Virus record (IMG/VR): IMGVR_UViG_3300025085_000002
Span: 108,977 to 172,976 of that record
DNA from: a virus
Length of the DNA stretch: 64,000 nt
Strand: one strand, 5' to 3'
Shown here: one piece after another, positions 1 to 64,000 of the stretch
Layout: each line of letters begins with the position of its first letter
How positions within the stretch are numbered: position 1 is the stretch's first letter
Notes under the pieces: model-generated
Seen by the model: the letters and a program-made list of their open reading frames with translations, nothing else
Database searches by the model: none
What the model was told of the DNA's origin: nothing
Made by a program: the position numbers and the translations under genes

Positions 1-83
1 AGTATAATGGGTACACCCCATTGAATGATGTTAATGTAGGTGAGGTTGGTTATTACAATCGGTTTTATCATATGAAAAGTTAA
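1..83 (+). CDS. C-terminal end of an upstream gene (partial)
   Basis: Frame 3 is open from the window edge to a TAA at 81-83 and encodes about 26 residues ending in YYNRFYHMKS. The residues look protein-like, but the fragment is too short to identify. It fits the tail of a gene read in the same direction as everything else here. Confidence 0.45.
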   Translation, partial: YNGYTPLNDVNVGEVGYYNRFYHMKS

Positions 84-103
84 CATAAACTTAACATTAA
101 AAG

Positions 104-135
104 TTTGGAGTTGTGAACCTAAATCACTATATTTA
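104..135 (+). promoter_or_regulatory. Bacteroidota-type promoter of the AAA ATPase gene
   Basis: TTTG at 104-107 is followed by exactly 20 bases and then TATATTTA at 128-135. This matches the Bacteroidota -33 TTTG and -7 TAnnTTTG pattern. The predicted transcript start falls between the GTG at 113 and the ATG at 164, which favours the ATG as the true start. Confidence 0.6.
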
Positions 136-163
136 CAGAGTAATAATTGAGAAATATAAAAAT

Positions 164-1429
164 ATGAAGTCACAAAAATCAGTTTTCGGTAAGATTGTAG
201 AAGTAGACAATCAACTAATGTTTCAAGACTCCAATGGAGTTAACTTCCTTATTGAGGAATTAAACGAGAAGGGTTCTTCTCTTTACAAACGTGCCAGAGC
301 GGCCGCCAACAATCCTGCTAAGTGGGGATGGAAGGTTCGTGTCGTTGGTCGATTGTCCGATGGTGAGTTAGGACACACACGTGTTCCATCATCAAAGGTT
401 GAAGATAACCTTGAGCCTGTTGGTAACTTCAACAATCCAAATGGTGGGTTGTTATCATTGGAGTATAAACCAAAATCACAATCAACACCAATTTCAGTTG
501 AGATGTCAGATGATGTCCTCAAGTTTATTCACGAGGAGTCTGAAGGTCTTAAACCTCAGATGTTGTTTATGAATCCTTTGAAGTGGAAACTTCTTATTCG
601 TAACATTATCCGTGGTAAGAATATTATGATGACTGGTCCAGCCGGTTGTGGTAAGACTATGGCTGCTAAGGCTGCTGCCAATTCAATTGAAGGTTACAAC
701 ACCTTTGTAATTAACTTGGGAGCTACCCAAGACCCACGAACCACATTGATTGGGAACACTCAGTTTGAAACCAAGAAAGGTACGGTGTTTAACCCATCAC
801 CATTTGTCAAGGCGATATCCACTCCAAATACCGTGGTTGTTCTTGATGAGTTGACTCGGGCCCATCCTGAGGCTCACAACATTCTAATGACCGTACTTGA
901 CCAAGGTCAACGTTACTTACGTCTCGATGAGGCTGCTGACGCTCCTGTTGTTAAGGTCGCCGATGGTGTTTCGTTCATCGCCTCTGCTAACATTGGTAAT
1001 GAGTACACCGCTACACGTTCTCTTGACCGGGCAATTCTTGACCGATTCATTCCAATTGAAATGGATACTTTGACTCGTGATGAGGAAACTCAACTACTTC
1101 AAATGATGTACCCATCGGTTGATATTGAGATTCTAAATAATGTTGCTGAGGTGACTTCCATGACTCGTAACGAGTTGATGTCTGAGTCTCCAAAGTTATC
1201 TAACGCACTATCTACACGGACCGCAGTTGAGATTGGGTCTCTACTCTACGATGGGTTCTCACTAAGTGAGGCTGCAGAGTTGGCTGTTTATCCAATGTTC
1301 GACCAAAGTGGTGGGGCTGAATCTGAAAGAGTTTATATGAAACAATATGTTCAGAAGTTCTTAGGTGAGATTCCTCAAGATGATAACTTGTTCAATGTTG
1401 AAACCGAAGATATTTCTAATCCGTTTTAA
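164..1429 (+). CDS. MoxR/CbbQ-type AAA+ ATPase
   Basis: This is an ATP-driven remodelling protein of the MoxR/CbbQ (AAA_5) group. Walker A is GPAGCGKT at residues 158-165, Walker B is VVVLDEL around D228-E229, and the arginine-rich segment RSLDRAILDRF begins at residue 285. The N-terminal 130 residues resemble no domain I know. An in-frame GTG at 113 would add 17 residues, but a promoter overlaps that stretch, so ATG 164 is preferred. Cellular MoxR proteins usually work with a VWA-domain partner; none is visible downstream, so the client is unknown. It leads a tight run of early-type genes, with the next start 2 bases after its stop. Confidence 0.85.
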   Translation: MKSQKSVFGKIVEVDNQLMFQDSNGVNFLIEELNEKGSSLYKRARAAANNPAKWGWKVRVVGRLSDGELGHTRVPSSKVEDNLEPVGNFNNPNGGLLSLEYKPKSQSTPISVEMSDDVLKFIHEESEGLKPQMLFMNPLKWKLLIRNIIRGKNIMMTGPAGCGKTMAAKAAANSIEGYNTFVINLGATQDPRTTLIGNTQFETKKGTVFNPSPFVKAISTPNTVVVLDELTRAHPEAHNILMTVLDQGQRYLRLDEAADAPVVKVADGVSFIASANIGNEYTATRSLDRAILDRFIPIEMDTLTRDEETQLLQMMYPSVDIEILNNVAEVTSMTRNELMSESPKLSNALSTRTAVEIGSLLYDGFSLSEAAELAVYPMFDQSGGAESERVYMKQYVQKFLGEIPQDDNLFNVETEDISNPF

Positions 1430-1431
1430 TC

Positions 1432-1845
1432 ATGGGATATAATCCGTTCAGATGGTATACTAAAGGAAAGAAAAAGCGTTTACCCATTAACGCTCACTTG
1501 TTTGACAAGATTAAGAATGGGGACTTCAATTATTCTCACTATTACACGGAAGCGGAGAGTGCTCGTAAAGAGTACTCTTCCATCTTCCAAAAGACAATGG
1601 ATGAGACCGGCGACTACGCTATGGCTAGAACGGCTGCTAAGATGAAAAACGTAAAGGCCTTGAAACTTGACGAAGAAGCGTTTAAGGATGAACAAAAGTT
1701 ATTACGTGATTTGAAGATTGAATTAAGAGAGAAGTTTGGATTTTGTTTGTGGGATGAGATGATGAGTAAAAAAGCAATGGACCTTGAGGAGTTGTATAAT
1801 TACTATTGTCACGAACAAATGAGACGAAATGGTTTGGATGTTTAA
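1432..1845 (+). CDS. Hypothetical protein, 137 aa
   Basis: I do not recognise this protein. It starts 2 bases after the AAA ATPase stop and is probably co-transcribed and possibly translationally coupled with it. It is rich in lysine and glutamate and mostly helical in appearance, with no membrane segment. Its position suggests a helper of the ATPase, but nothing in the sequence proves that. Confidence 0.7.
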   Translation: MGYNPFRWYTKGKKKRLPINAHLFDKIKNGDFNYSHYYTEAESARKEYSSIFQKTMDETGDYAMARTAAKMKNVKALKLDEEAFKDEQKLLRDLKIELREKFGFCLWDEMMSKKAMDLEELYNYYCHEQMRRNGLDV

Positions 1846-1864
1846 TATTTTTTTTGTATATTTG
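1833..1864 (+). promoter_or_regulatory. Bacteroidota-type promoter, probably near-leaderless transcript
   Basis: TTTG at 1833-1836, a 20-base spacer holding a T tract, then a perfect TAnnTTTG (TATATTTG) at 1857-1864. The ATG at 1870 begins 5 bases later, so the transcript would be leaderless or nearly so. This is the best match to the Bacteroidota consensus in the window. Confidence 0.65.
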
Positions 1865-1869
1865 TATAT

Positions 1870-2196
1870 ATGATTTACGACCCTAATAATGAATTAACCG
1901 AAGAAGAGATAACTCAATTGAGTGAAGATGCATTCTTCGAGTATTTAGATACCAAAGCAGAGTATCTTAAAACAAAGACACGACCATTGGGTCAGTATCA
2001 TACTAAGATGTATGCAGCATTAAGTAAAGGTGATAAGTTGACAACTAAGGAGTTGAAGAGAGCAAAAGAAATTGGTCAGTTAGGTGACAATGAAGTTAAC
2101 GAAAAGATTGCTGAGGCCGCTTCTAAATTGGGTGGCGACCCTAAGTATAACAACGTTGATAACGTAAAGACTAATAGGTCAGAGTGGTTTGATTAG
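1870..2196 (+). CDS. Hypothetical protein, 108 aa
   Basis: An unrecognised acidic, helical protein. It is the first gene after a clear host-type promoter and has no SD sequence, which fits early expression in a Bacteroidota host. The next gene starts 1 base after its stop. No motif suggests a function. Confidence 0.7.
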   Translation: MIYDPNNELTEEEITQLSEDAFFEYLDTKAEYLKTKTRPLGQYHTKMYAALSKGDKLTTKELKRAKEIGQLGDNEVNEKIAEAASKLGGDPKYNNVDNVKTNRSEWFD

Positions 2197-2197
2197 T

Positions 2198-2371
2198 ATG
2201 GGATTTAATAAAAAAACATTACCAAGTAAGGAAAAACTTCAGAGTATGGTTTATGACTATGGAACTGAAGAGGTTGTACTTAGATATAAAAACGCAGATA
2301 TGTTAATGGGTAATTCCGATGCTATGGCGTATTTACAAACTATAATAAGAGAGTATGAATTGGGAAGATAA
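2198..2371 (+). CDS. Small hypothetical protein, 57 aa
   Basis: Unrecognised. The ATG at 2198 directly follows the previous stop at 2194-2196; an in-frame TTG at 2189 would overlap the upstream gene and is less likely. The 3' end overlaps the next gene by 17 bases, a compact arrangement typical of phage early operons. Confidence 0.6.
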   Translation: MGFNKKTLPSKEKLQSMVYDYGTEEVVLRYKNADMLMGNSDAMAYLQTIIREYELGR

Positions 2372-2984
2372 AGACGAGTTCGAAGATATGTTTTCCGAAG
2401 TTAGAAAGCAACTATATAAAGATGATTTTTTTCATTTAATGAATATTGAACACATTGAGAAGTTCCTTGAGTATTTAAGAGATGACTTGTCCAATTCCAA
2501 TGACGATGACTTATTGTCCGATGTTCTTATGAAAACTTTTAGGACATATGAAATGTGGGAGACTGATAACGCATTATCTGAATTATCAGACAAGGGGTTG
2601 GTACGGATGGTATTACGTGCGGATGGTAAGTTGGCTTACGAAGCAACTGACGATGGTGTAGAACTCAATGACTATATTCAATCTATGGCAAGTCATATGG
2701 ATTATAGAGAAGATAATCAAACAGACTATATTATGGATTTAAAATATTCACCTGAAATATTTAGAGTAACTGGTGCTGATGATGCATTAAAATTTGTTGA
2801 CCATGGAGATAACTTTGAGTTCATTGTTATCCCCGCTGGAAGACAACACGATGGTGAAGAGTTCGTTGAATTCTATCATACAATTTTCACTCATTATAAT
2901 GATCCTGGCCCTAATGGTCAGTATGAGTTAGTAGACGAGGTTCAGCTCTACGATATGTTAAACAATAATTATAATCAATATTAA
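2355..2984 (+). CDS. Hypothetical acidic protein, possible winged-helix segment
   Basis: A 209-residue, strongly acidic protein that I cannot name. Residues around 75-100 contain LSDKGLVRMVLRADGKLAYEATDDG in two parts, a spacing reminiscent of a winged helix (helix, then a two-stranded wing ending in T-x-x-G). That reading is tentative. It sits in the early-type cluster and overlaps the preceding gene by 17 bases. Confidence 0.65.
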   Translation: MNWEDKDEFEDMFSEVRKQLYKDDFFHLMNIEHIEKFLEYLRDDLSNSNDDDLLSDVLMKTFRTYEMWETDNALSELSDKGLVRMVLRADGKLAYEATDDGVELNDYIQSMASHMDYREDNQTDYIMDLKYSPEIFRVTGADDALKFVDHGDNFEFIVIPAGRQHDGEEFVEFYHTIFTHYNDPGPNGQYELVDEVQLYDMLNNNYNQY

Positions 2985-2997
2985 ATAAAAGTAAATT

Positions 2998-3198
2998 ATG
3001 AGTTATTACATTGCAAAAGTAAAGGTTCATCATGAAGATGACAAAGGAAGAGTTAAAAAAGTAACTGAACAATATTTAGTTCAAGCCATATCTGTAACGG
3101 ATGCTGAAACTAAGGTTGTTGCTGAATTCGAAGGAAGTAATTTAGAGTTCGAGGTAACTGCTGTCGTTGACACTAAAATTATCAGTGTTATACAATGA
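2998..3198 (+). CDS. DUF4494-like protein
   Basis: A 66-residue protein with the pattern YIAKVKVHHED, then KKVTEQYLVQAISVTDAE. It closely follows the DUF4494 signature as I remember it (charged strand, KKVxExYLVxAxSxTEAE), a small family of unknown function found mainly in Bacteroidota and their phages. It overlaps the following gene by 4 bases (ATGA), indicating coupled translation. It is useful mainly as a host marker. Confidence 0.6.
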   Translation: MSYYIAKVKVHHEDDKGRVKKVTEQYLVQAISVTDAETKVVAEFEGSNLEFEVTAVVDTKIISVIQ

Positions 3199-3407
3199 TA
3201 TACTCAGTAGGTGATAATGTAGTAGTAAACGTGAACGGCACTAACCGAGTTGGTGCCGTCACGATTGCTAAAAAGCTTAAAAAGGGGTGGGTCTATTCAG
3301 TACATTTGGAAAATGGAAAGACGCTTGAATCATGTTCGGTTAACAAAGAGTTGACAACGTATCACATAAGTCGTACACTTACAAAGATATTTAATAATGG
3401 TAATTGA
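3195..3407 (+). CDS. Small hypothetical protein, 70 aa
   Basis: Unrecognised. It overlaps the DUF4494-like gene through an ATGA junction. The alternating pattern VGDNVVVNVNGTNRVGAV, then WVYSVHLENGK, looks like a small SH3/Tudor-like beta barrel, but this is only a fold impression. Its end overlaps the next gene by 11 bases. Confidence 0.6.
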   Translation: MIYSVGDNVVVNVNGTNRVGAVTIAKKLKKGWVYSVHLENGKTLESCSVNKELTTYHISRTLTKIFNNGN

Positions 3408-3693
3408 TGTTAAGAAATTTAAATCTTTAAAACGTAAGGTCTTAAAGAAGTACCCATCCGCTAAAACTGAAATGACCACTGATGGTCGTTTTACAATATC
3501 AAATGGAAATGGTGGTTCTATTGGTTTAGAGTTTATGATACCACCACAAGACAGTGTTAGTATGGCGTGGTTTTGGGCAGCAGAGTGTGTTAGGTATAAG
3601 CAAAATATTAATAGAACACACCCCATACGAAGTGCTATGAGTTTTAACGAGAAAAAGTTTAATAGAGTTTCTCGTAGAAATCGCAGAAAGTGA
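3397..3693 (+). CDS. Hypothetical basic protein, 98 aa
   Basis: Unrecognised basic protein with lysine- and arginine-rich ends (SRRNRRK at the C terminus), which could bind nucleic acid. It is the last gene before a TATTTATA box, so it may end the early-type cluster's first transcription unit. Confidence 0.6.
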   Translation: MVIDVKKFKSLKRKVLKKYPSAKTEMTTDGRFTISNGNGGSIGLEFMIPPQDSVSMAWFWAAECVRYKQNINRTHPIRSAMSFNEKKFNRVSRRNRRK

Positions 3694-3714
3694 TTTTATT
3701 AAAGTTGTGAAAAC

Positions 3715-3722
3715 TATTTATA
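3715..3722 (+). promoter_or_regulatory. Putative late promoter box TATTTATA
   Basis: CTATTTATAG lies in a short intergenic gap, 22 bases before the ATG at 3745. It is one of about 13 TAYTTATA boxes in the window, most of them before head and tail genes. T4 late promoters have a comparable single -10 box, TATAAATA. Confidence 0.45.
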
Positions 3723-3744
3723 GTAAATAAACAATTTCTATATA

Positions 3745-4044
3745 ATGAAAAAGCACAACAATAAACAACGTGGGTTTGTAAACCAATCTTATGGAGTTAC
3801 AGAAAGTGAGGTCGTTCGACAGGCCAAAGCTTATGGTAAAAATTATAGTTCAATAGACTTCGCTTTTAATCCTGATTTAACAAAGGAAGATTTTCCTATA
3901 AAAAATCGTATGGAGCTTGGGTCGTTAATAGTGGGTAACCATGAAATTGAATTAACAAAGTCGGAAGCAACGAAGATTATTCAAACATTGGAAACTGCTA
4001 TATCTTCGACTCAACAACGATATCGGTTAGGTATTTTAAACTAA
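3745..4044 (+). CDS. Hypothetical protein, 99 aa
   Basis: Unrecognised. The middle (MELGSLIVGNHEIELTKSEA) resembles a short beta hairpin followed by a helix, as in small phage accessory proteins. A TATTTATA box stands just upstream. No catalytic or membrane motif is visible. Confidence 0.65.
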   Translation: MKKHNNKQRGFVNQSYGVTESEVVRQAKAYGKNYSSIDFAFNPDLTKEDFPIKNRMELGSLIVGNHEIELTKSEATKIIQTLETAISSTQQRYRLGILN

Positions 4045-4053
4045 AATTTAAAA

Positions 4054-4422
4054 GTGGGTGATGATGTAATTTCAAGGATACTAACTTCAACGTTGGATAC
4101 CACTGACCATGGAGATGTTTCTGAATTAGCATTATTTTTAGATGATGGGGTCTCTACAATCTTAACGGAACGTAAAGACCCTTACTTCACCATAGCTAAG
4201 CAAAAGATAAAACAACTCATTACCTTTGCGGACGAATCCCCCTCAGTAGATTACACTAACAAAATGATTAAGAGTCTACTTAGATTGGAGTCTTACATAG
4301 CGGACCAAACAATGGATTTGGTATTTGTTGAAATTTGTTTAGAGTGTGCTAGGGATAAAAATATAATAACACGAGAGGCTTTAATTTTATTAAATGAGAT
4401 ACATAACTCAATTAATAGATAG
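4054..4422 (+). CDS. Hypothetical helical protein, 122 aa, GTG start
   Basis: Unrecognised, predicted mostly helical. The GTG at 4054 is used because no ATG occurs before the conserved-looking core. It follows the previous stop by 9 bases, so it is probably in the same transcript. Confidence 0.55.
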   Translation: MGDDVISRILTSTLDTTDHGDVSELALFLDDGVSTILTERKDPYFTIAKQKIKQLITFADESPSVDYTNKMIKSLLRLESYIADQTMDLVFVEICLECARDKNIITREALILLNEIHNSINR

Positions 4423-4454
4423 TTATAGTAAACGGAAGGGATATTGGTGTTATT

Positions 4455-4814
4455 ATGGAAAATTATTTTGGAGAATGGCATTGGGATGAATCTGAATATA
4501 ACTTCTTTATGTCACTTGGGGTTGTAGCCAAATTAGAATACGTATACGATTACTTTAATATATCGGATGACGTTCTTTTTGAGTTTGAGGTTGACGATGA
4601 ATTTGACATTGACGATGAACATACATCAGCTACGTCTATTGATGTAGTTATTACTGATACACATTTTCTTTTAACGTGTAATGACTATGATATAGCTATG
4701 AAAACAATAAGCACGTTTCAAATGGATGGTTATATATTGACGTTTGATAAGAAAAAAGGTGACACTTATTTCTATAAATGTATAGGAATGTCACAACCAC
4801 TATCGGTAAACTGA
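4455..4814 (+). CDS. Hypothetical acidic protein, 119 aa
   Basis: Unrecognised, with a highly acidic centre (EFEVDDEFDIDDEH). Such acidic small phage proteins sometimes mimic DNA or bind host enzymes, but nothing specific supports that here. It precedes the small heat-shock gene by 80 bases. Confidence 0.6.
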   Translation: MENYFGEWHWDESEYNFFMSLGVVAKLEYVYDYFNISDDVLFEFEVDDEFDIDDEHTSATSIDVVITDTHFLLTCNDYDIAMKTISTFQMDGYILTFDKKKGDTYFYKCIGMSQPLSVN

Positions 4815-4894
4815 CATCGTGTCATGAAATAATCAATTGGTCTACATATTGTTCTATTGTTAATGTATTAATAAATTAATAAAAGGAATATAAT

Positions 4895-5239
4895 ATGACG
4901 TTTAATAGACTAAACACAATGGTCTCCGACTTTATGTTGGGGGAGTGGGGGAATGAAGCAGGCCTTAATTCAAATACTGCTTTTTTAAAAGATGATGTAC
5001 TAACTATGGAATTCGCAGTGCCTGGATTGTCCAATGAAGACATCGATGTTATTGTTGCTGACCGAATGATTGAAATCAAAGCTGAAAAGGAACATCGTAA
5101 ATTGGAAAAGAGATACAAGATACATGATGCGTTTGATATAAATAAAACATCTGCTGTTGCTAAGGATGGGTTACTTATTGTATCAATACCTAAGTATGAG
5201 GACCGTAAGGCTAAATCGATAAAAGTAAAAGTTAAATAG
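4895..5239 (+). CDS. hsp20: Small heat-shock protein, Hsp20/IbpA family
   Basis: An ATP-independent holdase of the alpha-crystallin family, which binds partly unfolded proteins. The 114 residues carry the family landmarks: FAVPGLSNEDIDV near residues 40-52, a central variable loop, and the strand DGLLIVSIPK near 96-105 (the A-x-x-x-D-G-x-L-x-V-x-x-P signature). Hsp20 genes are common in marine T4-like phages, where a role in folding capsid or tail proteins has been suggested. The stop overlaps the next gene's GTG by one base. Confidence 0.85.
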   Translation: MTFNRLNTMVSDFMLGEWGNEAGLNSNTAFLKDDVLTMEFAVPGLSNEDIDVIVADRMIEIKAEKEHRKLEKRYKIHDAFDINKTSAVAKDGLLIVSIPKYEDRKAKSIKVKVK

Positions 5240-5436
5240 TGTATAGATTCTTCAGGTCGCAAAAAGTTACGTTTAATGATAAGTTGTTCATCGTGGTTAA
5301 AAAAATTAAAATTGACCGAAATCCGATAATTGATGTATGGAAGGAACACCTTAACGCTGATACTGTTTTAAAAAGAGATGGATACTATTGGTTTTGTGAG
5401 GAAATTCCTTCAATTGACTTTGAAGAATTAACATAA
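5239..5436 (+). CDS. Small hypothetical protein, 65 aa, GTG start
   Basis: Unrecognised. The GTG at 5239 shares its first base with the Hsp20 stop, an arrangement typical of translational coupling. The protein is lysine- and aromatic-rich. It is followed by a terminator, so Hsp20 and this gene end a transcription unit. Confidence 0.55.
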   Translation: MYRFFRSQKVTFNDKLFIVVKKIKIDRNPIIDVWKEHLNADTVLKRDGYYWFCEEIPSIDFEELT

Positions 5437-5446
5437 ATTTAACATA

Positions 5447-5474
5447 GGGGGCTTGTATAGTCCCCTTTTTTTTT
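5447..5474 (+). terminator. Rho-independent terminator
   Basis: GGGGGC at 5447-5452 pairs with GTCCCC at 5460-5465 (one G-U pair) around a 7-base loop, followed by a run of nine T. The loop and T tract also form part of the promoter for the next gene. Confidence 0.75.
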
Positions 5475-5483
5475 GTACATTTA
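5452..5483 (+). promoter_or_regulatory. Bacteroidota-type promoter of the UV endonuclease gene
   Basis: CTTG at 5452-5455, exactly 20 bases, then TACATTTA at 5476-5483. The -33 element sits in the loop of the terminator and the spacer is its T tract. The ATG at 5503 follows 19 bases after the -7 box and lacks an SD. Confidence 0.55.
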
Positions 5484-5502
5484 CATAGTAAATAAGAAAC
5501 AT

Positions 5503-6432
5503 ATGACAAACCTCGGATATTGCTGTATCAACATGACCCTTCGTAAGGACAAGATTACTACCAATCGTAGTATGATTAAAAAAACATTCCTTAAAGAAGG
5601 TATCAGTAGGTCATCAGACCTTGCATTACAAAATGCTAAAGACCTTGTAGAGATTATCAAATGGAACGAACGTAATGGTTTCAAACTATTCCGTATGTCG
5701 TCTGACTTAGTTCCATGGGCTAGTGAGTTCAAGTTATCAGATATGCCAGACTATACTAAGTTTAGTAATGTACTCAAGGGTGCAGGTACTTTAGCTAAGT
5801 CGTATGGTCAACGTATCACTTCACATCCTGGCCCATTCAATGTATTGGTGTCACCTAATGATAGAGTTGTAGATAACACGATTAGAGACCTTTCAATACA
5901 CGGAGAACACTTTGACCTTATGGGGTTAGAGAGAAGTCATCAGAACCCTATTAACATCCATTGTAATGGTGTCTATGGTGATAAGATGTCTGCTATGAAT
6001 CGTTTCATCACAAACTTCAAGAGATTGCCTGAGTCAGTCCAATCACGATTGGTTGTTGAGAACGATGACAAAGCAAGTATGTACTCAGTCAAAGACCTTA
6101 TGTACCTACACGAACATATTGGTATTCCGATTACGTTTGACTATCACCACCACAAATTCAATACCGGTGGGTTGTCTGAACAAGAAGCACTTGAGTTGGC
6201 TATGTCAACGTGGGGTGACTACAAACCCTTAGTCCATTACTCTGAATCACGTCTATTGGAACAAGAAGGTGTAAAAGCACAAGCACATTCTGATTTTATC
6301 TATTCTGAAATCAATACATATGGTCATTCTTTAGACATTGAGGTCGAGGCTAAGATGAAGGAGTTGACTGTGTTAGATTATCTTTCCAATTTTGGTACAC
6401 ATCCAAAAGGGCATAGTATGGGGAAAGCTTGA
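5503..6432 (+). CDS. uvsE: UV damage endonuclease, UvdE/UvsE family
   Basis: This enzyme nicks DNA 5' to UV photoproducts and other lesions, starting repair without light. The 309-residue protein shows family features in order: LGYCCINMTLR at the N terminus, SHPGPFNVL, an IHCNGVYGDK segment, VVENDDKA with a metal-binding Glu, FDYHHHKF, VHYSES and AQAHSDFI. These supply the His/Glu/Asp ligands of the metal-binding TIM barrel. A TTG at 5473 would add ten residues but lies inside the promoter, so ATG 5503 is chosen. UvsE is known in several marine phages and fits life in sunlit water. Confidence 0.93.
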   Translation: MTNLGYCCINMTLRKDKITTNRSMIKKTFLKEGISRSSDLALQNAKDLVEIIKWNERNGFKLFRMSSDLVPWASEFKLSDMPDYTKFSNVLKGAGTLAKSYGQRITSHPGPFNVLVSPNDRVVDNTIRDLSIHGEHFDLMGLERSHQNPINIHCNGVYGDKMSAMNRFITNFKRLPESVQSRLVVENDDKASMYSVKDLMYLHEHIGIPITFDYHHHKFNTGGLSEQEALELAMSTWGDYKPLVHYSESRLLEQEGVKAQAHSDFIYSEINTYGHSLDIEVEAKMKELTVLDYLSNFGTHPKGHSMGKA

Positions 6433-6456
6433 TTTAATTAATTTATTAATTATTTT

Positions 6457-6478
6457 CCTGATATTTATACCTATCAGG
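6457..6478 (+). other. Inverted repeat enclosing a TATTTATA box
   Basis: CCTGATA (6457-6463) and TATCAGG (6472-6478) form a perfect 7-bp inverted repeat around TATTTATA at 6462-6469. There is no T tract, so it is not a typical terminator. It may be a promoter with a flanking operator or a coincidental palindrome. Confidence 0.4.
6462..6469 (+). promoter_or_regulatory. Putative late promoter box TATTTATA
   Basis: A TATTTATA box about 100 bases before the membrane-protein gene. The implied transcript begins with a leader of roughly 95 bases that can fold (see 6480-6552). Confidence 0.4.
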
Positions 6479-6479
6479 T

Positions 6480-6552
6480 GGTTAACTTGGCTTGAGCTGC
6501 TTAGCGAAAACGTAGTTTAATAATAAGTACAACTCCTGAAGTTAGTAAAACC
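6480..6552 (+). ncRNA. Possible structured leader RNA
   Basis: GGTT-AACTT at 6480-6488 can pair with AAGTT at 6539-6543 and AACC at 6549-6552, leaving a 5-base bulge. The closed stem encloses about 50 bases with further short pairings. It is non-coding, sits between the uvsE stop and the next ATG, and is not a tRNA. The fold is drawn by eye. Confidence 0.3.
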
Positions 6553-6569
6553 AATTTGTGGAAAAATAA

Positions 6570-7601
6570 ATGAAAAAACTTTTTAATAGGAAGAATATGT
6601 TCATACTTCTAATGACTATCAGTACATTAGGGTTAGCTATTTCAGCTGCATATTATTCAGTATTTGGATTGAGTTCACTGTTTGCTGGTGCTAGAACTGA
6701 GGTAATAATAATGGCGGGTTCATTAGAGTTTTCTAAACTTATAATAGCATCATACTTACATAACAATTGGAAGACTGCTGGTTGGATGAAGTGGTATCTT
6801 ACCTTAGCAGTTGGTGTATTAATGGTAATCACCTCAGCAGGTATCTATGGATTCTTAACATCAGCATATCAAAAGACTGCTGACCAATTAGGTGTATTGG
6901 ATAAGCAAGTTCAAGTAATTGATTTAAAGAAGGGAAGATTCCAAGAACAATTGGATTACTTTAATATAGAAAAGAATCAGTTATCGGAATCAATTACGGA
7001 ACTACGTAATGGGCTATCTAATAATGTAGTACAATATCGTGATAAAGAAACTGGTCAGATTATAACAACAACGTCATCATCTCAACGTAGAGCTTTGGAA
7101 CGTCAATTAGCATCAGCAGTTGAATCACGTGATGGTATATCTATAAAAATTGAGGTATTGACCGATTCAATTACATCACTTGATTTAAAAGTATTGGATT
7201 TGGAATCTAATAATGAAGTAGCTGCCGAAGTCGGACCATTGAGATATATGTCCGCAATAACCGGCCGACCTATGAATGTGATTGTGAATTGGTTTACATT
7301 ACTTATAGTATTTGTATTTGACCCACTTGCTATTTCAATGGTAATAGCATTAAACAAGTTAACATCTAAACCTACTGATGTAAAACTACCAATCTCTGAA
7401 GAGGAAGAGTCAGACGAAGTTATCGATGATGTTATTGTGCCAGAACTTACCAAAGTACCAGTTGTACCAAAGACTGAACCAATTGAAAAGGAAGATGTAA
7501 CATTTATCCCAACGGATGATGATGCTAGAAAATTATATGGTGAGAATCGTAAATCCAATTCAAAGACTAAACATATATACAAAAACGCATCTACTAAATA
7601 A
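6570..7601 (+). CDS. Multi-pass membrane protein with coiled coil
   Basis: A 343-residue inner-membrane protein of unknown role. Hydrophobic segments lie near residues 11-38, 42-60 and 70-95; a charged, probably coiled-coil region runs from about 100 to 215; another hydrophobic segment (VNWFTLLIVFVFDPLAISMVIAL) is near 240-262; and an acidic cytoplasmic tail follows. I have seen similar layouts annotated as hypothetical in marine T4-like phages. Its folded leader and TATTTATA box suggest separate regulation. Superinfection exclusion or a membrane scaffold are possible but unsupported. Confidence 0.75.
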   Translation: MKKLFNRKNMFILLMTISTLGLAISAAYYSVFGLSSLFAGARTEVIIMAGSLEFSKLIIASYLHNNWKTAGWMKWYLTLAVGVLMVITSAGIYGFLTSAYQKTADQLGVLDKQVQVIDLKKGRFQEQLDYFNIEKNQLSESITELRNGLSNNVVQYRDKETGQIITTTSSSQRRALERQLASAVESRDGISIKIEVLTDSITSLDLKVLDLESNNEVAAEVGPLRYMSAITGRPMNVIVNWFTLLIVFVFDPLAISMVIALNKLTSKPTDVKLPISEEEESDEVIDDVIVPELTKVPVVPKTEPIEKEDVTFIPTDDDARKLYGENRKSNSKTKHIYKNASTK

Positions 7602-7602
7602 A

Positions 7603-7634
7603 TTTGTGTATGTCAATATTTTTTTGTATATTGT
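7603..7634 (+). promoter_or_regulatory. Bacteroidota-type promoter of the ClpP-like gene
   Basis: TTTG at 7603-7606, exactly 20 bases with a T tract, then TATATTGT at 7627-7634. The ATG at 7660 has no SD. The spacer length and T tract match the other members of this promoter set. Confidence 0.55.
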
Positions 7635-7659
7635 ATATAAATAAACAAGTTATAAACTA

Positions 7660-8289
7660 ATGGATGAACTATACAACACAACACCAACCTCTGCTGGAGT
7701 TAATTTAAGTTATCATGATACGGATAACTCTAAAGATGGCCATAAAAGTTTTTATCGTGAATTCGATTATGGTATAGACACCACGGACAATGTTATCTTA
7801 ATACAAGATGAAATATCAAGTGGGTTAACATTTGACATTGTATCTAAGGTCAGATTACTTCTGAAGATAAATGGTGATATCAATACTATTAATATATTAC
7901 TCAACTCTCCTGGTGGGGATGTAATCGAAACTTTAGCTTTGATAGATTACATGAAGTCTCAAGAAGCTCAAGGTATTAAGTTTAATATCATCGTAAGAGG
8001 GTCAGCTATGTCAGCAGCAGCACTTCTACTTACTTGTGGTACTGGTCTACGGGCTGCATCTAAACACTCTAAGATTATGGTACATCAATTATCAACAGTC
8101 GCAGTAGGTAAGTTGAGTGATGTTAAATCAAACGCACGATTCTCTGAAGAGTTAGAGAATGATTGTAATCAACTTATGGCTGAAAATTCTAAAATGGACA
8201 AAGAGTATTGGGAAGGTATATCTTCTTCAGACTACTTTATGTCAGCAGAAAAAGCACTTGAGTGTGGTATCATCGATAAAATAATTTAA
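7660..8289 (+). CDS. clpP: ClpP-type serine protease
   Basis: A 209-residue member of the ClpP family, tetradecameric proteases that degrade proteins fed by AAA+ unfoldases. The catalytic triad is visible: Ser118 in GSAMSAA, His142 in MVHQ, and Asp191 in SSSDYFMSA. The substrate-binding strand LLNSPGGDV precedes the serine. It begins a run with the HD-domain protein and the gp55-like sigma factor and has a host-type promoter without SD, so it is probably early or middle. Some phages use ClpP-like enzymes as prohead proteases, but a clear gp21 is present here, so takeover of host Clp proteolysis is more likely. Confidence 0.88.
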   Translation: MDELYNTTPTSAGVNLSYHDTDNSKDGHKSFYREFDYGIDTTDNVILIQDEISSGLTFDIVSKVRLLLKINGDINTINILLNSPGGDVIETLALIDYMKSQEAQGIKFNIIVRGSAMSAAALLLTCGTGLRAASKHSKIMVHQLSTVAVGKLSDVKSNARFSEELENDCNQLMAENSKMDKEYWEGISSSDYFMSAEKALECGIIDKII

Positions 8290-8295
8290 AATAAT

Positions 8296-9075
8296 ATGTT
8301 AGACTTTTTCACAGCAGAAGAACTCGTAGAGAACTACGAGAAGTTCCGTAAACTAATTAACAAAACATTTGAAGGTGACCGATTAGAGGCACTTAATAAA
8401 ATGTACGACCACTTCGAAGAACGTATGATTTATACACCAGCATCTTCGGTAGAACATTACCACAATGCATTTCCAGGTGGATACATCGACCACGTTCTTA
8501 GGGTAACACGTAATGCTTTAAAAGTATACGACCTTTATTCTGAGTTAGGTGGTGTTGGTGATTATAGTAGAGAAAGTCTAATATTCACAGCACTACACCA
8601 CGACCTTGGTAAGTTGGGTACGCCTGAGTTGGATTACTATGTTAAGAATGATTCCGAATGGCACATAAAGAATCAAGGTAAGATTTACAAAACAAATTCA
8701 GACATCCATTGGATGAATCTAAACGATAGAACATTCTATCTACTAAACTACTTTGGTATTCAATGTACCCAAGAAGAATGGATTGGTATTAAACTTACTG
8801 ATGGGTTGTATGACGAGAATAACAAAGAGTATTTTATCAAGTACAATAAAGATGACGCATTAAAAACATCGATGCCATACGTAATGCATACCGCTGACTT
8901 ATTCGCTGCAAGATACGAGAATGAGAGATGGATGAAAGAAATGAATCCAATAAAGTCTACACGGAAGTCAACTATTGGTAGACCTAAGAAGGGGAATTTA
9001 GGTGACGCTTTTACTAATAGTAATACTGATACTAAAAGTGTATTCGACGCGTTTAAAGGAATTATAGAGGAGTAA
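8296..9075 (+). CDS. HD-domain phosphohydrolase
   Basis: A metal-dependent phosphohydrolase of the HD superfamily (259 residues). The metal site is seen as His in GGYIDHVLRV, the HD pair H102-D103 in LHHDLGKLG, and a later Asp in VMHTADLFAAR. The family includes nucleotidases and cyclic- or hyperphosphorylated-nucleotide hydrolases; related proteins occur in marine T4-like phages. The substrate cannot be told from sequence. It starts 6 bases after the ClpP stop and has no SD. The C-terminal 40 residues are low in complexity. Confidence 0.85.
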   Translation: MLDFFTAEELVENYEKFRKLINKTFEGDRLEALNKMYDHFEERMIYTPASSVEHYHNAFPGGYIDHVLRVTRNALKVYDLYSELGGVGDYSRESLIFTALHHDLGKLGTPELDYYVKNDSEWHIKNQGKIYKTNSDIHWMNLNDRTFYLLNYFGIQCTQEEWIGIKLTDGLYDENNKEYFIKYNKDDALKTSMPYVMHTADLFAARYENERWMKEMNPIKSTRKSTIGRPKKGNLGDAFTNSNTDTKSVFDAFKGIIEE

Positions 9076-9076
9076 T

Positions 9077-9358
9077 ATGATTATAACAATTATTATATTA
9101 TCAATAACAACAATCGTATTTTTATTTAGTACGATAAACCTTCTTCGTAAGAACGAAGCATACGAAGATGTTGTGGAAGAGCAGGAGATAGTAATATCAG
9201 ACACCGCAAATAGAATTGATGATTCTATGGCTAAGATGAAAGAGATTGATAAGTTAGGTTCTTTTGAAGCAGATGATGAGACTGGATTTATCTTTAAGAA
9301 TTTGTATGAAGTAATTGAGCAATTAGAAAAGTACTATGGGTCGAAAGAGGAAGAATAA
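9077..9358 (+). CDS. Small membrane-anchored protein
   Basis: A 93-residue protein with one N-terminal transmembrane segment (residues 2-22) and an acidic soluble part containing EADDETGFIFKNL, a motif I have seen in hypothetical proteins of marine T4-like phages. An AGAGGAG sequence 8 bases before the ATG is a good SD. Its end overlaps the sigma factor gene by 23 bases. Function unknown. Confidence 0.75.
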   Translation: MIITIIILSITTIVFLFSTINLLRKNEAYEDVVEEQEIVISDTANRIDDSMAKMKEIDKLGSFEADDETGFIFKNLYEVIEQLEKYYGSKEEE

Positions 9359-10052
9359 AAGATATTTTAATAAAATAAATGAGATTGCAATCAACGCATA
9401 TAACAATTGTGATGACCAGCGACTAAAGAATAAAATATACAATCGGTTTATTCATTACCCATTTGATAAACTTGCAGAGAATGTAATACATACTTACAAG
9501 ACTTATTATTTTGAAGTTCCATACGAAGATGTTAAAGCAAATGTAGTAGCATTCTTAAATGAGAAGATTCATAAGTTCAATGGAGACAATGGTAGAGCGT
9601 TCTCATACTTTACTGTAATAGCACGTAACTATTTGTTCAATGAAAACAATGCTAATTATGCTCGTATGAAAATGAGAGATGGTGTTGAAGTCATAGACTC
9701 GTCACGTGATATTGTAAATGAGGTATTCGATAAACGACAAATGGAAGCTCTAAAAGATTTCATGGATTACTATGTAATGTACATGGATAGTAATATTCTT
9801 ACAATATTCAATAAAGAACGGGACCAAAAGATAGCAGATTCGCTTACTGAATTATTTAGAACACGTGATAACCTATATTCTTACAATAAAAAGGCTCTCT
9901 ATATACTTATTAGGGAGAGAACTGGAGTTCAGACTCAATACATCACACGTGTGGTAGGTAAGATGAAGGTTATATACAAAGAACTATATATCGATTTTAT
10001 GAAAGGTGATATATTACCAGTAACACATCGAGTGGAGGAATTTAATGGATAA
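9336..10052 (+). CDS. 55: Late-transcription sigma factor, T4 gp55-like
   Basis: A reduced sigma factor that would direct host RNA polymerase to late promoters. Of 238 residues, about 60-105 resemble sigma region 2 (VPYEDVKANVVAFLNEKIHKF, then GRAFSYFTVIARNYLF, the core- and -10-binding helices). The C-terminal half is a helical array seen in marine gp55 homologues rather than a full sigma-4. The basic N terminus is MGRKRKNKR. The matching target would be the TAYTTATA boxes found before most structural genes here. The gene overlaps its upstream neighbour and abuts the next gene (8-base overlap). Confidence 0.82.
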   Translation: MGRKRKNKRYFNKINEIAINAYNNCDDQRLKNKIYNRFIHYPFDKLAENVIHTYKTYYFEVPYEDVKANVVAFLNEKIHKFNGDNGRAFSYFTVIARNYLFNENNANYARMKMRDGVEVIDSSRDIVNEVFDKRQMEALKDFMDYYVMYMDSNILTIFNKERDQKIADSLTELFRTRDNLYSYNKKALYILIRERTGVQTQYITRVVGKMKVIYKELYIDFMKGDILPVTHRVEEFNG

Positions 10053-10407
10053 GGATACTGAATTATTTAAAGGTAAGTCTTTCTCGGATATTATGTCAGA
10101 CATATATTCCAATCAAAAAAAGAAAGACCGCCAAATCAAACTACTGATTGCTCAACTCGAACCAATGGTTAAGAGTTTGGGTGATGCATCAGTAGTTGTA
10201 CCTTTGATAAAAGAATACTTAGATATATCAGTTCGTAATGACGATGCTTTAATTAAATTAGCAGCAATCGTCCAACGTATGATGAAGGACAACAATTCGG
10301 GCTCAGATGGTGGTATGTTATTATCACCAGAGGAGAAGAGACAATTGATGGATGCTATTGATGAGGTTGAGAAAGACCTACCTAAAGACGATGGGGGTGA
10401 TGAATGA
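10045..10407 (+). CDS. Hypothetical protein between sigma factor and baseplate genes
   Basis: A 120-residue helical protein preceded by a perfect SD (GTGGAGGAATT). Motifs such as DIMSDIYSNQKKKDRQIKLLI and PLIKEYLDISVRNDDALIKLAAI recall conserved hypotheticals of marine T4-like phages. Adjacent to gp55, it could be the late co-activator gp33, whose homologues are short and diverge quickly, but I see no decisive motif. It overlaps the next gene by 4 bases. Confidence 0.7.
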   Translation: MDKDTELFKGKSFSDIMSDIYSNQKKKDRQIKLLIAQLEPMVKSLGDASVVVPLIKEYLDISVRNDDALIKLAAIVQRMMKDNNSGSDGGMLLSPEEKRQLMDAIDEVEKDLPKDDGGDE

Positions 10408-11402
10408 AATATGCACAAGTATTAGAAGTATATTTAGATGATGATAACCCCAACGGACCCTACTCAATACAAGCTTCTCTAAAAGAATCAAATACAAGTA
10501 AACGTATTTTAGCTAAGCCATTAAGTATACTTAGTAAAACTATTCCTGTTGTTGGTGAGTATGTATGTATACAAAAAGCACCTTCTGATTTCATATCTGC
10601 TACGGGTGGTGGTGCTACTGTATTTTATTACTCACATCCGGTTTCATTACAAGGTAATGTAAATAATAATATATTAGAAAACGCAACCAGACTTGAAGGA
10701 AGTACGATTGGTGGTGATTATAATATTACCTCAGCCGGAGTTCCGAACACATCAGGCCCTTCTAAATCCGACCCTAAGAATAAAGAGTTCAAAATAGTAT
10801 CAAACCTATCACAATTACAACCATACTCAGGTGATATTATACATGAGGGTAGGTTTGGCCAATCAATTCGATTTGGGTATACTCCACAAAATTCAGATTC
10901 TAAGATTAAACCATCTTGGACCTCAACTACACCCGAATCACCAATCACTATTATTCGTAATGGCGCTGGTAACTCAAATGGGTATAATAAATTTGTTATA
11001 GAAGATATCAATGATGACGACTCATCTATATACTTAGCTTCTAAACAAAAGGTTGGAATTAAGTCGTCAAATAACTTTACGTTAGGAGTTACACCCACAT
11101 CTCTATATACTAAACCACAAATAGTATTAAACTCGGACCGACTCGTTCTAAATTCAAAAAAAGACTCAGTTCTAATCAGTGGTGCTAAATCGGTAAATGT
11201 ATCAACGTCCAATTGGAAAGCTGATATGGATGTCATATTCAGTCAGTTGGAATCAATCACCGATGCACTATTACAGTTAGCACCCCAACTAACTGCGGCT
11301 GCCAATACTGGTGGGCCAGTCCCATCACTAACGGCCGGTGGTCCTCAATTGTTATCTACGATTACTCAAGTAAAAACTCAGTTAACATTAATGAAACAAT
11401 AA
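10404..11402 (+). CDS. 5: Baseplate hub/spike protein, gp5-like, without lysozyme domain
   Basis: A 332-residue structural protein of the central baseplate. The N-terminal 80 residues look like the gp5 OB fold, followed by the motif EGRFGQSIRFGYT, and then a segment with repeated DDSSIYLASKQKVGIKSS and VLNSDRLVLNSKKDSVLIS strands, typical of phage spike beta helices. Unlike T4 gp5 there is no glycosidase domain, which is usual in marine relatives. Next to it lie gp25 and gp6, fixing its assignment to the baseplate. A GGGGGTGATGA run serves as SD. Confidence 0.75.
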   Translation: MKYAQVLEVYLDDDNPNGPYSIQASLKESNTSKRILAKPLSILSKTIPVVGEYVCIQKAPSDFISATGGGATVFYYSHPVSLQGNVNNNILENATRLEGSTIGGDYNITSAGVPNTSGPSKSDPKNKEFKIVSNLSQLQPYSGDIIHEGRFGQSIRFGYTPQNSDSKIKPSWTSTTPESPITIIRNGAGNSNGYNKFVIEDINDDDSSIYLASKQKVGIKSSNNFTLGVTPTSLYTKPQIVLNSDRLVLNSKKDSVLISGAKSVNVSTSNWKADMDVIFSQLESITDALLQLAPQLTAAANTGGPVPSLTAGGPQLLSTITQVKTQLTLMKQ

Positions 11403-11426
11403 TTATATATAAACATATTTATTATC

Positions 11427-11909
11427 ATGGATACAAAGAAACTAATTAAGGCAATTCAACTCATCATTAAAGAAGAGGTAAAGAAGGAAGTCTCTAAACG
11501 TGAGAAGTCTTTACGAGCTTCTATTATAAAAGAGATAAAGCAATCACAACCAAACGTTGTTGATAAAGACCCGCTTGATGTAGACCACGTATTTGAATCT
11601 AATACTAAAATAAATAAATCATTTACCGGCAACGCAACGTTAAATGATATGTTAAACGAAACCGCTGATAGTGGTGAGTGGAGAAGTATTAATTCAAATG
11701 GAGTTGGTGGTGGTATGTTTGATGCATCACAAGCACAGGCGTTCGCTGGTGGTATGGGTCAACAACCACAAGTGTTACAAAACGCAGATGGTAGAACAAT
11801 ACCAACTAATCAGCTACAACAAACTGACGCAGGTAAAGCGGTAGTTGACGCACTAACACGTGACTACTCAGGTTTAATGAAACATATAAATAATAAGAAG
11901 GGTAGCTAA
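11427..11909 (+). CDS. Virion protein upstream of gp25
   Basis: A 160-residue protein with an N-terminal coiled coil of repeating lysine and glutamate (residues 1-36), then a glycine- and glutamine-rich region (GGGMFDASQAQAFAGGMG). Similar proteins precede gp25 in marine T4-like phages and are probably baseplate or tail components. The gp25 ATG overlaps its TAA by one base. Exact role unknown. Confidence 0.65.
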   Translation: MDTKKLIKAIQLIIKEEVKKEVSKREKSLRASIIKEIKQSQPNVVDKDPLDVDHVFESNTKINKSFTGNATLNDMLNETADSGEWRSINSNGVGGGMFDASQAQAFAGGMGQQPQVLQNADGRTIPTNQLQQTDAGKAVVDALTRDYSGLMKHINNKKGS

Positions 11910-12343
11910 TGGCATCCCGTAATGAATTTAGTATCAATCCTTTAGACTTAAAAAGGAATAAGGCAGTTGGAGTTTTGTTACCATTGGGTGGTAGTCCATT
12001 ATTTAAACTATCATATACAACTGAAGAGCAGGCTATATCTAATCTTAAAAACTTGATTTTAACAAGAAAGGGTGAACGTCATCTTCAACCAACATTTGGT
12101 TCCGATGTATACTCATTGTTATTTGAACAAATGACAGAAGACTTAGCAGATGATTTGGAAAGTTCACTACGAGATGATATTAAATTCTGGCTTCCATATA
12201 TTATTATAGATAGTATACGAGTAATTACCAACGAAGATAATAATAGAGTAAACATAAATTTAGTAGTTAAGGTAACTGACCGTGGGGCAAACACAAAAAT
12301 AACAATTCTTGTTTCAGAGCAAGGTAATATATCTATTGTTTAA
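11909..12343 (+). CDS. 25: Baseplate wedge protein gp25
   Basis: A 144-residue member of the GPW/gp25 family, a lysozyme-like fold that joins wedge subunits and starts sheath assembly. The family motif is clear: LILTRKGERHLQPTFGSDV near residues 48-66, followed by the helical stretch LESSLRDDIKFWLPYI. It is preceded by AAGGGT and followed immediately by gp6, the order seen in many contractile tails. Confidence 0.92.
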   Translation: MASRNEFSINPLDLKRNKAVGVLLPLGGSPLFKLSYTTEEQAISNLKNLILTRKGERHLQPTFGSDVYSLLFEQMTEDLADDLESSLRDDIKFWLPYIIIDSIRVITNEDNNRVNINLVVKVTDRGANTKITILVSEQGNISIV

Positions 12344-12352
12344 GGATAAGAC

Positions 12353-14263
12353 ATGGCTGATAAAATAAAAAAAGATGTAAATTTAATAGGTAGAGACTTC
12401 GGTGATATCCGTAAGAATCTAATTGACTTTACTAAAACATATTTCCCAAATACCTATAATGATTTTAATGAATCATCTCCTGGTATGATGTTTATGGAAA
12501 TGGCGGCATATGTGGGTGATGTACTTTCATATTATACCGATGTTCAATTAAGAGAATCTGTTTTAGAAGAAGCTCAAGAAAAGTCTAATGTATTTACAAT
12601 AGCACAATCATTTGGGTATAAGCCAAAGTTAAATGTACCAGCAACAACCGATATGACTGTGTATCAGATATTACCTGCGATGGGTAGTGGTGATAATGTT
12701 AAGCCAAACTTTGACTACGCATTAACCTTAAAAGAAGGTATGGTCATTGGTTCAACTGAAAGTCCCAACGTTGAATTTACTACTATAAATAAAGTAAGAT
12801 TTGCACAATCATCTTCATTCGACCCCACTGACGTTTCGGTTTATCAAATTGACGAAACAACAAACGAACCTATCTATTATTTATTAAAAAAATATGTTAA
12901 AGCAGTTAGTGGTAAAAGTGAAACATCTACATTTAACTTTGGTTCTCCAAAACCTTACGATAAAATAAAAATAGAAGCGGATGGTTTGATTGATGTAATA
13001 AGCATCATGGATGATGATGGTGATGAGTGGACTAAGGTTGAGTATCTAGCACAAGACACTGTGTTTGAAGAATTACCAAACACTACCGATTACTCATTAG
13101 CCATGGCTGCTTACGCAAATGAGACACCATCATTACTTAAACTAAAAAGAGTACCCAAACGTTACATTACACGTATAACTGACGATGGTACACTCGACAT
13201 TCAATTTGGAGCAGGGGTATCATCAAATTCAGACGAAGAGATACTTCCAAATCCGGATAACGTTGGCTCCGCACTATATCCCGCAAGTGGTGACCTTGAC
13301 CAAGGGGTTGACCCATCAAACTTTATGTACGCTAAAACATATGGTGTAGCTCCAGCTAATACCGAATTAACTGTTACATACCGAATAGGTAATGGTGTTT
13401 CTGATAACGTTCCATCTTCTGATTTAACAACGATTGTAGAACGTGTAATTGAAACTGATGGTAGTAGGTTGGTTGGTGATGTTTTTAATGTAGTTAAAAA
13501 CTCAATAGCAGTAACGAACGAAGTAGCAGCAACTGGCGCCCAATTTGAAGAAGAGATTGAGCAGGTACGTAACAACGCTCTTGCATATTTTAGAGCACAA
13601 AATAGAGCCGTAACCAGAGAAGACTACTTACTTAGAGCGTACGCATTACCACCACAATTTGGTTCGGTAGCAAAAGCATATGCTGCACCTGACTTCCAAA
13701 TCAATACTTTATTGGATGATGGTCCGGACCCAATTCCAAATCCATTAGCAATTAACTTCTATACATTAGGATATGATTCTAAGAAAAAGCTTACTCAGTT
13801 AAACAATGCTACAAAGCAAAACTTACAAAACTATTTGTCTTACTATCGTATATTAACTGATGCTGTAAATATTAAAAATGCATACATCGTAAATATTGGT
13901 ATCAACTTCGAAATAATAGTATTACCAAATTACAATTCAAATGAGGTTCTCTTAAAATGTATCAACACATTAAAAGAATTATTCAAAATCGAACGTATGG
14001 CTATTAACAAACCGATAAATCTAACTGACTTATATGTTAGCTTGGATGGAGTTGATGGTGTTCAATCGGTAGTCAGACCTAATAAAGAAGATGAGGGTGG
14101 GTTACAAATTATAAATAAATTTGGCGGAACTTATTCTGATAATAAATATAGTACAAAAGAAGCTACCAGAAATGGTATAGTGTATCCACCAAAAGACCCA
14201 ACTTGTTTTGAAATAAAATATCCTGACGTAGACATCGTAGGTAAAGTTGTATCATTATTTTAA
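12353..14263 (+). CDS. 6: Baseplate wedge protein gp6 (gpJ-like)
   Basis: A 636-residue wedge protein; gp6 dimers form the ring that ties the six wedges together. The N-terminal YFPNTYNDFNESSPGMMFMEMAAYVGDVLSYYTD motif (in two overlapping parts, residues 25-60) is the usual gp6 signature, and the ALAYFRAQNRAVTREDYLLRA segment near 415-435 matches the baseplate J-like domain. An SD (AAGGATAAG) is present. It follows gp25 by 9 bases. Confidence 0.92.
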   Translation: MADKIKKDVNLIGRDFGDIRKNLIDFTKTYFPNTYNDFNESSPGMMFMEMAAYVGDVLSYYTDVQLRESVLEEAQEKSNVFTIAQSFGYKPKLNVPATTDMTVYQILPAMGSGDNVKPNFDYALTLKEGMVIGSTESPNVEFTTINKVRFAQSSSFDPTDVSVYQIDETTNEPIYYLLKKYVKAVSGKSETSTFNFGSPKPYDKIKIEADGLIDVISIMDDDGDEWTKVEYLAQDTVFEELPNTTDYSLAMAAYANETPSLLKLKRVPKRYITRITDDGTLDIQFGAGVSSNSDEEILPNPDNVGSALYPASGDLDQGVDPSNFMYAKTYGVAPANTELTVTYRIGNGVSDNVPSSDLTTIVERVIETDGSRLVGDVFNVVKNSIAVTNEVAATGAQFEEEIEQVRNNALAYFRAQNRAVTREDYLLRAYALPPQFGSVAKAYAAPDFQINTLLDDGPDPIPNPLAINFYTLGYDSKKKLTQLNNATKQNLQNYLSYYRILTDAVNIKNAYIVNIGINFEIIVLPNYNSNEVLLKCINTLKELFKIERMAINKPINLTDLYVSLDGVDGVQSVVRPNKEDEGGLQIINKFGGTYSDNKYSTKEATRNGIVYPPKDPTCFEIKYPDVDIVGKVVSLF

Positions 14264-14273
14264 AAGGTAGAAG

Positions 14274-16364
14274 ATGATTTATAGAATATATCCAAAAAAA
14301 GACGCAACCATATACGAAGACTCCGCTCGTAAAAATCAAAACACGGGTAAGGATGAGATTCTTGAAATCGGTAAGTTTTACGATACTGATAACACCTCTT
14401 TATTGGGTAATAGTAGAGCACTCATTGAATTTGATTTAAAAGAAATATCATCTTCAATAGCCAATGGGGACATCACATCACCACAATATAGATTGAGAGT
14501 TGAGAATATTGAAAGTCGTGAAATTCAATCTGAATACGACTTATTTGTATATCCGTTATATGAGGGGTTTACCGAAGGACTTGGTTCTCAAGATGACAAA
14601 CCACACAATGAATCAGATGTTAGTTGGGTAACACGAAGTTTATCAGAAGGGTGGGATATATTGAATTCCACAGTTGGTAAGCCAGTTGACCCATCATTAA
14701 TTCCAGCACTTGAAACTTACTACAACTTTAATTCAAATGCAGGTAACTTTGAGTTAGTTGAACCAATACTTGGTACTGATGGTAGTTCACCATCATTACA
14801 AGCAATCGATGGGGCATTGGTGTTATCGGCATCCAACTATGGTGGTGGAACTGCCGCTCTATCCTCATCATTGGATGAAGGTAAAGTCTACACAATATCA
14901 TTTGACGCAAAGCAATTGTCGTTATCTGGAATTGATTTTAGAGTATATAAGCCAGATGGTTCATATTATGATGATAGTGAAGTTAGTGGTTATTTTGATT
15001 CATTATTGGGTAGTAAATCATATGAGATGTCATTCACAGGCTCGGCTGCTGTAAATGGTAATAAGATACATAAAGTCTTATTTACATTCTTTGATGATAA
15101 TGGTAGTAACGGGTCGGATGGTCAGCTTGATAACTTCTTCGTATACAGTAATGTAGAGAATGATGTAATATTTCTTGACCAATTCAATATAGATGGTGAC
15201 CTACCATCTACGTATGTTGTAAATGACATTATTTTAAGTGAACACCAATCTAAACAAATCACCACTATTAAAGATGGTGTACTGATAATGTCAGCGTCAA
15301 ATTTCGGTGGTGCTACATTAAATCGTAAAGCAACATTACAAGACACACTAATATACACAGCAAGTTTTAGTATAGATCCAGGAACAATACATACAAGTTC
15401 AGCTGATGGGTCTCCATCCGGTATTGTATTTAGTATTCAAGAACCTGATGGTAGGCTTTTAGACTCGTCTGAATATTTACAAAACTCATATGTATCAAAC
15501 TTAACATCGTCAAACGATGTCACGGTATTTTTTAAAGCACAACAGGATGGGAATCACAACTTTAGATTTACATTCTTTGGTAGTGGTAGTGGTGATTTTA
15601 GTGGGTCTTTAGATAATTTCTCACTCAAAACCCCAAATGTATTAACGTCTTCATATTATACTGATTTTAAATACGATGCGCACTGGATTTCTAATCAAGG
15701 TGGTGGTACATGGTTTACTTCATCATTCAACACAGGTAAACATTACTACCAATCTTTTGATAAGTACACGTCTAATTTGGATGTCGAAGTAACTGATTAT
15801 GTAAATGATTGGTTGGATGGTACACGAACCAATAATGGTTTCATTGTTAAAAAATCTAAAACGGATGAACAATCAACAACTAAGTTTGGTTCAATCAAAT
15901 TCTTCTCGTCAGATACCAACACAATCTATCCACCGGTATTAGAAGTAAGATGGGATGGTGATTCATTCGATACGGGTGCACTATCCGCGCTGAGTGGTGA
16001 TGATATCATACTATATGTTAAGAATTTGTCAACTGAGTATAAAGAAAGTTCCAAAGCCAAGATTAGAGTCTATGGTAGAGAACGTTTTCCGGCACGTACA
16101 TTTTCATCAACATCAAATTACAAATTGGTTAAATACCTACCAGCTACCTCATACTACTCGGTAGTTGATGCTGAAACAGAACAGGTAATTATTCCGTTCG
16201 ACACTACTTATACTAAGGTGGGTTGTGACTCCGAAGGTAACTATTTTAACTTTTGGTTTAATGGACTTCAACCGGAACGATTCTATAAGTTTATATTTAG
16301 GGTAGACCAGAATAGTACAACAAAATATTATGATGATAACTTCTATTTTAAGGTGGTTAGATAA
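14274..16364 (+). CDS. Tail protein: DNRLRE-like domain split by two inserted jelly-roll modules
   Basis: A 696-residue virion protein. Residues 1-125 (IYPKKDATIYED, then RALIEFDLKEI) and about 466-565 (GGGTWFTSSF, LDVEVTDYVNDWLDGT, IKFFSSDTNTIYPPVLEVRWD) look like the two halves of a DNRLRE-type beta sandwich. Between them sit two related modules, roughly 146-287 and 300-455, each running from xVLSASNxGGxT to FTFF(D/G)xxGS and LDNFxxx; these resemble carbohydrate-binding jelly rolls. The last 120 residues look like a fibronectin-like end. It probably decorates the baseplate or binds surface glycans. Confidence 0.7.
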   Translation: MIYRIYPKKDATIYEDSARKNQNTGKDEILEIGKFYDTDNTSLLGNSRALIEFDLKEISSSIANGDITSPQYRLRVENIESREIQSEYDLFVYPLYEGFTEGLGSQDDKPHNESDVSWVTRSLSEGWDILNSTVGKPVDPSLIPALETYYNFNSNAGNFELVEPILGTDGSSPSLQAIDGALVLSASNYGGGTAALSSSLDEGKVYTISFDAKQLSLSGIDFRVYKPDGSYYDDSEVSGYFDSLLGSKSYEMSFTGSAAVNGNKIHKVLFTFFDDNGSNGSDGQLDNFFVYSNVENDVIFLDQFNIDGDLPSTYVVNDIILSEHQSKQITTIKDGVLIMSASNFGGATLNRKATLQDTLIYTASFSIDPGTIHTSSADGSPSGIVFSIQEPDGRLLDSSEYLQNSYVSNLTSSNDVTVFFKAQQDGNHNFRFTFFGSGSGDFSGSLDNFSLKTPNVLTSSYYTDFKYDAHWISNQGGGTWFTSSFNTGKHYYQSFDKYTSNLDVEVTDYVNDWLDGTRTNNGFIVKKSKTDEQSTTKFGSIKFFSSDTNTIYPPVLEVRWDGDSFDTGALSALSGDDIILYVKNLSTEYKESSKAKIRVYGRERFPARTFSSTSNYKLVKYLPATSYYSVVDAETEQVIIPFDTTYTKVGCDSEGNYFNFWFNGLQPERFYKFIFRVDQNSTTKYYDDNFYFKVVR

Positions 16365-16870
16365 TGAATAAACGTGGCGTAAGACGTAATGGTAGAGGTC
16401 AGATAATCTCATACGAGATTGATGGCGCATCCGATTCTAATGTAGATTCACAAATATATGGTGATGTTACACTTACATCGGATGATAATAATTATAGTAG
16501 TACTATAAAGCATGACTTGATACAAAGGTCAAGTCGGCCATTTTTTAATTCAGACCAGCAGCCAATATCTGTTTCGTATGAAACGTATACTGATGTTGAA
16601 TTTTCTGATGAGTTTATAAATGAAGTAGATATTAAGGAACCACGTGATGTGTTTGCTGTATTTACGTTCCAATCTTTAGTAAGAAATATAAATGAAGGTG
16701 TGGTAGGCCCAACGGCAGGTCCAACCGGCCCACAAGGTACGACAGGTCCAACAACAGGTTTTGGTTCAACAACTCCAACGACAGGTTTTGGCTCAACCGG
16801 TCCAGGCCGACCATCCCCAACACCGTCACCAAGCGGACCTTCGGGTGGTGGATTTAAAGGCGGACTATAA
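16364..16870 (+). CDS. Structural protein with collagen-like tail
   Basis: A 168-residue protein whose first ATG overlaps the previous TAA. Residues 1-115 are mixed and unrecognised; from about 115 the chain turns to Gly-Pro-Thr-rich repeats (GPTAGPTGPQGTTGPTTGFG) and ends in a glycine-rich stretch. Collagen-like segments in phage proteins usually trimerise fibres. It lies between two large tail genes and is most likely a small fibre or attachment protein. Confidence 0.65.
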   Translation: MNKRGVRRNGRGQIISYEIDGASDSNVDSQIYGDVTLTSDDNNYSSTIKHDLIQRSSRPFFNSDQQPISVSYETYTDVEFSDEFINEVDIKEPRDVFAVFTFQSLVRNINEGVVGPTAGPTGPQGTTGPTTGFGSTTPTTGFGSTGPGRPSPTPSPSGPSGGGFKGGL

Positions 16871-16873
16871 TAT

Positions 16874-19800
16874 ATGTCATTGGATAGATTTAAAAATAAA
16901 GAAGAAGTTGTTGGGTTCGTTCCAACCTATGGAAACACATTTAACGATGGTGTCGATGGTACTCTTAGACCATTAACTGTAAATGATGTTGATGGTACAC
17001 TTGCGCCCGGAGTTTTATCAAAACTCAGACCCAACATGGAACGTCATGTATATTCTGGTGAAAACTTATTAAAGTCAACATACAAACTACCAATACCATA
17101 TTCTGAAAATGGTAACACGTATCCACTAATAACATTACAGCCTGAGAAAGATATCCGTGATGATGGATACTTACAAGGAGTTTATAGTATAGTTTACAAC
17201 TTCATGCATAAATTAAATGATGGTGTAAAAGTTAAAGCTATTGGTGGTGATAGGACTGAAGTATTACTTACTGTAAAAGACCCATACCAAATTTCGGAAG
17301 CGTCTATCATTAATGGGAACGTGGGTTCAAGTATTAACAAGCCAGTTATCACTTCTAATGGAAATCCGGTGGTTGCCAATGCATTGTCAGCGAAATCACT
17401 CATGACCGCGTTTCAGTTACCATCCGGACCTATTAATATCAACCCCAATCCACTTCCTCGTGATTTTGAAACACTAAAAGACTTATACTTCCAGCGAGCA
17501 AACACTGATTCTACCTTTACACAAAATAGACCTGACTTTGTATTGAACTTAGGTGATAACAATATAATTGATATTGCAAGTGTGTATTTTGACCAAACAC
17601 GTGTAGGGTTAGAGTTGACTGAGAAATCATATCCAAATCGTGGTGGTAGATATAACCACGATGGTGGTGGTTTGATTTCAACCACGTATGTACCATTCGA
17701 TAGACTATCAGAAAAGTTAGGTGTATTTACTGAATTTTTAGAAATATACACACCAGCTATCGGTGAACCAACCAAGGTGACTGATGAAAACGGAAATACA
17801 TTCAATGCTGCTGGGCGCATGACAGGTCGATGGAGAAGATTTTCACTATACTATGATGACAATAACCAACTTCAATGGAATGGGGCTAGAACATTTGACA
17901 TCAATCAAGGTGACTCTAATTTACCAGCAGTAACCCAAGCCCGAAGTGTAAGGGTTATTGAAACTGGCAAAAAAACTAATACTGATTTAAGTAAACTATA
18001 CTTAACATACAAAAAATATAATACTGATTTTGCATTTGATGTGAAGGATATTGTTGTTAAGTTAGCATCACCATTACCCGATAATATAGTTGTTAATAAT
18101 TTAGTAGAATTAGATGCACGTATTAAAGAAAGTTGGGTAGAGAAGTTAGTTATATTTCCAAGTATAGCTAATGTAAGTAGACCTAACTTTTCACAACCCA
18201 ACTTTGAGTTAGATATGTCTGATGTTAAAAGTGCGGGTGGTACAGAATGGCAGAATTGGAACTCGTTGTTAGACGTAAACGCAACAACGTCACAACAATT
18301 AATAAATAAATATTTTAGTGGGTCGTTGGGTTCTATTGACTTAAACATAGACTATTCTGATTTTAAAAATTATGTACATTTTTCATCCGCAACTGAACGT
18401 GTAGATAATTTCTTATACAAATTACAGCAAATCGAAGCTTACGATTCACGAATAAACACATTACTTAACGTTAGTGGTTCTGAAGCTATAACCAATATAT
18501 CTCAATCAATGGTCCGAAGAGATACGTTGATTGGTGGTTTCGATGGATTTGAAAACCACTTGTATTATTCTGAACAACAAAGTAACTATACCCACTGGTC
18601 GTCATCAATATATACTATTAAACCATACCCTAAACAATCAACATTTCCTCATGTGTTAAAACCAACTACATCTGTTGAAGGTACAACTTGGTATCAAAAC
18701 ACATACGCTAGCGCATCGTTGTTTGATGAATTTAATGATGCTTCTCTTAGAAATTCGATACCAATTTACCTAAAAGCAGACCCTCGTAATACAGAGTATA
18801 TCACATTCGTAGATATGATTGGCCAACACTTTGATATTCAGTGGACATATATCAACGCATTAACGAGTATAAATGAACGAGAAGAACACTTCAATGATGG
18901 TATGCCTGATGAGGTACTAAAGTCGGTAGCAGACTCTCTTGGGTGGAAATTGTCAACAGGATATTCAGACGTATCTCTTTGGAAATATGCATTGGGTGTT
19001 AATGCGGATGGAACTAAATCACAAACCGGTACGTTGGAATCTAAGCCACGTGAGCAAATAACACATGAGATTTGGAGACGTATTGTAAATACAATTCCCA
19101 TGTTGTACAAGACGAAGGGGACTGCTCGTTCAATTAAAGCACTACTATCCACATACGGAATCCCACAGGCATTCTTGAAGATTCGTGAGTGGGGTGGTCC
19201 TACGATATCCACTCGTAAAAGTGTTTATGAGCAAGAACGATTTGTAAACAAACTACAAGCGTCACCATCTAAATATATTTCAAATCCATGGGATGATATA
19301 CAGTCTGATAGACCAAACTCAATTGAGGTTATTGGTAAAATGCCTAAAGGTAATTATCATATCTTACGATTGAGTGATACATCTGATAATGTAGATTTAT
19401 TTTGGGACTACTTAAATGAAACCGCAAGGCTTAGGTTACGTGTAAATAGTACTGATATCATATCATCATCATATGTTCCTTATAAAGAACGTAGAGAAGT
19501 TGCGATATCTTTGAATTCAAGTTCAATTGACATCAACGCTGCGTGGGTTGATGATTGGGGTGAACTACTCGCAAACCCAACAGCAACATTAAGTGGTGGT
19601 AACTCAACATTCAATAGTGTATGGACCTCAACGGGAACAGTTCAAGTACCTGGTCCTACAACGGATACAAATGTAAACTCATATGAGACCGCAAGTATTC
19701 AAGAGATTAGATATTTCAGAGATACTATCTCAAATGAAATCATAACCGAACACGCTAAGAATAGAGAAGCATATTTTAGTGATGACAACACAACTGATTT

Positions 19801-21214
19801 AGATATTGATACTTCATTCGATAAGTTGATGTATCGAATATTTCCAGATAGTGGATTCAAAACCAATAGTGGTTCTATAAGCTCCATACACCCAAATCAA
19901 AGATTTACATCATCTGATACTGGATTAGTGTTGTCAGCATCATTAGTAAATATGAAGCCATCTGATTTAGTTGGTGAAGTTGATACTCAGTATGTTACCA
20001 TACCATCAATGGGTGCATTAAATCTGATGAACAACAAAATTAGAATTGAATCATCTTCATTAAAAGGTCCATTGAGTATAGATAAATCAAATGAGGTATC
20101 TCAGTTCGATTATGCTCCAGTTGATTCTAATTTATTAGGTACTTACTTCTCAACAACCGACACTGTAAACTCGGACATATATAATTCTGAGGGATATTTC
20201 GAAGCTGATGATTGGGTGGGTGATACTGATAAGAGATATAATGAGGATTACCCATTACTAAAGTATAGAGCTAAGAATTATTTCCAAAAATACACTACGG
20301 GTACTTCATTGGATTTGATTATGGATATGTTATCTCGTTATGATATGTCTGTATTCGACCAAATAAAACAACTAATTCCAGCACGTGTGGATTGGCATAA
20401 GGGTATATTGATAGAACCTCATGTGTTTGAACGTAATAAGTTTCAGAGAGAACGTGGTGTGTCTATATCTAGCCATTATTATGAAGGTACTATATCAGTA
20501 GGTGATGGTATAATTACAGCAAGTAGAAACGATTATGGTTTAAGTAGTGGGTCATCTCGTCCAGATGGGGTTGTGAGTCTATATGATTACGAACCATCTA
20601 CTTATAAATTTGACATTGCTACTTTGAGTGGGGATACCTACGTAACACGATATAATGGTTATTGGGAGTACTCCCCAACCGGTTCCACTATTTTAGAGGC
20701 TCGACCTTCTAAAATATATTTAGAACCAAAATACTTCTTCGCTACTAATGAAGATGCTGTGACAATGACACCGAATTCAACTTCGTTTCATTATACGGAT
20801 GTACAAGACACTAGACTACCACTTTCATTTCAAAACCTATTTTATAATGGTTGTAAGGTAAGTAGTGATTCGTTAACCACGGATTCACAAGACACACCCG
20901 ATGGTGGGCCGGTAGTTGAAATAACAAAAGTAGACCCGAACGTTATAGTATTCTCTGGTCAAACTGGAGATGTGTTAGCTAACGAACAAAAAACAAAACC
21001 AAAATTAGTTAGTATCATGCCGGCTGACGCATTGATTTCGGTTAAAAAAGAAAACGATAAACTAAAACGACAATTACCATCCGCTGACCTTGAAAGGCAA
21101 TCGTTAAAACCACTACCATTTGTAGTGAAATTGCCAAAACCTAAGTTTAGATTTAAAGAAAATACAGAAAATAAATTACTAAAAGGTATACTAAAAAGGT
21201 TTAATCGGAGATGA
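16874..21214 (+). CDS. Large baseplate/tail structural protein (1446 aa)
   Basis: The second-largest wedge-region gene. It begins with LDRFKNKEEVVGFVPTYGNTF and has a P2 gpI-like region near residues 670-780 (NDGMPDEVLKSVADSLGWKL, then ITHEIWRRIVNTIPMLYKTKGTARSI and LSTYGIP), the pattern by which tail protein I joins the baseplate periphery. Large proteins of this type sit downstream of gp6 in marine T4-like phages and are probably the functional counterpart of T4 gp7 or gp8, though I cannot choose. The C-terminal 80 residues are lysine- and proline-rich. Confidence 0.7.
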   Translation: MSLDRFKNKEEVVGFVPTYGNTFNDGVDGTLRPLTVNDVDGTLAPGVLSKLRPNMERHVYSGENLLKSTYKLPIPYSENGNTYPLITLQPEKDIRDDGYLQGVYSIVYNFMHKLNDGVKVKAIGGDRTEVLLTVKDPYQISEASIINGNVGSSINKPVITSNGNPVVANALSAKSLMTAFQLPSGPININPNPLPRDFETLKDLYFQRANTDSTFTQNRPDFVLNLGDNNIIDIASVYFDQTRVGLELTEKSYPNRGGRYNHDGGGLISTTYVPFDRLSEKLGVFTEFLEIYTPAIGEPTKVTDENGNTFNAAGRMTGRWRRFSLYYDDNNQLQWNGARTFDINQGDSNLPAVTQARSVRVIETGKKTNTDLSKLYLTYKKYNTDFAFDVKDIVVKLASPLPDNIVVNNLVELDARIKESWVEKLVIFPSIANVSRPNFSQPNFELDMSDVKSAGGTEWQNWNSLLDVNATTSQQLINKYFSGSLGSIDLNIDYSDFKNYVHFSSATERVDNFLYKLQQIEAYDSRINTLLNVSGSEAITNISQSMVRRDTLIGGFDGFENHLYYSEQQSNYTHWSSSIYTIKPYPKQSTFPHVLKPTTSVEGTTWYQNTYASASLFDEFNDASLRNSIPIYLKADPRNTEYITFVDMIGQHFDIQWTYINALTSINEREEHFNDGMPDEVLKSVADSLGWKLSTGYSDVSLWKYALGVNADGTKSQTGTLESKPREQITHEIWRRIVNTIPMLYKTKGTARSIKALLSTYGIPQAFLKIREWGGPTISTRKSVYEQERFVNKLQASPSKYISNPWDDIQSDRPNSIEVIGKMPKGNYHILRLSDTSDNVDLFWDYLNETARLRLRVNSTDIISSSYVPYKERREVAISLNSSSIDINAAWVDDWGELLANPTATLSGGNSTFNSVWTSTGTVQVPGPTTDTNVNSYETASIQEIRYFRDTISNEIITEHAKNREAYFSDDNTTDLDIDTSFDKLMYRIFPDSGFKTNSGSISSIHPNQRFTSSDTGLVLSASLVNMKPSDLVGEVDTQYVTIPSMGALNLMNNKIRIESSSLKGPLSIDKSNEVSQFDYAPVDSNLLGTYFSTTDTVNSDIYNSEGYFEADDWVGDTDKRYNEDYPLLKYRAKNYFQKYTTGTSLDLIMDMLSRYDMSVFDQIKQLIPARVDWHKGILIEPHVFERNKFQRERGVSISSHYYEGTISVGDGIITASRNDYGLSSGSSRPDGVVSLYDYEPSTYKFDIATLSGDTYVTRYNGYWEYSPTGSTILEARPSKIYLEPKYFFATNEDAVTMTPNSTSFHYTDVQDTRLPLSFQNLFYNGCKVSSDSLTTDSQDTPDGGPVVEITKVDPNVIVFSGQTGDVLANEQKTKPKLVSIMPADALISVKKENDKLKRQLPSADLERQSLKPLPFVVKLPKPKFRFKENTENKLLKGILKRFNRR

Positions 21215-21239
21215 TATGGTTAAATAAAATAAAAAACCA

Positions 21240-21247
21240 TATTTATA
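21240..21247 (+). promoter_or_regulatory. Putative late promoter box TATTTATA
   Basis: CATATTTATATAC lies in the gap after the 1446-aa gene, 22 bases before the ATG at 21270. An SD (AGGAAAGAG) follows it. Confidence 0.5.
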
Positions 21248-21269
21248 TACAAATAATAGGAAAGAGAAC

Positions 21270-21947
21270 ATGGGATTTTTAGACAATTCATCAGTAACAG
21301 TAGACGCTATTCTGACCAAAAAGGGTAGAGAGTTATTAGCAGAGGGACGTGACAAGTTCCAAATCACCCAATTCGCATTAGCGGATGATGAGGTTGATTA
21401 CGAACTATGGAATCCAGCACACTCGTTGGGTTCTGACTACTATGGTATCATCATTGAGAATATGCCTGTAATAGAGGCAATCACTGATGAAAACTATGCA
21501 ATGAAATACAAATTACTTTCATTACCAAAAACGACCACAAGGTTACCATTTATATCAGTGTCACCATCAACTATCACTTTAGATGAAGGTGTAAACAATA
21601 CTATCATGTCGGTGGTAACTAAAAATGGTGGTAACGAAAACTTAGGTTATACAGCAATTCTACTTAACAAAGATGCTGGTAGTATTAGTGGTAATGCTGG
21701 TGTTCCTGGAAACATAACTCCAATCATAAATGTTGGTACATACAATACCAATCAATCACAAACTGTTGTGGGTAAAAATCAATTTACATTCCAATCGGCG
21801 GCTAATCTACCAAACGATACCGCAATTTCAACTCGTGTAGTTATCATAGGTAATGAAACTGGTGGTAGAACTGAGATTGACATAACTGTTAATCCGGTGA
21901 CTGACGCACAAACAGCAGTAGTGGTTGTAAATAATAATTTAGCTTAA
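21270..21947 (+). CDS. Tail structural protein, 225 aa
   Basis: The first 90 residues (MGFLDNSSVTVDAILTKKGR, then LADDEVDYELWNP) resemble a domain I have seen at the start of tail-tip proteins of marine myoviruses. The rest is a beta-rich Ig-like segment (ISVSPSTITLDEGVNNT). It starts a four-gene set of tail proteins with its own promoter box and SD. Role in the tail or short fibre is inferred from context. Confidence 0.65.
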   Translation: MGFLDNSSVTVDAILTKKGRELLAEGRDKFQITQFALADDEVDYELWNPAHSLGSDYYGIIIENMPVIEAITDENYAMKYKLLSLPKTTTRLPFISVSPSTITLDEGVNNTIMSVVTKNGGNENLGYTAILLNKDAGSISGNAGVPGNITPIINVGTYNTNQSQTVVGKNQFTFQSAANLPNDTAISTRVVIIGNETGGRTEIDITVNPVTDAQTAVVVVNNNLA

Positions 21948-21963
21948 AAAATAGGATAATAAA

Positions 21964-23202
21964 ATGGCAGTACAATCGATAGGTAATACAGGTGGTGGAG
22001 GTGGTGGCAACCGCGGAAACCAAGGACCATCTGCTGGCCCAAGCGGTACATCAGGTGGTAATAGGGGTGGTTCTCAAAGACCTTCTATTAGTAGGGGAAA
22101 TCTTCCTGGTCTTGCTCAAGCAGAAACTCTTGCTCAAATTCAAGCAATAGATACAGTAGAAAACCAAACTCCGGTAATCCCTGCAGGTGCATATGATTAT
22201 GGTAGTGGTAAAGTATATACTGCTTTTACTGTCGAAGACATTGTAGAGGGAAATACACAAAGAATCACACGTGGTTTATGGAGTGGTAAGGTCGGTGAAC
22301 TAATAACATTCGCTACCTCATCGTTTCAATCGGATACTCAAAAACAATACTACCATGAGATATATAATGGAGACCCAACGGATTCAACGAAAGAATCTCA
22401 GTTCTCAGTTGCATATGGGCACTACGCTGGTAGTGGTTCATCTAATGATGGTTCTAATGAAGATTCACCATCAAACGCAATGTACTCACAATTTCAACAA
22501 GTATTGTTACCATCTAACCAAACACGATTTACATTTAACGATGTAACTCAAGATGACGTTTACATCCTAACAATTAATAGAGCCAGAATTAAAGATAAAT
22601 TAGATCCTGGAAATTGGGAACTTGTATTATCGGGTTCTAATGGTGAGACCCTTAGACTTATTGATAATAGTGGTGACACTAATCAATTAGGAAACTCAAA
22701 CAAAAATAAATACAACATCGTATCGGGTTCTTTAACTGATGGTGTACTTACCGAGGATGAGGTCTTTGGAGAAGTATATCCTCAATTTGGTGTAATTGTA
22801 TTATCAGCCGCAGCATTAGACGCTTCAGCATCATTTGGTACTATCAGAACAACTAACACTGATGCACAAAACCATAATAAATTGTTTACAGCAATTAGTG
22901 GAGCTGCATTTGAGAATCCAGCAAACGGATTCCAAGCTAGAAGTGAAGAAGAAGTTAAATCAACATTCTTCTTTGTTAGAGCTAAAAATGGTGAATATAA
23001 TTACTCAAACAACCCATCGTATGTTACGGGTTCAGTTGGTAAGTTAAGACAACAAACATTTGTAGGTGACCCTAAGTCATACATTACTTCAGTTGGGTTG
23101 TATAACAATGACAATGAACTTTTAGCAATTGCAAAGTTATCTAAACCTTTATTGAAATCATTCTCTAATGAAATTCTGATTAAGGTTAAGCTAGACTTTT
23201 AA
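21964..23202 (+). CDS. Tail protein with glycine-rich N terminus
   Basis: A 412-residue virion protein. Residues 1-45 are glycine/asparagine-rich and flexible (GGGGGGNRGNQGPSAGPSG). The C terminus, FFFVRAKNGEYNYSNNPSYV to ITSVGLYNNDNELLAIAKLSKP, is repeated in similar form at the end of the gene at 23781, so the two proteins share a C-terminal domain, perhaps an attachment module. Preceded by AGGAT. Confidence 0.65.
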   Translation: MAVQSIGNTGGGGGGNRGNQGPSAGPSGTSGGNRGGSQRPSISRGNLPGLAQAETLAQIQAIDTVENQTPVIPAGAYDYGSGKVYTAFTVEDIVEGNTQRITRGLWSGKVGELITFATSSFQSDTQKQYYHEIYNGDPTDSTKESQFSVAYGHYAGSGSSNDGSNEDSPSNAMYSQFQQVLLPSNQTRFTFNDVTQDDVYILTINRARIKDKLDPGNWELVLSGSNGETLRLIDNSGDTNQLGNSNKNKYNIVSGSLTDGVLTEDEVFGEVYPQFGVIVLSAAALDASASFGTIRTTNTDAQNHNKLFTAISGAAFENPANGFQARSEEEVKSTFFFVRAKNGEYNYSNNPSYVTGSVGKLRQQTFVGDPKSYITSVGLYNNDNELLAIAKLSKPLLKSFSNEILIKVKLDF

Positions 23203-23214
23203 CGATGGTCACTC

Positions 23215-23781
23215 ATGGGAATAGCATTAAAAAAAATATTCAATGGTGGTATTCAGAGAAGACCATTTAAAGCTCATAAAAGATATGAAGTTACGAATGT
23301 AAACCACTCATCATCTTTTGAGATTTCTGTACTTAGGGGTATTTCGGATAATGGTACATTAACCGAAGTATCAACGTCAGTGTCGGGTGAAATTGGTGTA
23401 GATACATTTTTGACATCATCTCATGGTGTAACTGATGAATTAAATTCTATACCACAATATATTGTATGGAATTCAATAAACTCCACATTCTTTAAAAGAA
23501 GAACTGATATTAAACTATACGATACAGCTTCAATAGTATCGATTCCACAAAATAAATTTGGTGATGGTATAAAGCCGGGTTCTATTTCTATTATTGACAA
23601 CTCAAATTACCCAGCATCGGCTATACGACTTTATGACCAAAAAGTTGATGATGAATATGGATTACTAATCGCAAGTGAACAAACTGGATCGTCATATATT
23701 AAGTCAACCGATACTTTAGTTTATTTGGATTTTGAATCAGACACAAGTGATAAATCTAACTTTGTAAATAGAATTGTGTAA
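23215..23781 (+). CDS. Tail-region hypothetical protein, 188 aa
   Basis: Unrecognised beta-rich protein beginning MGIALKKIFNGGIQRRPFKA. It has no clear SD and its TAA overlaps the next ATG by one base, so it is coupled to the following LamG-domain protein. Likely a small tail component that works with its neighbours. Confidence 0.6.
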   Translation: MGIALKKIFNGGIQRRPFKAHKRYEVTNVNHSSSFEISVLRGISDNGTLTEVSTSVSGEIGVDTFLTSSHGVTDELNSIPQYIVWNSINSTFFKRRTDIKLYDTASIVSIPQNKFGDGIKPGSISIIDNSNYPASAIRLYDQKVDDEYGLLIASEQTGSSYIKSTDTLVYLDFESDTSDKSNFVNRIV

Positions 23782-25244
23782 TGGGTGTATTTAAAATAAA
23801 CATAACAAATGATTCAGCTAATACCAAAGTTACAAGTGGAGCAAGCCCTTTTACATCTGCGATAGTAACCAAAGAGGTATCAAATGGTATCAATGGTACT
23901 ATATTATATCTGACATTTTACGTTCACCCAAATTCAGATTACTACTTTGACAACTTCACCGACTTAACCTATACAATTGGTGGTACTGGTTATACAGCCG
24001 CAAGTAATGGTTCTGTATATAGTTCTGGCAATACATCATTGTCAGTATCTATGGTAAATGGGTCTATACGAGTTGATGGTATTCACCAAATTGAGCCTGG
24101 AGTAACATTAAACCTAACTTTAGGTGGTGGTGCAATATCATTATCATCAGACCCACCATCCGATGGAGATTCTATTGCAGCTGGCAGTGATTCGGCTATC
24201 TCGTCAAATCCGGTATCTGGTATTGGTAACACATATAACTTTGAACAAACACGTAGTATTCAAATCAAACATCAAAGTCATTTTAATATATTAAATAAAA
24301 ATGATGATTGGGCAGTTTCATTTGGAGCAACCATCCCACCATCACAATCAATTGCAGGTAGACGAGAGTTTAGCTTAGTTCAAAAACGAAATACACTATC
24401 CACCATAGGTGATGATGGATTGGAGACCACAAAAGCCGATGGGTCTGGTCAGTACCCATTTGACATATCATTCTACTCAGAAAACCACCCAACAAGTCCT
24501 GGTCATATATTTGTAAAAGCCTCAGATGGTAATATTACAATGAACTTTTCCTCATCCACAGCATACGCTGATGGAACACATCACAAATATGTACTCAATA
24601 AAAAAGACGACCTCATCTACTTATACGTTGATGGTATTGTTGACACATCAGCATCTTATTCGTTTAAGACAAATGTAAACAATGATAGGGATATACTTAT
24701 AGGCAGTCGTGATGTTGAAAATACTGAAGCAAACTTTAGTGGTTCTATATCACAATTTAGAATATCAAAAACCGCATTAACTGATGATAATATAATATCG
24801 CTAGCAGATACTTCTCCAAGTGGGTCTGCTCTACAAAGAAAAGAAGTGGGTTATGTATTTTATAAACAAGGTATGATTATTACGTCAGACCCAAGGTATA
24901 GATATCAGAATATATTTTTAGGAAATAACAATGGTGATTATACAAATCGTGATTATGAATTAAAGTATAGGTCTACTAAAACAATCGAAGAAGTTTCTGT
25001 ATTATGTGAGATAAATAGAAACGAATACAATGTGTCATCAAACCCATCGCTTCGAGTTGGCGGCACCGCTGATGATAACCGATTAATAAATATGGTCACA
25101 GGTTCAGACTTTAGACCATACATTACTCAGCTTGGATTATATAACGACACTGGTGACTTATTAGCAATAGCAAAGTTAGGTTCACCATTGAAAAAGAGAC
25201 AAGACGTTGACGTGACAATCAACGTTAAATTTGATATAGACTAA
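23781..25244 (+). CDS. Tail fibre protein with LamG/concanavalin-like domain
   Basis: A 487-residue protein. Residues about 150-330 form a laminin-G/concanavalin-like sandwich (RSIQIKHQSHFNI, DGTHHKYVLNKKDDLIYLYVDG, SGSISQFRISKTAL), a fold often used to bind sugars. The end (NRNEYNVSSNPSLR, ITQLGLYNDTGDLLAIAKLGSP) matches the C terminus of the protein at 21964. Probably involved in host-surface recognition. Confidence 0.7.
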   Translation: MGVFKINITNDSANTKVTSGASPFTSAIVTKEVSNGINGTILYLTFYVHPNSDYYFDNFTDLTYTIGGTGYTAASNGSVYSSGNTSLSVSMVNGSIRVDGIHQIEPGVTLNLTLGGGAISLSSDPPSDGDSIAAGSDSAISSNPVSGIGNTYNFEQTRSIQIKHQSHFNILNKNDDWAVSFGATIPPSQSIAGRREFSLVQKRNTLSTIGDDGLETTKADGSGQYPFDISFYSENHPTSPGHIFVKASDGNITMNFSSSTAYADGTHHKYVLNKKDDLIYLYVDGIVDTSASYSFKTNVNNDRDILIGSRDVENTEANFSGSISQFRISKTALTDDNIISLADTSPSGSALQRKEVGYVFYKQGMIITSDPRYRYQNIFLGNNNGDYTNRDYELKYRSTKTIEEVSVLCEINRNEYNVSSNPSLRVGGTADDNRLINMVTGSDFRPYITQLGLYNDTGDLLAIAKLGSPLKKRQDVDVTINVKFDID

Positions 25245-25250
25245 AAAGTT

Positions 25251-25682
25251 ATGGCAAAAGGAAATTGGTCCCACATCCAAAAGATGAAGGGTCATAAAAG
25301 TGGTTTGGAGACTCGTATAGATGAGCAACTTAAATTACAAGGTATTGATGGTGAGTACGAGAAGCATGAATTCGGATATACAATTCCAGCAACTAATCAT
25401 ACTTACAAACCAGACTTTAGATTACCTAATGGTATATTCATAGAGTCGAAGGGGTGGTTCTTGCCCGATGATAGGAAGAAACATCTTTTAATCAAAGAGC
25501 AAAATCCTAACGTTGATTTACGATTCGTTTTACAATCTCCCAATGGTAAAATTTACAAAGGTTCAAAGACCACTTACGCACAATGGTGTGAGAAGAATGG
25601 ATTCAAATGGGCCAAGAAAGAAATACCCCAAGAGTGGATTGATGAAAAACCTTCCGCTGATTTCTTTGATTATTCAAAATAA
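25251..25682 (+). CDS. Endonuclease I, T7 gp3-like Holliday junction resolvase
   Basis: A 143-residue PD-(D/E)xK nuclease of the Phage_endo_I family, which cuts four-way junctions and branched DNA. The active site is visible as D55 in TYKPDFRLPNG and E65-x-K67 in IFIESKG. Family motifs DRKKHLLIKEQ and KIYKGSKTTYAQWCEK follow. T4 uses the unrelated gp49 for this job, so a T7-type resolvase in a T4-like genome is notable. It opens the DNA-metabolism island and has no SD. Confidence 0.9.
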   Translation: MAKGNWSHIQKMKGHKSGLETRIDEQLKLQGIDGEYEKHEFGYTIPATNHTYKPDFRLPNGIFIESKGWFLPDDRKKHLLIKEQNPNVDLRFVLQSPNGKIYKGSKTTYAQWCEKNGFKWAKKEIPQEWIDEKPSADFFDYSK

Positions 25683-25695
25683 TTTCGTATATTAG
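25665..25695 (+). promoter_or_regulatory. Probable Bacteroidota-type promoter of the primase gene
   Basis: TTTG at 25665-25668, 19 bases, then TATATTAG at 25688-25695, five bases before the primase ATG at 25701. The transcript would be leaderless or nearly so, as at 1870. It would let the primase and nuclease genes be expressed apart from the surrounding tail genes. Confidence 0.5.
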
Positions 25696-25700
25696 TAGTT

Positions 25701-26636
25701 ATGGAAGAAAGACTACTTGAATTATTAGAGTCCGTACTTGGGTCATCCAAGAAAACGAGTGGGGATAATTATGCATTCTATTCACCATTTGTTGACCATT
25801 ACAAACCAAAGTTAGAGATTAATATACGAATTAATTCTAAAGGAAACAACCCGTGGCATTGTTGGATTTCTGATGAGAAGGGTAGAAGTATCAAGACACT
25901 CTTCAAGAAACTTCGCGTATCCAAGTCAACTTGGGATGAGTACAACTCGATATTCAGTAAGGTAAATCGTTATAGAAGTGAATACGATAATGTAGACGTT
26001 GTAGAGCAAGTAGAGCTTCCCAAAGAATTCCAACCACTTTATAACCCATCAAACTCTTACAAACGGAAACACGCACTAAACTATTTGTTAGGTCGTGGTG
26101 TTAGGCCTGAAGACATTGTAAAGTATAATATTGGGTTTTGTGATGAGGGTGAATATAGAGATAAGATTATAATTCCATCGTATGATGAACGTGGTAAATT
26201 AAACTTCTTTGTTGGTAGGTCATTCTATCAGACTCAATACAAACATAAAAACCCAAAGGTATCTAAGGACATTGTGGGTTTTGAATTACTTATCAATTGG
26301 GATACACCACTGGTGTTATGTGAAGGTGCATTTGATGCATTATCAATACGAAGAAACGCAATACCATTATTTGGTAAAGCTATACAATCTGAATTAGAGA
26401 AGAAAATAATTGGAAATAAAGTAAAAAAGTTGTATATTGTATTAGATTCAGATGCTATAAAGAATGCTCTGCGTCTTACAAAGAAGTTTATGTCGTATGG
26501 AATTGAGACTCACCTTGTAGACTTAGGTGACCAAGACCCATCAGATATGGGCTATGAAAATGTTAATGAATTAATTTATAATACTCCACCAATGGACCTT
26601 AGAAAGTTGGTTGAGTATGAACTATATAGAGTATGA
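25701..26636 (+). CDS. 61: DNA primase, Toprim type (T4 gp61-like)
   Basis: A DnaG-family primase that makes RNA primers for lagging-strand synthesis. The Toprim core is seen as E208 in LVLCEGAFDAL and D249-x-D251 in YIVLDSDA. The preceding ALNYLLGRGVRPEDIVKYNIGF segment is the usual primase N-subdomain. The N-terminal zinc-ribbon position (NPWHCWISDEKG) keeps only one cysteine, so zinc binding seems lost. At 311 residues it is close to T4 gp61. It overlaps the next gene by 4 bases (ATGA). Confidence 0.85.
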   Translation: MEERLLELLESVLGSSKKTSGDNYAFYSPFVDHYKPKLEINIRINSKGNNPWHCWISDEKGRSIKTLFKKLRVSKSTWDEYNSIFSKVNRYRSEYDNVDVVEQVELPKEFQPLYNPSNSYKRKHALNYLLGRGVRPEDIVKYNIGFCDEGEYRDKIIIPSYDERGKLNFFVGRSFYQTQYKHKNPKVSKDIVGFELLINWDTPLVLCEGAFDALSIRRNAIPLFGKAIQSELEKKIIGNKVKKLYIVLDSDAIKNALRLTKKFMSYGIETHLVDLGDQDPSDMGYENVNELIYNTPPMDLRKLVEYELYRV

Positions 26637-29600
26637 AACGACTCAAAAAAATTAAAGTCGGTATAGAAAAGGTAAACAAAGTTTATCATATCGCAGATGT
26701 ACATATAAGAAACCTCAAGCGACACAAAGAGTATCGTGATGTATTTTCCCAACTTTATGGATATATTCTATCCACAATGGATGAAAATGACATCATATAC
26801 ATTGCAGGTGATATTGTTCATGCTAAGACTGATATGTCACCCGAAGTGGTAGACTTGACTCAAGAGTTCTTTACTCGATTAGCAGACTTACTACCAACAA
26901 TTGTCATTCCTGGTAATCACGATGCTAATCTAAACAACACGTCAAGGTTGGATGCATTGTCACCAATTATTAACGCATTGAAACACCCAAACCTATTCTA
27001 CCTAAAAGATACAGGTGCTTGGTCATTGGGTGACCTCACAATAGTACACCAATCAGTTTGGGATAAGTCTCCAGGATTTCCACCATCGGTTGATTACAAA
27101 GGTGATACTAAGATTGCAGTATTTCATGGACCGGTTGATAAGATTGAGACTGAACATGGATTTGCTATCGAGAATAAGAACATCAATGTAGGAAACTTTG
27201 ATGGGTATGATATGGTGATGTTGGGTGATATCCATAAACCAAATAATGCAGTTCAAGGTGTTGATACAATAAAGTACGCAGGTTCACTTATAGTTCAGAA
27301 TCATGGTGAGGCAAAATATCCAGACCATGGTATTTTAGTTTGGGATGTTCTAACTCGTACAAGTGAGTTTGTAAGAATTCCAAATGACTATGGTTATGTA
27401 ACCGTTGATATTGAAGAGGGTAAGATTGTATCAAGTATGCCAATTCCTCAAAAACCACGAATGAGAGTTCGTGTAAAAGATACTAAGGCATCTGAACTAA
27501 ACAAGATTATAGCAGACTTAAAGAAGGGTAGGCAGGTTCAAGAATTAACGATACAAAAAGTAATTACTCGTAAAAGTGGTAGTGATAGTGAAAAGATTGT
27601 TCTTCAGAATGTACGTGATACTGCTTTCCAAAATAAATTGATTGAAGATTTCTTAAATGAAAACGAACACCTCACCGAACAGCAACTTGAAGTTGTTAAA
27701 GGTATTAATAACGACATCAACTCAAAGTTGGGAATCCACCGAGCAATTACCAACACCACTTGGATACCAAAGAAGTTTGAATTCTCGAATATGTTCTCGT
27801 ATGGTCCTAACAATGTTGTAGACTTTAGTCAAATGAAAGGAGCATATGGTATCTTTGCTCCAAACGCAAGTGGTAAATCAACCTTATGGGATGCTCTTTC
27901 ATTTTGTATATTCGATAAATGTTCTCGTACTTCTAAAGCAGAAGACGTTATGAACTATTCTAAGATGTCATTTAATTGTTCATTTACTTTTGAATTAAAT
28001 GGTGTTGATTATACAATTGAACGTACCGCAAAAAAATCACCAAAGCGTGGTACTGTGAAGGTTAATACTGACTTTTATAGAATTATAGATGGTCAGAAAG
28101 AATCTTTAAATGGTGAACAGCGTAGAGATACAAATGTAAATATAAGAGAATATGTTGGAACATACGAGGATTTCATCCTTACAGCCATGTCAACCCAATC
28201 GAACAATAGTGGGTTCATCGAAAAGTCTCAGAAGGAACGAAAAGAACTCCTCGCCCAATTCTTGGACATGGATGTCTTTGAAGGGTTATACCAAATCGCA
28301 AGTGAGGAGATTAAAGAATTATCAGCTCTTTTAAAAGATTACAAAAACCAAGACCTACCAACACAACTTGCAGAGGCAGAAGATACATTGACATCAATTA
28401 CTGGCTCATTGACCGACCTACAAGATAGACGTTCGGAGTTGGAGACAAAATGTGATAACACAAACATTAAAATAGAATTTGAAATGGGCGCACTCAAGCC
28501 TGTTGAAGATTTAGGTGATGTTTCTGATTTAGAAGATAAGCTCGAACTACAACAAGAGTACATTAACAAACAACAAATGTCATGTGATGGGGTATCGGTA
28601 TCTATTAAAAAAACAAATACTGATATAAAGAATATTCAGTCTAAACTATCTAAGTTTAACGAGAGTGAATTAATTGAGTCAGATAAACAATACAAGATAC
28701 TCGATAATAAATTTAATCAGATGGGTGTTGAGTTAACCAAATTAGAATCAGAAATGGTTCATTCAAAAAAACACTTAGATGGTATTGGGTCATTGACCTT
28801 TGATGAAACTTGTGAACATTGTGTAAAAAATCAAAACACTCCGTTTGCTAAACAAGCACAAACACTTGAGGTTGGGTTAGAACGATTAGGTAAAGAATAC
28901 TCAACGTTAGTTTCAAGTAGGTTAGATGTAATGACTGAACGAGATACCCATGATGTATCAGCTAAACTAAAAGTATATAATGAGTTAGTATTAGATTCTA
29001 AAGAGTTACATAGTGAGTTAAGTAAGTATGAATCTGAGTATGATGGGTGTATTCTTCGTGTTGATAATATGACCTTAGAGATGGAATCTTTAAAAGAAAA
29101 GGTAACTCGTGCTAAAAATCAACAAGAAGCTGTAACCCATAATGCTCAAATACAAGAAAAGGTAAAATCTTTTAAAATCACACGAGATAAACTTAAAGAT
29201 GAGATTCGTGATATTACCACCGAGATTATGGATGTTAATTCGGATATTAAGTTAGCCGAAAAAACAATAGATATGGTAAATACGTCAATCGATAAACTTC
29301 GTGATATGGAAGTTCGTTTTGATGGTTATGAATATTATCTTAAATGTGTAAAGAGAGATGGTATACCATATAATCTTATTTCAGATGTCTTACCTAAGTT
29401 AGAGGTTGAGATTAACAACATACTACAACCAATAGTAGACTTTCAAGTACTACTAAATACTGATGGTAAGAATATCAACTCATACATTGCATATGGTACT
29501 GAGGAATATTGGCCATTAGAACTTACAAGTGGTATGGAAAAGTTCATATCGTCAATTGCAATTAGAACCGCATTGATTAATGTATCGAATCTACCAAGAC

Positions 29601-29800
29601 CAAACTTCATTGCTATTGATGAGGGATTTGGTTCATTAGACACGGATAACTTTAATTCTTTATATTTATTATTTGACTACCTAAAGACACAATTTGATTT
29701 TATCATAACAATATCACACATTGATAAGACTAGAGATATGGTTGACCAAATAATTGATATAAATAAAGTTAGGGGATTCTCTAAGGTGTCATATTTATAA
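26633..29800 (+). CDS. Fused SbcD-SbcC (T4 gp47-gp46) recombination nuclease
   Basis: A single 1055-residue chain carries both halves of the Mre11-Rad50-type complex, which resects DNA ends for recombination-dependent replication. Residues 1-340 are the calcineurin-like nuclease: D22-x-H24, IAGDIVH, N95-H96-D97 in PGNHD, FHGPVD and LGDIHKP. Residues about 385-1055 are the ABC-type ATPase: Walker A APNASGKST at 409-417, coiled coil with zinc hook C727-x-x-C730, signature LTSGMEKF and Walker B AIDEGFGSLD around D996. T4 and most relatives encode these as separate genes 47 and 46. Confidence 0.92.
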   Translation: MKRLKKIKVGIEKVNKVYHIADVHIRNLKRHKEYRDVFSQLYGYILSTMDENDIIYIAGDIVHAKTDMSPEVVDLTQEFFTRLADLLPTIVIPGNHDANLNNTSRLDALSPIINALKHPNLFYLKDTGAWSLGDLTIVHQSVWDKSPGFPPSVDYKGDTKIAVFHGPVDKIETEHGFAIENKNINVGNFDGYDMVMLGDIHKPNNAVQGVDTIKYAGSLIVQNHGEAKYPDHGILVWDVLTRTSEFVRIPNDYGYVTVDIEEGKIVSSMPIPQKPRMRVRVKDTKASELNKIIADLKKGRQVQELTIQKVITRKSGSDSEKIVLQNVRDTAFQNKLIEDFLNENEHLTEQQLEVVKGINNDINSKLGIHRAITNTTWIPKKFEFSNMFSYGPNNVVDFSQMKGAYGIFAPNASGKSTLWDALSFCIFDKCSRTSKAEDVMNYSKMSFNCSFTFELNGVDYTIERTAKKSPKRGTVKVNTDFYRIIDGQKESLNGEQRRDTNVNIREYVGTYEDFILTAMSTQSNNSGFIEKSQKERKELLAQFLDMDVFEGLYQIASEEIKELSALLKDYKNQDLPTQLAEAEDTLTSITGSLTDLQDRRSELETKCDNTNIKIEFEMGALKPVEDLGDVSDLEDKLELQQEYINKQQMSCDGVSVSIKKTNTDIKNIQSKLSKFNESELIESDKQYKILDNKFNQMGVELTKLESEMVHSKKHLDGIGSLTFDETCEHCVKNQNTPFAKQAQTLEVGLERLGKEYSTLVSSRLDVMTERDTHDVSAKLKVYNELVLDSKELHSELSKYESEYDGCILRVDNMTLEMESLKEKVTRAKNQQEAVTHNAQIQEKVKSFKITRDKLKDEIRDITTEIMDVNSDIKLAEKTIDMVNTSIDKLRDMEVRFDGYEYYLKCVKRDGIPYNLISDVLPKLEVEINNILQPIVDFQVLLNTDGKNINSYIAYGTEEYWPLELTSGMEKFISSIAIRTALINVSNLPRPNFIAIDEGFGSLDTDNFNSLYLLFDYLKTQFDFIITISHIDKTRDMVDQIIDINKVRGFSKVSYL

Positions 29801-29820
29801 GAAAGTAATGGAGTCCGTTA

Positions 29821-32800
29821 ATGGGATTAGAACTAAAACGAAGGTCTAAGCAATTTTTAAGTAAAATATCAAACGCTCTTGATTTAGATGATAAAGAGGC
29901 AGTTAGGGTATTTGGTATCAGAAACTTTCCAGAATTTTTTGGAGAGGGTAAGAACTCGTTTAGAATAAAACCACAACCACGCTCGATTGTTACTAATACT
30001 CAAATTGACGTTGAGGTATTGGATAGTAATGGCAATACGATATATTGGGAAGCTCCCAAGTATAAGGATGACGATAAATCTCAACTGATTACTGTTTGGG
30101 TTTACTCTGACGATAACGATAGGTATCATACTCCTGATGGAATATGTACGGTAACAATCGTAGCAAATACCACGGAAGGTCCTATCAGATACACTCGTGA
30201 AGTAAATGTTGTAAAAAATCAAAAATCAATATCTGATATTGTTTTCGTAGATACTCCGAATGGAGAGGTGTCAGCCTCAGTTGATTCATTTACAGAACTA
30301 CCCCAAACAAATGGTGTACTATCAAAGGTTTCAGTAAATGGTGAGTTTACTTACAAGAAGTCTATATATGGTGACGATGTTTCGTTTGAGGTATCTACAC
30401 CCATAATAAATGGTGAAATGCTGGGTGGTACTCTTGAATTAGATTTATCATCTACCACTTTATTTCCACGATTGACTGGCGGCCAACCACAACCGACACA
30501 CGTTACTTCAAGTATTACTGAAGTTATAACAAACAATATATTTAGAGTTGGGTTACCAATTACATCAAGCGATAATCGTAGTGATGGTTCAATTCATACA
30601 TATGAATATTCCAACGACACTATAACCGGTACAATACGATATCAGTCAACTGGTTCGTTAAATACAACTCAAAATCAAGTAGCAGTTGCAAATATTACAT
30701 TATCAAATGTAAATCCGGTATCGGGTAGAATTAGCTCTGTAAATACCTTGATTAAATCACAAGGGTTACCAAACTCTGATTTTGAGATAATATCAAATAC
30801 TGACGTTCCAAACGAACCTGATATTTCATATAAAGTTGTAATACCAACCGAACAATTAAACGACCCTAAAACTTTAAAGATTCAATTCTTAAATAAGAAT
30901 GGTAATGTATCTAATACTGAAATATTAATTGAAGGTATTATATTTGAGGGTGGTAACGTTTATATAGGTGGGTCAGAATCCATAATTACTGGTTCTATAT
31001 TCGTATCAAATGCTATTGGTAGTGGTTTAGAAATAGGCGGTCATTCAAGTGGTTTTCTAAAATCAGTAGGATATGATGGCCAAATTTCGGCATCGGAAGG
31101 TAAAGGACCTGGTGGATTCATACTATATAGTGGTAGTAACGCATTACAAATGGGTAGTGATGTACTACGTGGTGTTGGTATGCAGTTTGTTGGTGACAAT
31201 GACGATAGACACTTAATATTTACAACAGCCGATGGTGGGTTGTTGGATGTCAAAACTGATAAGTTTTTTATTGGTACAACCAACACTCAATTTATAAGTG
31301 GGTCTGATTCTAATATAGAAATCAGTTCTTCACTATTTCACTTAGACCCCAAGAATGACCGATTAGTAATTGGTGCTGACGCTATTATAGAAGCAGACTT
31401 ATCAGCAAACAATATTCGTACTCCTGCAACAATTGGTGGTAATCAATCCACCGACTTAAATGCAAGTTCATCTATAACACAAGATGGGTTCGCTCGATTT
31501 GTATCCGCAAGTATTGGTGGTTGGAACGTAGACACTGGTTCAATCTTTAGTGATAATTTAGAGATAAATTCAACAGGTAAGATAAAAACGAGAGATTACA
31601 TATCAGATACTAAAGGGTGGTTAATTGATGAGACTGGTATAGCTGAATTCGCTAATGTTAAGATTCGTGGTACTCTTGCAACTACAACCTTTGAGAAGGA
31701 AAGTGTAAACGCAGTAGGTGGTCAACTATATGTTGCTAATTCTACTACTTTGAGTGGGTCATATAGTTCAAGTATAACGCCAGTACCTTCGAGTGGGGTA
31801 ACATCGTCTACATCACTACCAACTGAGTTTGGTGATAATAGTACGGATAAGATTGAATTTCCACAATTTACTCCATATCAATTAGTATCTGTTGAAGATT
31901 CCACAAAGTTTACTATTGATACACCAATCTTCGCAAATGGTGGTACTGCATTTTTGTATTATAGTTCAAGTAACGCATTTGGTTCACAAGTCTCGGCAAG
32001 TGAAGAAGTTACAGTAAGTACAACAATACCATATTCAGCATCGTTCTTAAATCGGACTGGTGTTATTAATGGTCAGAGTACCTTTGAATACACTGACTTT
32101 GTTGTACAAACGCCATTACCACCCACGGGCCAAGAAGACCATTTTGTAGATGAAGTATGTACTATTACGGAAATGAATGGGGCAATCGTATTTAGTAATA
32201 GTAGTGATACAGCCACCGCTACGTTGACCTCTTTAGGCCCTCCAACTGAAATTACACTTGAACCTGGAGTTACATTTAACGGAGCTTATAGTGGTCAAAC
32301 TTTAGAATTCGCATTATCATTTACAAACTCTACGAGTGTAACTGAACACCAAGCAACTAATATTGTTTATAAGAAAGTTGGAATTTGGCCAGCTTCAATT
32401 GTAGATGATGGTGAGATTACATTTGACGATGGTGGTGGTAGTCATACGTTCGATATCCTCGAACGTGTTAGTGATACACAACTAAAAATAGACACATCAT
32501 CACATAAACCAAATACCAGCGCGTCGTTTGTAGGCGCATCTGGTAACTATTCACAATCATTATCCGACACACGAACTATAAGCGCTGGTACAACTACAAC
32601 AACACAATTTATTTACGATAACATATCACCATCTTCAAGTAGATTTATAGTAGAAAATGTAACAGGCTTCGCAGAAGGTGAAATACTAACTTTAAAAAAA
32701 GTAAATAATACTGGATTTACAACTGAGTACGTTAGAGTACATAGTTCAACACGATTGGATGGTAGTAGTGATACCGACCTAACAGGTATATTAGACGTTA

Positions 32801-34218
32801 CACGTTCATATGGTAGTGGTACGACCGGAGATACTGCCTCACTTGGGGATATTGCATCGGTAGCACAAGAATACGATACTGGTCAGGTGGTGGTATCTAC
32901 TGGTAAAATCGGAAGTGGTTACATTAGAATTAACGCGAATCCAAATGACCCATCTACACCATATATTGATATTGTAGAAAGAACGGGTAGTGGTTTATAT
33001 GATGTAGACCTTAAAGCACGTTTGGGTGACCTTAGTGGGTTAGCCGGTAGTAATATGGTATTGGGTAATAATACTCCTGGTTTTGGTTTAGCTACTGATA
33101 ATGTATTCCTTCAAGGTGGTATCATTGCAACCTTTGGTGAAATCGGTGGGTTTGGTATAAACGCCACTACAATATCATCATCAAACAATAATCTTATTTT
33201 AAGAAGTAATGGTCAGATAACCGGTTCAGCTGCATTATTAAGTGGTAGTGATGTTGTGATTGACGTAGAAGACTTTACTTTAAACTCAACAAACTTCAAA
33301 GTAAATTCTGCTGGTGATATTACTGGCTCTAATGTGTTATTCGATGGTGGCACTATTGGTGGATTTGAATTAGGGTCTAATATTATATCATCATCAAATG
33401 GCGATTTAGTTTTAAAATCGAATGGTGAAATTACCGGCTCTAATGTATTATTTAACAACGGAATAGTCGGTGGTTTTGAAATAGGAAGTAATCAGATATC
33501 ATCATCTAATTCAGCATTAATTCTAAAGAATAATGGGCATATTACAGGATCAGCAGTACGTTTAACCACAACAGTTGGTAGTCAGTTGTACGAAGTCCTT
33601 GACACCACTAAGGGTATAATTGATGCTAAGAATGTTGGTAGACAACTATACATGAGTTCCGATGAGCATATACTCCAAAACTCAAATAGTAATTCAGGAA
33701 AAACAGTATCATCTGATAAAATTACAATTATATGGCAGGGGTTTAGACACGAAACGCGTGTTAATATTTCATTTCAGGGGTTATTCGAAAAACATGGCAC
33801 TGGAAAAGCGATAGGTGGATTTCAAGGTTCGTTATACACTGCAATATCAGGCTCTGATAATTCTGCTGACACTTATTATGATAATTGGCAATCGTTACGT
33901 ACTAATCAAGGTATGGCTGTATTTGGAACTACTGGCACAAATACACCCTATTCTGCATCGGAATCGAATATTGGTCCTGACGCTTTTACGTTTGAAATTG
34001 ATAATTACACCGATGGGTTAAGTACATATAATCACGAAAAATATCAAACACAATTATTTAAACTTGAACTACAACCATATGTTCAGAACCTCATAACAAC
34101 AACAGGAACTTCAAGAGTTAAAATAAAAAATATATCAGTTTGGACATCACGTGGATTAGCTAGTACATTTGAGGCACTTCCAGTTCAACCGAACAATGGT
34201 GGGTTTGGTCTTCCATAA
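29821..34218 (+). CDS. Large tail fibre protein with repeated IGGF modules
   Basis: A 1465-residue fibre. The first 150 residues (LDLDDKEAVRVFGIRNFPEFFGEGKNSF in two parts) form a putative attachment domain, followed by beta-sandwich segments. From about residue 1100 three tandem units of some 40 residues repeat the scheme GGFxIxxxxISSSNxxLILxxNGxITGS, and a related unit (GGWNVDTGSIFSD) occurs near 565. Such repeats make shaft beta helices. The final 150 residues may be the receptor-binding tip. It has a weak SD (TGGAG). Confidence 0.78.
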   Translation: MGLELKRRSKQFLSKISNALDLDDKEAVRVFGIRNFPEFFGEGKNSFRIKPQPRSIVTNTQIDVEVLDSNGNTIYWEAPKYKDDDKSQLITVWVYSDDNDRYHTPDGICTVTIVANTTEGPIRYTREVNVVKNQKSISDIVFVDTPNGEVSASVDSFTELPQTNGVLSKVSVNGEFTYKKSIYGDDVSFEVSTPIINGEMLGGTLELDLSSTTLFPRLTGGQPQPTHVTSSITEVITNNIFRVGLPITSSDNRSDGSIHTYEYSNDTITGTIRYQSTGSLNTTQNQVAVANITLSNVNPVSGRISSVNTLIKSQGLPNSDFEIISNTDVPNEPDISYKVVIPTEQLNDPKTLKIQFLNKNGNVSNTEILIEGIIFEGGNVYIGGSESIITGSIFVSNAIGSGLEIGGHSSGFLKSVGYDGQISASEGKGPGGFILYSGSNALQMGSDVLRGVGMQFVGDNDDRHLIFTTADGGLLDVKTDKFFIGTTNTQFISGSDSNIEISSSLFHLDPKNDRLVIGADAIIEADLSANNIRTPATIGGNQSTDLNASSSITQDGFARFVSASIGGWNVDTGSIFSDNLEINSTGKIKTRDYISDTKGWLIDETGIAEFANVKIRGTLATTTFEKESVNAVGGQLYVANSTTLSGSYSSSITPVPSSGVTSSTSLPTEFGDNSTDKIEFPQFTPYQLVSVEDSTKFTIDTPIFANGGTAFLYYSSSNAFGSQVSASEEVTVSTTIPYSASFLNRTGVINGQSTFEYTDFVVQTPLPPTGQEDHFVDEVCTITEMNGAIVFSNSSDTATATLTSLGPPTEITLEPGVTFNGAYSGQTLEFALSFTNSTSVTEHQATNIVYKKVGIWPASIVDDGEITFDDGGGSHTFDILERVSDTQLKIDTSSHKPNTSASFVGASGNYSQSLSDTRTISAGTTTTTQFIYDNISPSSSRFIVENVTGFAEGEILTLKKVNNTGFTTEYVRVHSSTRLDGSSDTDLTGILDVTRSYGSGTTGDTASLGDIASVAQEYDTGQVVVSTGKIGSGYIRINANPNDPSTPYIDIVERTGSGLYDVDLKARLGDLSGLAGSNMVLGNNTPGFGLATDNVFLQGGIIATFGEIGGFGINATTISSSNNNLILRSNGQITGSAALLSGSDVVIDVEDFTLNSTNFKVNSAGDITGSNVLFDGGTIGGFELGSNIISSSNGDLVLKSNGEITGSNVLFNNGIVGGFEIGSNQISSSNSALILKNNGHITGSAVRLTTTVGSQLYEVLDTTKGIIDAKNVGRQLYMSSDEHILQNSNSNSGKTVSSDKITIIWQGFRHETRVNISFQGLFEKHGTGKAIGGFQGSLYTAISGSDNSADTYYDNWQSLRTNQGMAVFGTTGTNTPYSASESNIGPDAFTFEIDNYTDGLSTYNHEKYQTQLFKLELQPYVQNLITTTGTSRVKIKNISVWTSRGLASTFEALPVQPNNGGFGLP

Positions 34219-34253
34219 TTGGAATTTAAAAATAATTTAGGATACTTATTAGT

Positions 34254-36542
34254 ATGGGAAAATTAATAAACGAATGGGTAACGGAATCAATCCTTACCGA
34301 AGACATTAAAAAAACAGTGGTAACTTACGTAGGTAGGTTTCATCCATTCCATTCTGGCCATAACGCAACATACCAACACTTAGTTAAAAAGTTTGGTAAA
34401 GATAATGTGTATATAGGTACGTCTGATAAGGTACAATTACCAAAGTCACCATTCACTTTCAAAGAGAAAGTTAAGATAATGACTACTATGTTTGGTATTC
34501 CCAAAAATAAAATAGTAAAGGTAAAAAACCCATATTCACCAAAAGAGATTCTACAATCATTTTCAGAAGAGACTACTGCATTTATCACAGTAGTTGGTGA
34601 GAAGGACAAGAGTAGATTGGGTGGTAAATACTTTGAACCATATAAGGGTAAGGTAGAAAAGGGTTATGCTGATGTCGGTTACGTTTATGTAGCACCATCA
34701 CAAGGAAACGGAATATCTGGTACTCAAGTACGTAAGGGTATGTCTGATTCGGATGAGAAATCTCGTATTAAGTTTTTCAAGTCAGTATACCCAAAGTTCA
34801 ACCAAAAGATTTATGATTTAGTTTCAGGTCGTTTAATAAAAGTAGAATCCGTAATGGAATCGTTCTTACAAACATTTGATATTAATGAAATGTTATCCGA
34901 AGCTTCATCATTACCACCAAGTGGTAAGGGTATAGTAGATGATGGTCCTGGCGCTTTCTATGGTAATATGAAAACTTTTAAGAAAGAGATGAATGATGTA
35001 ACTTCTACATTAGGCTGGCAAATTATATCATACCTAATGGATGATGATTCCATGGAGTCATTTGATACATCATACCCTAATGGGTCTGGTAGATATCCGG
35101 TATCATTTTTTCCAAGTGGTGATACCATGGATGGTCAGAAAATGAGATATGGAACGGATGTAACCGGCAGACCGGGATATAAAAAGTGGGCTAAACATAT
35201 TAAGAAAGTTGCCCTTCGTTTGGGTATGGAATTCGTTAAGTTTGCTGAACCAAAGGATATTGAAAATCTTACTTCTAAAATTGATAATGAAAAAACTAAA
35301 GATAAAAAAAATAATCTAAAAGAAGGTATTCTTAATGAAGGTGGTGCATATGGTCATATGAATCACCCATTTGATATTGAGTTAGGCCTTACATTTGGTG
35401 ATTTAAAAATAATAATAGATAACGCTCTAAATGGTAAGTTAGAATTTACACGAGAAAAAACCGATGGACAAGCACTTGCTATATCATATAGAAGTGACAA
35501 AGGTATCATCGCTGCAAGAAATAAATCACATCTAAAAGATAAAGGACTTAATGCATTAGACATTAAGGGTGTTTCAGATAAATTTGCTAATAGAGGTGGT
35601 TTGACCGATGCGTATAATTTCGCTATGAGAGATTTGGAATCTGCGATTTCAAAACTATCAAAAGCACAAAAAGAAAAAGTCTTCAAGAATGGTTCAAAGT
35701 TTATGAACATCGAAGTCATCTGGCCGGAGTCAGTAAACGTAGTACCATATGGTCAACCCCTATTAGTATTTCATGGAACTATGGAATACAACGAAAAAGG
35801 TGAAGCTATTGGAGCAGACACCTCTGATGCAAGAATCTTAGCCGGTATGATTAAACAAGTAAATGCGGATGTACAAGATGCATATACAATACAAGGCCCT
35901 CCGGTTGTAACTCTCCCAAAGAATCAAGAACTATCAAAAATGAAATCAAAGTTCTTTAGTCAATTATCTAAAGTTCAAAAAGAATTTAAACTTAAAGATA
36001 GTGATGGTGTAGCTGAATACCATCAACGTTGGTGGGAACAGTATGTTGATAAAAACTCACCATCTTCATTAGACAACAAAACCAAAATGGGTCTTGTTAA
36101 ACGTTGGGCATTTTATGATAAGGGATTCCGTTTGGATAAGAAAAACATTTCTGATTCTAAAACATTAGATTGGGCAAAGAAGACTGATAAAATAGACCAA
36201 ATTAAAATATCCAAACAAAACATACGTAAGTTTGAAGATATATTCTTAGGTGTAGGTGCCGAGGTATTATCCTTTATGTCATCAGCTTTAACTGTAAATC
36301 CAGACAAAGCTCTTCGTGCAATGCAAAAACGACTCGACCAAACCATCAAAGACGTTAGGAAATCGGGCGACCCAAAAAAGATTGAAAAATTAAAATTAGA
36401 ATTAGAAAGACTAAAAGCCGTAGGTGGTAGAGATAAGATTGTTCCAAATGAGGGATTGGTATTCGCATATAAAGGATACACCATGAAACTTACAGGTACA
36501 TTTGCATCACTCAACCAAATCCTTGGTTTAATGTATTTTTAA
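34254..36542 (+). CDS. Three-domain protein: nucleotidyltransferase + middle domain + ligase-like domain
   Basis: A 762-residue protein. Residues 20-200 are a cytidylyltransferase/NMN-adenylyltransferase-like Rossmann domain with H33-S-G-H36 and the ISGTQVR motif at 154-160. Residues 217-362 are an unrecognised domain. Residues 363-762 show the motifs of the ATP-dependent nucleic-acid ligase superfamily: K402-T-D-G405 (motif I), E487 in NIEVIWPE, E733-GLVF (motif IV) and K745 in MKLTG (motif V). The borders carry LSE|A at 216 and LNE|G at 362, matching the phage's likely prohead protease pattern. It may be a head-packaged precursor of RNA- or DNA-repair enzymes; that is inference. Confidence 0.75.
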   Translation: MGKLINEWVTESILTEDIKKTVVTYVGRFHPFHSGHNATYQHLVKKFGKDNVYIGTSDKVQLPKSPFTFKEKVKIMTTMFGIPKNKIVKVKNPYSPKEILQSFSEETTAFITVVGEKDKSRLGGKYFEPYKGKVEKGYADVGYVYVAPSQGNGISGTQVRKGMSDSDEKSRIKFFKSVYPKFNQKIYDLVSGRLIKVESVMESFLQTFDINEMLSEASSLPPSGKGIVDDGPGAFYGNMKTFKKEMNDVTSTLGWQIISYLMDDDSMESFDTSYPNGSGRYPVSFFPSGDTMDGQKMRYGTDVTGRPGYKKWAKHIKKVALRLGMEFVKFAEPKDIENLTSKIDNEKTKDKKNNLKEGILNEGGAYGHMNHPFDIELGLTFGDLKIIIDNALNGKLEFTREKTDGQALAISYRSDKGIIAARNKSHLKDKGLNALDIKGVSDKFANRGGLTDAYNFAMRDLESAISKLSKAQKEKVFKNGSKFMNIEVIWPESVNVVPYGQPLLVFHGTMEYNEKGEAIGADTSDARILAGMIKQVNADVQDAYTIQGPPVVTLPKNQELSKMKSKFFSQLSKVQKEFKLKDSDGVAEYHQRWWEQYVDKNSPSSLDNKTKMGLVKRWAFYDKGFRLDKKNISDSKTLDWAKKTDKIDQIKISKQNIRKFEDIFLGVGAEVLSFMSSALTVNPDKALRAMQKRLDQTIKDVRKSGDPKKIEKLKLELERLKAVGGRDKIVPNEGLVFAYKGYTMKLTGTFASLNQILGLMYF

Positions 36543-36544
36543 CA

Positions 36545-36552
36545 TACTTATA
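36545..36552 (+). promoter_or_regulatory. Putative late promoter box TACTTATA
   Basis: AACATACTTATAGTAATAA stands 26 bases before the ATG at 36579, directly after the preceding stop. It is a full match to the longer consensus ACATACTTATAnnAA shared with 40570, 48721 and 58217. Confidence 0.6.
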
Positions 36553-36578
36553 GTAATAAAAGTTATATATAAAAAGTT

Positions 36579-37157
36579 ATGTCAAAATTAAACAACATCA
36601 AGGCAGTCAAAGAAATGATTGCTGGAAACCACCGAACACAAACAAAGAACACGGTGGCATTTGATGCACATAAAGAGTTCGTCAAACGAGAAGTTGGTGA
36701 CCAGTGGATTGATGATGATGGAAATACATGGGAGCAGAAGAAAGGATACAAAGTAAAACTTGGTAAACTTTCGGAATTGAGAAACACACTCAAGGACTTT
36801 CCTAATTGTAAAAAAGATACGTGTACATCGCATACGAATCCAACTCGTAACGATATTAAGATGCAGGCCATTCATGGTATGTGTCTAAATTGTGTTATTA
36901 GTATGGAACATCAAATGAAAATTGATGGTACGTATAGTGAGTATGAACGTAAAAAGAAGCTAGAAAACGCAAAAGCTTGGTTAGCCCAAGCTGAGTTGGA
37001 AAAGGATACTATAAAGTTAGCTATGAAAGCTAGGTTTGTGAATGAAGATGGGTCACTTGAAGATTGGGATGGTGGTTCATGGGAAGAGATTGAAGAAAAG
37101 ATAGAAACTGAGTTTCAAAATTTTAAAGAAACCTTTATCCAAAAATTGGAGAAATAA
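36579..37157 (+). CDS. Hypothetical protein with Cys/His cluster, 192 aa
   Basis: Unrecognised. The middle has cysteines at FPNCKKDTCTSH and HGMCLNCV, a spacing that could bind one zinc ion. The C-terminal 80 residues form a charged coiled coil. It has a strong late-type promoter box and leads the cluster of modular, possibly head-packaged proteins. Confidence 0.65.
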   Translation: MSKLNNIKAVKEMIAGNHRTQTKNTVAFDAHKEFVKREVGDQWIDDDGNTWEQKKGYKVKLGKLSELRNTLKDFPNCKKDTCTSHTNPTRNDIKMQAIHGMCLNCVISMEHQMKIDGTYSEYERKKKLENAKAWLAQAELEKDTIKLAMKARFVNEDGSLEDWDGGSWEEIEEKIETEFQNFKETFIQKLEK

Positions 37158-37158
37158 A

Positions 37159-37569
37159 TTGAAAACATTTATTAAAGAAACATATAAATTCTACACCGAA
37201 GATGGTATACCTCATACATTAGCTATGGAGTATACCATTTCCGATGTTTACGAACGACTATGTACTGAAGGTGTAATGACTGAAGATTTACGTAAGTGGT
37301 TTGGTAAAGGTAAGACTGGTTCATCAGATGGTGGTGGATGGGATAGATATAGTTCTGATGGTAAGAAGTTAGGTAAATGTGGTGATGGTAAAGAGGGTGG
37401 TGCATACGCTGCATGTTTATCAAAAGAAAAGGCTGCAAAACTTGGACCAAAGGGTAGAGCAACTTTCGTGAATAGAAAGAGACGTGCTCAAAAGAAGAGT
37501 GGCGATTCAAAAAAAGGTGGAAATCGGACTAAAGGAAAAAAACCAACAAACTCAAAGACTGGGGCATAA
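37159..37569 (+). CDS. DUF5872-like basic protein
   Basis: A 136-residue protein. Residues 47-136 (DLRKWFGKGKTG, GGGWDRYSSDGKKLGKCGDG, AAKLGPKGRATFVNRKRRAQKK) match a basic domain, I believe DUF5872, found in marine phages and giant viruses. The strong positive charge suggests DNA binding. The TTG start at 37159 is supported by a GGAG seven bases upstream. Between a short N-terminal part and this domain lie CTE|G and MTE|D, possible prohead-protease sites, so the basic domain might be packed with DNA. Confidence 0.65.
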   Translation: MKTFIKETYKFYTEDGIPHTLAMEYTISDVYERLCTEGVMTEDLRKWFGKGKTGSSDGGGWDRYSSDGKKLGKCGDGKEGGAYAACLSKEKAAKLGPKGRATFVNRKRRAQKKSGDSKKGGNRTKGKKPTNSKTGA

Positions 37570-37572
37570 GAT

Positions 37573-37872
37573 ATGATTAAGTTAAAACAATTACTAAACG
37601 AGAGTGATTACAAGATATATCACAAATCATTTACTGCAGCATCTGAAGAAGCAAGGAAGCTTGCTGAAAAACGTGGATTCGAAATCGATGAAGACGATTG
37701 GCAGTCTCAGATTGTAATGGGTGGTCGTAACAAACGCTCAAGACCAAGTGAAGGTAAAACTACTGAGTTCACAATTAGATTACTTAAAGGTGGTAAACCA
37801 CAACGTAAGTCTCTTCAAATCCAAGTATATGGTATGAAGAAGGGTTATGAACTAAACGCATACATCAACTAA
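37573..37872 (+). CDS. Small basic protein with prohead-type N-terminal tag
   Basis: A 99-residue basic protein beginning MIKLKQLLNES. The short hydrophobic-basic leader ending in L-N-E|S resembles the capsid-targeting sequence of T4 internal proteins, which is removed by gp21 after (L/I)-x-E. The rest (ASEEARKLAEKRGFEIDED, then KSLQIQVYGMKKGYELNAYIN) is a small alpha/beta domain I do not recognise. A GGGG-type SD precedes the start. Confidence 0.65.
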   Translation: MIKLKQLLNESDYKIYHKSFTAASEEARKLAEKRGFEIDEDDWQSQIVMGGRNKRSRPSEGKTTEFTIRLLKGGKPQRKSLQIQVYGMKKGYELNAYIN

Positions 37873-37880
37873 GGGGTATT

Positions 37881-39677
37881 ATGAATACTAAACTAAATAA
37901 ATCGGTTAAGAAGTTTTTAGATGATTATCTAAAAGATGAAAAAAAGAATTCGCCAGAACATCAAGAATCGGTTATGCTGATTATGAGAGGCGCCTTAACT
38001 GACGCTAACTTTCATAGTGAAGCAAAACAATTAGGTAAATACTTTCCAAAAGCAGGTAAGAAATACATTGGTACACCAATGGAAGATGTGATTGAAAGTA
38101 AGGGTATTGCTATTGCTAAAGCTGCAAAGTGGGATGGTCATGATATCATTGACGCATTTGCATTTTACCTAAGTATGTCAATTGGTGGTTCATTCGGAAA
38201 TAGATTGATGTCACTAAAAGAATCAATTGAAGAGTCATTAGTTGAAGAGGGTGAAAAGTTAGACGAGAAGAATGTACCAACTAACCCATCTAAATGGGCT
38301 TACTATAAAGCACAAGCAAAGAAGAAGTTTGACGTATACCCATCAGCATATGCAAATGGTTGGGCTTCAAAACAATACAAAAAAGCTGGTGGTGGTTGGA
38401 AGACTGAATCAGTAAACGAAGGTATGGTAAGTCCAAGTAAAGGGCATGCTTACTATAAGTTGAGTAAAGACACCCCAATCAAATATGTATCAGGTCATTA
38501 TGGAGTCGGATTAAAAGTTCCTGGTGTATTACTTCATAACGAATATGATACAATCAAAGGTCAGAAGGGTGCTTACATTATCAATTACTTCAATCAACAT
38601 TTCTATGTGGATATTAAAAACAAATTTGCATCAAGAATTGCCCATCCAGATAATAAAGAGCAAAATAAAGATTTGAAAAAAAATATGCAGTTCTCGGCAG
38701 TTGCACCTGACCACAAAGATTGGAAGAAATATGTGAAGGAATCAGTAAACGAAGGTTATGGTAAATTCATTAAAGCTAAAAACCTTACTGATATCATTAA
38801 ATTATCAAAGCAAAAGAAAAACGCAACATTCTATGTAACTGATGATAACAATTCTCGTATTGGTGCATTTTATTTAAAGAATGGTAAGTTTGCTAAAGCA
38901 ACTACTGCAAACCCTAGCTATGATTTACAAAATAACAAAACTAAGTTAAGAGATAGAAGTGATGTAATCTACAAGTATAAAGTAGACGAATCAGTAAACG
39001 AAGCTAAGGATAAAGTATTTGTAGTGATGTTTAAGGTCAAAAAAGATTTACCCAATAGAAGTGTAAAACCATCTTCAGCTGTATATGCAAAAGAAGCTGA
39101 TGCTAAGAAATTCTTAAAATCGGTTGAGAAAGATGGTGGTAAGGGAATGATTGTAAAGTCTAATAAACCCGTTGGTGTAAAGGTAAATGAAGCTGCAACA
39201 AGAACTGCTGTGGAAATTGGTGGTTTGACCGGTGTGAATAAAGATGCTATCCAAAAGTTTGTTGATGATAACAAATTAGACATTGAGAAAGTATACCAAT
39301 TCGTTAAGAAAGGTAAACTTGCTGATAGAATGAAGTTAGTATCTGCAATCGCAGGTAAACCTAATAACCCAGTTCAAAAGAAGATGGTTAAACAATTCGG
39401 TGAAGGTATCATCAAAGAAGCAAAAGTAAGATTGGGTAAAGACTCAGTAAACTTCAAAGTGATGGGTGACTCAAAGGGATTGACCCTAATCGCTGCAAGT
39501 GGTAATGACTTAGATGGTCTTCAAGATGCAATTGAAAATAATGTTGATGTGAAAGAAGAATTGAGAAAGACACTTGAGAAACAACTTAAAGTTCCAGTTG
39601 AAGTGGATAGAGATTACGATGGTGCTGGTTTTAGATTCAACATTGACTTTTACTCATTGGCTAAAAAGGTAAAGTAA
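37881..39677 (+). CDS. Modular basic polyprotein with repeated SVNE linkers
   Basis: A 598-residue lysine-rich protein made of about six small modules. Their borders carry VNE|G at 180 and 291, VNE|A at 374 and 437, and IKE|A at 513; three borders share the identical 16-base sequence GAATCAGTAAACGAAG. These resemble the likely gp23 maturation site (VSE|A) and the gp21 rule (I/L/V)-x-E. Module 1 ends with NPSKWAYYKAQAKKKF and SAYANGWASKQYKKAGGGW, a domain I know from marine phages and giant viruses. I infer a prohead-protease substrate giving internal head proteins. SD AAGGGG. Confidence 0.7.
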   Translation: MNTKLNKSVKKFLDDYLKDEKKNSPEHQESVMLIMRGALTDANFHSEAKQLGKYFPKAGKKYIGTPMEDVIESKGIAIAKAAKWDGHDIIDAFAFYLSMSIGGSFGNRLMSLKESIEESLVEEGEKLDEKNVPTNPSKWAYYKAQAKKKFDVYPSAYANGWASKQYKKAGGGWKTESVNEGMVSPSKGHAYYKLSKDTPIKYVSGHYGVGLKVPGVLLHNEYDTIKGQKGAYIINYFNQHFYVDIKNKFASRIAHPDNKEQNKDLKKNMQFSAVAPDHKDWKKYVKESVNEGYGKFIKAKNLTDIIKLSKQKKNATFYVTDDNNSRIGAFYLKNGKFAKATTANPSYDLQNNKTKLRDRSDVIYKYKVDESVNEAKDKVFVVMFKVKKDLPNRSVKPSSAVYAKEADAKKFLKSVEKDGGKGMIVKSNKPVGVKVNEAATRTAVEIGGLTGVNKDAIQKFVDDNKLDIEKVYQFVKKGKLADRMKLVSAIAGKPNNPVQKKMVKQFGEGIIKEAKVRLGKDSVNFKVMGDSKGLTLIAASGNDLDGLQDAIENNVDVKEELRKTLEKQLKVPVEVDRDYDGAGFRFNIDFYSLAKKVK

Positions 39678-39678
39678 G

Positions 39679-40548
39679 ATGACTAAAACACAACTCAAGG
39701 AATTAATCAGAGAAGAATACCATAACGTAAAAGACTTTATGGAAGATAAGTATGGTTTTACTCCTGAGCTGGGTAAGGTCATTGACAACCCATATGTATC
39801 ATCATTTAAAAATGAAGCTACATATTCAAGTGGATTATATATGATACTTGACAAAGATGGTAAAGTCGTTGATAAGGGTCTTGAAAGTAATATGTGGTAT
39901 TCCTTTGAAAAATATAGAGGTAAAGGAACACACTATATCGTATCAAAGAAAAACCTAAGTAAAGCACAATCACTTATCAAAAAATATCAGTCAGACCTTA
40001 GTAATACTAAGTTCAGAGATTCGATGTTTAAATTGTACAAGGAATCAGTATCAACTGAAGCGTTATCAGATTATGAAAAAGATGGTGCTGACTACGAACA
40101 ATTATACAAAGATTACTTATACTCTAAGAAGAGAAAAACCGAAGGTGATGAAGTAATCGATGAGTATGATGTTGATACTATTGAAGAGACGACTGATTTC
40201 ATAAACTTTATGAAAGAATACTCTCAGATGTTAAATTTACATAAAGAGCAGAATAGTGATATCTACGCACTAAACCCAACACTTGATGAAGCAGAGTATC
40301 AAGGTCGTGACGTAAAACTTGGTAAACCAATGCAAGGTGATGTTAAGAAGTTTAAAGTATACGTAAAGAATCCAAAGGGAAATGTTGTAAAGGTAAACTT
40401 CGGACATGGTGGAACATCTGCAAAGGGTAAAACAATGTCTATCAAAAAGAATGACCCTGCGAGACGTAAGGCATTTAGAGCAAGACATAATTGTGATAAT
40501 CCTGGACCACGACATAAAGCTAGATATTGGTCTTGTCGTAAGTGGTAA
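39679..40548 (+). CDS. Modular protein with basic C-terminal phage domain
   Basis: A 289-residue protein. It starts MTKTQLKELIREEY, a leader like those of its neighbours. Residues about 50-127 form a module related to part of the protein at 47218 (THYIVSKKNLSKAQSLIKKY). The last 85 residues (YQGRDVKLGKP, KVYVKNPKGNVVKVNFG, NDPARRKAFRARHNCDNPGP, YWSCRKW) are a conserved basic domain seen in many marine phages, immediately preceded by LDE|A at 204, an ideal gp21-type site. STE|A at 127 may be another. It is possibly a head-packaged precursor. Confidence 0.7.
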   Translation: MTKTQLKELIREEYHNVKDFMEDKYGFTPELGKVIDNPYVSSFKNEATYSSGLYMILDKDGKVVDKGLESNMWYSFEKYRGKGTHYIVSKKNLSKAQSLIKKYQSDLSNTKFRDSMFKLYKESVSTEALSDYEKDGADYEQLYKDYLYSKKRKTEGDEVIDEYDVDTIEETTDFINFMKEYSQMLNLHKEQNSDIYALNPTLDEAEYQGRDVKLGKPMQGDVKKFKVYVKNPKGNVVKVNFGHGGTSAKGKTMSIKKNDPARRKAFRARHNCDNPGPRHKARYWSCRKW

Positions 40549-40569
40549 CTTAATTAACTCCGAGTTACA

Positions 40570-40577
40570 TACTTATA
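40570..40577 (+). promoter_or_regulatory. Putative late promoter box TACTTATA
   Basis: TTACATACTTATATAAACAAG lies 31 bases before the ATG at 40609 in an otherwise empty gap. It is a close match to the extended late consensus. Confidence 0.58.
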
Positions 40578-40608
40578 TAAACAAGTAAGTTTAACAAAAG
40601 AGAGAATT

Positions 40609-40926
40609 ATGACAAAACTTAAAAATTGGTTCATCGGTCTATGGAATAGATTATTGAACAAAACTACCATTGATGAACAAATCATGGAAACAGTAGCAGA
40701 TGCAAAGGAAAAGCTAGAATCAGTTAAAGAAGAGTTTGCTGATGTAGCAGAAGAACTTAAAGACGTAATGTCGGCCATTAAGGGAAAGGTTACTAAAAGT
40801 AAACTTCGTTCGATGACAAAAGTACAAATGCTTGAAGCTGCTAAAAAAGACCACAATGTTGATTTGGATTCTAAACTAAACAAGACGAATCTAATTAATA
40901 AAGTTTACGAACTTTACAACAAGTAA
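40609..40926 (+). CDS. Small helical protein with SAP/HeH-like C terminus
   Basis: A 105-residue protein: an amphipathic N terminus (LKNWFIGLWNRLLNK), a glutamate-rich coiled coil, and a C-terminal helix-extended-helix region (SKLRSMTKVQMLEAAKKDHNV, then LNKTNLINKVYELYNK) that recalls SAP/HeH nucleic-acid-binding motifs. Similar proteins occur as hypotheticals in marine T4-like phages. SD AGAGAG. Role unknown; binding of DNA near packaging is possible. Confidence 0.65.
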   Translation: MTKLKNWFIGLWNRLLNKTTIDEQIMETVADAKEKLESVKEEFADVAEELKDVMSAIKGKVTKSKLRSMTKVQMLEAAKKDHNVDLDSKLNKTNLINKVYELYNK

Positions 40927-40929
40927 TTT

Positions 40930-41511
40930 GTGAGAAATTATTTCGGAGATATCAAGACCCTTCTGATAGTAGTATTAGGAGTTATTATATTTTTGACACG
41001 TGGTTGTCAGAACGGGTCTGATATTACCGAACCACAAGTTATTACTGAAGTAGTCACAAAATGGGATACTGTACAAATTGAAAAAACCAAGTACATCCCA
41101 AAGGTAGTGGAGAAGGTAGTAGTTAATATTGATACATTTACTACACCAATTGATACATTATCAGTATTAAAAGATTATTACGCAAAATACTTTTATACTG
41201 ACACTATTATTATAGATTCGCTAGGTTATGTTACTATTAACGATACGATAACACGTAACCTAATTTCATTTAGAGATGTTCAATCCGAAATACTCATCCC
41301 AACAACTACAATTACTAATACTGTTTACATCAACAAACGTGAACTCTATGTGGGTACTACGTTAAATGGTGACCGAACTCAATTATATAACTTGAGCGGT
41401 AATCTTTTATACAAAACAAAAAAACGTAATGTATATAATATTGGGGTAGGTGTAGATAGTGACTTCAAGCCCGTTTACACAATTGGTATGTATTGGAAGT
41501 TTGGTAAATAA
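40930..41511 (+). CDS. Single-pass membrane or lipoprotein, 193 aa, GTG start
   Basis: One hydrophobic segment (LLIVVLGVIIFLTRGC, residues 10-25) ends in a cysteine, so it could be an N-terminal anchor or an imperfect lipobox. The rest is beta-rich, threonine-rich and ends in alternating strands (YNIGVGVDSDFKPVYTIGMYWKFGK, in parts). No lysis gene is otherwise visible nearby; a spanin-like role is possible but unproven. It ends 8 bases before the terminase gene. Confidence 0.6.
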   Translation: MRNYFGDIKTLLIVVLGVIIFLTRGCQNGSDITEPQVITEVVTKWDTVQIEKTKYIPKVVEKVVVNIDTFTTPIDTLSVLKDYYAKYFYTDTIIIDSLGYVTINDTITRNLISFRDVQSEILIPTTTITNTVYINKRELYVGTTLNGDRTQLYNLSGNLLYKTKKRNVYNIGVGVDSDFKPVYTIGMYWKFGK

Positions 41512-41519
41512 TAGGTGAT

Positions 41520-43094
41520 ATGCCAAAAGATATAAAAACACTAATCAGGGAAGAGTGGGTTAAGTGTGCTAAGGATCCAGTATATTTCTTCAAGAAGTAT
41601 TGTTATATCCAACACCCCCACCGAGGTAAGATTTTATTTAATCTTTACCCATTTCAAGAAGACTTAATGACAAGTGTAAATGAGGAACGATTCAACGTAA
41701 TCCTCAAGTCACGTCAGTTGGGTATCTCAACACTATCAGCCGGGTATTCACTATGGTTGATGTTGTTTCATGAAGATAAAAACATTCTTGTAATTGCTAC
41801 CAAACAAGAGGTAGCTAAGAATCTTGTTACTAAGGTAAGATTCATGCATGATAATTTACCAACGTGGCTAAAGGGTCAGACTGAAGAAGATAACAAACTA
41901 TCCTTACGATTACGAAATGGTTCTCAAATTAAAGCAACATCTGCCGCAGGTGATGCTGGTCGTTCTGAAGCATTATCAATGTTGATTATCGATGAGGCTG
42001 CATTCATTAACAATGTAGAAGAGATTTGGACTTCGGCACAATCTACACTTTCTACCGGTGGTGGTGCTATTGTATTATCTACTCCAAATGGTGTGGGTAA
42101 TTGGTTTCACAAGATTTGGGTTCAAGGTCAACAAGGAGACCAGTGGAATCCAACCGAATTACATTGGACGGTACATCCTGAGAGAAATCAATTGTGGAGA
42201 GATGAACAAGAGAAATTATTAGGAGCTAAGGGCGCAGCACAAGAGTGTGATTGTGACTTTATCAGTTCTGGCCATACGGTAGTTGAAGGTGCTACATTAC
42301 AATGGTACGAAGAAACGTATGTAAAAGACCCAATTGAAAAACGTGGGTTTGATGGTAACTATTGGTTATGGGACTATCCAAATTATTCTCGTGATTATGT
42401 AGTAGTTGCCGATGTCGCAAGAGGTGACTCATCCGATTATTCAGCATTCCATGTATTCGATGTAGAGACTGTTGAACAAGTAGCAGAATACAAAGGTAAG
42501 ATTGATACTAAACAATATGGTGCAATGTTAACTTCGGTAGCGGCGGAATGGAACAACGCAATGTTGGTGATTGAAAACGCAAATATTGGTTGGGCAGTGA
42601 TACAAGAAGTAATTGATAGAAACTATGATAATCTATATTATTCATATAGAGATGTAGGTTACATAGATGATGATATACATCTCAGAAAAGGTTTTGACTT
42701 AAAACGTAAAGAGGATATGGTTCCTGGATTTTCTATGACAAGTAGAACTCGACCATTAGTAATATCTAAGTTAGATATGTATATGAGAGAGAGGACCCCT
42801 ATAATCCATTCTAAGAGACTTATAGACGAATTGTTTGTATTCATATGGAATGGTAGTAGAGCTGAAGCACAACGTGGTTATAATGATGACTTGGTGATAT
42901 CATTCTCCACCGGTCTTTGGGTACGTGATACGGCATTAAAATTAAGACAACAGGGTATGGATTTAACGAGAACTACATTAGGGCATATGGGTAAGTCAAG
43001 TACCGGTGTTTATTCTAACCGTAACCTCGGCCAAGACCCATGGAAACAAAAAGACCAACATGGAAAGGACCAAGATTTAACTTGGTTACTTTAA
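41520..43094 (+). CDS. 17: Large terminase subunit (gp17), DNA-packaging motor and nuclease
   Basis: The ATPase that pumps DNA into the prohead and cuts the concatemer. In 524 residues: a Walker A-like loop S64-RQLGIST71, Walker B MLIIDEAAF around D158-E159, the coupling motif LSTPNG, and an RNase H-type nuclease with D298 in VVADVARGD and E352 in LVIENANIGW. Length and motif order match T4 gp17 without its N-terminal extension. SD AGGTGAT. Portal follows directly; no small terminase is visible nearby. Confidence 0.96.
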   Translation: MPKDIKTLIREEWVKCAKDPVYFFKKYCYIQHPHRGKILFNLYPFQEDLMTSVNEERFNVILKSRQLGISTLSAGYSLWLMLFHEDKNILVIATKQEVAKNLVTKVRFMHDNLPTWLKGQTEEDNKLSLRLRNGSQIKATSAAGDAGRSEALSMLIIDEAAFINNVEEIWTSAQSTLSTGGGAIVLSTPNGVGNWFHKIWVQGQQGDQWNPTELHWTVHPERNQLWRDEQEKLLGAKGAAQECDCDFISSGHTVVEGATLQWYEETYVKDPIEKRGFDGNYWLWDYPNYSRDYVVVADVARGDSSDYSAFHVFDVETVEQVAEYKGKIDTKQYGAMLTSVAAEWNNAMLVIENANIGWAVIQEVIDRNYDNLYYSYRDVGYIDDDIHLRKGFDLKRKEDMVPGFSMTSRTRPLVISKLDMYMRERTPIIHSKRLIDELFVFIWNGSRAEAQRGYNDDLVISFSTGLWVRDTALKLRQQGMDLTRTTLGHMGKSSTGVYSNRNLGQDPWKQKDQHGKDQDLTWLL

Positions 43095-43095
43095 A

Positions 43096-43127
43096 TTTGG
43101 TACTTTAATTTATTTTTTGTATATTTA
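43096..43127 (+). promoter_or_regulatory. Bacteroidota-type promoter upstream of the portal gene
   Basis: TTTG at 43096-43099, exactly 20 bases with a T tract, then TATATTTA at 43120-43127. It overlaps the TATTTATA late box at 43122-43129, so portal and downstream genes may have both host-type and late transcription starts. Confidence 0.55.
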
Positions 43128-43129
43128 TA
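43122..43129 (+). promoter_or_regulatory. Putative late promoter box TATTTATA (overlaps host-type promoter)
   Basis: TATTTATA sits 38 bases before the portal ATG and shares six bases with the -7 box of the host-type promoter. Confidence 0.5.
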
Positions 43130-43167
43130 ACTTGTAGAAGTATATACTTTTAGTTAGAGACGAAATT

Positions 43168-45018
43168 ATGGCAGATAAATCACTATTTAATAGGTTAGGA
43201 AAATTATTCAACACTCAAGTTGTTGTCCGTAGGATTGGTAAGGGTCGTACCCAAACTATCGATACTCAAAGACTACAATCTCAGGGTAACCTCCGTGGTT
43301 CATCTTATTACGATAGGTTTGGTAGAATGCATACCTCTCGTAGAAATTGGGAAACGTATAACAATCAATTTAATTATCATTCAAATAAATTAGAACTATA
43401 TACTGATTACGAAGCAATGGATAAAGATTCCATTCTAAACTCAGTATTAGATATATACGCCGATGAGTGTACTCTAAAAAATGACATGGGTGATGTTCTT
43501 AGAATTAAAACTAATGACGAGAACGTAAAAAAGATTCTTCACAACCTATTTTACGATGTAATGAATATTGAGTTCAATCTTTGGGCTTGGATTCGTGGTA
43601 TGAATAAATATGGTGACTACTTCCTACATCTTGATATTGAAGAAGGTGTTGGTATTGTAAACGTATCACCAATGTCAGCATACGAAGTAGAAAGAGAAGA
43701 AGGGTTTAATCCCGAAAACCCATACGAAGTAAGATTTAAATTAGGTTCAATGGGTGCTGCTCATGGTGCAAGTGTAAACAAGAACGCTGATTACTTTGAG
43801 TTCTATCAAATCGCACATTTCCGTTTATTAGCAGATACAAACTTCCTTCCATATGGTCGTTCGTTGCTAGAAGGTGCAAGAAAGACTTGGAAGCAGTTGA
43901 CTCTTATGGAAGATGCTATGATGATTCATAGAATTATGAGAGCACCTGAAAGACGTACATTTAAAATTGATGTAGGTAACATTCCACCTGGTGAAGTTGA
44001 TAACCACATGAGAGGTATCATTGACCAAATGAAGAAAGTACCATATCTTGACCAAAATACTGGTGACTACAATCTCAAGTTTAATCTAATGAATATGTTA
44101 GATGATTACTACCTACCAGTTCGTGGTGGTCAAAGTGGTACTGAGATAGATACACTAAGTGGTATGGAATTCGGTGGTATTGATGATATAGAATACCTAA
44201 GAAATAGAATGATGGCTGCACTAAAAGTACCAAAAGCATTTATTGGGTACGATGAGTCAGTTGAAGGTAAGGCAACTCTTGCACAAGAGGACATCAGATT
44301 CGCACGTTCAGTTGAGAGAATCCAAAAGATTGTTCTTTCTGAATTAACTAAGATTGCAATTGTTCACTTATATTCACAAGGTTACGAAAACGAAGACCTT
44401 GTTAACTTTGAGTTGGAACTTACAAACCCATCTATCATATACGAACAAGAGAAAGCTGCATTGTGGTCTGAGAAGGTATCATTGGTATCTGATATGAAAG
44501 ACCTCAAAATGGTTTCTCAAGAATGGATGTATAAGAACATATTCAATATGAGTGATGATGAGTGGGCTCTTGAACAAGGTAAAGTTATTGGAGATTTAAA
44601 ACTCGGATTTAGACAAGCTCAAATTGAAGATGAAGGTAATGATCCAGTTAAAACTGGCGAGTCATTTGGCACACCACACGATTTGGCACAAATGCATCAA
44701 ACACCTAACGATGATGGTGGTTCTCCTGAAGGTGGGTTTGATGGCGCTGGTAGACCATCAACATCAGGTAACTATAAAACGGATGATAGTGCATTTGGCA
44801 GAGACCCACTTGGTCAAAAGACCGATATTAAACCAGCCGCAACATATCATAAGTATAAAAATTCACCACTTGCTTACGAGCAAACACAAGCTTTGAAATC
44901 ATCTTTGAAAAACGTTAAACGCAAAACAACTAAGATTCTAAATGAATCTTTATTAGAAGATGAAAAGGCTGAATCGGGTTTATTAGATGAGAGAAATCTT
45001 ATCGATGACACGATTTGA
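43168..45018 (+). CDS. 20: Portal protein (gp20)
   Basis: The 616-residue dodecameric portal through which DNA enters and leaves the head. Recognised by T4 gp20-like stretches: DSILNSVLDIYADECTLKN, FNLWAWIRGMNKYGDYFLHLD, ILEGARKTWKQLTLMEDAMMIHRI-type helix (here LLEGARKTWKQLTLMEDAM), APERRTFKIDVGNIPP and GGQSGTEIDTLSGMEFG. It lies between terminase and the prohead protease, as in T4. SD AGAGACGA. Confidence 0.95.
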   Translation: MADKSLFNRLGKLFNTQVVVRRIGKGRTQTIDTQRLQSQGNLRGSSYYDRFGRMHTSRRNWETYNNQFNYHSNKLELYTDYEAMDKDSILNSVLDIYADECTLKNDMGDVLRIKTNDENVKKILHNLFYDVMNIEFNLWAWIRGMNKYGDYFLHLDIEEGVGIVNVSPMSAYEVEREEGFNPENPYEVRFKLGSMGAAHGASVNKNADYFEFYQIAHFRLLADTNFLPYGRSLLEGARKTWKQLTLMEDAMMIHRIMRAPERRTFKIDVGNIPPGEVDNHMRGIIDQMKKVPYLDQNTGDYNLKFNLMNMLDDYYLPVRGGQSGTEIDTLSGMEFGGIDDIEYLRNRMMAALKVPKAFIGYDESVEGKATLAQEDIRFARSVERIQKIVLSELTKIAIVHLYSQGYENEDLVNFELELTNPSIIYEQEKAALWSEKVSLVSDMKDLKMVSQEWMYKNIFNMSDDEWALEQGKVIGDLKLGFRQAQIEDEGNDPVKTGESFGTPHDLAQMHQTPNDDGGSPEGGFDGAGRPSTSGNYKTDDSAFGRDPLGQKTDIKPAATYHKYKNSPLAYEQTQALKSSLKNVKRKTTKILNESLLEDEKAESGLLDERNLIDDTI

Positions 45019-45030
45019 TGAGTTTTTACA

Positions 45031-45038
45031 TATTTATA
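45031..45038 (+). promoter_or_regulatory. Putative late promoter box TATTTATA
   Basis: ACATATTTATAAATTGG in the gap after the portal gene, 29 bases before the ATG at 45068, followed by an AAGG SD. Confidence 0.58.
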
Positions 45039-45067
45039 AATTGGAATAGTAATAGATAAGGTTTACA

Positions 45068-45913
45068 ATGGCCAAATTAAAACACAGCAAGTTTAAAAAT
45101 ACGGGTATTCTATTTGAATTACTCGTAAAGCAAATCGCATCCGATACACTTGCGAACAAAGATTCTCTTGCCTTGGAAATAATAAAGAAACATTTCAAAA
45201 GAGGTACTGAATTAAACAAAGAGTTAAAATTGTATCAATCTTTAACTAAAGAAAACTTCGATAACCAATATCAGGCTCAGGAGTTTTTAAATATTGTATT
45301 GGAAGAACGTGGTAGTTTAAATGAGGGTATTCTTCGTAGACAAAAGTATAATTTGATTAAATCAATCAAAGAGTCATTTGTTATGGAGGACTTCTTTAAA
45401 TATCGTGTTACTAATTATCGTGAAATGGCATCGGTTTACAAAATGTTTGAAAATACAAGTTTGACATCTCCAAAAGAGTACGTTACTTGTAAAAATACAA
45501 TACTCGAAGTAATCACTAAATCAAATGTTGAGATTGTAACTGAATCTGATAATACTGAGTATAACAACCAATCTAAAGAAGTTAGGTTGTTGGCTTATAA
45601 GTTCTTGGTTGAATCATTTAACTCAAAGTACACAACTTTATCAGAAGAACAAAAGATGATTTTAAAGAATTATATCAACAACGTTGATAATTCAACTAAA
45701 TTAAAGTCATTTGTTATAACTGAAGTTAAGAAACTAAAGAAAAGTTTCAAAGCAGTAGATGTATCGGATAAAGTAGCACAAATAAAACTAAATGAAACTG
45801 TAAATCTTATTGATAACATTACAAATTCTAAAATAATCAATGAGAATCAGATTTTATCTCTTCTAAGATATCATGAACTTTTACAAGAGTTACGGAGGGT
45901 TTCAAATGTCTAA
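45068..45913 (+). CDS. Head-region protein between portal and prohead protease
   Basis: A 281-residue helical, lysine-rich protein. It occupies the place of T4 genes 67/68 (prohead core proteins), and similar hypotheticals stand between gp20 and gp21 in marine T4-like phages. Opening KLKHSKFKNTGILFELLVKQI is distinctive but unassigned. A role in prohead assembly is inferred from position only. Its end overlaps the next gene by 8 bases. Confidence 0.68.
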   Translation: MAKLKHSKFKNTGILFELLVKQIASDTLANKDSLALEIIKKHFKRGTELNKELKLYQSLTKENFDNQYQAQEFLNIVLEERGSLNEGILRRQKYNLIKSIKESFVMEDFFKYRVTNYREMASVYKMFENTSLTSPKEYVTCKNTILEVITKSNVEIVTESDNTEYNNQSKEVRLLAYKFLVESFNSKYTTLSEEQKMILKNYINNVDNSTKLKSFVITEVKKLKKSFKAVDVSDKVAQIKLNETVNLIDNITNSKIINENQILSLLRYHELLQELRRVSNV

Positions 45914-46436
45914 ATTCTTACTAGAACAATTGGAAGGTAAGTTTGAAGAGCTGGAGTCAATCGAAACTCTTAAAGAGGAAGAGGTAGATGAGGCTAATGT
46001 AACATCTAATATGGATGGGGGAGCAGGCCCACCTAAAACTCCTAACGCATTTGCAAAGAGTGAAGATGAAGATGATTTGGATACTGACCACATAGAGGTA
46101 CTTGGTTATAAAAAACCAAAGAAAACAAAAAAGATAAATACGGAGTCTAAAACTATGAAGAAATTAGAAGATAAGCTAGAACGTATAATCGAAGCTACTT
46201 ATAGAGATTACAAAAAAGATGACTCTATGAAGGCACATCAAAAAGTAAATAAATCTATCAAAGAGATTAATCGAATGATGTACGAAGTTGAAAAGATTGT
46301 AAATCAGAACACTAAGTTAAAAAATGAAATGGGTGTATCTAATGAACAATATTGGAAGTCTACACAAAAAAGATTCGGTAAGATTTCAGAAAGAATGTTA
46401 AAAGTTGCTCGTAACTTAAAAGAATTGAGCGCATAG
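45906..46436 (+). CDS. Prohead core-like protein, 176 aa
   Basis: Start chosen at ATG 45906 because a strong SD (GGAGGG, 45894-45899) precedes it; an in-frame TTG at 45873 lies deep in the upstream gene. The N-terminal half is acidic, with VDE|A near residue 30 as a possible protease site; the C-terminal half is a basic coiled coil. This acidic/basic build and position suggest a prohead core protein, comparable to T4 gp67/gp68, without clear sequence similarity. Confidence 0.65.
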   Translation: MSKFLLEQLEGKFEELESIETLKEEEVDEANVTSNMDGGAGPPKTPNAFAKSEDEDDLDTDHIEVLGYKKPKKTKKINTESKTMKKLEDKLERIIEATYRDYKKDDSMKAHQKVNKSIKEINRMMYEVEKIVNQNTKLKNEMGVSNEQYWKSTQKRFGKISERMLKVARNLKELSA

Positions 46437-46437
46437 T

Positions 46438-46578
46438 ATGTCGTGTGGGTGTAATAAAAATAAATTAAACGAAGACCTCGAAGTACAAGACCTCGAAGAT
46501 ATCAGACTATTGATACGTAGAGAACTTGCAAGAGTGTTCTTTGATTTATATCGTAAGAAAAAGGTGTGGGAAAACTAA
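46438..46578 (+). CDS. Very small protein, 46 aa
   Basis: A short gene starting 1 base after the previous stop and ending 1 base before the protease ATG: it begins MSCGCNKNKLNEDLEVQDLE and ends KKKVWEN. The CGC motif and the exact fit between its neighbours support it as real. T4 also has small genes here (67, 68). Function unknown. Confidence 0.6.
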   Translation: MSCGCNKNKLNEDLEVQDLEDIRLLIRRELARVFFDLYRKKKVWEN

Positions 46579-46579
46579 G

Positions 46580-47218
46580 ATGAAACAACTACTTGTAGAT
46601 ACAATGATATTTGAAGTAACACCTACTATGTTACAAGAAGCAAAGGACCAGACTGGTCGTTTCTTAGTAAATGGTGTGTTACAACGTGCTGATGCTAAAA
46701 ACCAAAATGGTAGAGTGTATCCACGTAACATCTTAGAACGTGAAGTAAAGAAATACCAAGGACGTGAAATCAAAGAGAATCGTGCTTATGGTGAATTGGA
46801 CCATCCTGAAAGTGGTGTAGTCGAATTAAAGAACACATCACACATTATCCGTGAAGTATCATGGAATGGTGATGATGTTGTTGGAACAGTTGAAATACTA
46901 AATACACCAGCTGGAAAGATTTTACAAGAATTAGTAAAAGCTGGGTGTACTGTTGGTATCTCGTCAAGAGGTATGGGTTCCGTAAAACAAATTGGTGAAG
47001 ACACCGTCGCAGTAGAACAAGACTTTGATTTGATATGTTGGGACTTTGTTTCTAACCCATCAACTCATGGAGCATTTCTCTCACCAACAAACGAGGGTAC
47101 GATAAACGAATCGGTTACTGTTAAAAAGAATACTTATAAATACAATAAAGCTAACAATATGATGAGAGACATCATGTGTGAGGTTGGTGGATATTGTGAA
47201 TGTGATTTTGGAGTATAA
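46580..47218 (+). CDS. 21: Prohead maturation protease (gp21)
   Basis: The serine protease that processes scaffold, capsid and internal proteins inside the prohead. In 212 residues: GELDHPESG with His75, and CTVGISSRGMGSV with Ser128/Ser129, the conserved His and Ser of the gp21 family; WDFVSNPSTHGAFLSP follows. ATG 46580 is used; a longer reading from 46526 overlaps the small gene before it. LQE|A at residues 18-21 is a likely self-cleavage site. The next ATG overlaps its stop. Confidence 0.93.
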   Translation: MKQLLVDTMIFEVTPTMLQEAKDQTGRFLVNGVLQRADAKNQNGRVYPRNILEREVKKYQGREIKENRAYGELDHPESGVVELKNTSHIIREVSWNGDDVVGTVEILNTPAGKILQELVKAGCTVGISSRGMGSVKQIGEDTVAVEQDFDLICWDFVSNPSTHGAFLSPTNEGTINESVTVKKNTYKYNKANNMMRDIMCEVGGYCECDFGV

Positions 47219-48195
47219 TGAAAAATTTAAAAGAACTACTAAACGAATCTACATACAAACGTATGAAGATAAACGATGAAGAAACCCAAAAGGGAATGAC
47301 TAACGAAGAAAAGCGTGAATTCCTTAAAGCTGTTTCTGAATACAAGAAATTCGGTGAGTCAATCTATCGTTCAGGTAATTTGGGAGAAGTATACGAATCT
47401 ATTAAAGGTATCGTAGAGACTGCACACAAGGTAACTCTTGAGGAAACTGGAGATTGGTTTGACAAGGTAACTGTTGGTAGACACATGAAGTCTATGAATG
47501 AGTCATTCAAAGTATTTACTAATACAATCAAAGAAGTAAATACCCTACAACAAAGACTTGAGTCTTGTTACGATGAGATGGGTGAAGTTCTTGGTAAGTA
47601 TTACGAAATCAAAGAAGGTAACGAATTCGGCGCTGCAAGAGCGAAAGCAATTGCTAATGGTGATGATGAGTTCGAAGTAGATGGTAAAGAATTTCCAGTA
47701 AAAGACGTTGATAAGGACGACAAGGAAAACGCTAAAGAATTCGCTAAAGAATCTGTAAATGAAGAATCGTCAATGAAGCTAACTGATATACTAAGTGAAA
47801 ACAAATACTCAATCATAGACCCAAAGGGAAACCAAAAGGGTATTGGTACCAAAGACCAAGCAAATAAACTACAAAAGAAATTAGGTGGTTCTAAAAAAGG
47901 ATACTTTGTAGTTGCTGCTAAATCGGCATTGAAAGCCAGAAGAGCAATGGAAAAGTATCAGTTTGATTTTAAAAACCCTAAACTTCAAGATAAGATGTCT
48001 GACCTTTACTTTGAATCAGTAACCGAAGATATTATTGGAGAAGGTGCTTCTAGCGAAGAAAAAAGAATTGTGATGTTGGCAGTTCGTAAAATATCAAAAT
48101 ATCGTCAAGTACCAATTAATATATCAGTTGTAGATGTATTAAGAGCTGCAGAAGAACTTGAAAGAGATATCAAAAAAGGTAAGGTTAAGAAATAA
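47218..48195 (+). CDS. Modular head protein with prohead-type tag
   Basis: A 325-residue protein beginning MKNLKELLNES, like the leaders of the 37-40 kb proteins. A helical first part is followed by the linker ESVNEESSMKLTDILSENKYS with VNE at 180-182, then a module (residues about 190-270) related to one in the protein at 39679 (GYFVVAAKSALKARRAMEKY), then VTEDIIGE|G at 275 and a small C-terminal helical module. It lies between protease and scaffold genes. I infer a prohead-protease substrate. Confidence 0.68.
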   Translation: MKNLKELLNESTYKRMKINDEETQKGMTNEEKREFLKAVSEYKKFGESIYRSGNLGEVYESIKGIVETAHKVTLEETGDWFDKVTVGRHMKSMNESFKVFTNTIKEVNTLQQRLESCYDEMGEVLGKYYEIKEGNEFGAARAKAIANGDDEFEVDGKEFPVKDVDKDDKENAKEFAKESVNEESSMKLTDILSENKYSIIDPKGNQKGIGTKDQANKLQKKLGGSKKGYFVVAAKSALKARRAMEKYQFDFKNPKLQDKMSDLYFESVTEDIIGEGASSEEKRIVMLAVRKISKYRQVPINISVVDVLRAAEELERDIKKGKVKK

Positions 48196-48353
48196 TGAAT
48201 CGTGATTTAGAACGACTTCAAGAAATAAGTGTTGATTTTTCATCATTTATCAAAAAGAACCTTAAAAAGATTAAGAGGTTACCAGCCGATAAACAAAAAG
48301 AATTTGGAAATCTTATATCTGATTTTAAAGATGGTTTAGATAAAATGTCTTAA
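48195..48353 (+). CDS. Small lysine-rich protein, 52 aa
   Basis: Its ATG overlaps the previous TAA by one base. The sequence begins MNRDLERLQEISVDF and continues with the lysine-rich segment FIKKNLKKIKRLPADKQ; it is helical and basic. It ends just before a TATTTATA box and a terminator. Unrecognised; probably a small head-region protein. Confidence 0.6.
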   Translation: MNRDLERLQEISVDFSSFIKKNLKKIKRLPADKQKEFGNLISDFKDGLDKMS

Positions 48354-48369
48354 TTAACTTTACAAACAC

Positions 48370-48377
48370 TATTTATA
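48370..48377 (+). promoter_or_regulatory. TATTTATA box directly ahead of a terminator
   Basis: CTATTTATAGACACC; the terminator stem begins two bases after the box. Either a transcript would begin inside or just before the hairpin, or the box is fortuitous. Confidence 0.35.
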
Positions 48378-48378
48378 G

Positions 48379-48409
48379 ACACCTATCGTTAGTTCGATGG
48401 GTGTTTTTT
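48379..48409 (+). terminator. Rho-independent terminator before the bS21 gene
   Basis: ACACC-T-ATCG (48379-48388) pairs with CGAT-G-GGTGT (48395-48404), a 10-bp stem with one U-G pair and a 6-base loop, followed by TTTTTT. It separates the protease operon from the bS21 gene. Confidence 0.75.
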
Positions 48410-48427
48410 GTTTATTAAATAAAATAT

Positions 48428-48685
48428 ATGTCATACAAACGAGAAAAAAAAGTAAGAAAAGAACGTGAGGAGTTATTCCTATATGGTCATGCTAATGGTG
48501 TAAGGGTTATTAATAATAACATTGAAGCAGCACTTAGAAAGTGGAAACGTATTATGAAAGATAATGGTGTAATTGACCTTATCAAGCAAAATAGGGAATA
48601 CACTAAACCGACTACACGTAAACGTAAACAAATGAATGATGCTAGACGAGCTGATTGGGTCCGTAGACAACAAGAAGCAAGATAA
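48428..48685 (+). CDS. rpsU: Phage ribosomal protein bS21
   Basis: An 85-residue homologue of small-subunit protein bS21. After a 24-residue basic extension, residues 25-65 follow the family pattern: VRVINNNIEAALRKWKRIMKDNGVI in two overlapping parts, then REYTKPTTRKRK, equivalent to the cellular E-x-x-x-KP-(T/S) motif. bS21 sits by the anti-SD of 16S rRNA; in Bacteroidota it helps to mask the anti-SD. Phage-encoded bS21 is known in marine phages. The gene lacks an SD and stands just before the scaffold gene, which has a perfect one. Altered start-site choice is a reasonable inference. Confidence 0.8.
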   Translation: MSYKREKKVRKEREELFLYGHANGVRVINNNIEAALRKWKRIMKDNGVIDLIKQNREYTKPTTRKRKQMNDARRADWVRRQQEAR

Positions 48686-48720
48686 TAGTAAACACTTTAT
48701 CGTTTATTGTAAAATTTACA

Positions 48721-48728
48721 TACTTATT
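48721..48728 (+). promoter_or_regulatory. Putative late promoter box TACTTATT
   Basis: ACATACTTATTGTAAATTA, a near match to the extended late consensus (last base T for A), 108 bases before the scaffold ATG. The long leader contains two hairpins. Confidence 0.5.
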
Positions 48729-48738
48729 GTAAATTAAT

Positions 48739-48805
48739 ATCACTCCAATCTAATGAGTGATTCATATTATATTATTATATTCTATTAAGATTTAAAATAA
48801 TCTTA
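48739..48805 (+). other. Two hairpins in the scaffold-gene leader
   Basis: ATCACTC (48739-48745) pairs with GAGTGAT (48755-48761), and TAAGATT (48786-48792) pairs with AATCTTA (48799-48805). Each is a perfect 7-bp stem with a 9- or 6-base loop. They may protect the 5' end of the abundant scaffold-capsid message. Confidence 0.4.
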
Positions 48806-48829
48806 TTATCCAAAAGTTTAATTTAGGAG

Positions 48830-48836
48830 GTAACAA
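48830..48836 (+). promoter_or_regulatory. Strong Shine-Dalgarno of the scaffold gene
   Basis: TTTAGGAGGTAACAAATG: a full AGGAGGT complement to the 16S 3' end with proper spacing. It is unusual in a Bacteroidota host, where SD use is rare, and fits the idea that late messages rely on SD pairing. Confidence 0.75.
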
Positions 48837-49898
48837 ATGAAATCAGATTTGTTAAAAGAAGCAATCGCCGATGCTAAAGCCGTAAAAGAAACTGCATTAG
48901 CAAACGCAAAAATGGCTCTCGAAGAGGCATTTACTCCAAAACTCCAATCTATGCTTTCTCATAAACTAGCTGAAGAGTTAGATGAAGAAGAAATCGAAGA
49001 AGACGAAATGGAAGAAATGATGAAATCCGAAACGGATGACGAAGTTTCTGAAATGGAAGATGAAATGAAATCTGAAGAGGAAGAAATGGAAGAAGAGTTA
49101 GAATCAGATGAAGAAGAAGAGGTAGCTGATATCGCTTCTGACGAAATCGATTCTCACGAAGAGGAAATGCATTCTGAAGAAGAAGCTGACGAAGAAGCTG
49201 ACGAAGAAGCTGAAGACGAAGCTCAAGTAGAAGATGAAGTAGAAGAGATGATGGATGAAGAGGAAGAAGATGAACTCGACCTTGAATCAGTAATCGCTGA
49301 ACTTGAAGCTGCTATGGAAGGTGAAGATTTAGACGAAGAAGAAGTTGAAGAAACTGAAGAAGTTGAAGAAACTGAAAAAGTTGAAGAAGTAATGGAATCA
49401 GAAGAAGAAGTTGAAGAGTCGGAAGAACTTGACGAAGAACTTTCTTTGGAAGAAATCATTTCTACTTTGAAAGAAATGTCTGAAGAAGAAGAAGTTGAAG
49501 AAACTTACGAATCGGAAGAAGTTGAAGAAGTAGAAGAATCAACGGAATTGGAAGAAGCATACGCTACTATCGAGTCGTTGAGAGGTACTATCAATGAGGT
49601 AAACTTATTGAATGCTAAACTTCTTTACACTAACAAGTTGTTCAGAACATTCGACTTGAACGAAGGTCAGAAGATGAAAGTCATCGAAAACTTCGATAGA
49701 GCTGAATCTTTGAGAGAAGTAAAATTGGTATTCGCTACATTGGGTGAAAACTTGAATGTTGCAAGAAAACCAAAAACAGTTGTAAAAGAATCACTAGCGT
49801 CTAAGCCTATGGCATCGACTGCACCTAAGAAAGAAATCATTTCTGAAGGTAATGCTGTTGCTGATAGATTTAAGAAGCTTGCTGGTTTAATTAAATAA
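48837..49898 (+). CDS. 22: Prohead scaffold/core protein (gp22)
   Basis: A 353-residue scaffold around which the capsid assembles, later degraded by the gp21 protease. The N terminus (KEAIADAKAVKETALANAKMALEEAF, in parts, then TPKLQSMLSHKLAEEL) is the gp22 signature of marine T4-like phages. Residues about 45-240 are extraordinarily acidic, mainly Glu runs, and the C-terminal 110 residues form a helical domain (AYATIESLRGTINEVNLLNAKLLYTNKLF, in parts). The gene immediately precedes gp23. Confidence 0.9.
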   Translation: MKSDLLKEAIADAKAVKETALANAKMALEEAFTPKLQSMLSHKLAEELDEEEIEEDEMEEMMKSETDDEVSEMEDEMKSEEEEMEEELESDEEEEVADIASDEIDSHEEEMHSEEEADEEADEEAEDEAQVEDEVEEMMDEEEEDELDLESVIAELEAAMEGEDLDEEEVEETEEVEETEKVEEVMESEEEVEESEELDEELSLEEIISTLKEMSEEEEVEETYESEEVEEVEESTELEEAYATIESLRGTINEVNLLNAKLLYTNKLFRTFDLNEGQKMKVIENFDRAESLREVKLVFATLGENLNVARKPKTVVKESLASKPMASTAPKKEIISEGNAVADRFKKLAGLIK

Positions 49899-49928
49899 TT
49901 AAAAAACTAAAAGAAAAGGATTAATAAG

Positions 49929-51527
49929 ATGAACACAAATTCTCTATTAAACGAATCTGCTGGTTTCAACAAAAAAATGAGCGAAGAGGCTAAAGGCCTT
50001 GTAGCCAAGTGGGAAAAAACTGGTCTTTTGGAAGGCGTTGACGCTGACTTCGAAAGAGCAAGTATTGCTACATTGTTGGAAAACCAAGCAAAGCAATTAG
50101 TATCTGAAGCATCAAGCACAGGTACTGCTGCAAACTCTGAAGAGTGGGCCGGTGTCGCTCTTCCATTAGTAAGACGTATCTTCAGCGAAATCGCTGCAAA
50201 AGAATTCGTCTCAGTACAACCAATGAACCTACCTTCAGGTCTTGTATTCTATCTTGACTTCAAGTATGGTACTCCTCAGCCGGGTTTCGAAACTGGTGCT
50301 GGTAAGAATTCACAAACTGATTCAGTATTCGGTGTTACCGAAGTTGCTGGTGACGTTTCTGAAGGTCTTTATGGTGCAGGTCGTTTCGGATACTCTATCA
50401 ATGAAGATGAGTCTGCTGCACAAGAGTTGGAAGCTGCTGTTGGAACAAACGATTACGCTACTGCATCGTTGGCAATGTCTGACATCAACTACGATTCAGC
50501 ATTCTCTCAATCAGTATGGGCTGTTCACGATACTGACCTCGTAACTGTTGCTATTCAAACTGCGTCTATCGCAAACTTCGATAGTGAAGGTGTACGTGCA
50601 TTCTCACTCGAAGGTGTTGACGAGTACTACGCTGAGTACACTCGTTTAGCTGGTGAAAACATCGTATTCGTTGCTCGTGATACTGCATTTGGTAATGTAA
50701 CTGTTAAATATCAGAAACAACCAACTGACATCACTCGTGGTGACTTCGAAGACAAAACTGGTGCTGACATAGGTATTCCAGAATTGAACGTAGAGCTACG
50801 CTCTGTACCAATCGTTGCTAAGACTCGTAAGTTGAAAGCACAATGGACGCCGGAATTCGCTCAAGATTTGAACGCATACCACTCAATCGATGCTGAAGCT
50901 GAATTGACTTCAATGTTGTCTGAATACGTATCTCAAGAAATCGACCTCGAAATCTTAGATATGTTGATGGAAAACGCATTGACTGAAGGTCACTGGTCTG
51001 CTAAAGTAGGTTCTTCATGGAATGGTTCAGCATTTACTGCACCTGCAGCAAATGACGTACAACGTTACACTCAACAACAATGGTTCCAAACTCTTGGTAC
51101 TGTTCTTCAGAGAGTATCTAACCAAATTCATGCTAAGACCATGAGAGGTGGAGCTAACTTTATGGTAGTTTCTCCTGACGTTGCAACTATCTTGGAATCA
51201 ATCCCAGGATTTGCTGCTAATGGTACTGGTGCTGATATGCAATTCGCAATGGGTGTATCTCAAGTAGGTTCATTCGCGAATCGTTACCAAGTATACAAAA
51301 ACCCATATTTGACATCTAATGTCGTATTGATGGGCTTCAAGGGTGCTCAATTCTTGGAAACTGGCGCAGTTTACGCTCCATACATTCCATTAATCATGAC
51401 TCCGTTGGTATATGACCCAACAAACTTCACTCCAAGAAAAGGTGTAATGACACGTTACGCTAAGCAAATGGTAAGAGGTGAGTTCTACGGTAAGGTATAC
51501 GTTAATGGTTTAGAAACACTCGCATAG
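49929..51527 (+). CDS. 23: Major capsid protein (gp23)
   Basis: The 532-residue HK97-fold shell protein. Recognised by T4-type stretches ALPLVRRIFSEIAAKEFVSVQPMN, LFYLDFKYG-type strand (here LVFYLDFKYGTP), KARKLKAQWTPEFAQDL-like motif (KTRKLKAQWTPEFAQDLNAY) and NFTPRKGVMTRYAKQMVR near the end. The N-terminal 60 residues form the removable delta region; the likely cut is VSE|A at 60/61, close to the 65-residue propeptide of T4. SD AAAAGGA. A strong terminator follows. Confidence 0.96.
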   Translation: MNTNSLLNESAGFNKKMSEEAKGLVAKWEKTGLLEGVDADFERASIATLLENQAKQLVSEASSTGTAANSEEWAGVALPLVRRIFSEIAAKEFVSVQPMNLPSGLVFYLDFKYGTPQPGFETGAGKNSQTDSVFGVTEVAGDVSEGLYGAGRFGYSINEDESAAQELEAAVGTNDYATASLAMSDINYDSAFSQSVWAVHDTDLVTVAIQTASIANFDSEGVRAFSLEGVDEYYAEYTRLAGENIVFVARDTAFGNVTVKYQKQPTDITRGDFEDKTGADIGIPELNVELRSVPIVAKTRKLKAQWTPEFAQDLNAYHSIDAEAELTSMLSEYVSQEIDLEILDMLMENALTEGHWSAKVGSSWNGSAFTAPAANDVQRYTQQQWFQTLGTVLQRVSNQIHAKTMRGGANFMVVSPDVATILESIPGFAANGTGADMQFAMGVSQVGSFANRYQVYKNPYLTSNVVLMGFKGAQFLETGAVYAPYIPLIMTPLVYDPTNFTPRKGVMTRYAKQMVRGEFYGKVYVNGLETLA

Positions 51528-51555
51528 TAGTACGTTTTTAAATTAAAACCAAATT

Positions 51556-51581
51556 AAGGGGGACTTCGGTCCCCCTTTTTT
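51556..51581 (+). terminator. Strong rho-independent terminator after the capsid gene
   Basis: GGGGGAC-TTCG-GTCCCCC (51558-51575), a 7-bp GC-rich stem capped by a C(UUCG)G tetraloop, extended by A-T pairs and followed by TTTTTT. A textbook terminator for the most highly expressed gene. Confidence 0.93.
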
Positions 51582-51594
51582 ATTGCCCAAGTCA

Positions 51595-51602
51595 TACTTA
51601 TA
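51595..51602 (+). promoter_or_regulatory. Putative late promoter box TACTTATA
   Basis: GTCATACTTATACTAAAG directly after the capsid terminator, 36 bases before the phoH ATG. A TATATTAG at 51616-51623 could be a host-type -7 box but has no TTTG at the right distance. Confidence 0.55.
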
Positions 51603-51638
51603 CTAAAGTAATTGTTATATTAGTAAAGGACATCGAGT

Positions 51639-52301
51639 ATGCCAGAGAATACAGAAAAGAGAGTTCCGAAGGGGAATATAAAATTTTCAATAACGTTATC
51701 AGACGAGCAAAAGTTAACAAAGTCTGAGATTAGAAAACACCCATTTAGTTTTGTTTTAGGAAAGGCTGGTAGTGGTAAAACATTAGTGGCAGTCCAAATA
51801 GCTTTAGATTCGTTCTTTAAACGGGAAGTAAATAAGATAGTAATAACACGACCAACTGTTTCCAATGAGGATAATGGATTTCTACCAGGTTCACTCGAAG
51901 AAAAGATGGAACCTTGGTTAGTACCAATTCGTTCCAATATGAGAAAGGTTTATAACAAACCAGCCATTTTAGAAAAGATGGAAAAGGATGAGAGTATTGA
52001 GTTGGTATCACTATCACACTTTAGAGGTAGAACATTTGACAACGCAATTGTTATAGTAGATGAGTTTCAAAACTTAACCAAACAACAACTTGGTATGGTA
52101 TTAGGTAGATTGGGTAAAAACTCTCGAATGATATTATGTGGAGATGGTCAGCAAATTGATTTAAAATTCAATAACGACTCTGCTATTCATGATGTACCAA
52201 AACTAAAAGAATCTACATTTGTACACACTGTTACCTTGAAAGATAATCATAGACACGAATCGTTAGATGAAGTTTTAAGATTATTATACTCTATTCAATA
52301 G
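51639..52301 (+). CDS. phoH: PhoH-like ATPase
   Basis: A 220-residue P-loop ATPase of the PhoH family, related to the N-terminal domain of superfamily 1 helicases and common in marine phages. Walker A GKAGSGKT at 41-48, Walker B VIVDEFQN around D141-E142, GDGQQID and a final DNHRHES complete the family pattern. Its role is debated: RNA metabolism or phosphate-stress response. It has its own promoter box and an AAGGAC SD, between the capsid and fibre operons. Confidence 0.93.
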   Translation: MPENTEKRVPKGNIKFSITLSDEQKLTKSEIRKHPFSFVLGKAGSGKTLVAVQIALDSFFKREVNKIVITRPTVSNEDNGFLPGSLEEKMEPWLVPIRSNMRKVYNKPAILEKMEKDESIELVSLSHFRGRTFDNAIVIVDEFQNLTKQQLGMVLGRLGKNSRMILCGDGQQIDLKFNNDSAIHDVPKLKESTFVHTVTLKDNHRHESLDEVLRLLYSIQ

Positions 52302-52319
52302 TTCTAATCAATTTGTTAC

Positions 52320-52327
52320 TATTTATA
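52320..52327 (+). promoter_or_regulatory. Putative late promoter box TATTTATA
   Basis: TTACTATTTATATATTGAGG, 33 bases before the ATG of the giant fibre gene, followed by a CGGAGAT SD. Confidence 0.58.
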
Positions 52328-52360
52328 TATTGAGGAAACGGATAATTATCGGAGATTTAT

Positions 52361-55300
52361 ATGTCATTTGACTACACAGGTTCATTTAGTGGTTCATTTT
52401 ATGGAGTTATTTCAGCATCCAGCCAGGTTAGCTATACACAAATAACTAATAAACCTACTACTATTTCAGCATTTCAAAAAAATGCTATAACCGCTAATAA
52501 TAGGTTTAGAGAAGTAACATATCCAAATGATTCGGCATCATTCGATAGCAGAATTAATACATTGGAAAATTTAACCGATGATACTGGTTCTGATTCTCAA
52601 ACTCTTTCGTTTAATCAAGCAAGTAATGAGTTAACAATCACCGAAGGTAATACAGTTGACTTATCCTCACTTTCTGGTGGAGGTGGAGGTGGTGGTTCAT
52701 CCATATGGACCACTGTGGATGGTAAATACAAAGTAAGTGCAAATTTAGATGTAACTGGCTCTATTATCGCAACTTCATTTACAGGTTCGATTGATACATC
52801 AAGTATCACAAACTTTGATACCGAAGTATCTCGTTCTGCTGCTGCAAGTGGGTTTGGTACTGGTGGTGGTACATCTGATTTTACACAACTTACTAATGTT
52901 CCAAGTGGGTTAATTAGTAGTTCAACCCAAATCACATCAGCTGATTTAGACATGGGTGGTAATAAAGTCCTCTTTGGGAATGTTTATTCTCAATTATCTG
53001 ACTTACCAAACGCTGCAAGTTACCATGGTATGTTTGCTCACGTTCACGCAACTGGTAAAGCATATTTTGCTCATGGTGGTAATTGGGTTGAATTAGCAAA
53101 CGCAAGTGGTAATATATCATCATCTACACAAGTAGAAGCAATCATAGACAATGTATACATTTCAGCATCTGCTGCCGCAAGTGGATTCGGTGCAGGTGGT
53201 GGTGAGACTTATGCCGAAGGTTTGGGCATAGACATTGTATCTGAAGTAATATCAATTGATACAGCATCCGCACATTTTAGAATAGCAGTATCTCAATCAG
53301 CAGCCAGCTACGGATTTGGTTCCGGTGGAGGTGGTGGAGGTGGTTCATTCGGTGACCCTCCTGTAATTATATCTCATGGATTTACTATACCTGAATTCAC
53401 AGGCAGTAACGCATTTATTGGTCAACTCATAGCAACAGATGTCACTCCTGGTGATACACAAACTTGGGCAGTTCAAGATTCGTATAGTGATAACTTCTTT
53501 GAGGTATCTACTACTGGTGTAGTTAGAGCTACGGCTTCTTCGAGTAGAGCTATGAATACTGATAATACTCCAGGATCAGGTTCACATCCATTCTTAATTA
53601 AAGTAACCGATGGCCAAAATAATGTAGTTGAAAAAACTATATACATTCGTGTAACCCCAAACTCAGCACCATCTTTTAGAATTGATGGTGTAAGTGGAAA
53701 TACAATTACGGCATTTACCGCATCTTTGGATGAATCATCATCTGCTGAAACTAAAACTCAATATAGAGTCTATGTTACGGATGCTGATAGTGATGCACTA
53801 ACAATTAGAACAGGTAGTTTAGGAACTGACCACTTCTCATTTACAATTGGTACGACTGGAGTATCAAAATATATAGACCTTGTTCAAGTAACAAGTTCTT
53901 TAGATTACGAGAGTTTAACGTCATACTCATTTATAATCACCGCATCAGATGCAAATTATGAATTAGGTTACGATGTCGCAAATATAACACACCTACCATT
54001 CAGAGTAGAGGTAGTTGATAACTTAGGTCCAGGAATACAAAATCAATCGTTATCAGGTTTAAACGAAAACTCATCGGATGGTACTTCTGTTGGTAGTATT
54101 ACTGCTACTGATAATAGTAATCCTGCTAATACAATATTGTATAAGGACTTTACATTGGTATCGGCCCATTCTGGAAGTGACATTTCAAATCCAAATATCA
54201 CTTCATCACTTGGGGGTACTACATTAACCGACCCTACCGCAGACCCATTCCAAATGAATATTGCAGGGGCTGTTACTCGTAAGTCTTCAGTATTCTTAAA
54301 CTCAGATATCGCAAATAGGTATGTGTATAGAGTAAATGTCGGAGATGCTTATAACATAGATTCTGCAAGTGCATTGATTACAATTCCAATCGCAGACGAT
54401 GCTGCTTCAAGTATTGGTGTAAATGGTGGTACTTACTATGTCCACGAAGGTGCATTGACTGGAAAAAATTTAACAACCAATTCAAATGGATACGCTTCAG
54501 GTGATATAACATTTACTTCAGCTGTATCTCAAATGTGGGAAGTTAATAGTGTACCAAGTGGATATGTTAGATTCCAACAAAATAGCGCAACAAGTTATAC
54601 GGGTTCAAGTGTAACTCTTGAAGTGGATACTGCTATTAGTGGTAACTTACACTTCGCAGATAGTGACACTGTGGCTATACAAATCACTGCATCTGAAACT
54701 TCATTTGAAACTACAAAACAATATAGAGACCATACTCTAACGATTACCGATAATAAACCATACGCAATTGTATTTACTGATACATCTGCTAATCTAAACA
54801 CAAATGGTGCTAGACCATCAAATATATTAAGTGTAATTTCATTCACGGAACCTCAATTTGGTATTGGTGATACTATTGACCATAGTCAATTCTCATTTAC
54901 TGACCCAAGTGGTCAATTAACTGCATCACGAAATAGTGATGCTTATGAAGTAAGTGCTTTAACCAATTTGAGTGGGTCTACTACTTACGAGTTTACTGCA
55001 AGTATCGCTGATAGTTATGGTAATATCTCAACATCGGGTTCTTCATTTACAATCGTTGAAGCGGGACTTGGTACTCCTGGTGCAAATGGTGTATTTTATG
55101 TAATCGAATCGGCTGAAACTGGCGATAGTGTTGTTACTAACTCAAATGGTAGAACTGGAACTCAGGCTAAGTTGTCAGTAACATACTCACCACAATATAA
55201 TTCAGCAGCAGTTGCATCATTCACATCATCGAATGCACAACTTAGTGTCGCGAGTAATGGTAATGTGAGTGTTGGGACTAACATTAGTGGTAGTGGTGAT

Positions 55301-57535
55301 GACTATCCAGGAACAATTAGTTCAAATATTACTTATAGAGACCAATTTGATAACATAGGTAGTGGTTCAGTTAGTATTACTCTAACAATCAATAACGCCC
55401 CTACAGCCGCAGAACTTACTTCTACAAATAGAAATACCAATCAGGCAACTAATGGTAATCTATTATCCACTATAAAGTGGACTGATACTGAAGGTGATGC
55501 ATTGAATGTATCTTCATTCACTTTAACAGGCACTGGCGCTTCTAACTTATCAAGTTCATATGATGGGTCTAATAACTTTGGATTATATGCAAATGGTGAC
55601 CAATCAGCAGGAACTATCTCGTTTACGGCGAGCATAGAGGATGTACACGGATTCAGAACGGGTGTTTATAAAGATGATATTACAATCGCACAAGCTGACA
55701 ATGGTACTCTAACATCTCCTGGTAATTTGTTTATTATTGAATCTGCTACAAATGGTGATGGTATTACAAATACCACAACTGGTATTGGTACTGCTAAAAC
55801 TTTGAGTGTAACGTATTCACCAAGTTATGGGTCGCCGGTTGCACAAAACTTTACTTCAGACAACCCATTTATCTCAGTTGGTTCATCGACTGGTGTACTG
55901 ACAGTTGGAAATAATATTAGTGGTAGTAGTAATGTAGATGGTTCCACTATTACATCGACCATCGGATGGTCAGACCAATATGGTAATCCAAATTCACAAC
56001 CAATCACAATAAGCGTTACTCCGAATAACGCACCAAGTGTAACAAGTGATACACAAACCACTGCTAATTTAAATACAAACTTAGCGATTGATGATGCATT
56101 ATTAACCACATTAACATGGGGTGATGTTGAGAGTGATTCTTTAAATATCAACACATTTAATTTAAGTGGTACTAACGCATCGAGTCTTTCGTCATCTTAT
56201 ATTGGTGGTAACTCATTTGAGATTCGTGCAAACGGAGCATTAGCAGCAGGAACATACAATTATAACGCAAATGTTAAAGATGTACATGGATTTAACCAAG
56301 GAGTATACTCTGACGCAATTACCATATCACAAGCAGGTGGTGGTAGTTTAAGTGTAAGTTCATTTAACATAATAGAATCCGCACTAAGTGGTTCTAATAT
56401 CACAACTGATACTGATGGAATAGGTTCAGCCGCACAACTATCTGTAAATTATTCTCCAGATTATGGAAGTCAATCCGAGCAAAATTTTGCAACTGTTAGT
56501 TCGCTTGTACACGTAACTTCAACTGGTATATTAACTATTGAAGATAATGTAAGTGGTTCATACGCAAATGGAGCAAACTTCACGGCACCTATAACATGGA
56601 CTGACCAATATGGAAACGCAGGAGCAGAGACTATAACAATTGAAGTTAGAAATAATGTAAACCCAAGTGTAACATTTGCTAGTAATGAAACTGTAAACGC
56701 ACCTCTTTCGGCCGGTACTAAGTTGGGGTCATTTACTATAAGTGATACTGAAAACGATACACCATTTAGCGCGTCTATTAGTGGTAGAGACGCATCTAAG
56801 GTAGCATTGGACTCACAAAATGTAAACTCATCTTCATACTTTATTAACGCCGCTGACAATTCAGTTACAAGTCAAGCTGATTTACATTACATGGTCTCAG
56901 TTAACGATGCATATGGTGAGGATTTTGTCCACACCCCAAGAACATCATCAATTGGAGCAGTTCCAGCAGCAGCCCCAATTGTTTATATTTATGATATTGG
57001 GTTGTCTTCTACAAACTACAATAATACTCTTGGATATTCAGCCGCAACAAACGTAGTTCCTTCAACATTATCAACCGCTACTGTATATAGTGGATTCGGA
57101 TTTGCTGATATAATACAATCAAGTTTGGGTGGAACAAGTCTATCTTATAGTTTTGGTAGTTCTTATACAGCAACTTTGTTGAATTCCAAATCAATGACTG
57201 ACTTATATGATATTAGCGAATCCTTTGGTAGAATGAATAAGAATTCAGGACACCGTGTCGCTATAATTATCCCAAGTGGGTCTTCGATGAGTAATGTACC
57301 TACAATTATGGGCGATGGTTACAATTCAAATGGTTATTCTAACTTAGAGGTAGCTGTTGACAACGCAAATATAGGTAGTGGATTAGGTACTACTGAACAA
57401 AGTTATATACACAAGATAACCTTAGATTCAGCAGTAAATGGATTTGATGATTATATTATAATATCAACAGTAAATCCAGTAGCCGGTTCATCAAATATAT
57501 TATTAGACATTAGACCTGATAATTCTACACCATAA
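52361..57535 (+). CDS. Giant fibre/adhesin with cadherin- and Ig-like repeats
   Basis: The largest gene here, 1724 residues. The N-terminal 320 residues contain fibre spacers ending in SAAASGFGxGGG, three times. Next come cadherin-like segments (ITDGQNN-type loops, LNENSSDGTSVGSITATDNS, in parts). From about 690 to 1510, units of roughly 215 residues repeat: a start like FYVIESAxTGDxxxTNSNG, a centre xLSVxYSPxYxS, DQYGNxxSxxxTIxVxxNNAP and EDVHGFxxGVYxDxITIxQA. Such modules build long flexible fibres for adhesion. The last 200 residues may form the tip. SD CGGAGAT. Confidence 0.8.
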   Translation: MSFDYTGSFSGSFYGVISASSQVSYTQITNKPTTISAFQKNAITANNRFREVTYPNDSASFDSRINTLENLTDDTGSDSQTLSFNQASNELTITEGNTVDLSSLSGGGGGGGSSIWTTVDGKYKVSANLDVTGSIIATSFTGSIDTSSITNFDTEVSRSAAASGFGTGGGTSDFTQLTNVPSGLISSSTQITSADLDMGGNKVLFGNVYSQLSDLPNAASYHGMFAHVHATGKAYFAHGGNWVELANASGNISSSTQVEAIIDNVYISASAAASGFGAGGGETYAEGLGIDIVSEVISIDTASAHFRIAVSQSAASYGFGSGGGGGGGSFGDPPVIISHGFTIPEFTGSNAFIGQLIATDVTPGDTQTWAVQDSYSDNFFEVSTTGVVRATASSSRAMNTDNTPGSGSHPFLIKVTDGQNNVVEKTIYIRVTPNSAPSFRIDGVSGNTITAFTASLDESSSAETKTQYRVYVTDADSDALTIRTGSLGTDHFSFTIGTTGVSKYIDLVQVTSSLDYESLTSYSFIITASDANYELGYDVANITHLPFRVEVVDNLGPGIQNQSLSGLNENSSDGTSVGSITATDNSNPANTILYKDFTLVSAHSGSDISNPNITSSLGGTTLTDPTADPFQMNIAGAVTRKSSVFLNSDIANRYVYRVNVGDAYNIDSASALITIPIADDAASSIGVNGGTYYVHEGALTGKNLTTNSNGYASGDITFTSAVSQMWEVNSVPSGYVRFQQNSATSYTGSSVTLEVDTAISGNLHFADSDTVAIQITASETSFETTKQYRDHTLTITDNKPYAIVFTDTSANLNTNGARPSNILSVISFTEPQFGIGDTIDHSQFSFTDPSGQLTASRNSDAYEVSALTNLSGSTTYEFTASIADSYGNISTSGSSFTIVEAGLGTPGANGVFYVIESAETGDSVVTNSNGRTGTQAKLSVTYSPQYNSAAVASFTSSNAQLSVASNGNVSVGTNISGSGDDYPGTISSNITYRDQFDNIGSGSVSITLTINNAPTAAELTSTNRNTNQATNGNLLSTIKWTDTEGDALNVSSFTLTGTGASNLSSSYDGSNNFGLYANGDQSAGTISFTASIEDVHGFRTGVYKDDITIAQADNGTLTSPGNLFIIESATNGDGITNTTTGIGTAKTLSVTYSPSYGSPVAQNFTSDNPFISVGSSTGVLTVGNNISGSSNVDGSTITSTIGWSDQYGNPNSQPITISVTPNNAPSVTSDTQTTANLNTNLAIDDALLTTLTWGDVESDSLNINTFNLSGTNASSLSSSYIGGNSFEIRANGALAAGTYNYNANVKDVHGFNQGVYSDAITISQAGGGSLSVSSFNIIESALSGSNITTDTDGIGSAAQLSVNYSPDYGSQSEQNFATVSSLVHVTSTGILTIEDNVSGSYANGANFTAPITWTDQYGNAGAETITIEVRNNVNPSVTFASNETVNAPLSAGTKLGSFTISDTENDTPFSASISGRDASKVALDSQNVNSSSYFINAADNSVTSQADLHYMVSVNDAYGEDFVHTPRTSSIGAVPAAAPIVYIYDIGLSSTNYNNTLGYSAATNVVPSTLSTATVYSGFGFADIIQSSLGGTSLSYSFGSSYTATLLNSKSMTDLYDISESFGRMNKNSGHRVAIIIPSGSSMSNVPTIMGDGYNSNGYSNLEVAVDNANIGSGLGTTEQSYIHKITLDSAVNGFDDYIIISTVNPVAGSSNILLDIRPDNSTP

Positions 57536-57549
57536 TAGGAGATAATTAA

Positions 57550-58203
57550 ATGCCAGCAATTACAAGTAAATTAGTCTTATCATCAGCCGCCCAATCAGCA
57601 AATACTGTATTAGCTGATATTGGTTTAATAAAAGGTGCGTTATATGGTGTAAGTACTTTTAGCGATTTGGGAAACATTCACTCTAACTATGTTGAAGATG
57701 GGCAGTTGATGTTTGTCCAAGATGTATCAAAATTTTATTCGTTAACAATCACTGCGGCAAATCCACCAGTTACATTTACTGATACCTTTACTTGGAATGA
57801 AGTAACACTCGGAGCAAGTGGAGCACTTACCGCAGATGATACGGGTTCGTTTATTCTAGCATCACAAACTGGCTCATTCTTAACTTCCGCAGATACGGGA
57901 TCGTTTATTCTAGCATCACAAACCTCATCAATGTCGGTTGCTACATCATCATTTATTTCAGATTCATTCATATCAGCATCTGCTGCAAGAAGTGGGTTTG
58001 GTTCTGGTGGTAGTGGTGGTAGTGGAATATTCACACAAGTAGGTTCCGATTATACAACAACTAATAATCTTCAAATTACTGGATCTGTAACTGTAAATAA
58101 TGGGTTATTTAAATTAACGGAGTTCACAACACTACCAAATGTAGAAGAAGGTGCAATGGCATATTCAGCATCTAATTTTTACTTTGGTATTGGTGATGTT
58201 TAA
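57550..58203 (+). CDS. Short fibre protein, 217 aa
   Basis: A fibre component with the repeat ADTGSFILASQTGSFLTSADTGSFILASQTSS (in parts) and the SAARSGFGSGGSGG spacer also found in the giant fibre. Its perfect SD (TAGGAGAT) suggests high expression. It follows the giant fibre by 14 bases and may be its partner or chaperone, or a separate short fibre. Confidence 0.7.
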   Translation: MPAITSKLVLSSAAQSANTVLADIGLIKGALYGVSTFSDLGNIHSNYVEDGQLMFVQDVSKFYSLTITAANPPVTFTDTFTWNEVTLGASGALTADDTGSFILASQTGSFLTSADTGSFILASQTSSMSVATSSFISDSFISASAARSGFGSGGSGGSGIFTQVGSDYTTTNNLQITGSVTVNNGLFKLTEFTTLPNVEEGAMAYSASNFYFGIGDV

Positions 58204-58216
58204 AATAATAAAAACA

Positions 58217-58224
58217 TACTTATA
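58217..58224 (+). promoter_or_regulatory. Putative late promoter box TACTTATA
   Basis: AACATACTTATAATAAG, 78 bases before the ATG at 58303; an excellent match to the extended late consensus. Confidence 0.6.
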
Positions 58225-58302
58225 ATAAGAAAATAAATTTTAAAAAAGTTACATCGATATATCAATTAATTGTATTAATACAAAAACAAAGGAAAATTAA
58301 TT

Positions 58303-59397
58303 ATGGCAACATGGAAAAAGGTCATTGTATCCGGTAGTAATATCTCGGATTTAAAAAATGACTCAAATTATTTATCAAGCGCAGGTGATGGAATTATATC
58401 AGCATCATCTGTAAGTTCTACCGCTCAAGGTGAGTTTACCTCATCATTCAATGGTGTACTAACTGAACTTAACTTAGGATTAACATCAACTGATGATGTT
58501 CAATTCAACTCTGTAACTGCATCAATTCAAGGTAATGTTGTTGGTGATGTAGTTGGTAATCTAACTGGTACTGCATCTTATGTAGATGGTGATGATGTTA
58601 ACTTCGATGCGACTGGTAATGGTCAAACTGCAACTGAGTTCTCTGCATCTATCTCAGGTCGTATCTTAGGTCTTGAACAAGGACAATATGACTTAGAGTT
58701 CTCTGGTTCGACTGGAGATGGTACAATTACTGATGCTGAACACCTTAGTATCTTAGGTGGTACAAACGTAGATACAGTAGCAGCCGGTAACAGCCTTACT
58801 ATTAACTTGGATGATACTATTAGTCTAAGTCAAGTAACTGCATCTATCGTATCTGCAAGTAATGGGTTTATTGGTGACTTAACAGGTGATGTAACGGGTA
58901 ATGCTGACACTGCGACTACCTCATCTTATGTAGCTGCATCTTCACCATCACAAGGTACAGTAACAATTACTGGTAACGACATTGACTTGGGTCTTCAAGT
59001 AGCTGATTCGCCTGTATTCGCCGATTTAAGACTTACGGGTAATCTTACAGTTGAAGGTACAAGAACTGAATTGAACGTAGCAAACTTGAACGTAGAAGAC
59101 GCATTCATTTTATTGAATTCTGGTTCAGCTAGTGGTGATACCGGTATCATTTTCGGTGGTGCTAACACTACTAATATCAATACTGGTTCAGCTATATTCT
59201 ATGATGATAGTGATTCAGTATTTTCTTACGCTGCAGATGTTGAAGCGGGTGACGTTACAGCAACAGCTGCATCTAAATTAGGTAACATCCAAGTAATGGC
59301 TGGTGCTGGTTCTCATAATATGGCCGCAGCAACATTCCAAGGTGTGGGTACTATCGCTGTAGATAATGGTGAGTGTATTTGGATTCAAACAGCGTAA
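58303..59397 (+). CDS. Tail fibre protein, 364 aa
   Basis: Begins MATWKKVIVSGSNI, a leader shared with the fibre at 60007 (MPNWKKVITSGSD). Contains LQVADSPVFADLRLTGNLTV and LNVANLNVEDAFILLNSGSA, also matched there, so the two share at least two modules. Beta-rich, glycine/serine/threonine-rich composition is typical of fibre shafts. SD AAGGA. Confidence 0.75.
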   Translation: MATWKKVIVSGSNISDLKNDSNYLSSAGDGIISASSVSSTAQGEFTSSFNGVLTELNLGLTSTDDVQFNSVTASIQGNVVGDVVGNLTGTASYVDGDDVNFDATGNGQTATEFSASISGRILGLEQGQYDLEFSGSTGDGTITDAEHLSILGGTNVDTVAAGNSLTINLDDTISLSQVTASIVSASNGFIGDLTGDVTGNADTATTSSYVAASSPSQGTVTITGNDIDLGLQVADSPVFADLRLTGNLTVEGTRTELNVANLNVEDAFILLNSGSASGDTGIIFGGANTTNINTGSAIFYDDSDSVFSYAADVEAGDVTATAASKLGNIQVMAGAGSHNMAAATFQGVGTIAVDNGECIWIQTA

Positions 59398-59422
59398 TTT
59401 ATTAATGTTGAAAAGGTTATAT

Positions 59423-59617
59423 ATGAGTTTACATAAAAAGTTGGGATTGTCCAACAATAAAACTCAAAATGATAAAGAGGGAACCCTCAAGCTCACTAAG
59501 GGTGAGCTTGAGTCCCTTCTTATCGGATTGGGTGAAGCTTCATTTAAAGGTAAGCAAGTTGAGTCAGTATTCAAACTAGCTATGAAGATTCAAAACGAAA
59601 TTAAAAAATTAAGTTAA
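59423..59617 (+). CDS. Small protein, 64 aa, with a strong hairpin in its coding sequence
   Basis: Start ATG 59423 is favoured by an AAGG six bases upstream; ATG 59405 is possible. The sequence reads MSLHKKLGLSNNKTQ, then LKLTKGELESLLIGLGEASF and FKLAMKIQNEIKKL; helical and unrecognised. Positions 59486-59512 form a perfect 11-bp inverted repeat inside the gene. It is paired with the next small gene between two fibre genes. Confidence 0.6.
   Translation: MSLHKKLGLSNNKTQNDKEGTLKLTKGELESLLIGLGEASFKGKQVESVFKLAMKIQNEIKKLS
59478..59517 (+). repeat. Long inverted repeat inside a small gene
   Basis: CTCAAGCTCAC (59486-59496) and GTGAGCTTGAG (59502-59512) are perfect complements around a 5-base loop; AGGGA (59478-59482) and TCCCT (59513-59517) extend the stem after a 3-base bulge. 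No T tract follows. Confidence 0.7.
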
Positions 59618-59624
59618 TTTAATT

Positions 59625-59816
59625 ATGAAAAGTTACGAAGGATTAAATGCAAGTGATTGGAAGATAGTCCAAATTGCATTAAACAAAATGGAAATTCGTG
59701 GTAAGGAAGCGCCTATAATCACAGGTATAATGGCAAAAGTTCAAATGGAACTTGAATTATTAGAATTACCCGTAAGTGAACGCCCTAAAAAGGGTGACAT
59801 CATTACAAAGGAATAA
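59625..59816 (+). CDS. Small protein, 63 aa
   Basis: Helical, unrecognised: it opens MKSYEGLNASDWKIVQIALN and closes with ELPVSERPKKGDIITKE. It starts 7 bases after the previous gene and is followed at once by a terminator, closing the operon. Confidence 0.6.
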   Translation: MKSYEGLNASDWKIVQIALNKMEIRGKEAPIITGIMAKVQMELELLELPVSERPKKGDIITKE

Positions 59817-59823
59817 TTTAAGA

Positions 59824-59851
59824 ATCCTCTACAAAAGTAGGGGATTTTTTT
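59824..59851 (+). terminator. Rho-independent terminator
   Basis: ATCCTCTAC (59824-59832) and GTAGGGGAT (59837-59845) form a 9-bp stem (one U-G pair) with an AAAA loop and a run of seven T. Confidence 0.85.
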
Positions 59852-59912
59852 ATTATAAACCAATCTACTACCAAATCTGAATTATCTATGTGGTTTTTAT
59901 TTTATAGTAAAC

Positions 59913-59920
59913 TATTTATA
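59913..59920 (+). promoter_or_regulatory. Putative late promoter box TATTTATA
   Basis: AAACTATTTATAAGAGAT, 86 bases before the fibre ATG at 60007. The implied leader holds the folded element at 59944-59988. Confidence 0.58.
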
Positions 59921-59943
59921 AGAGATTAATCAAACATAAACCT

Positions 59944-59988
59944 GGTTGTTGGCTCGAAAGAGAAGTGGGCATGAAAATGTTACCAACC
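59944..59988 (+). ncRNA. Possible three-way-junction leader RNA with two GAAA tetraloops
   Basis: GGTTG (59944-59948) can pair with CAACC (59984-59988); alternatively GTTGG (59948-59952) pairs with CCAAC (59983-59987). Inside, CTC-GAAA-GAG (59953-59962) and GGCAT-GAAA-ATGTT (59968-59981, with G-U pairs) form two hairpins capped by GAAA. It lies between the promoter box and the SD of the fibre gene. Drawn by eye; no known RNA family recognised. Confidence 0.4.
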
Positions 59989-60006
59989 GCAAATTAGGAA
60001 AAGGAT

Positions 60007-61914
60007 ATGCCGAATTGGAAAAAAGTCATCACTTCCGGTAGTGATGCAATTTTAAATCAAATTACATCATCAGGTGGAATAAACTCCACCGATATTACAA
60101 TCAATGATTGGGGAAGTGTATCAGCTTCATTAGCATCATTGGATACATTAACCTATGGTGATTCTGATGTCAAACTCAAATTAAATACTGAAGGTGTACT
60201 TAGTGGGTCTACATTCTCATCACCATCTCAAGGTACTGTTAGAGCTACCATAAATGGTGTTAATTCTGATGTAGATACTGGCTTACAATCCGCAGATTCA
60301 CCTACATTTGATAGTTTAACATTAACAGGTGACCTTACAGTATTAGGTAGTAAAGTAGACCTACAAGTAGCTGAACTTAATGTTCAAGATAAATTTATAA
60401 AAATAGCAAGTGGGTCAGCTAATCCTACGGCCGCTAACGGTGCAGGTATTTATATTGATGGGGCTGATGTGTCTTTACATTGGTCTAGTACCAATAGTAG
60501 ATTTCAATTTGACGATGACCTACATACAGCAGCAACTCTTAACATTGGTAACGTAAACCACGCAACAACTGATACTGACAAGTTTTTGGTATTAGACTCT
60601 AATGGTGACGTAGACTATCGTACCGGCACTGAGGTCCTTTCAGATATTGGTGGTACTGGTGCTTCTAACCTTAGTGGTGCAGCAACTGAGATTCCATTCT
60701 TTAGTTCAACAAGTGCTATAACGAGTTCAGTTCGGTTAAAGTTAAATAAAAATATAACTACCGGTGATGTGTTAGTACACCATGGTCAGTTTAATGTAAT
60801 CAATGACCCAAGTGTTTCGGGAACATCTGCAATGCAGATTATTGTGGGTTCTGGTTCAAGTGGTGATGTTTCAAATCCACAATATGATTCGTTCCTATCA
60901 ATGGAACAAGAAAGTGCTACCATAGTAGGTCTTAGAGCACATGGTACAACACCAACATCAGCTCAAATTAAAATGAGAACTGATGTTAGTGATGCTTATT
61001 CGATTGGTAGACTAACAAACCCATATGGTGCAAATACTCTTAGAATAAAACCAGCTATTATTGCTGAAGGTGGTCTTTCTATAACTGGATCATTAACTAT
61101 ATCGGGTTCTAATACATTAAAAAATATCGGACCAGCACAATTTAGTGGTTCGGTTAATATTAAAACAGATAAGCAAGTACAAGCAACAACTGATACTGAC
61201 AAGTTTGTTGTATTGGATGGTGACCAACTTAAATATAGAAGTGGTACGCAATTATATGATGATATAGGTGTTACTTCACTATCATCATCAATTGCAAGTG
61301 ATATTGCTGGGCTTGATGCTGCTAGTGGTAATTACGTTATAAATGATACTGGAGCATCATCTAATAGATTAGCTATTTGGTCTAATACTGCCCGAATTAA
61401 AGGTGATTCTGCTTTTAAAATCCTCGAAAATAAATATGGTCAAGGTTTTCAATTTGACCAATGGGGTGGTAACCAAGTTGATACACTTAAATCACCGGCC
61501 TTCAAAGGGAATGGTTTGGAACTTGGAGATAATATCCCTGGAACCCCAGCACCATTCACAGCGTCTCTCACAATTCATACAAATCACGGAAACACTAGCA
61601 ACTCAGTAGAAAAAACAGCTGAAGGTCATCAGTATGGAGTAGGCACTCATGTAATTTATCAAAAAGTGGGTTCGTCTTTCCATATACATTACAATATTTC
61701 AGAGGGTAGTGCAATGCGTTCTGGACAATTAACTATTGTTGTTAGTGGTAACGAGGTAGCGATGACCGAATATAGTACAACTGATATTGGAACTGGAAGT
61801 TCAAGTCCAGCTCAATTCTCAGCAACAGCATCTAACGGTGTGTTAACATTATCGATAACATCCGCCGGTGGTGGAACTATTTTGTTTAACGTAGAACGTA
61901 TGTATAGTATATAA
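60007..61914 (+). CDS. Tail fibre protein, 635 aa
   Basis: A fibre beginning MPNWKKVITSGSDAI, like the gene at 58303. It contains two copies of the unit TDTDKF(L/V)VLDxxxxxxYRxGTxxxxDIG (near residues 180 and 395) that recur in the next gene. The last 150 residues (GLELGDNIPGTPAPFTASLTI onwards) are different and may be the receptor-binding or self-trimerising end. SD AGGAAAAGGA. Confidence 0.78.
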   Translation: MPNWKKVITSGSDAILNQITSSGGINSTDITINDWGSVSASLASLDTLTYGDSDVKLKLNTEGVLSGSTFSSPSQGTVRATINGVNSDVDTGLQSADSPTFDSLTLTGDLTVLGSKVDLQVAELNVQDKFIKIASGSANPTAANGAGIYIDGADVSLHWSSTNSRFQFDDDLHTAATLNIGNVNHATTDTDKFLVLDSNGDVDYRTGTEVLSDIGGTGASNLSGAATEIPFFSSTSAITSSVRLKLNKNITTGDVLVHHGQFNVINDPSVSGTSAMQIIVGSGSSGDVSNPQYDSFLSMEQESATIVGLRAHGTTPTSAQIKMRTDVSDAYSIGRLTNPYGANTLRIKPAIIAEGGLSITGSLTISGSNTLKNIGPAQFSGSVNIKTDKQVQATTDTDKFVVLDGDQLKYRSGTQLYDDIGVTSLSSSIASDIAGLDAASGNYVINDTGASSNRLAIWSNTARIKGDSAFKILENKYGQGFQFDQWGGNQVDTLKSPAFKGNGLELGDNIPGTPAPFTASLTIHTNHGNTSNSVEKTAEGHQYGVGTHVIYQKVGSSFHIHYNISEGSAMRSGQLTIVVSGNEVAMTEYSTTDIGTGSSSPAQFSATASNGVLTLSITSAGGGTILFNVERMYSI

Positions 61915-61962
61915 AATAAATTAAATCCTAAGTTTGGAAAGTGAAAAACACGAGGAAATAAA

Positions 61963-62742
61963 ATGTCAAATAAATTTGTAATAAAGAATGGACTTAAAGT
62001 ACAATCAGGTGGTATAAACACCACTGGTGATTTATCTATTACAGGTTCATTAGTAGTAACTGGAACACTAACGGCTGAGTCTTATATAGTAAGTTCCTCT
62101 GTAACACATAAGACTACCACATTTAGTAGTGGGTCAACCCAATTTGGTGATACTTCTAATGATACCCATGGATTTACCGGGTCAATGGATGTAACTCAAC
62201 AAATTACTACACCGGATATAAAATTAACTGGATTAAGTAATGCAGGTGTTGATACTGATAAGTTCTTAGTATTAGACTCAAATAGTAATGTAGATTTTAG
62301 AACTGGTACTCAAGTACGTTCTGATATAGGTGCTGTAGCTATTGGTAATGAAATCCACCCAATACAATTGACAATAGATACGAAAAATTCACCTTTTGGT
62401 TATGTCGCATTTTCAGGATTATCTGATATACAATCACTCCCTAATAGAGCATTCACTACCTTTATAGCACCATGTACTGGTTACATCGAAGATATAATTG
62501 TATCACCCGAACAAACTAATTCAGTTCAGGACGATTGTGATATTTCACTATATAATGGTGGTTCGCAACAATCCTCTACAAATACGGAAACGTTACAAAG
62601 TGCAGGTACTAATGTAACCTTTAACTTTGGGGCTTCAAATTACTCATTTAGTAACGGAGATAGATTGAGTCTTGAATTTGATAAAAAAACTAATACTTCT
62701 GAATTGTACAATATGATGATTGTACTTAGGTTAACAAGTTAA
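61963..62742 (+). CDS. Tail fibre protein, 259 aa
   Basis: Begins MSNKFVIKNGLKVQSGGI and carries one VDTDKFLVLDSNSNVDFRTGTQ unit (in two parts), shared with the 635-aa fibre. Residues 130-259 form a compact beta domain (IQLTIDTKNSPFGYVAFSG, then FIAPCTGYIEDIIVSPEQ and LSLEFDKKTNTSELYNMMIVLRLT, in parts), likely the tip. SD CGAGGAAA. Confidence 0.72.
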   Translation: MSNKFVIKNGLKVQSGGINTTGDLSITGSLVVTGTLTAESYIVSSSVTHKTTTFSSGSTQFGDTSNDTHGFTGSMDVTQQITTPDIKLTGLSNAGVDTDKFLVLDSNSNVDFRTGTQVRSDIGAVAIGNEIHPIQLTIDTKNSPFGYVAFSGLSDIQSLPNRAFTTFIAPCTGYIEDIIVSPEQTNSVQDDCDISLYNGGSQQSSTNTETLQSAGTNVTFNFGASNYSFSNGDRLSLEFDKKTNTSELYNMMIVLRLTS

Positions 62743-62755
62743 GGGATAAAGTAAT

Positions 62756-64000
62756 ATGGAATTAATACACGGTTTACATAAAGATACCTTAATAGACATC
62801 AATGGGAGTCTCCAAAATATTGGTGACATACAACCGGGTGACGTAGTAAAAGGTTTTGAAATAAAAAGTGGTGTCGTAAGAGACAATAAAGTTGTTTGGG
62901 TAAAAACATCAACAATCGGCTCTTACATTGAATTCACCCTTTCAGATGGTTCTAACGTAAAATCATCAGTTGATGCTAAAATCTTAACCCTAATGGGTGA
63001 GTGGGTTTCACCAATAAATGCATTCAACAAACAAAAAGAATTACACAACGACCTACACATTACCTCATTAAGGTATGTAGAAGAATCGTTAGATATTATA
63101 AGTATAGAGGTAGAGCCTGACCACAATTACTATGTAGGTAAATTACTATTCCACAATACGGGTCCAACTGGTCCAGCTGGTCTAAAGGGTCAAAAAGGAG
63201 AAGCTGGTAATAAAGGTGTTACTGGAGCTCAAGGACCTCAAGGTGCACAGGGTCAAAAGGGAGCTACTGGTTCACAAGGACCTGGTGGTTCTACCGGCCC
63301 AACCGGACCTCAAGGCCCAACTGGTAACAATGGTGTAACTGGTCCTAAAGGTGCAACTGGCCCAACCGGCCCCAAAGGTTCAACAGGCCCTCAAGGTGGA
63401 ACAGGCCCTCAAGGTGCTAAAGGTGTAAACGGACCTACTGGTTTAACTGGCCCTCAAGGTGCTCAAGGGAATGCCGGTCCTAAAGGTCAAAAAGGAGCTA
63501 CTGGCTCACAAGGTGGAACTGGTGCTACAGGTGGAAAGGGTTCCACTGGTTCAAAAGGACCACAAGGTGCTGATGGCCCTCAAGGTGCTAAAGGCCCACA
63601 AGGTGCTACTGGCCCACAAGGTGATAAAGGTCAAAAAGGTGCAACTGGCTCAACCGGTCCTCAAGGTGGAGTAGGTCCACAGGGTGGAGCAGGCCCACAA
63701 GGTGCTACTGGCCCACAAGGTGGAACTGGTCCAACAGGCCCTAAAGGTCAAAAAGGAGCTACCGGCTCACAAGGTGGAACTGGCGCAACAGGTCCTCAAG
63801 GTGCTGATGGTCCTCAAGGTGCAACTGGCCCTAAAGGTGCTACTGGCCCACAAGGTGCTACTGGCCCACAAGGTGGAAAAGGTCAAAAAGGAGCTACCGG
63901 CTCACAAGGTGGAAAAGGTTCACAAGGTGCTAAAGGTGTAAACGGACCTACTGGTTTAACTGGCCCTCAAGGTGCTCAAGGAAATCCCGGCCCTAAAGGT
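62756..64000 (+). CDS. Collagen-like fibre with N-terminal Hint (intein-like) domain (partial at window end)
   Basis: Residues 1-134 read as a Hint domain: [22 protein letters not shown] (block A region), [15 protein letters not shown] with LMGEWV (block B region), and [14 protein letters not shown] (blocks F/G, H133-N134|T135). The block A cysteine is Gly6 and the block B histidine is Ala, so splicing at the N side should not work, but the C-terminal Asn-cyclisation elements remain. From T135 on, about 280 residues are unbroken Gly-X-Y triplets ([14 protein letters not shown] and similar) that would form a collagen-like trimeric shaft. No stop before the window ends. SD AGGGAT. Confidence 0.78.
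63410..63981 (+). repeat. 59-bp direct repeat within the collagen-like region
   Basis: The 59 bases at 63410-63468 recur without change at 63923-63981, 513 bases apart; both encode the run [19 protein letters not shown]. Shorter repeated units fill the whole region, which is likely to expand and contract by recombination. Confidence 0.85.

Follow-up and report, generated by a model that had tools for sequence, protein, structure and literature searches.

Four proteins of 762, 598, 289 and 325 amino acids (aa), encoded in the 64,000-nucleotide stretch of DNA of a marine T4-type phage analysed here (the window), are probably precursors that enter the prohead and are cut by the gp21 prohead protease, the freed modules being delivered with the DNA. 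Comparison with related phages establishes, at the level of sequence, the gp21-type motif, the module borders and the coincidence of the two, matching module starts in different settings, and a DNA seam that coincides with recombination borders. The features concerned are listed below, with predicted cuts marked by an arrow.

34254..36542, + strand: 762-aa protein in three parts (NMN-adenylyltransferase-like, middle and C-terminal ligase-like domains)
37573..37872, + strand: 99-aa protein, leader MIKLKQLLNE↓ and a single module, predicted cut after base 37602
37881..39677, + strand: 598-aa polyprotein made up of modules, with cuts predicted after residues 123, 180, 291, 374, 437 and 513
39679..40548, + strand: 289-aa protein, predicted cut after residue 204 (base 40290)
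46580..47218, + strand: gp21 prohead protease (Peptidase S77; PF03420, 2.4e-31; phrog_207, 7.7e-52)
47218..48195, + strand: 325-aa protein, leader MKNLKELLNE↓, sites after residues 133 and 275
48837..49898, + strand: putative gp22-type scaffold, from its position and acidic composition, with several gp21-type motifs
49929..51527, + strand: gp23 major capsid protein (PF07068, 2.5e-77)

Predicted prohead protease sites in the window

All of the gp21-type sites claimed in the preliminary description of the window were confirmed at the residues given there, namely after residues 216 and 362 of the 762-aa protein, 180, 291, 374, 437 and 513 of the 598-aa protein, 204 of the 289-aa protein and 275 of the 325-aa protein, as well as in gp23, where the likely maturation site, VSE↓A, follows residue 60 at base 50108, and in the protease. 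That list was nevertheless selective, as the pattern also occurs at residues 123 (598-aa protein), 357 (762-aa protein) and 133 (325-aa protein). The protease's own sites follow residues 20 and 177 and are kept in most relatives. Cuts are predicted after residues 11, 216 and 362 of the 762-aa protein (bases 34286, 34901 and 35339) and after bases 38249, 38420, 38753, 39002, 39191 and 39419 in the 598-aa gene, the latter giving pieces of 57-123 aa. The AF2 model of the 598-aa protein (pLDDT 55) is too poor to conclude from. The cut predicted in the 289-aa protein would free a strongly basic (+18) C-terminal module of 85 aa, of which the siphophage Kolga encodes a stand-alone homologue starting M-AKYQGR, near the predicted mature start. 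A net charge of +5 or more is carried by 11 of the 18 predicted pieces, in a tally where one border of the 325-aa protein was placed at residue 186, which is not a site; the seven pieces that are not basic are residues 1-123 and 514-598 of the 598-aa protein, 217-362 of the 762-aa protein, 1-204 of the 289-aa protein and three pieces of the 325-aa protein.

Together the four proteins hold 12 copies of [VIL]xE[AG] versus 3.35 in shuffled sequences (0/2000 shuffles as high), and the 598-aa protein alone holds six versus 0.94 (1/2000); for the 762-, 289- and 325-aa proteins, each taken alone, the excess over shuffles is not significant. Ten other, unrelated proteins of the window contain 25 motifs versus 12.2 in shuffles, an approximately twofold excess.

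Module borders in related phages

The placing of these sites at domain borders, a guess in the preliminary description, is borne out by the relatives, where a given module is joined to unlike upstream sequences at [L/I/V]-x-E↓[A/G/S]. The capsid maturation site carries this motif too, 29/31 distinct site strings fitting it, as do the sites near the N and C termini of gp21 (69/84 distinct strings at the N site and 64/88 at the C site). When the same sites were looked for at the domain borders of related phages they were found, with 117 of 213 protein homology borders (counted at ≥85% identity) lying within 8 aa of [VILM]xE↓[AGS] versus 33.9 expected (3.45x); six substitute motifs occurred near homology borders at 0 to 0.8 times expectation. 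These comparisons speak well for the module borders being cleavage sites for the prohead protease that the phage itself encodes.

Distinct upstream contexts of each module were scored for a strict site at most 3 aa from the module start. Such a site is present in 23/23 contexts of the 289-aa C-terminal module, 10/10 of the 325-aa C-terminal module, 16/18 of the 99-aa module, 27/33 of the ligase-like module and 5/6 of the 762-aa middle module, and in 3/5, 5/6, 2/2, 16/21 and 4/7 contexts of modules 3, 4, 5, 6 and 7, respectively; the strict inside-module control was 0.0. Glutamate lies within 3 aa of the border in 122/129 contexts of ten modules. Once contexts of the ESVNE type are removed, P3 is hydrophobic in 83 of the remaining 88 (1.97 bits), with only 0.2-0.75 bits at P4-P8; P3 at module borders may also be V, beyond the L/I of T4. 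The module of the 99-aa protein, which stands behind a 10-residue T4-type leader in the window, is the last module of polyproteins in relatives, and its start matches in both settings, after the leader site and after the internal site. Other borders are less regular. For one inner module of the 325-aa protein a strict site is present in 5/10 contexts, and LL-x-M or LL-x-C replaces the Glu form in 6/33 contexts of the ligase-like module, so that part of the motif may serve the fold. At the borders of DUF5872 a strict site is found in 1/24 contexts and E mostly precedes K or R; this Glu seemingly belongs to the module itself.

A set of 108 non-redundant related proteins was selected for having at least two seam-type linkers, although a stricter pattern leaves 10 of them with one; the linkers are spaced at a median of 78.5 aa (206 intervals). 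When 70 of these proteins were scanned, 12 Pfam families were returned, each in at most nine members, together with 24 PHROGs, of which 22 lack a functional name. Among cultured relatives, Flavobacterium phage immuto encodes an 841-aa protein of this kind.

The ESVNE seam

A 16-base sequence reported earlier as common to three linkers was recovered as GAATCAGTAAACGAAG at 38406, 38739 and 38988:

38406..38421, + strand: DNA seam copy 1 (ESVNE↓G), in the 598-aa gene
38739..38754, + strand: DNA seam copy 2 (ESVNE↓G), in the 598-aa gene
38988..39003, + strand: DNA seam copy 3 (ESVNE↓A), in the 598-aa gene

Its recurrence across phages and its coincidence with recombination borders had gone unnoticed. 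ESVNE is the commonest linker, and its DNA is nearly fixed; among 346 DNA homology borders, 139 fall no more than 15 bases from this seam versus 17 expected. On the strength of these two observations the seam looks like a protease site and a recombination joint at once. The pattern GARTCNGTNAAYGARG, from which AGY serine codons are excluded, has four matches in the whole 173-kb record, all in this cluster, and none on the reverse strand.

The seam and a control pattern were each scanned for, with at least 120 matching stretches per scan, of which the 80 listed per scan were counted. Among the matches listed, two or more copies per locus were found in 19/80 for the seam versus 0/80 for the control, and A/G follows the site in 71/99 seam copies versus 16/70 for the control. 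In the remaining 28/99 in-frame copies listed the next residue is E, D or V, and these may be cut poorly. Reading frame was discarded as evidence, as the ESVNE frame is used in 99/106 seam copies but the control pattern is also in frame in 70/80 (matches listed). Presence of the S77 protease was likewise discarded as a marker, since it occurs in 8/9 long seam-scan contigs but also in 6/11 control contigs above the cut-off (7/11 at E 0.001), three of these controls being shorter than 100 kb, and is therefore not discriminating. It was found in 13 of 15 records when six from homology searches were counted with the nine from the seam scan.

Domains of the 762- and 325-aa proteins

The 762-aa protein matches CTP_transf_like (5.2e-5) and phrog_395 (8.5e-14). 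In its AF2 model the low-confidence stretches 4-16, 216-300 and 331-369 coincide with sites, and 302-309, 401-405 and 492-494 lie away from them. Matches listed by VIA-align fall almost wholly in residues 7-203, one extending to 336. The N-terminal part aligns with 2r5w (Z 12.5, rmsd 3.5, 166 aligned), phosphopantetheine adenylyltransferases, which share the fold, scoring alike (Z 12.2), and phmmer gives 2.8e-4 to 4yp5. Residues G27, R28, F29, P31, H36, S155, G156, T157 and R160 are invariant, within GRFxPxxxxH and SGTxxR-type motifs that we take to be those of NMN adenylyltransferases; by these alignments and residues, the N-terminal part fits the fold and motifs of that enzyme. In the C-terminal part the residues of KxDG, EGxVF and KxTG, presumably the motifs of ATP-dependent RNA/DNA ligases, are conserved. 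Foldseek matches this part weakly to T4 Rnl1/Rnl2 (prob 0.15-0.33), and a profile search of solved structures returned no ligase. The 325-aa protein contains an internal leader-like stretch, MKLTDILSE, at residues 186-194, and a seam variant encoding ESVNE at 47749-47764.

Leaders and head packaging

Several proteins of the cluster had been described as beginning with a T4-like capsid-targeting leader. A strict 10-residue leader is present in the 99- and 325-aa proteins, the only two among the 17 cluster genes tested; a looser pattern of 8-12 residues adds the 762-aa protein (an 11-residue form) and, unexpectedly, the terminase gp17. The 289-aa protein has no such leader, and the 598-aa protein has none by either pattern. 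Leader sites occur at 26-27 per 1000 at residues 9-10 versus 5.5 inside proteins, and 76 ORFs selected for the motif at 8-10 have Leu at position 4 in 45 cases and Leu/Ile at position 7 in 51. In T4, positions 4 and 7 of the leader are used for targeting and positions 8 and 10 for cutting by gp21, which recognises L/I-x-E (PMC9026906). In the cyanophage S-CREM2 a strict leader is found in 5/24 genes detected in virions versus 1/125 undetected genes (p=0.0004), and a looser one in 5/24 versus 3/125 (p=0.003); its ORF154 has a leader site and its ORF160 an internal one (ISE↓G). Mass spectrometry of virions prepared from T4-like cyanophages has detected proteins of the NMNAT-like family (PMC10665884, PMC3037559, PMC9602691), where such proteins may, according to the authors, be carry-over or simply highly expressed (PMC10665884, PMC9602691).

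Of the original reading that these proteins are packaged and cut, the part on borders is well supported by comparison, and head packaging is supported for the leader-bearing proteins and the NMNAT-like family; the leaderless 598-aa protein falls outside that support. Delivery into the host and a function there would be expected for these proteins by inference.

Proposed mechanism and implications

The prohead core would take up the precursors, the leader-bearing ones via a T4-type capsid-targeting sequence, and during head maturation gp21 would cut behind [L/I/V]-x-E at the borders between modules. The products would be small proteins of about 60-110 aa, many of them basic, together with an NMN-adenylyltransferase-like enzyme and a ligase-like protein, which would remain with the DNA and reach the host along with it. 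For this phage, cleavage, entry of the 598-aa protein into the head, delivery and a role in the host are inferences; cutting, packaging and injection draw support from T4 biology and from the excess of leader-bearing proteins in the S-CREM2 virion proteome. The ESVNE seam would act as an exchange point for modules between phages; as the commonest border is a nearly fixed DNA seam, an incoming module would arrive in frame with its cut site already attached. The chances seem evenly balanced that in marine T4-type phages a 16-bp in-frame seam, both cut site and joint, lets small cargo modules of head-packaged polyproteins be inserted, swapped and dropped without redesign, any module that brings a seam being in frame, packaged along with its chain and then released by cutting.

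If this is true, a single leader, a single protease and a joint that can be reused would account for the way in which large marine phages carry a set of injected proteins and quickly change it. A leader or seam plus the gp21 motif could then serve as a rule for finding head-packaged proteins of unassigned function, and may explain enzymes unexpected in cyanophage virion preparations, such as SAM hydrolase and perhaps Cas9. Given that few modules match named families, the seam would flag many candidate host-takeover or counter-defence proteins.

Alternative explanations

The linkers could be flexible spacers and recombination joints only, the multi-domain proteins working uncut. The linker DNA is itself conserved and coincides with recombination borders, so that common descent could account for the shared residues; moreover, what the S-CREM2 study reports is that proteins are present in virions, a search of its text for terms returning nothing on cleavage (PMC10665884), and the N4 virion RNA polymerase, a polyvalent protein, is packaged unprocessed (PMC5512222). 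Function without cutting is nonetheless unlikely, as borders other than ESVNE keep the hydrophobic P3 and the P1 Glu while varying more at the remaining upstream positions, the same motif is found at the gp23 and gp21 sites, and module starts match in leader and internal settings.

The modules might instead be scaffold or core proteins which, like T4 gp22 and gp67, are cut by gp21 to peptides that leave the head, nothing being injected. The cluster genes are located among gp17-gp23, the 325- and 289-aa proteins include acidic pieces, and the core proteins of T4 are for the most part lost after being cut at several points (PMC9026906). Against this, the pieces are domain-sized and 11/18 clearly basic, the NMNAT-like domain has intact motifs and its family is present in virion preparations, and rapid module turnover would be ill-suited to a scaffold; this reading is a little less probable still. 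Coincidental matches to a short pattern in Glu-rich proteins, for which the excess in unrelated window proteins speaks, are barely credible in view of the position-specific enrichment, absent for substitute motifs.

Comparison with known systems

The SPN3US-type giant phages, the head proteins of which are cut by gp245, are relatives of phiKZ. T4-type phages have mobile regulatory cassettes in which a short conserved DNA element drives modular shuffling, lying between genes and acting in expression, whereas the seam is internal to reading frames and codes for a protease site. We know of no repeated seam or shuffled module series in the P1 antirestriction proteins DarA and DdrB. Neither gp21-cut modular polyproteins nor an ESVNE seam were found in the titles and abstract openings of the open-licence papers listed.

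DarA and DdrB resemble the present proteins in being processed and packaged (PMC5512222). SPN3US gp245 is likewise a head protease cutting head proteins after Glu, but 13/14 of its sites serve to remove N-terminal propeptides rather than to release module after module (PMC10052503). The T4 internal proteins (IPI, IPII, IPIII and Alt) share the S77 protease and the L/I-x-E site and, with the 99- and 325-aa proteins, the 10-residue leader, and the IPs are small and basic, of about 8, 10 and 20 kDa (PMC9026906), as are many of the pieces predicted here; they are single proteins shedding a short leader, whereas the present chains consist of several modules, each border having a site, and phages exchange these modules. 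Polyvalent proteins combine two to fifteen unlike domains per chain among late genes, are thought to be packaged and injected, and were likened by their authors to RNA-virus polyproteins (Iyer et al. 2017, PMC5512222); here, too, several unlike modules are chained among late genes. None of the polyvalent domain set (ART, DarA, ArdC, ParB-like and others) is among the 12 Pfam families of the 70 relatives scanned (E 0.001), few modules matching any family, and no peptidase family was found among those 12 or in the 598-, 289-, 325- and 762-aa proteins. Release of polyvalent domains is credited to embedded peptidase domains (PMC5512222), whereas the sites described here fit a separate head protease.

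Gene cluster and predicted cleavage sites

The T4-type head cluster in the window, which spans bases 108977-172976 of the 172,976-base virus record, comprises terminase, portal gp20, the gp21 prohead protease (family S77) and the capsid protein gp23, with a scaffold of gp22 type assigned by position. The closest annotated gp23 proteins are those of Microcystis phage Mel-JY01 (57% identity) and Flavobacterium phage immuto (55.5%). A ribosomal protein S21 gene (48428-48685; PF01165, 5.6e-13) lies between gp21 and gp22, and S21 is annotated in the matching gene neighbourhood of Mel-JY01. The window also encodes a UV endonuclease UvdE (5554-6432; 6.1e-56) and a Clp-type protease (7660-8289; 7.3e-30). 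The proteins considered are:

34254-36542, plus strand, 762-aa protein
37573-37872, plus strand, 99-aa protein
37881-39677, plus strand, 598-aa protein
39679-40548, plus strand, 289-aa protein
46580-47218, plus strand, gp21
47218-48195, plus strand, 325-aa protein
49929-51527, plus strand, gp23

The preliminary description had listed gp21-type cut sites in these proteins apart from the 99-aa one, and a shared 16-base linker repeat; every site was recovered in its place and the repeat was found as described, while three matches to the same pattern, at residues 123 (598-aa), 357 (762-aa) and 133 (325-aa), had been missed. Together the 762-, 598-, 289- and 325-aa proteins contain 12 matches to [VIL]xE[AG] versus 3.35 in shuffles, with most of the excess stemming from the 598-aa protein.

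Across 205 loci (80 of them fetched with gp21, as a subset of at least 600), the motif is matched by the gp23 maturation site in 29 of the 31 distinct site strings and by the N- and C-terminal sites of gp21 in 69/84 and 64/88, respectively; the misfits are partly alignment shifts. The gp21 C-terminal sites include one NESVNE|S and many INE|S (the bar marks the predicted cut), resembling the module linkers. In the immuto scaffold protein (L071:16731-17972), a stretch beginning GFEQWLDSVSAQ is tandemly repeated, with a gp21-type site before each copy.

Module borders in related proteins

The 68 loci retrieved as relatives of the 598-aa protein show it to be a string of small modules that are combined differently among relatives. 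The relative in locus L009, about 90% identical in the shared parts, carries two extra modules flanked by linkers of this type. Borders were also located without choice by eye, through all-against-all comparison of 932 proteins from these loci (490 once near-copies were removed), a border being an alignment end that falls inside both compared proteins. Identities of at least 85% (100 proteins) yielded 213 borders, of which 117 have [VILM]xE|[AGS] no more than 8 residues away, with 33.9 expected. The comparison with relatives bears out the proposal that the sites mark domain borders. Replacing the motif's Glu by Asp, Lys, Asn, Gln, Ser or Thr gave control ratios of 0 to 0.8; the wrong-P3 and wrong-P1' motifs retained 1.9 and 1.5, which may be caused by linkers with several Glu residues. 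The enrichment drops to 2.97 at 75% and 2.48 at 60% identity, and at any identity 370 borders lie near the motif versus 189 expected.

The relatives of each window module in the 205 loci were further reduced to distinct upstream contexts, and a strict site was sought within three residues of the module start.

Contexts with a strict site before the module
289-aa C-terminal module: 23/23
325-aa C-terminal module: 10/10
99-aa module: 16/18
Ligase-like module (762-aa C-terminal part): 27/33
Module 6: 16/21
Module 4: 5/6
762-aa middle domain: 5/6
Module 3: 3/5
Module 7: 4/7
Module 5: 2/2
Inner module of the 325-aa protein: 5/10

The strict-site value in inside-module controls was 0.0. DUF5872 has a strict site in just 1 of 24 contexts, with K or R following its Glu in most, and this Glu seems to be part of the module itself. 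For the ten modules other than DUF5872 and the inner 325-aa module, Glu occurs within three residues of the start in 122/129 contexts. With ESVNE-type linkers removed, P3 is hydrophobic in 83 of 88 contexts (1.97 bits), compared with 0.2-0.75 bits at P4-P8. The border motif corresponds to the L/I-x-E recognition rule given for T4 gp21 (PMC9026906), except that V is also allowed. In six relatives of the ligase-like module, LL-x-M or LL-x-C takes the place of the Glu that otherwise precedes GGA, so that cutting there is improbable.

The 99-aa module is encoded in the window as its own gene with a 10-residue leader and in other loci as the final module of a polyprotein, following sites such as YLKE|A or VNE|A; predicted cutting yields a near-identical start from either setting, with the exception of L062, where the module has lost its site. 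The 289-aa C-terminal module is a stand-alone 79-aa protein in the Pelagibacter siphophage Kolga; its first residues, M-AKYQGR, correspond to E|AEYQGR in the polyprotein form. In the four other cultured phages examined, the module is preceded by LEE|A (HTVC008M), LDE|G (immuto), MME|S (Melnitz-3) and LTE|A (C48C1). The Mel-JY01 homologue of the 325-aa protein terminates in KYYEINGKK, where the window protein reads KYYEIKE|G and continues into further modules. An internal leader-like stretch, MKLTDILSE (47773-47799), follows the seam in the 325-aa protein, reading as though another gene, with its own leader, had been joined on in frame.

The ESVNE seam as DNA

ESVNE is the commonest pentapeptide (187 copies) in the unique plus-strand proteins of the loci. 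Its codons are biased relative to the rest of the same proteins (GTA 95% vs 47%, AAC 76% vs 39%, TCA/TCG 91% vs 47%), and an identical 15-mer occurs in 81 of 149 differently flanked copies. Per-base information is 0.8-2.0 bits within the seam and 0.3-0.5 just upstream; downstream it is 0.99 bits at the next base, then 0.2-0.5. The viral collection was scanned for the 16-mer and for a control pattern of reordered codons; among the 80 loci listed for each, at least two copies occur in 19/80 versus 0/80, and among the matches listed A or G follows the site in 71/99 versus 16/70. DNA-similarity borders were mapped in 74 genes that carry ESVNE, and 139 of the 346 lie within 15 bases of a seam centre (16.9 expected); these seam and border counts are less independent than they seem, as the loci are related. 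The most economical account is that this linker is propagated as DNA and commonly acts as a junction where modules are swapped. What is new here is the seam's apparent dual role in protease cutting and recombination.

Leaders and virion proteomes

The 10-residue T4 leader is described as directing targeting through positions 4 and 7 and cutting through 8 and 10 (PMC9026906). Across 1029 complete ORFs of these loci with distinct N termini, motif frequency reaches 27 per 1000 at residue 9 and 26 per 1000 at residue 10, versus 5.5 in the interior; control motifs show no peak there. Of 76 ORFs selected because the motif falls at residues 8-10, 45 have Leu at position 4 and 51 have Leu or Ile at position 7.

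The published virion proteome of Synechococcus phage S-CREM2 (PMC10665884) provided an independent test, covering 149 complete genes, 24 of them virion-detected, in two genome stretches (L449 and L450). A strict leader is present in 5/24 detected and 1/125 undetected genes (p=0.0004), and a looser pattern in 5/24 and 3/125 (p=0.003). The five leader-bearing detected genes include a SAM hydrolase, a kinase and a cytidylyltransferase; Cas9 has only a looser leader-like stretch, ending at residue 25. Leader-like N termini occur in:

L450, 3837-5081, SAM hydrolase
L450, 7704-10313, Cas9
L450, 10310-10546, unknown protein
L450, 10579-12846, kinase
L449, 20609-21469, cytidylyltransferase

The authors considered that some of these virion proteins may be carry-over (PMC10665884), and a term search of that paper returned neither targeting nor cleavage; the leader-like N termini may explain how these enzymes enter virion preparations. 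PHROG family 395 includes both the cytidylyltransferase and the N-terminal region of the 762-aa protein, although their pairwise similarity is slight. Virions of S-SM1 (PMC3037559) and of S-SCSM1 and S-CBWM1 (PMC9602691) are reported to contain related proteins. The virion-detected S-CREM2 ORF160 has no Pfam match, and its C-terminal stretch, first noticed by eye, resembles the DUF5872 module (pairwise E 3e-6).

It is very likely that the module borders are gp21 sites, and the polyproteins are likely candidates for injected cargo. The earlier proposal of head-packaged, gp21-cut polyproteins is partly supported, its site observations being confirmed; its weak point is the leaderless 598-aa protein.

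Structure and candidate functions

In the predicted model of the 762-aa protein (pLDDT 69.6), low-confidence stretches 4-16, 216-300 and 331-369 coincide with the sites at 11, 216 and 362, and short ones (302-309, 401-405, 492-494) lie away from sites. NMN adenylyltransferases are the match for the first domain (Z 12.5 on the predicted model; phmmer 2.8e-4), and phosphopantetheine enzymes, which are related to them, score nearly as well. The putatively ligase-like last domain retains the KxDG, EGxVF and KxTG residues of ligase motifs; T4 Rnl1 and Rnl2 match it in Foldseek at a probability of 0.15-0.33, and a profile search of solved structures gave no ligase. Named families are matched by a few modules only, and anti-defence roles, by analogy with T4 IPI, would be a guess. 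A Zeta-toxin-type family occurs in one of 70 polyproteins, and the HTVC008M protein L443:411-1073, in the corresponding gene neighbourhood, has a P-loop (by eye) and the short leader MIPFILKE|.
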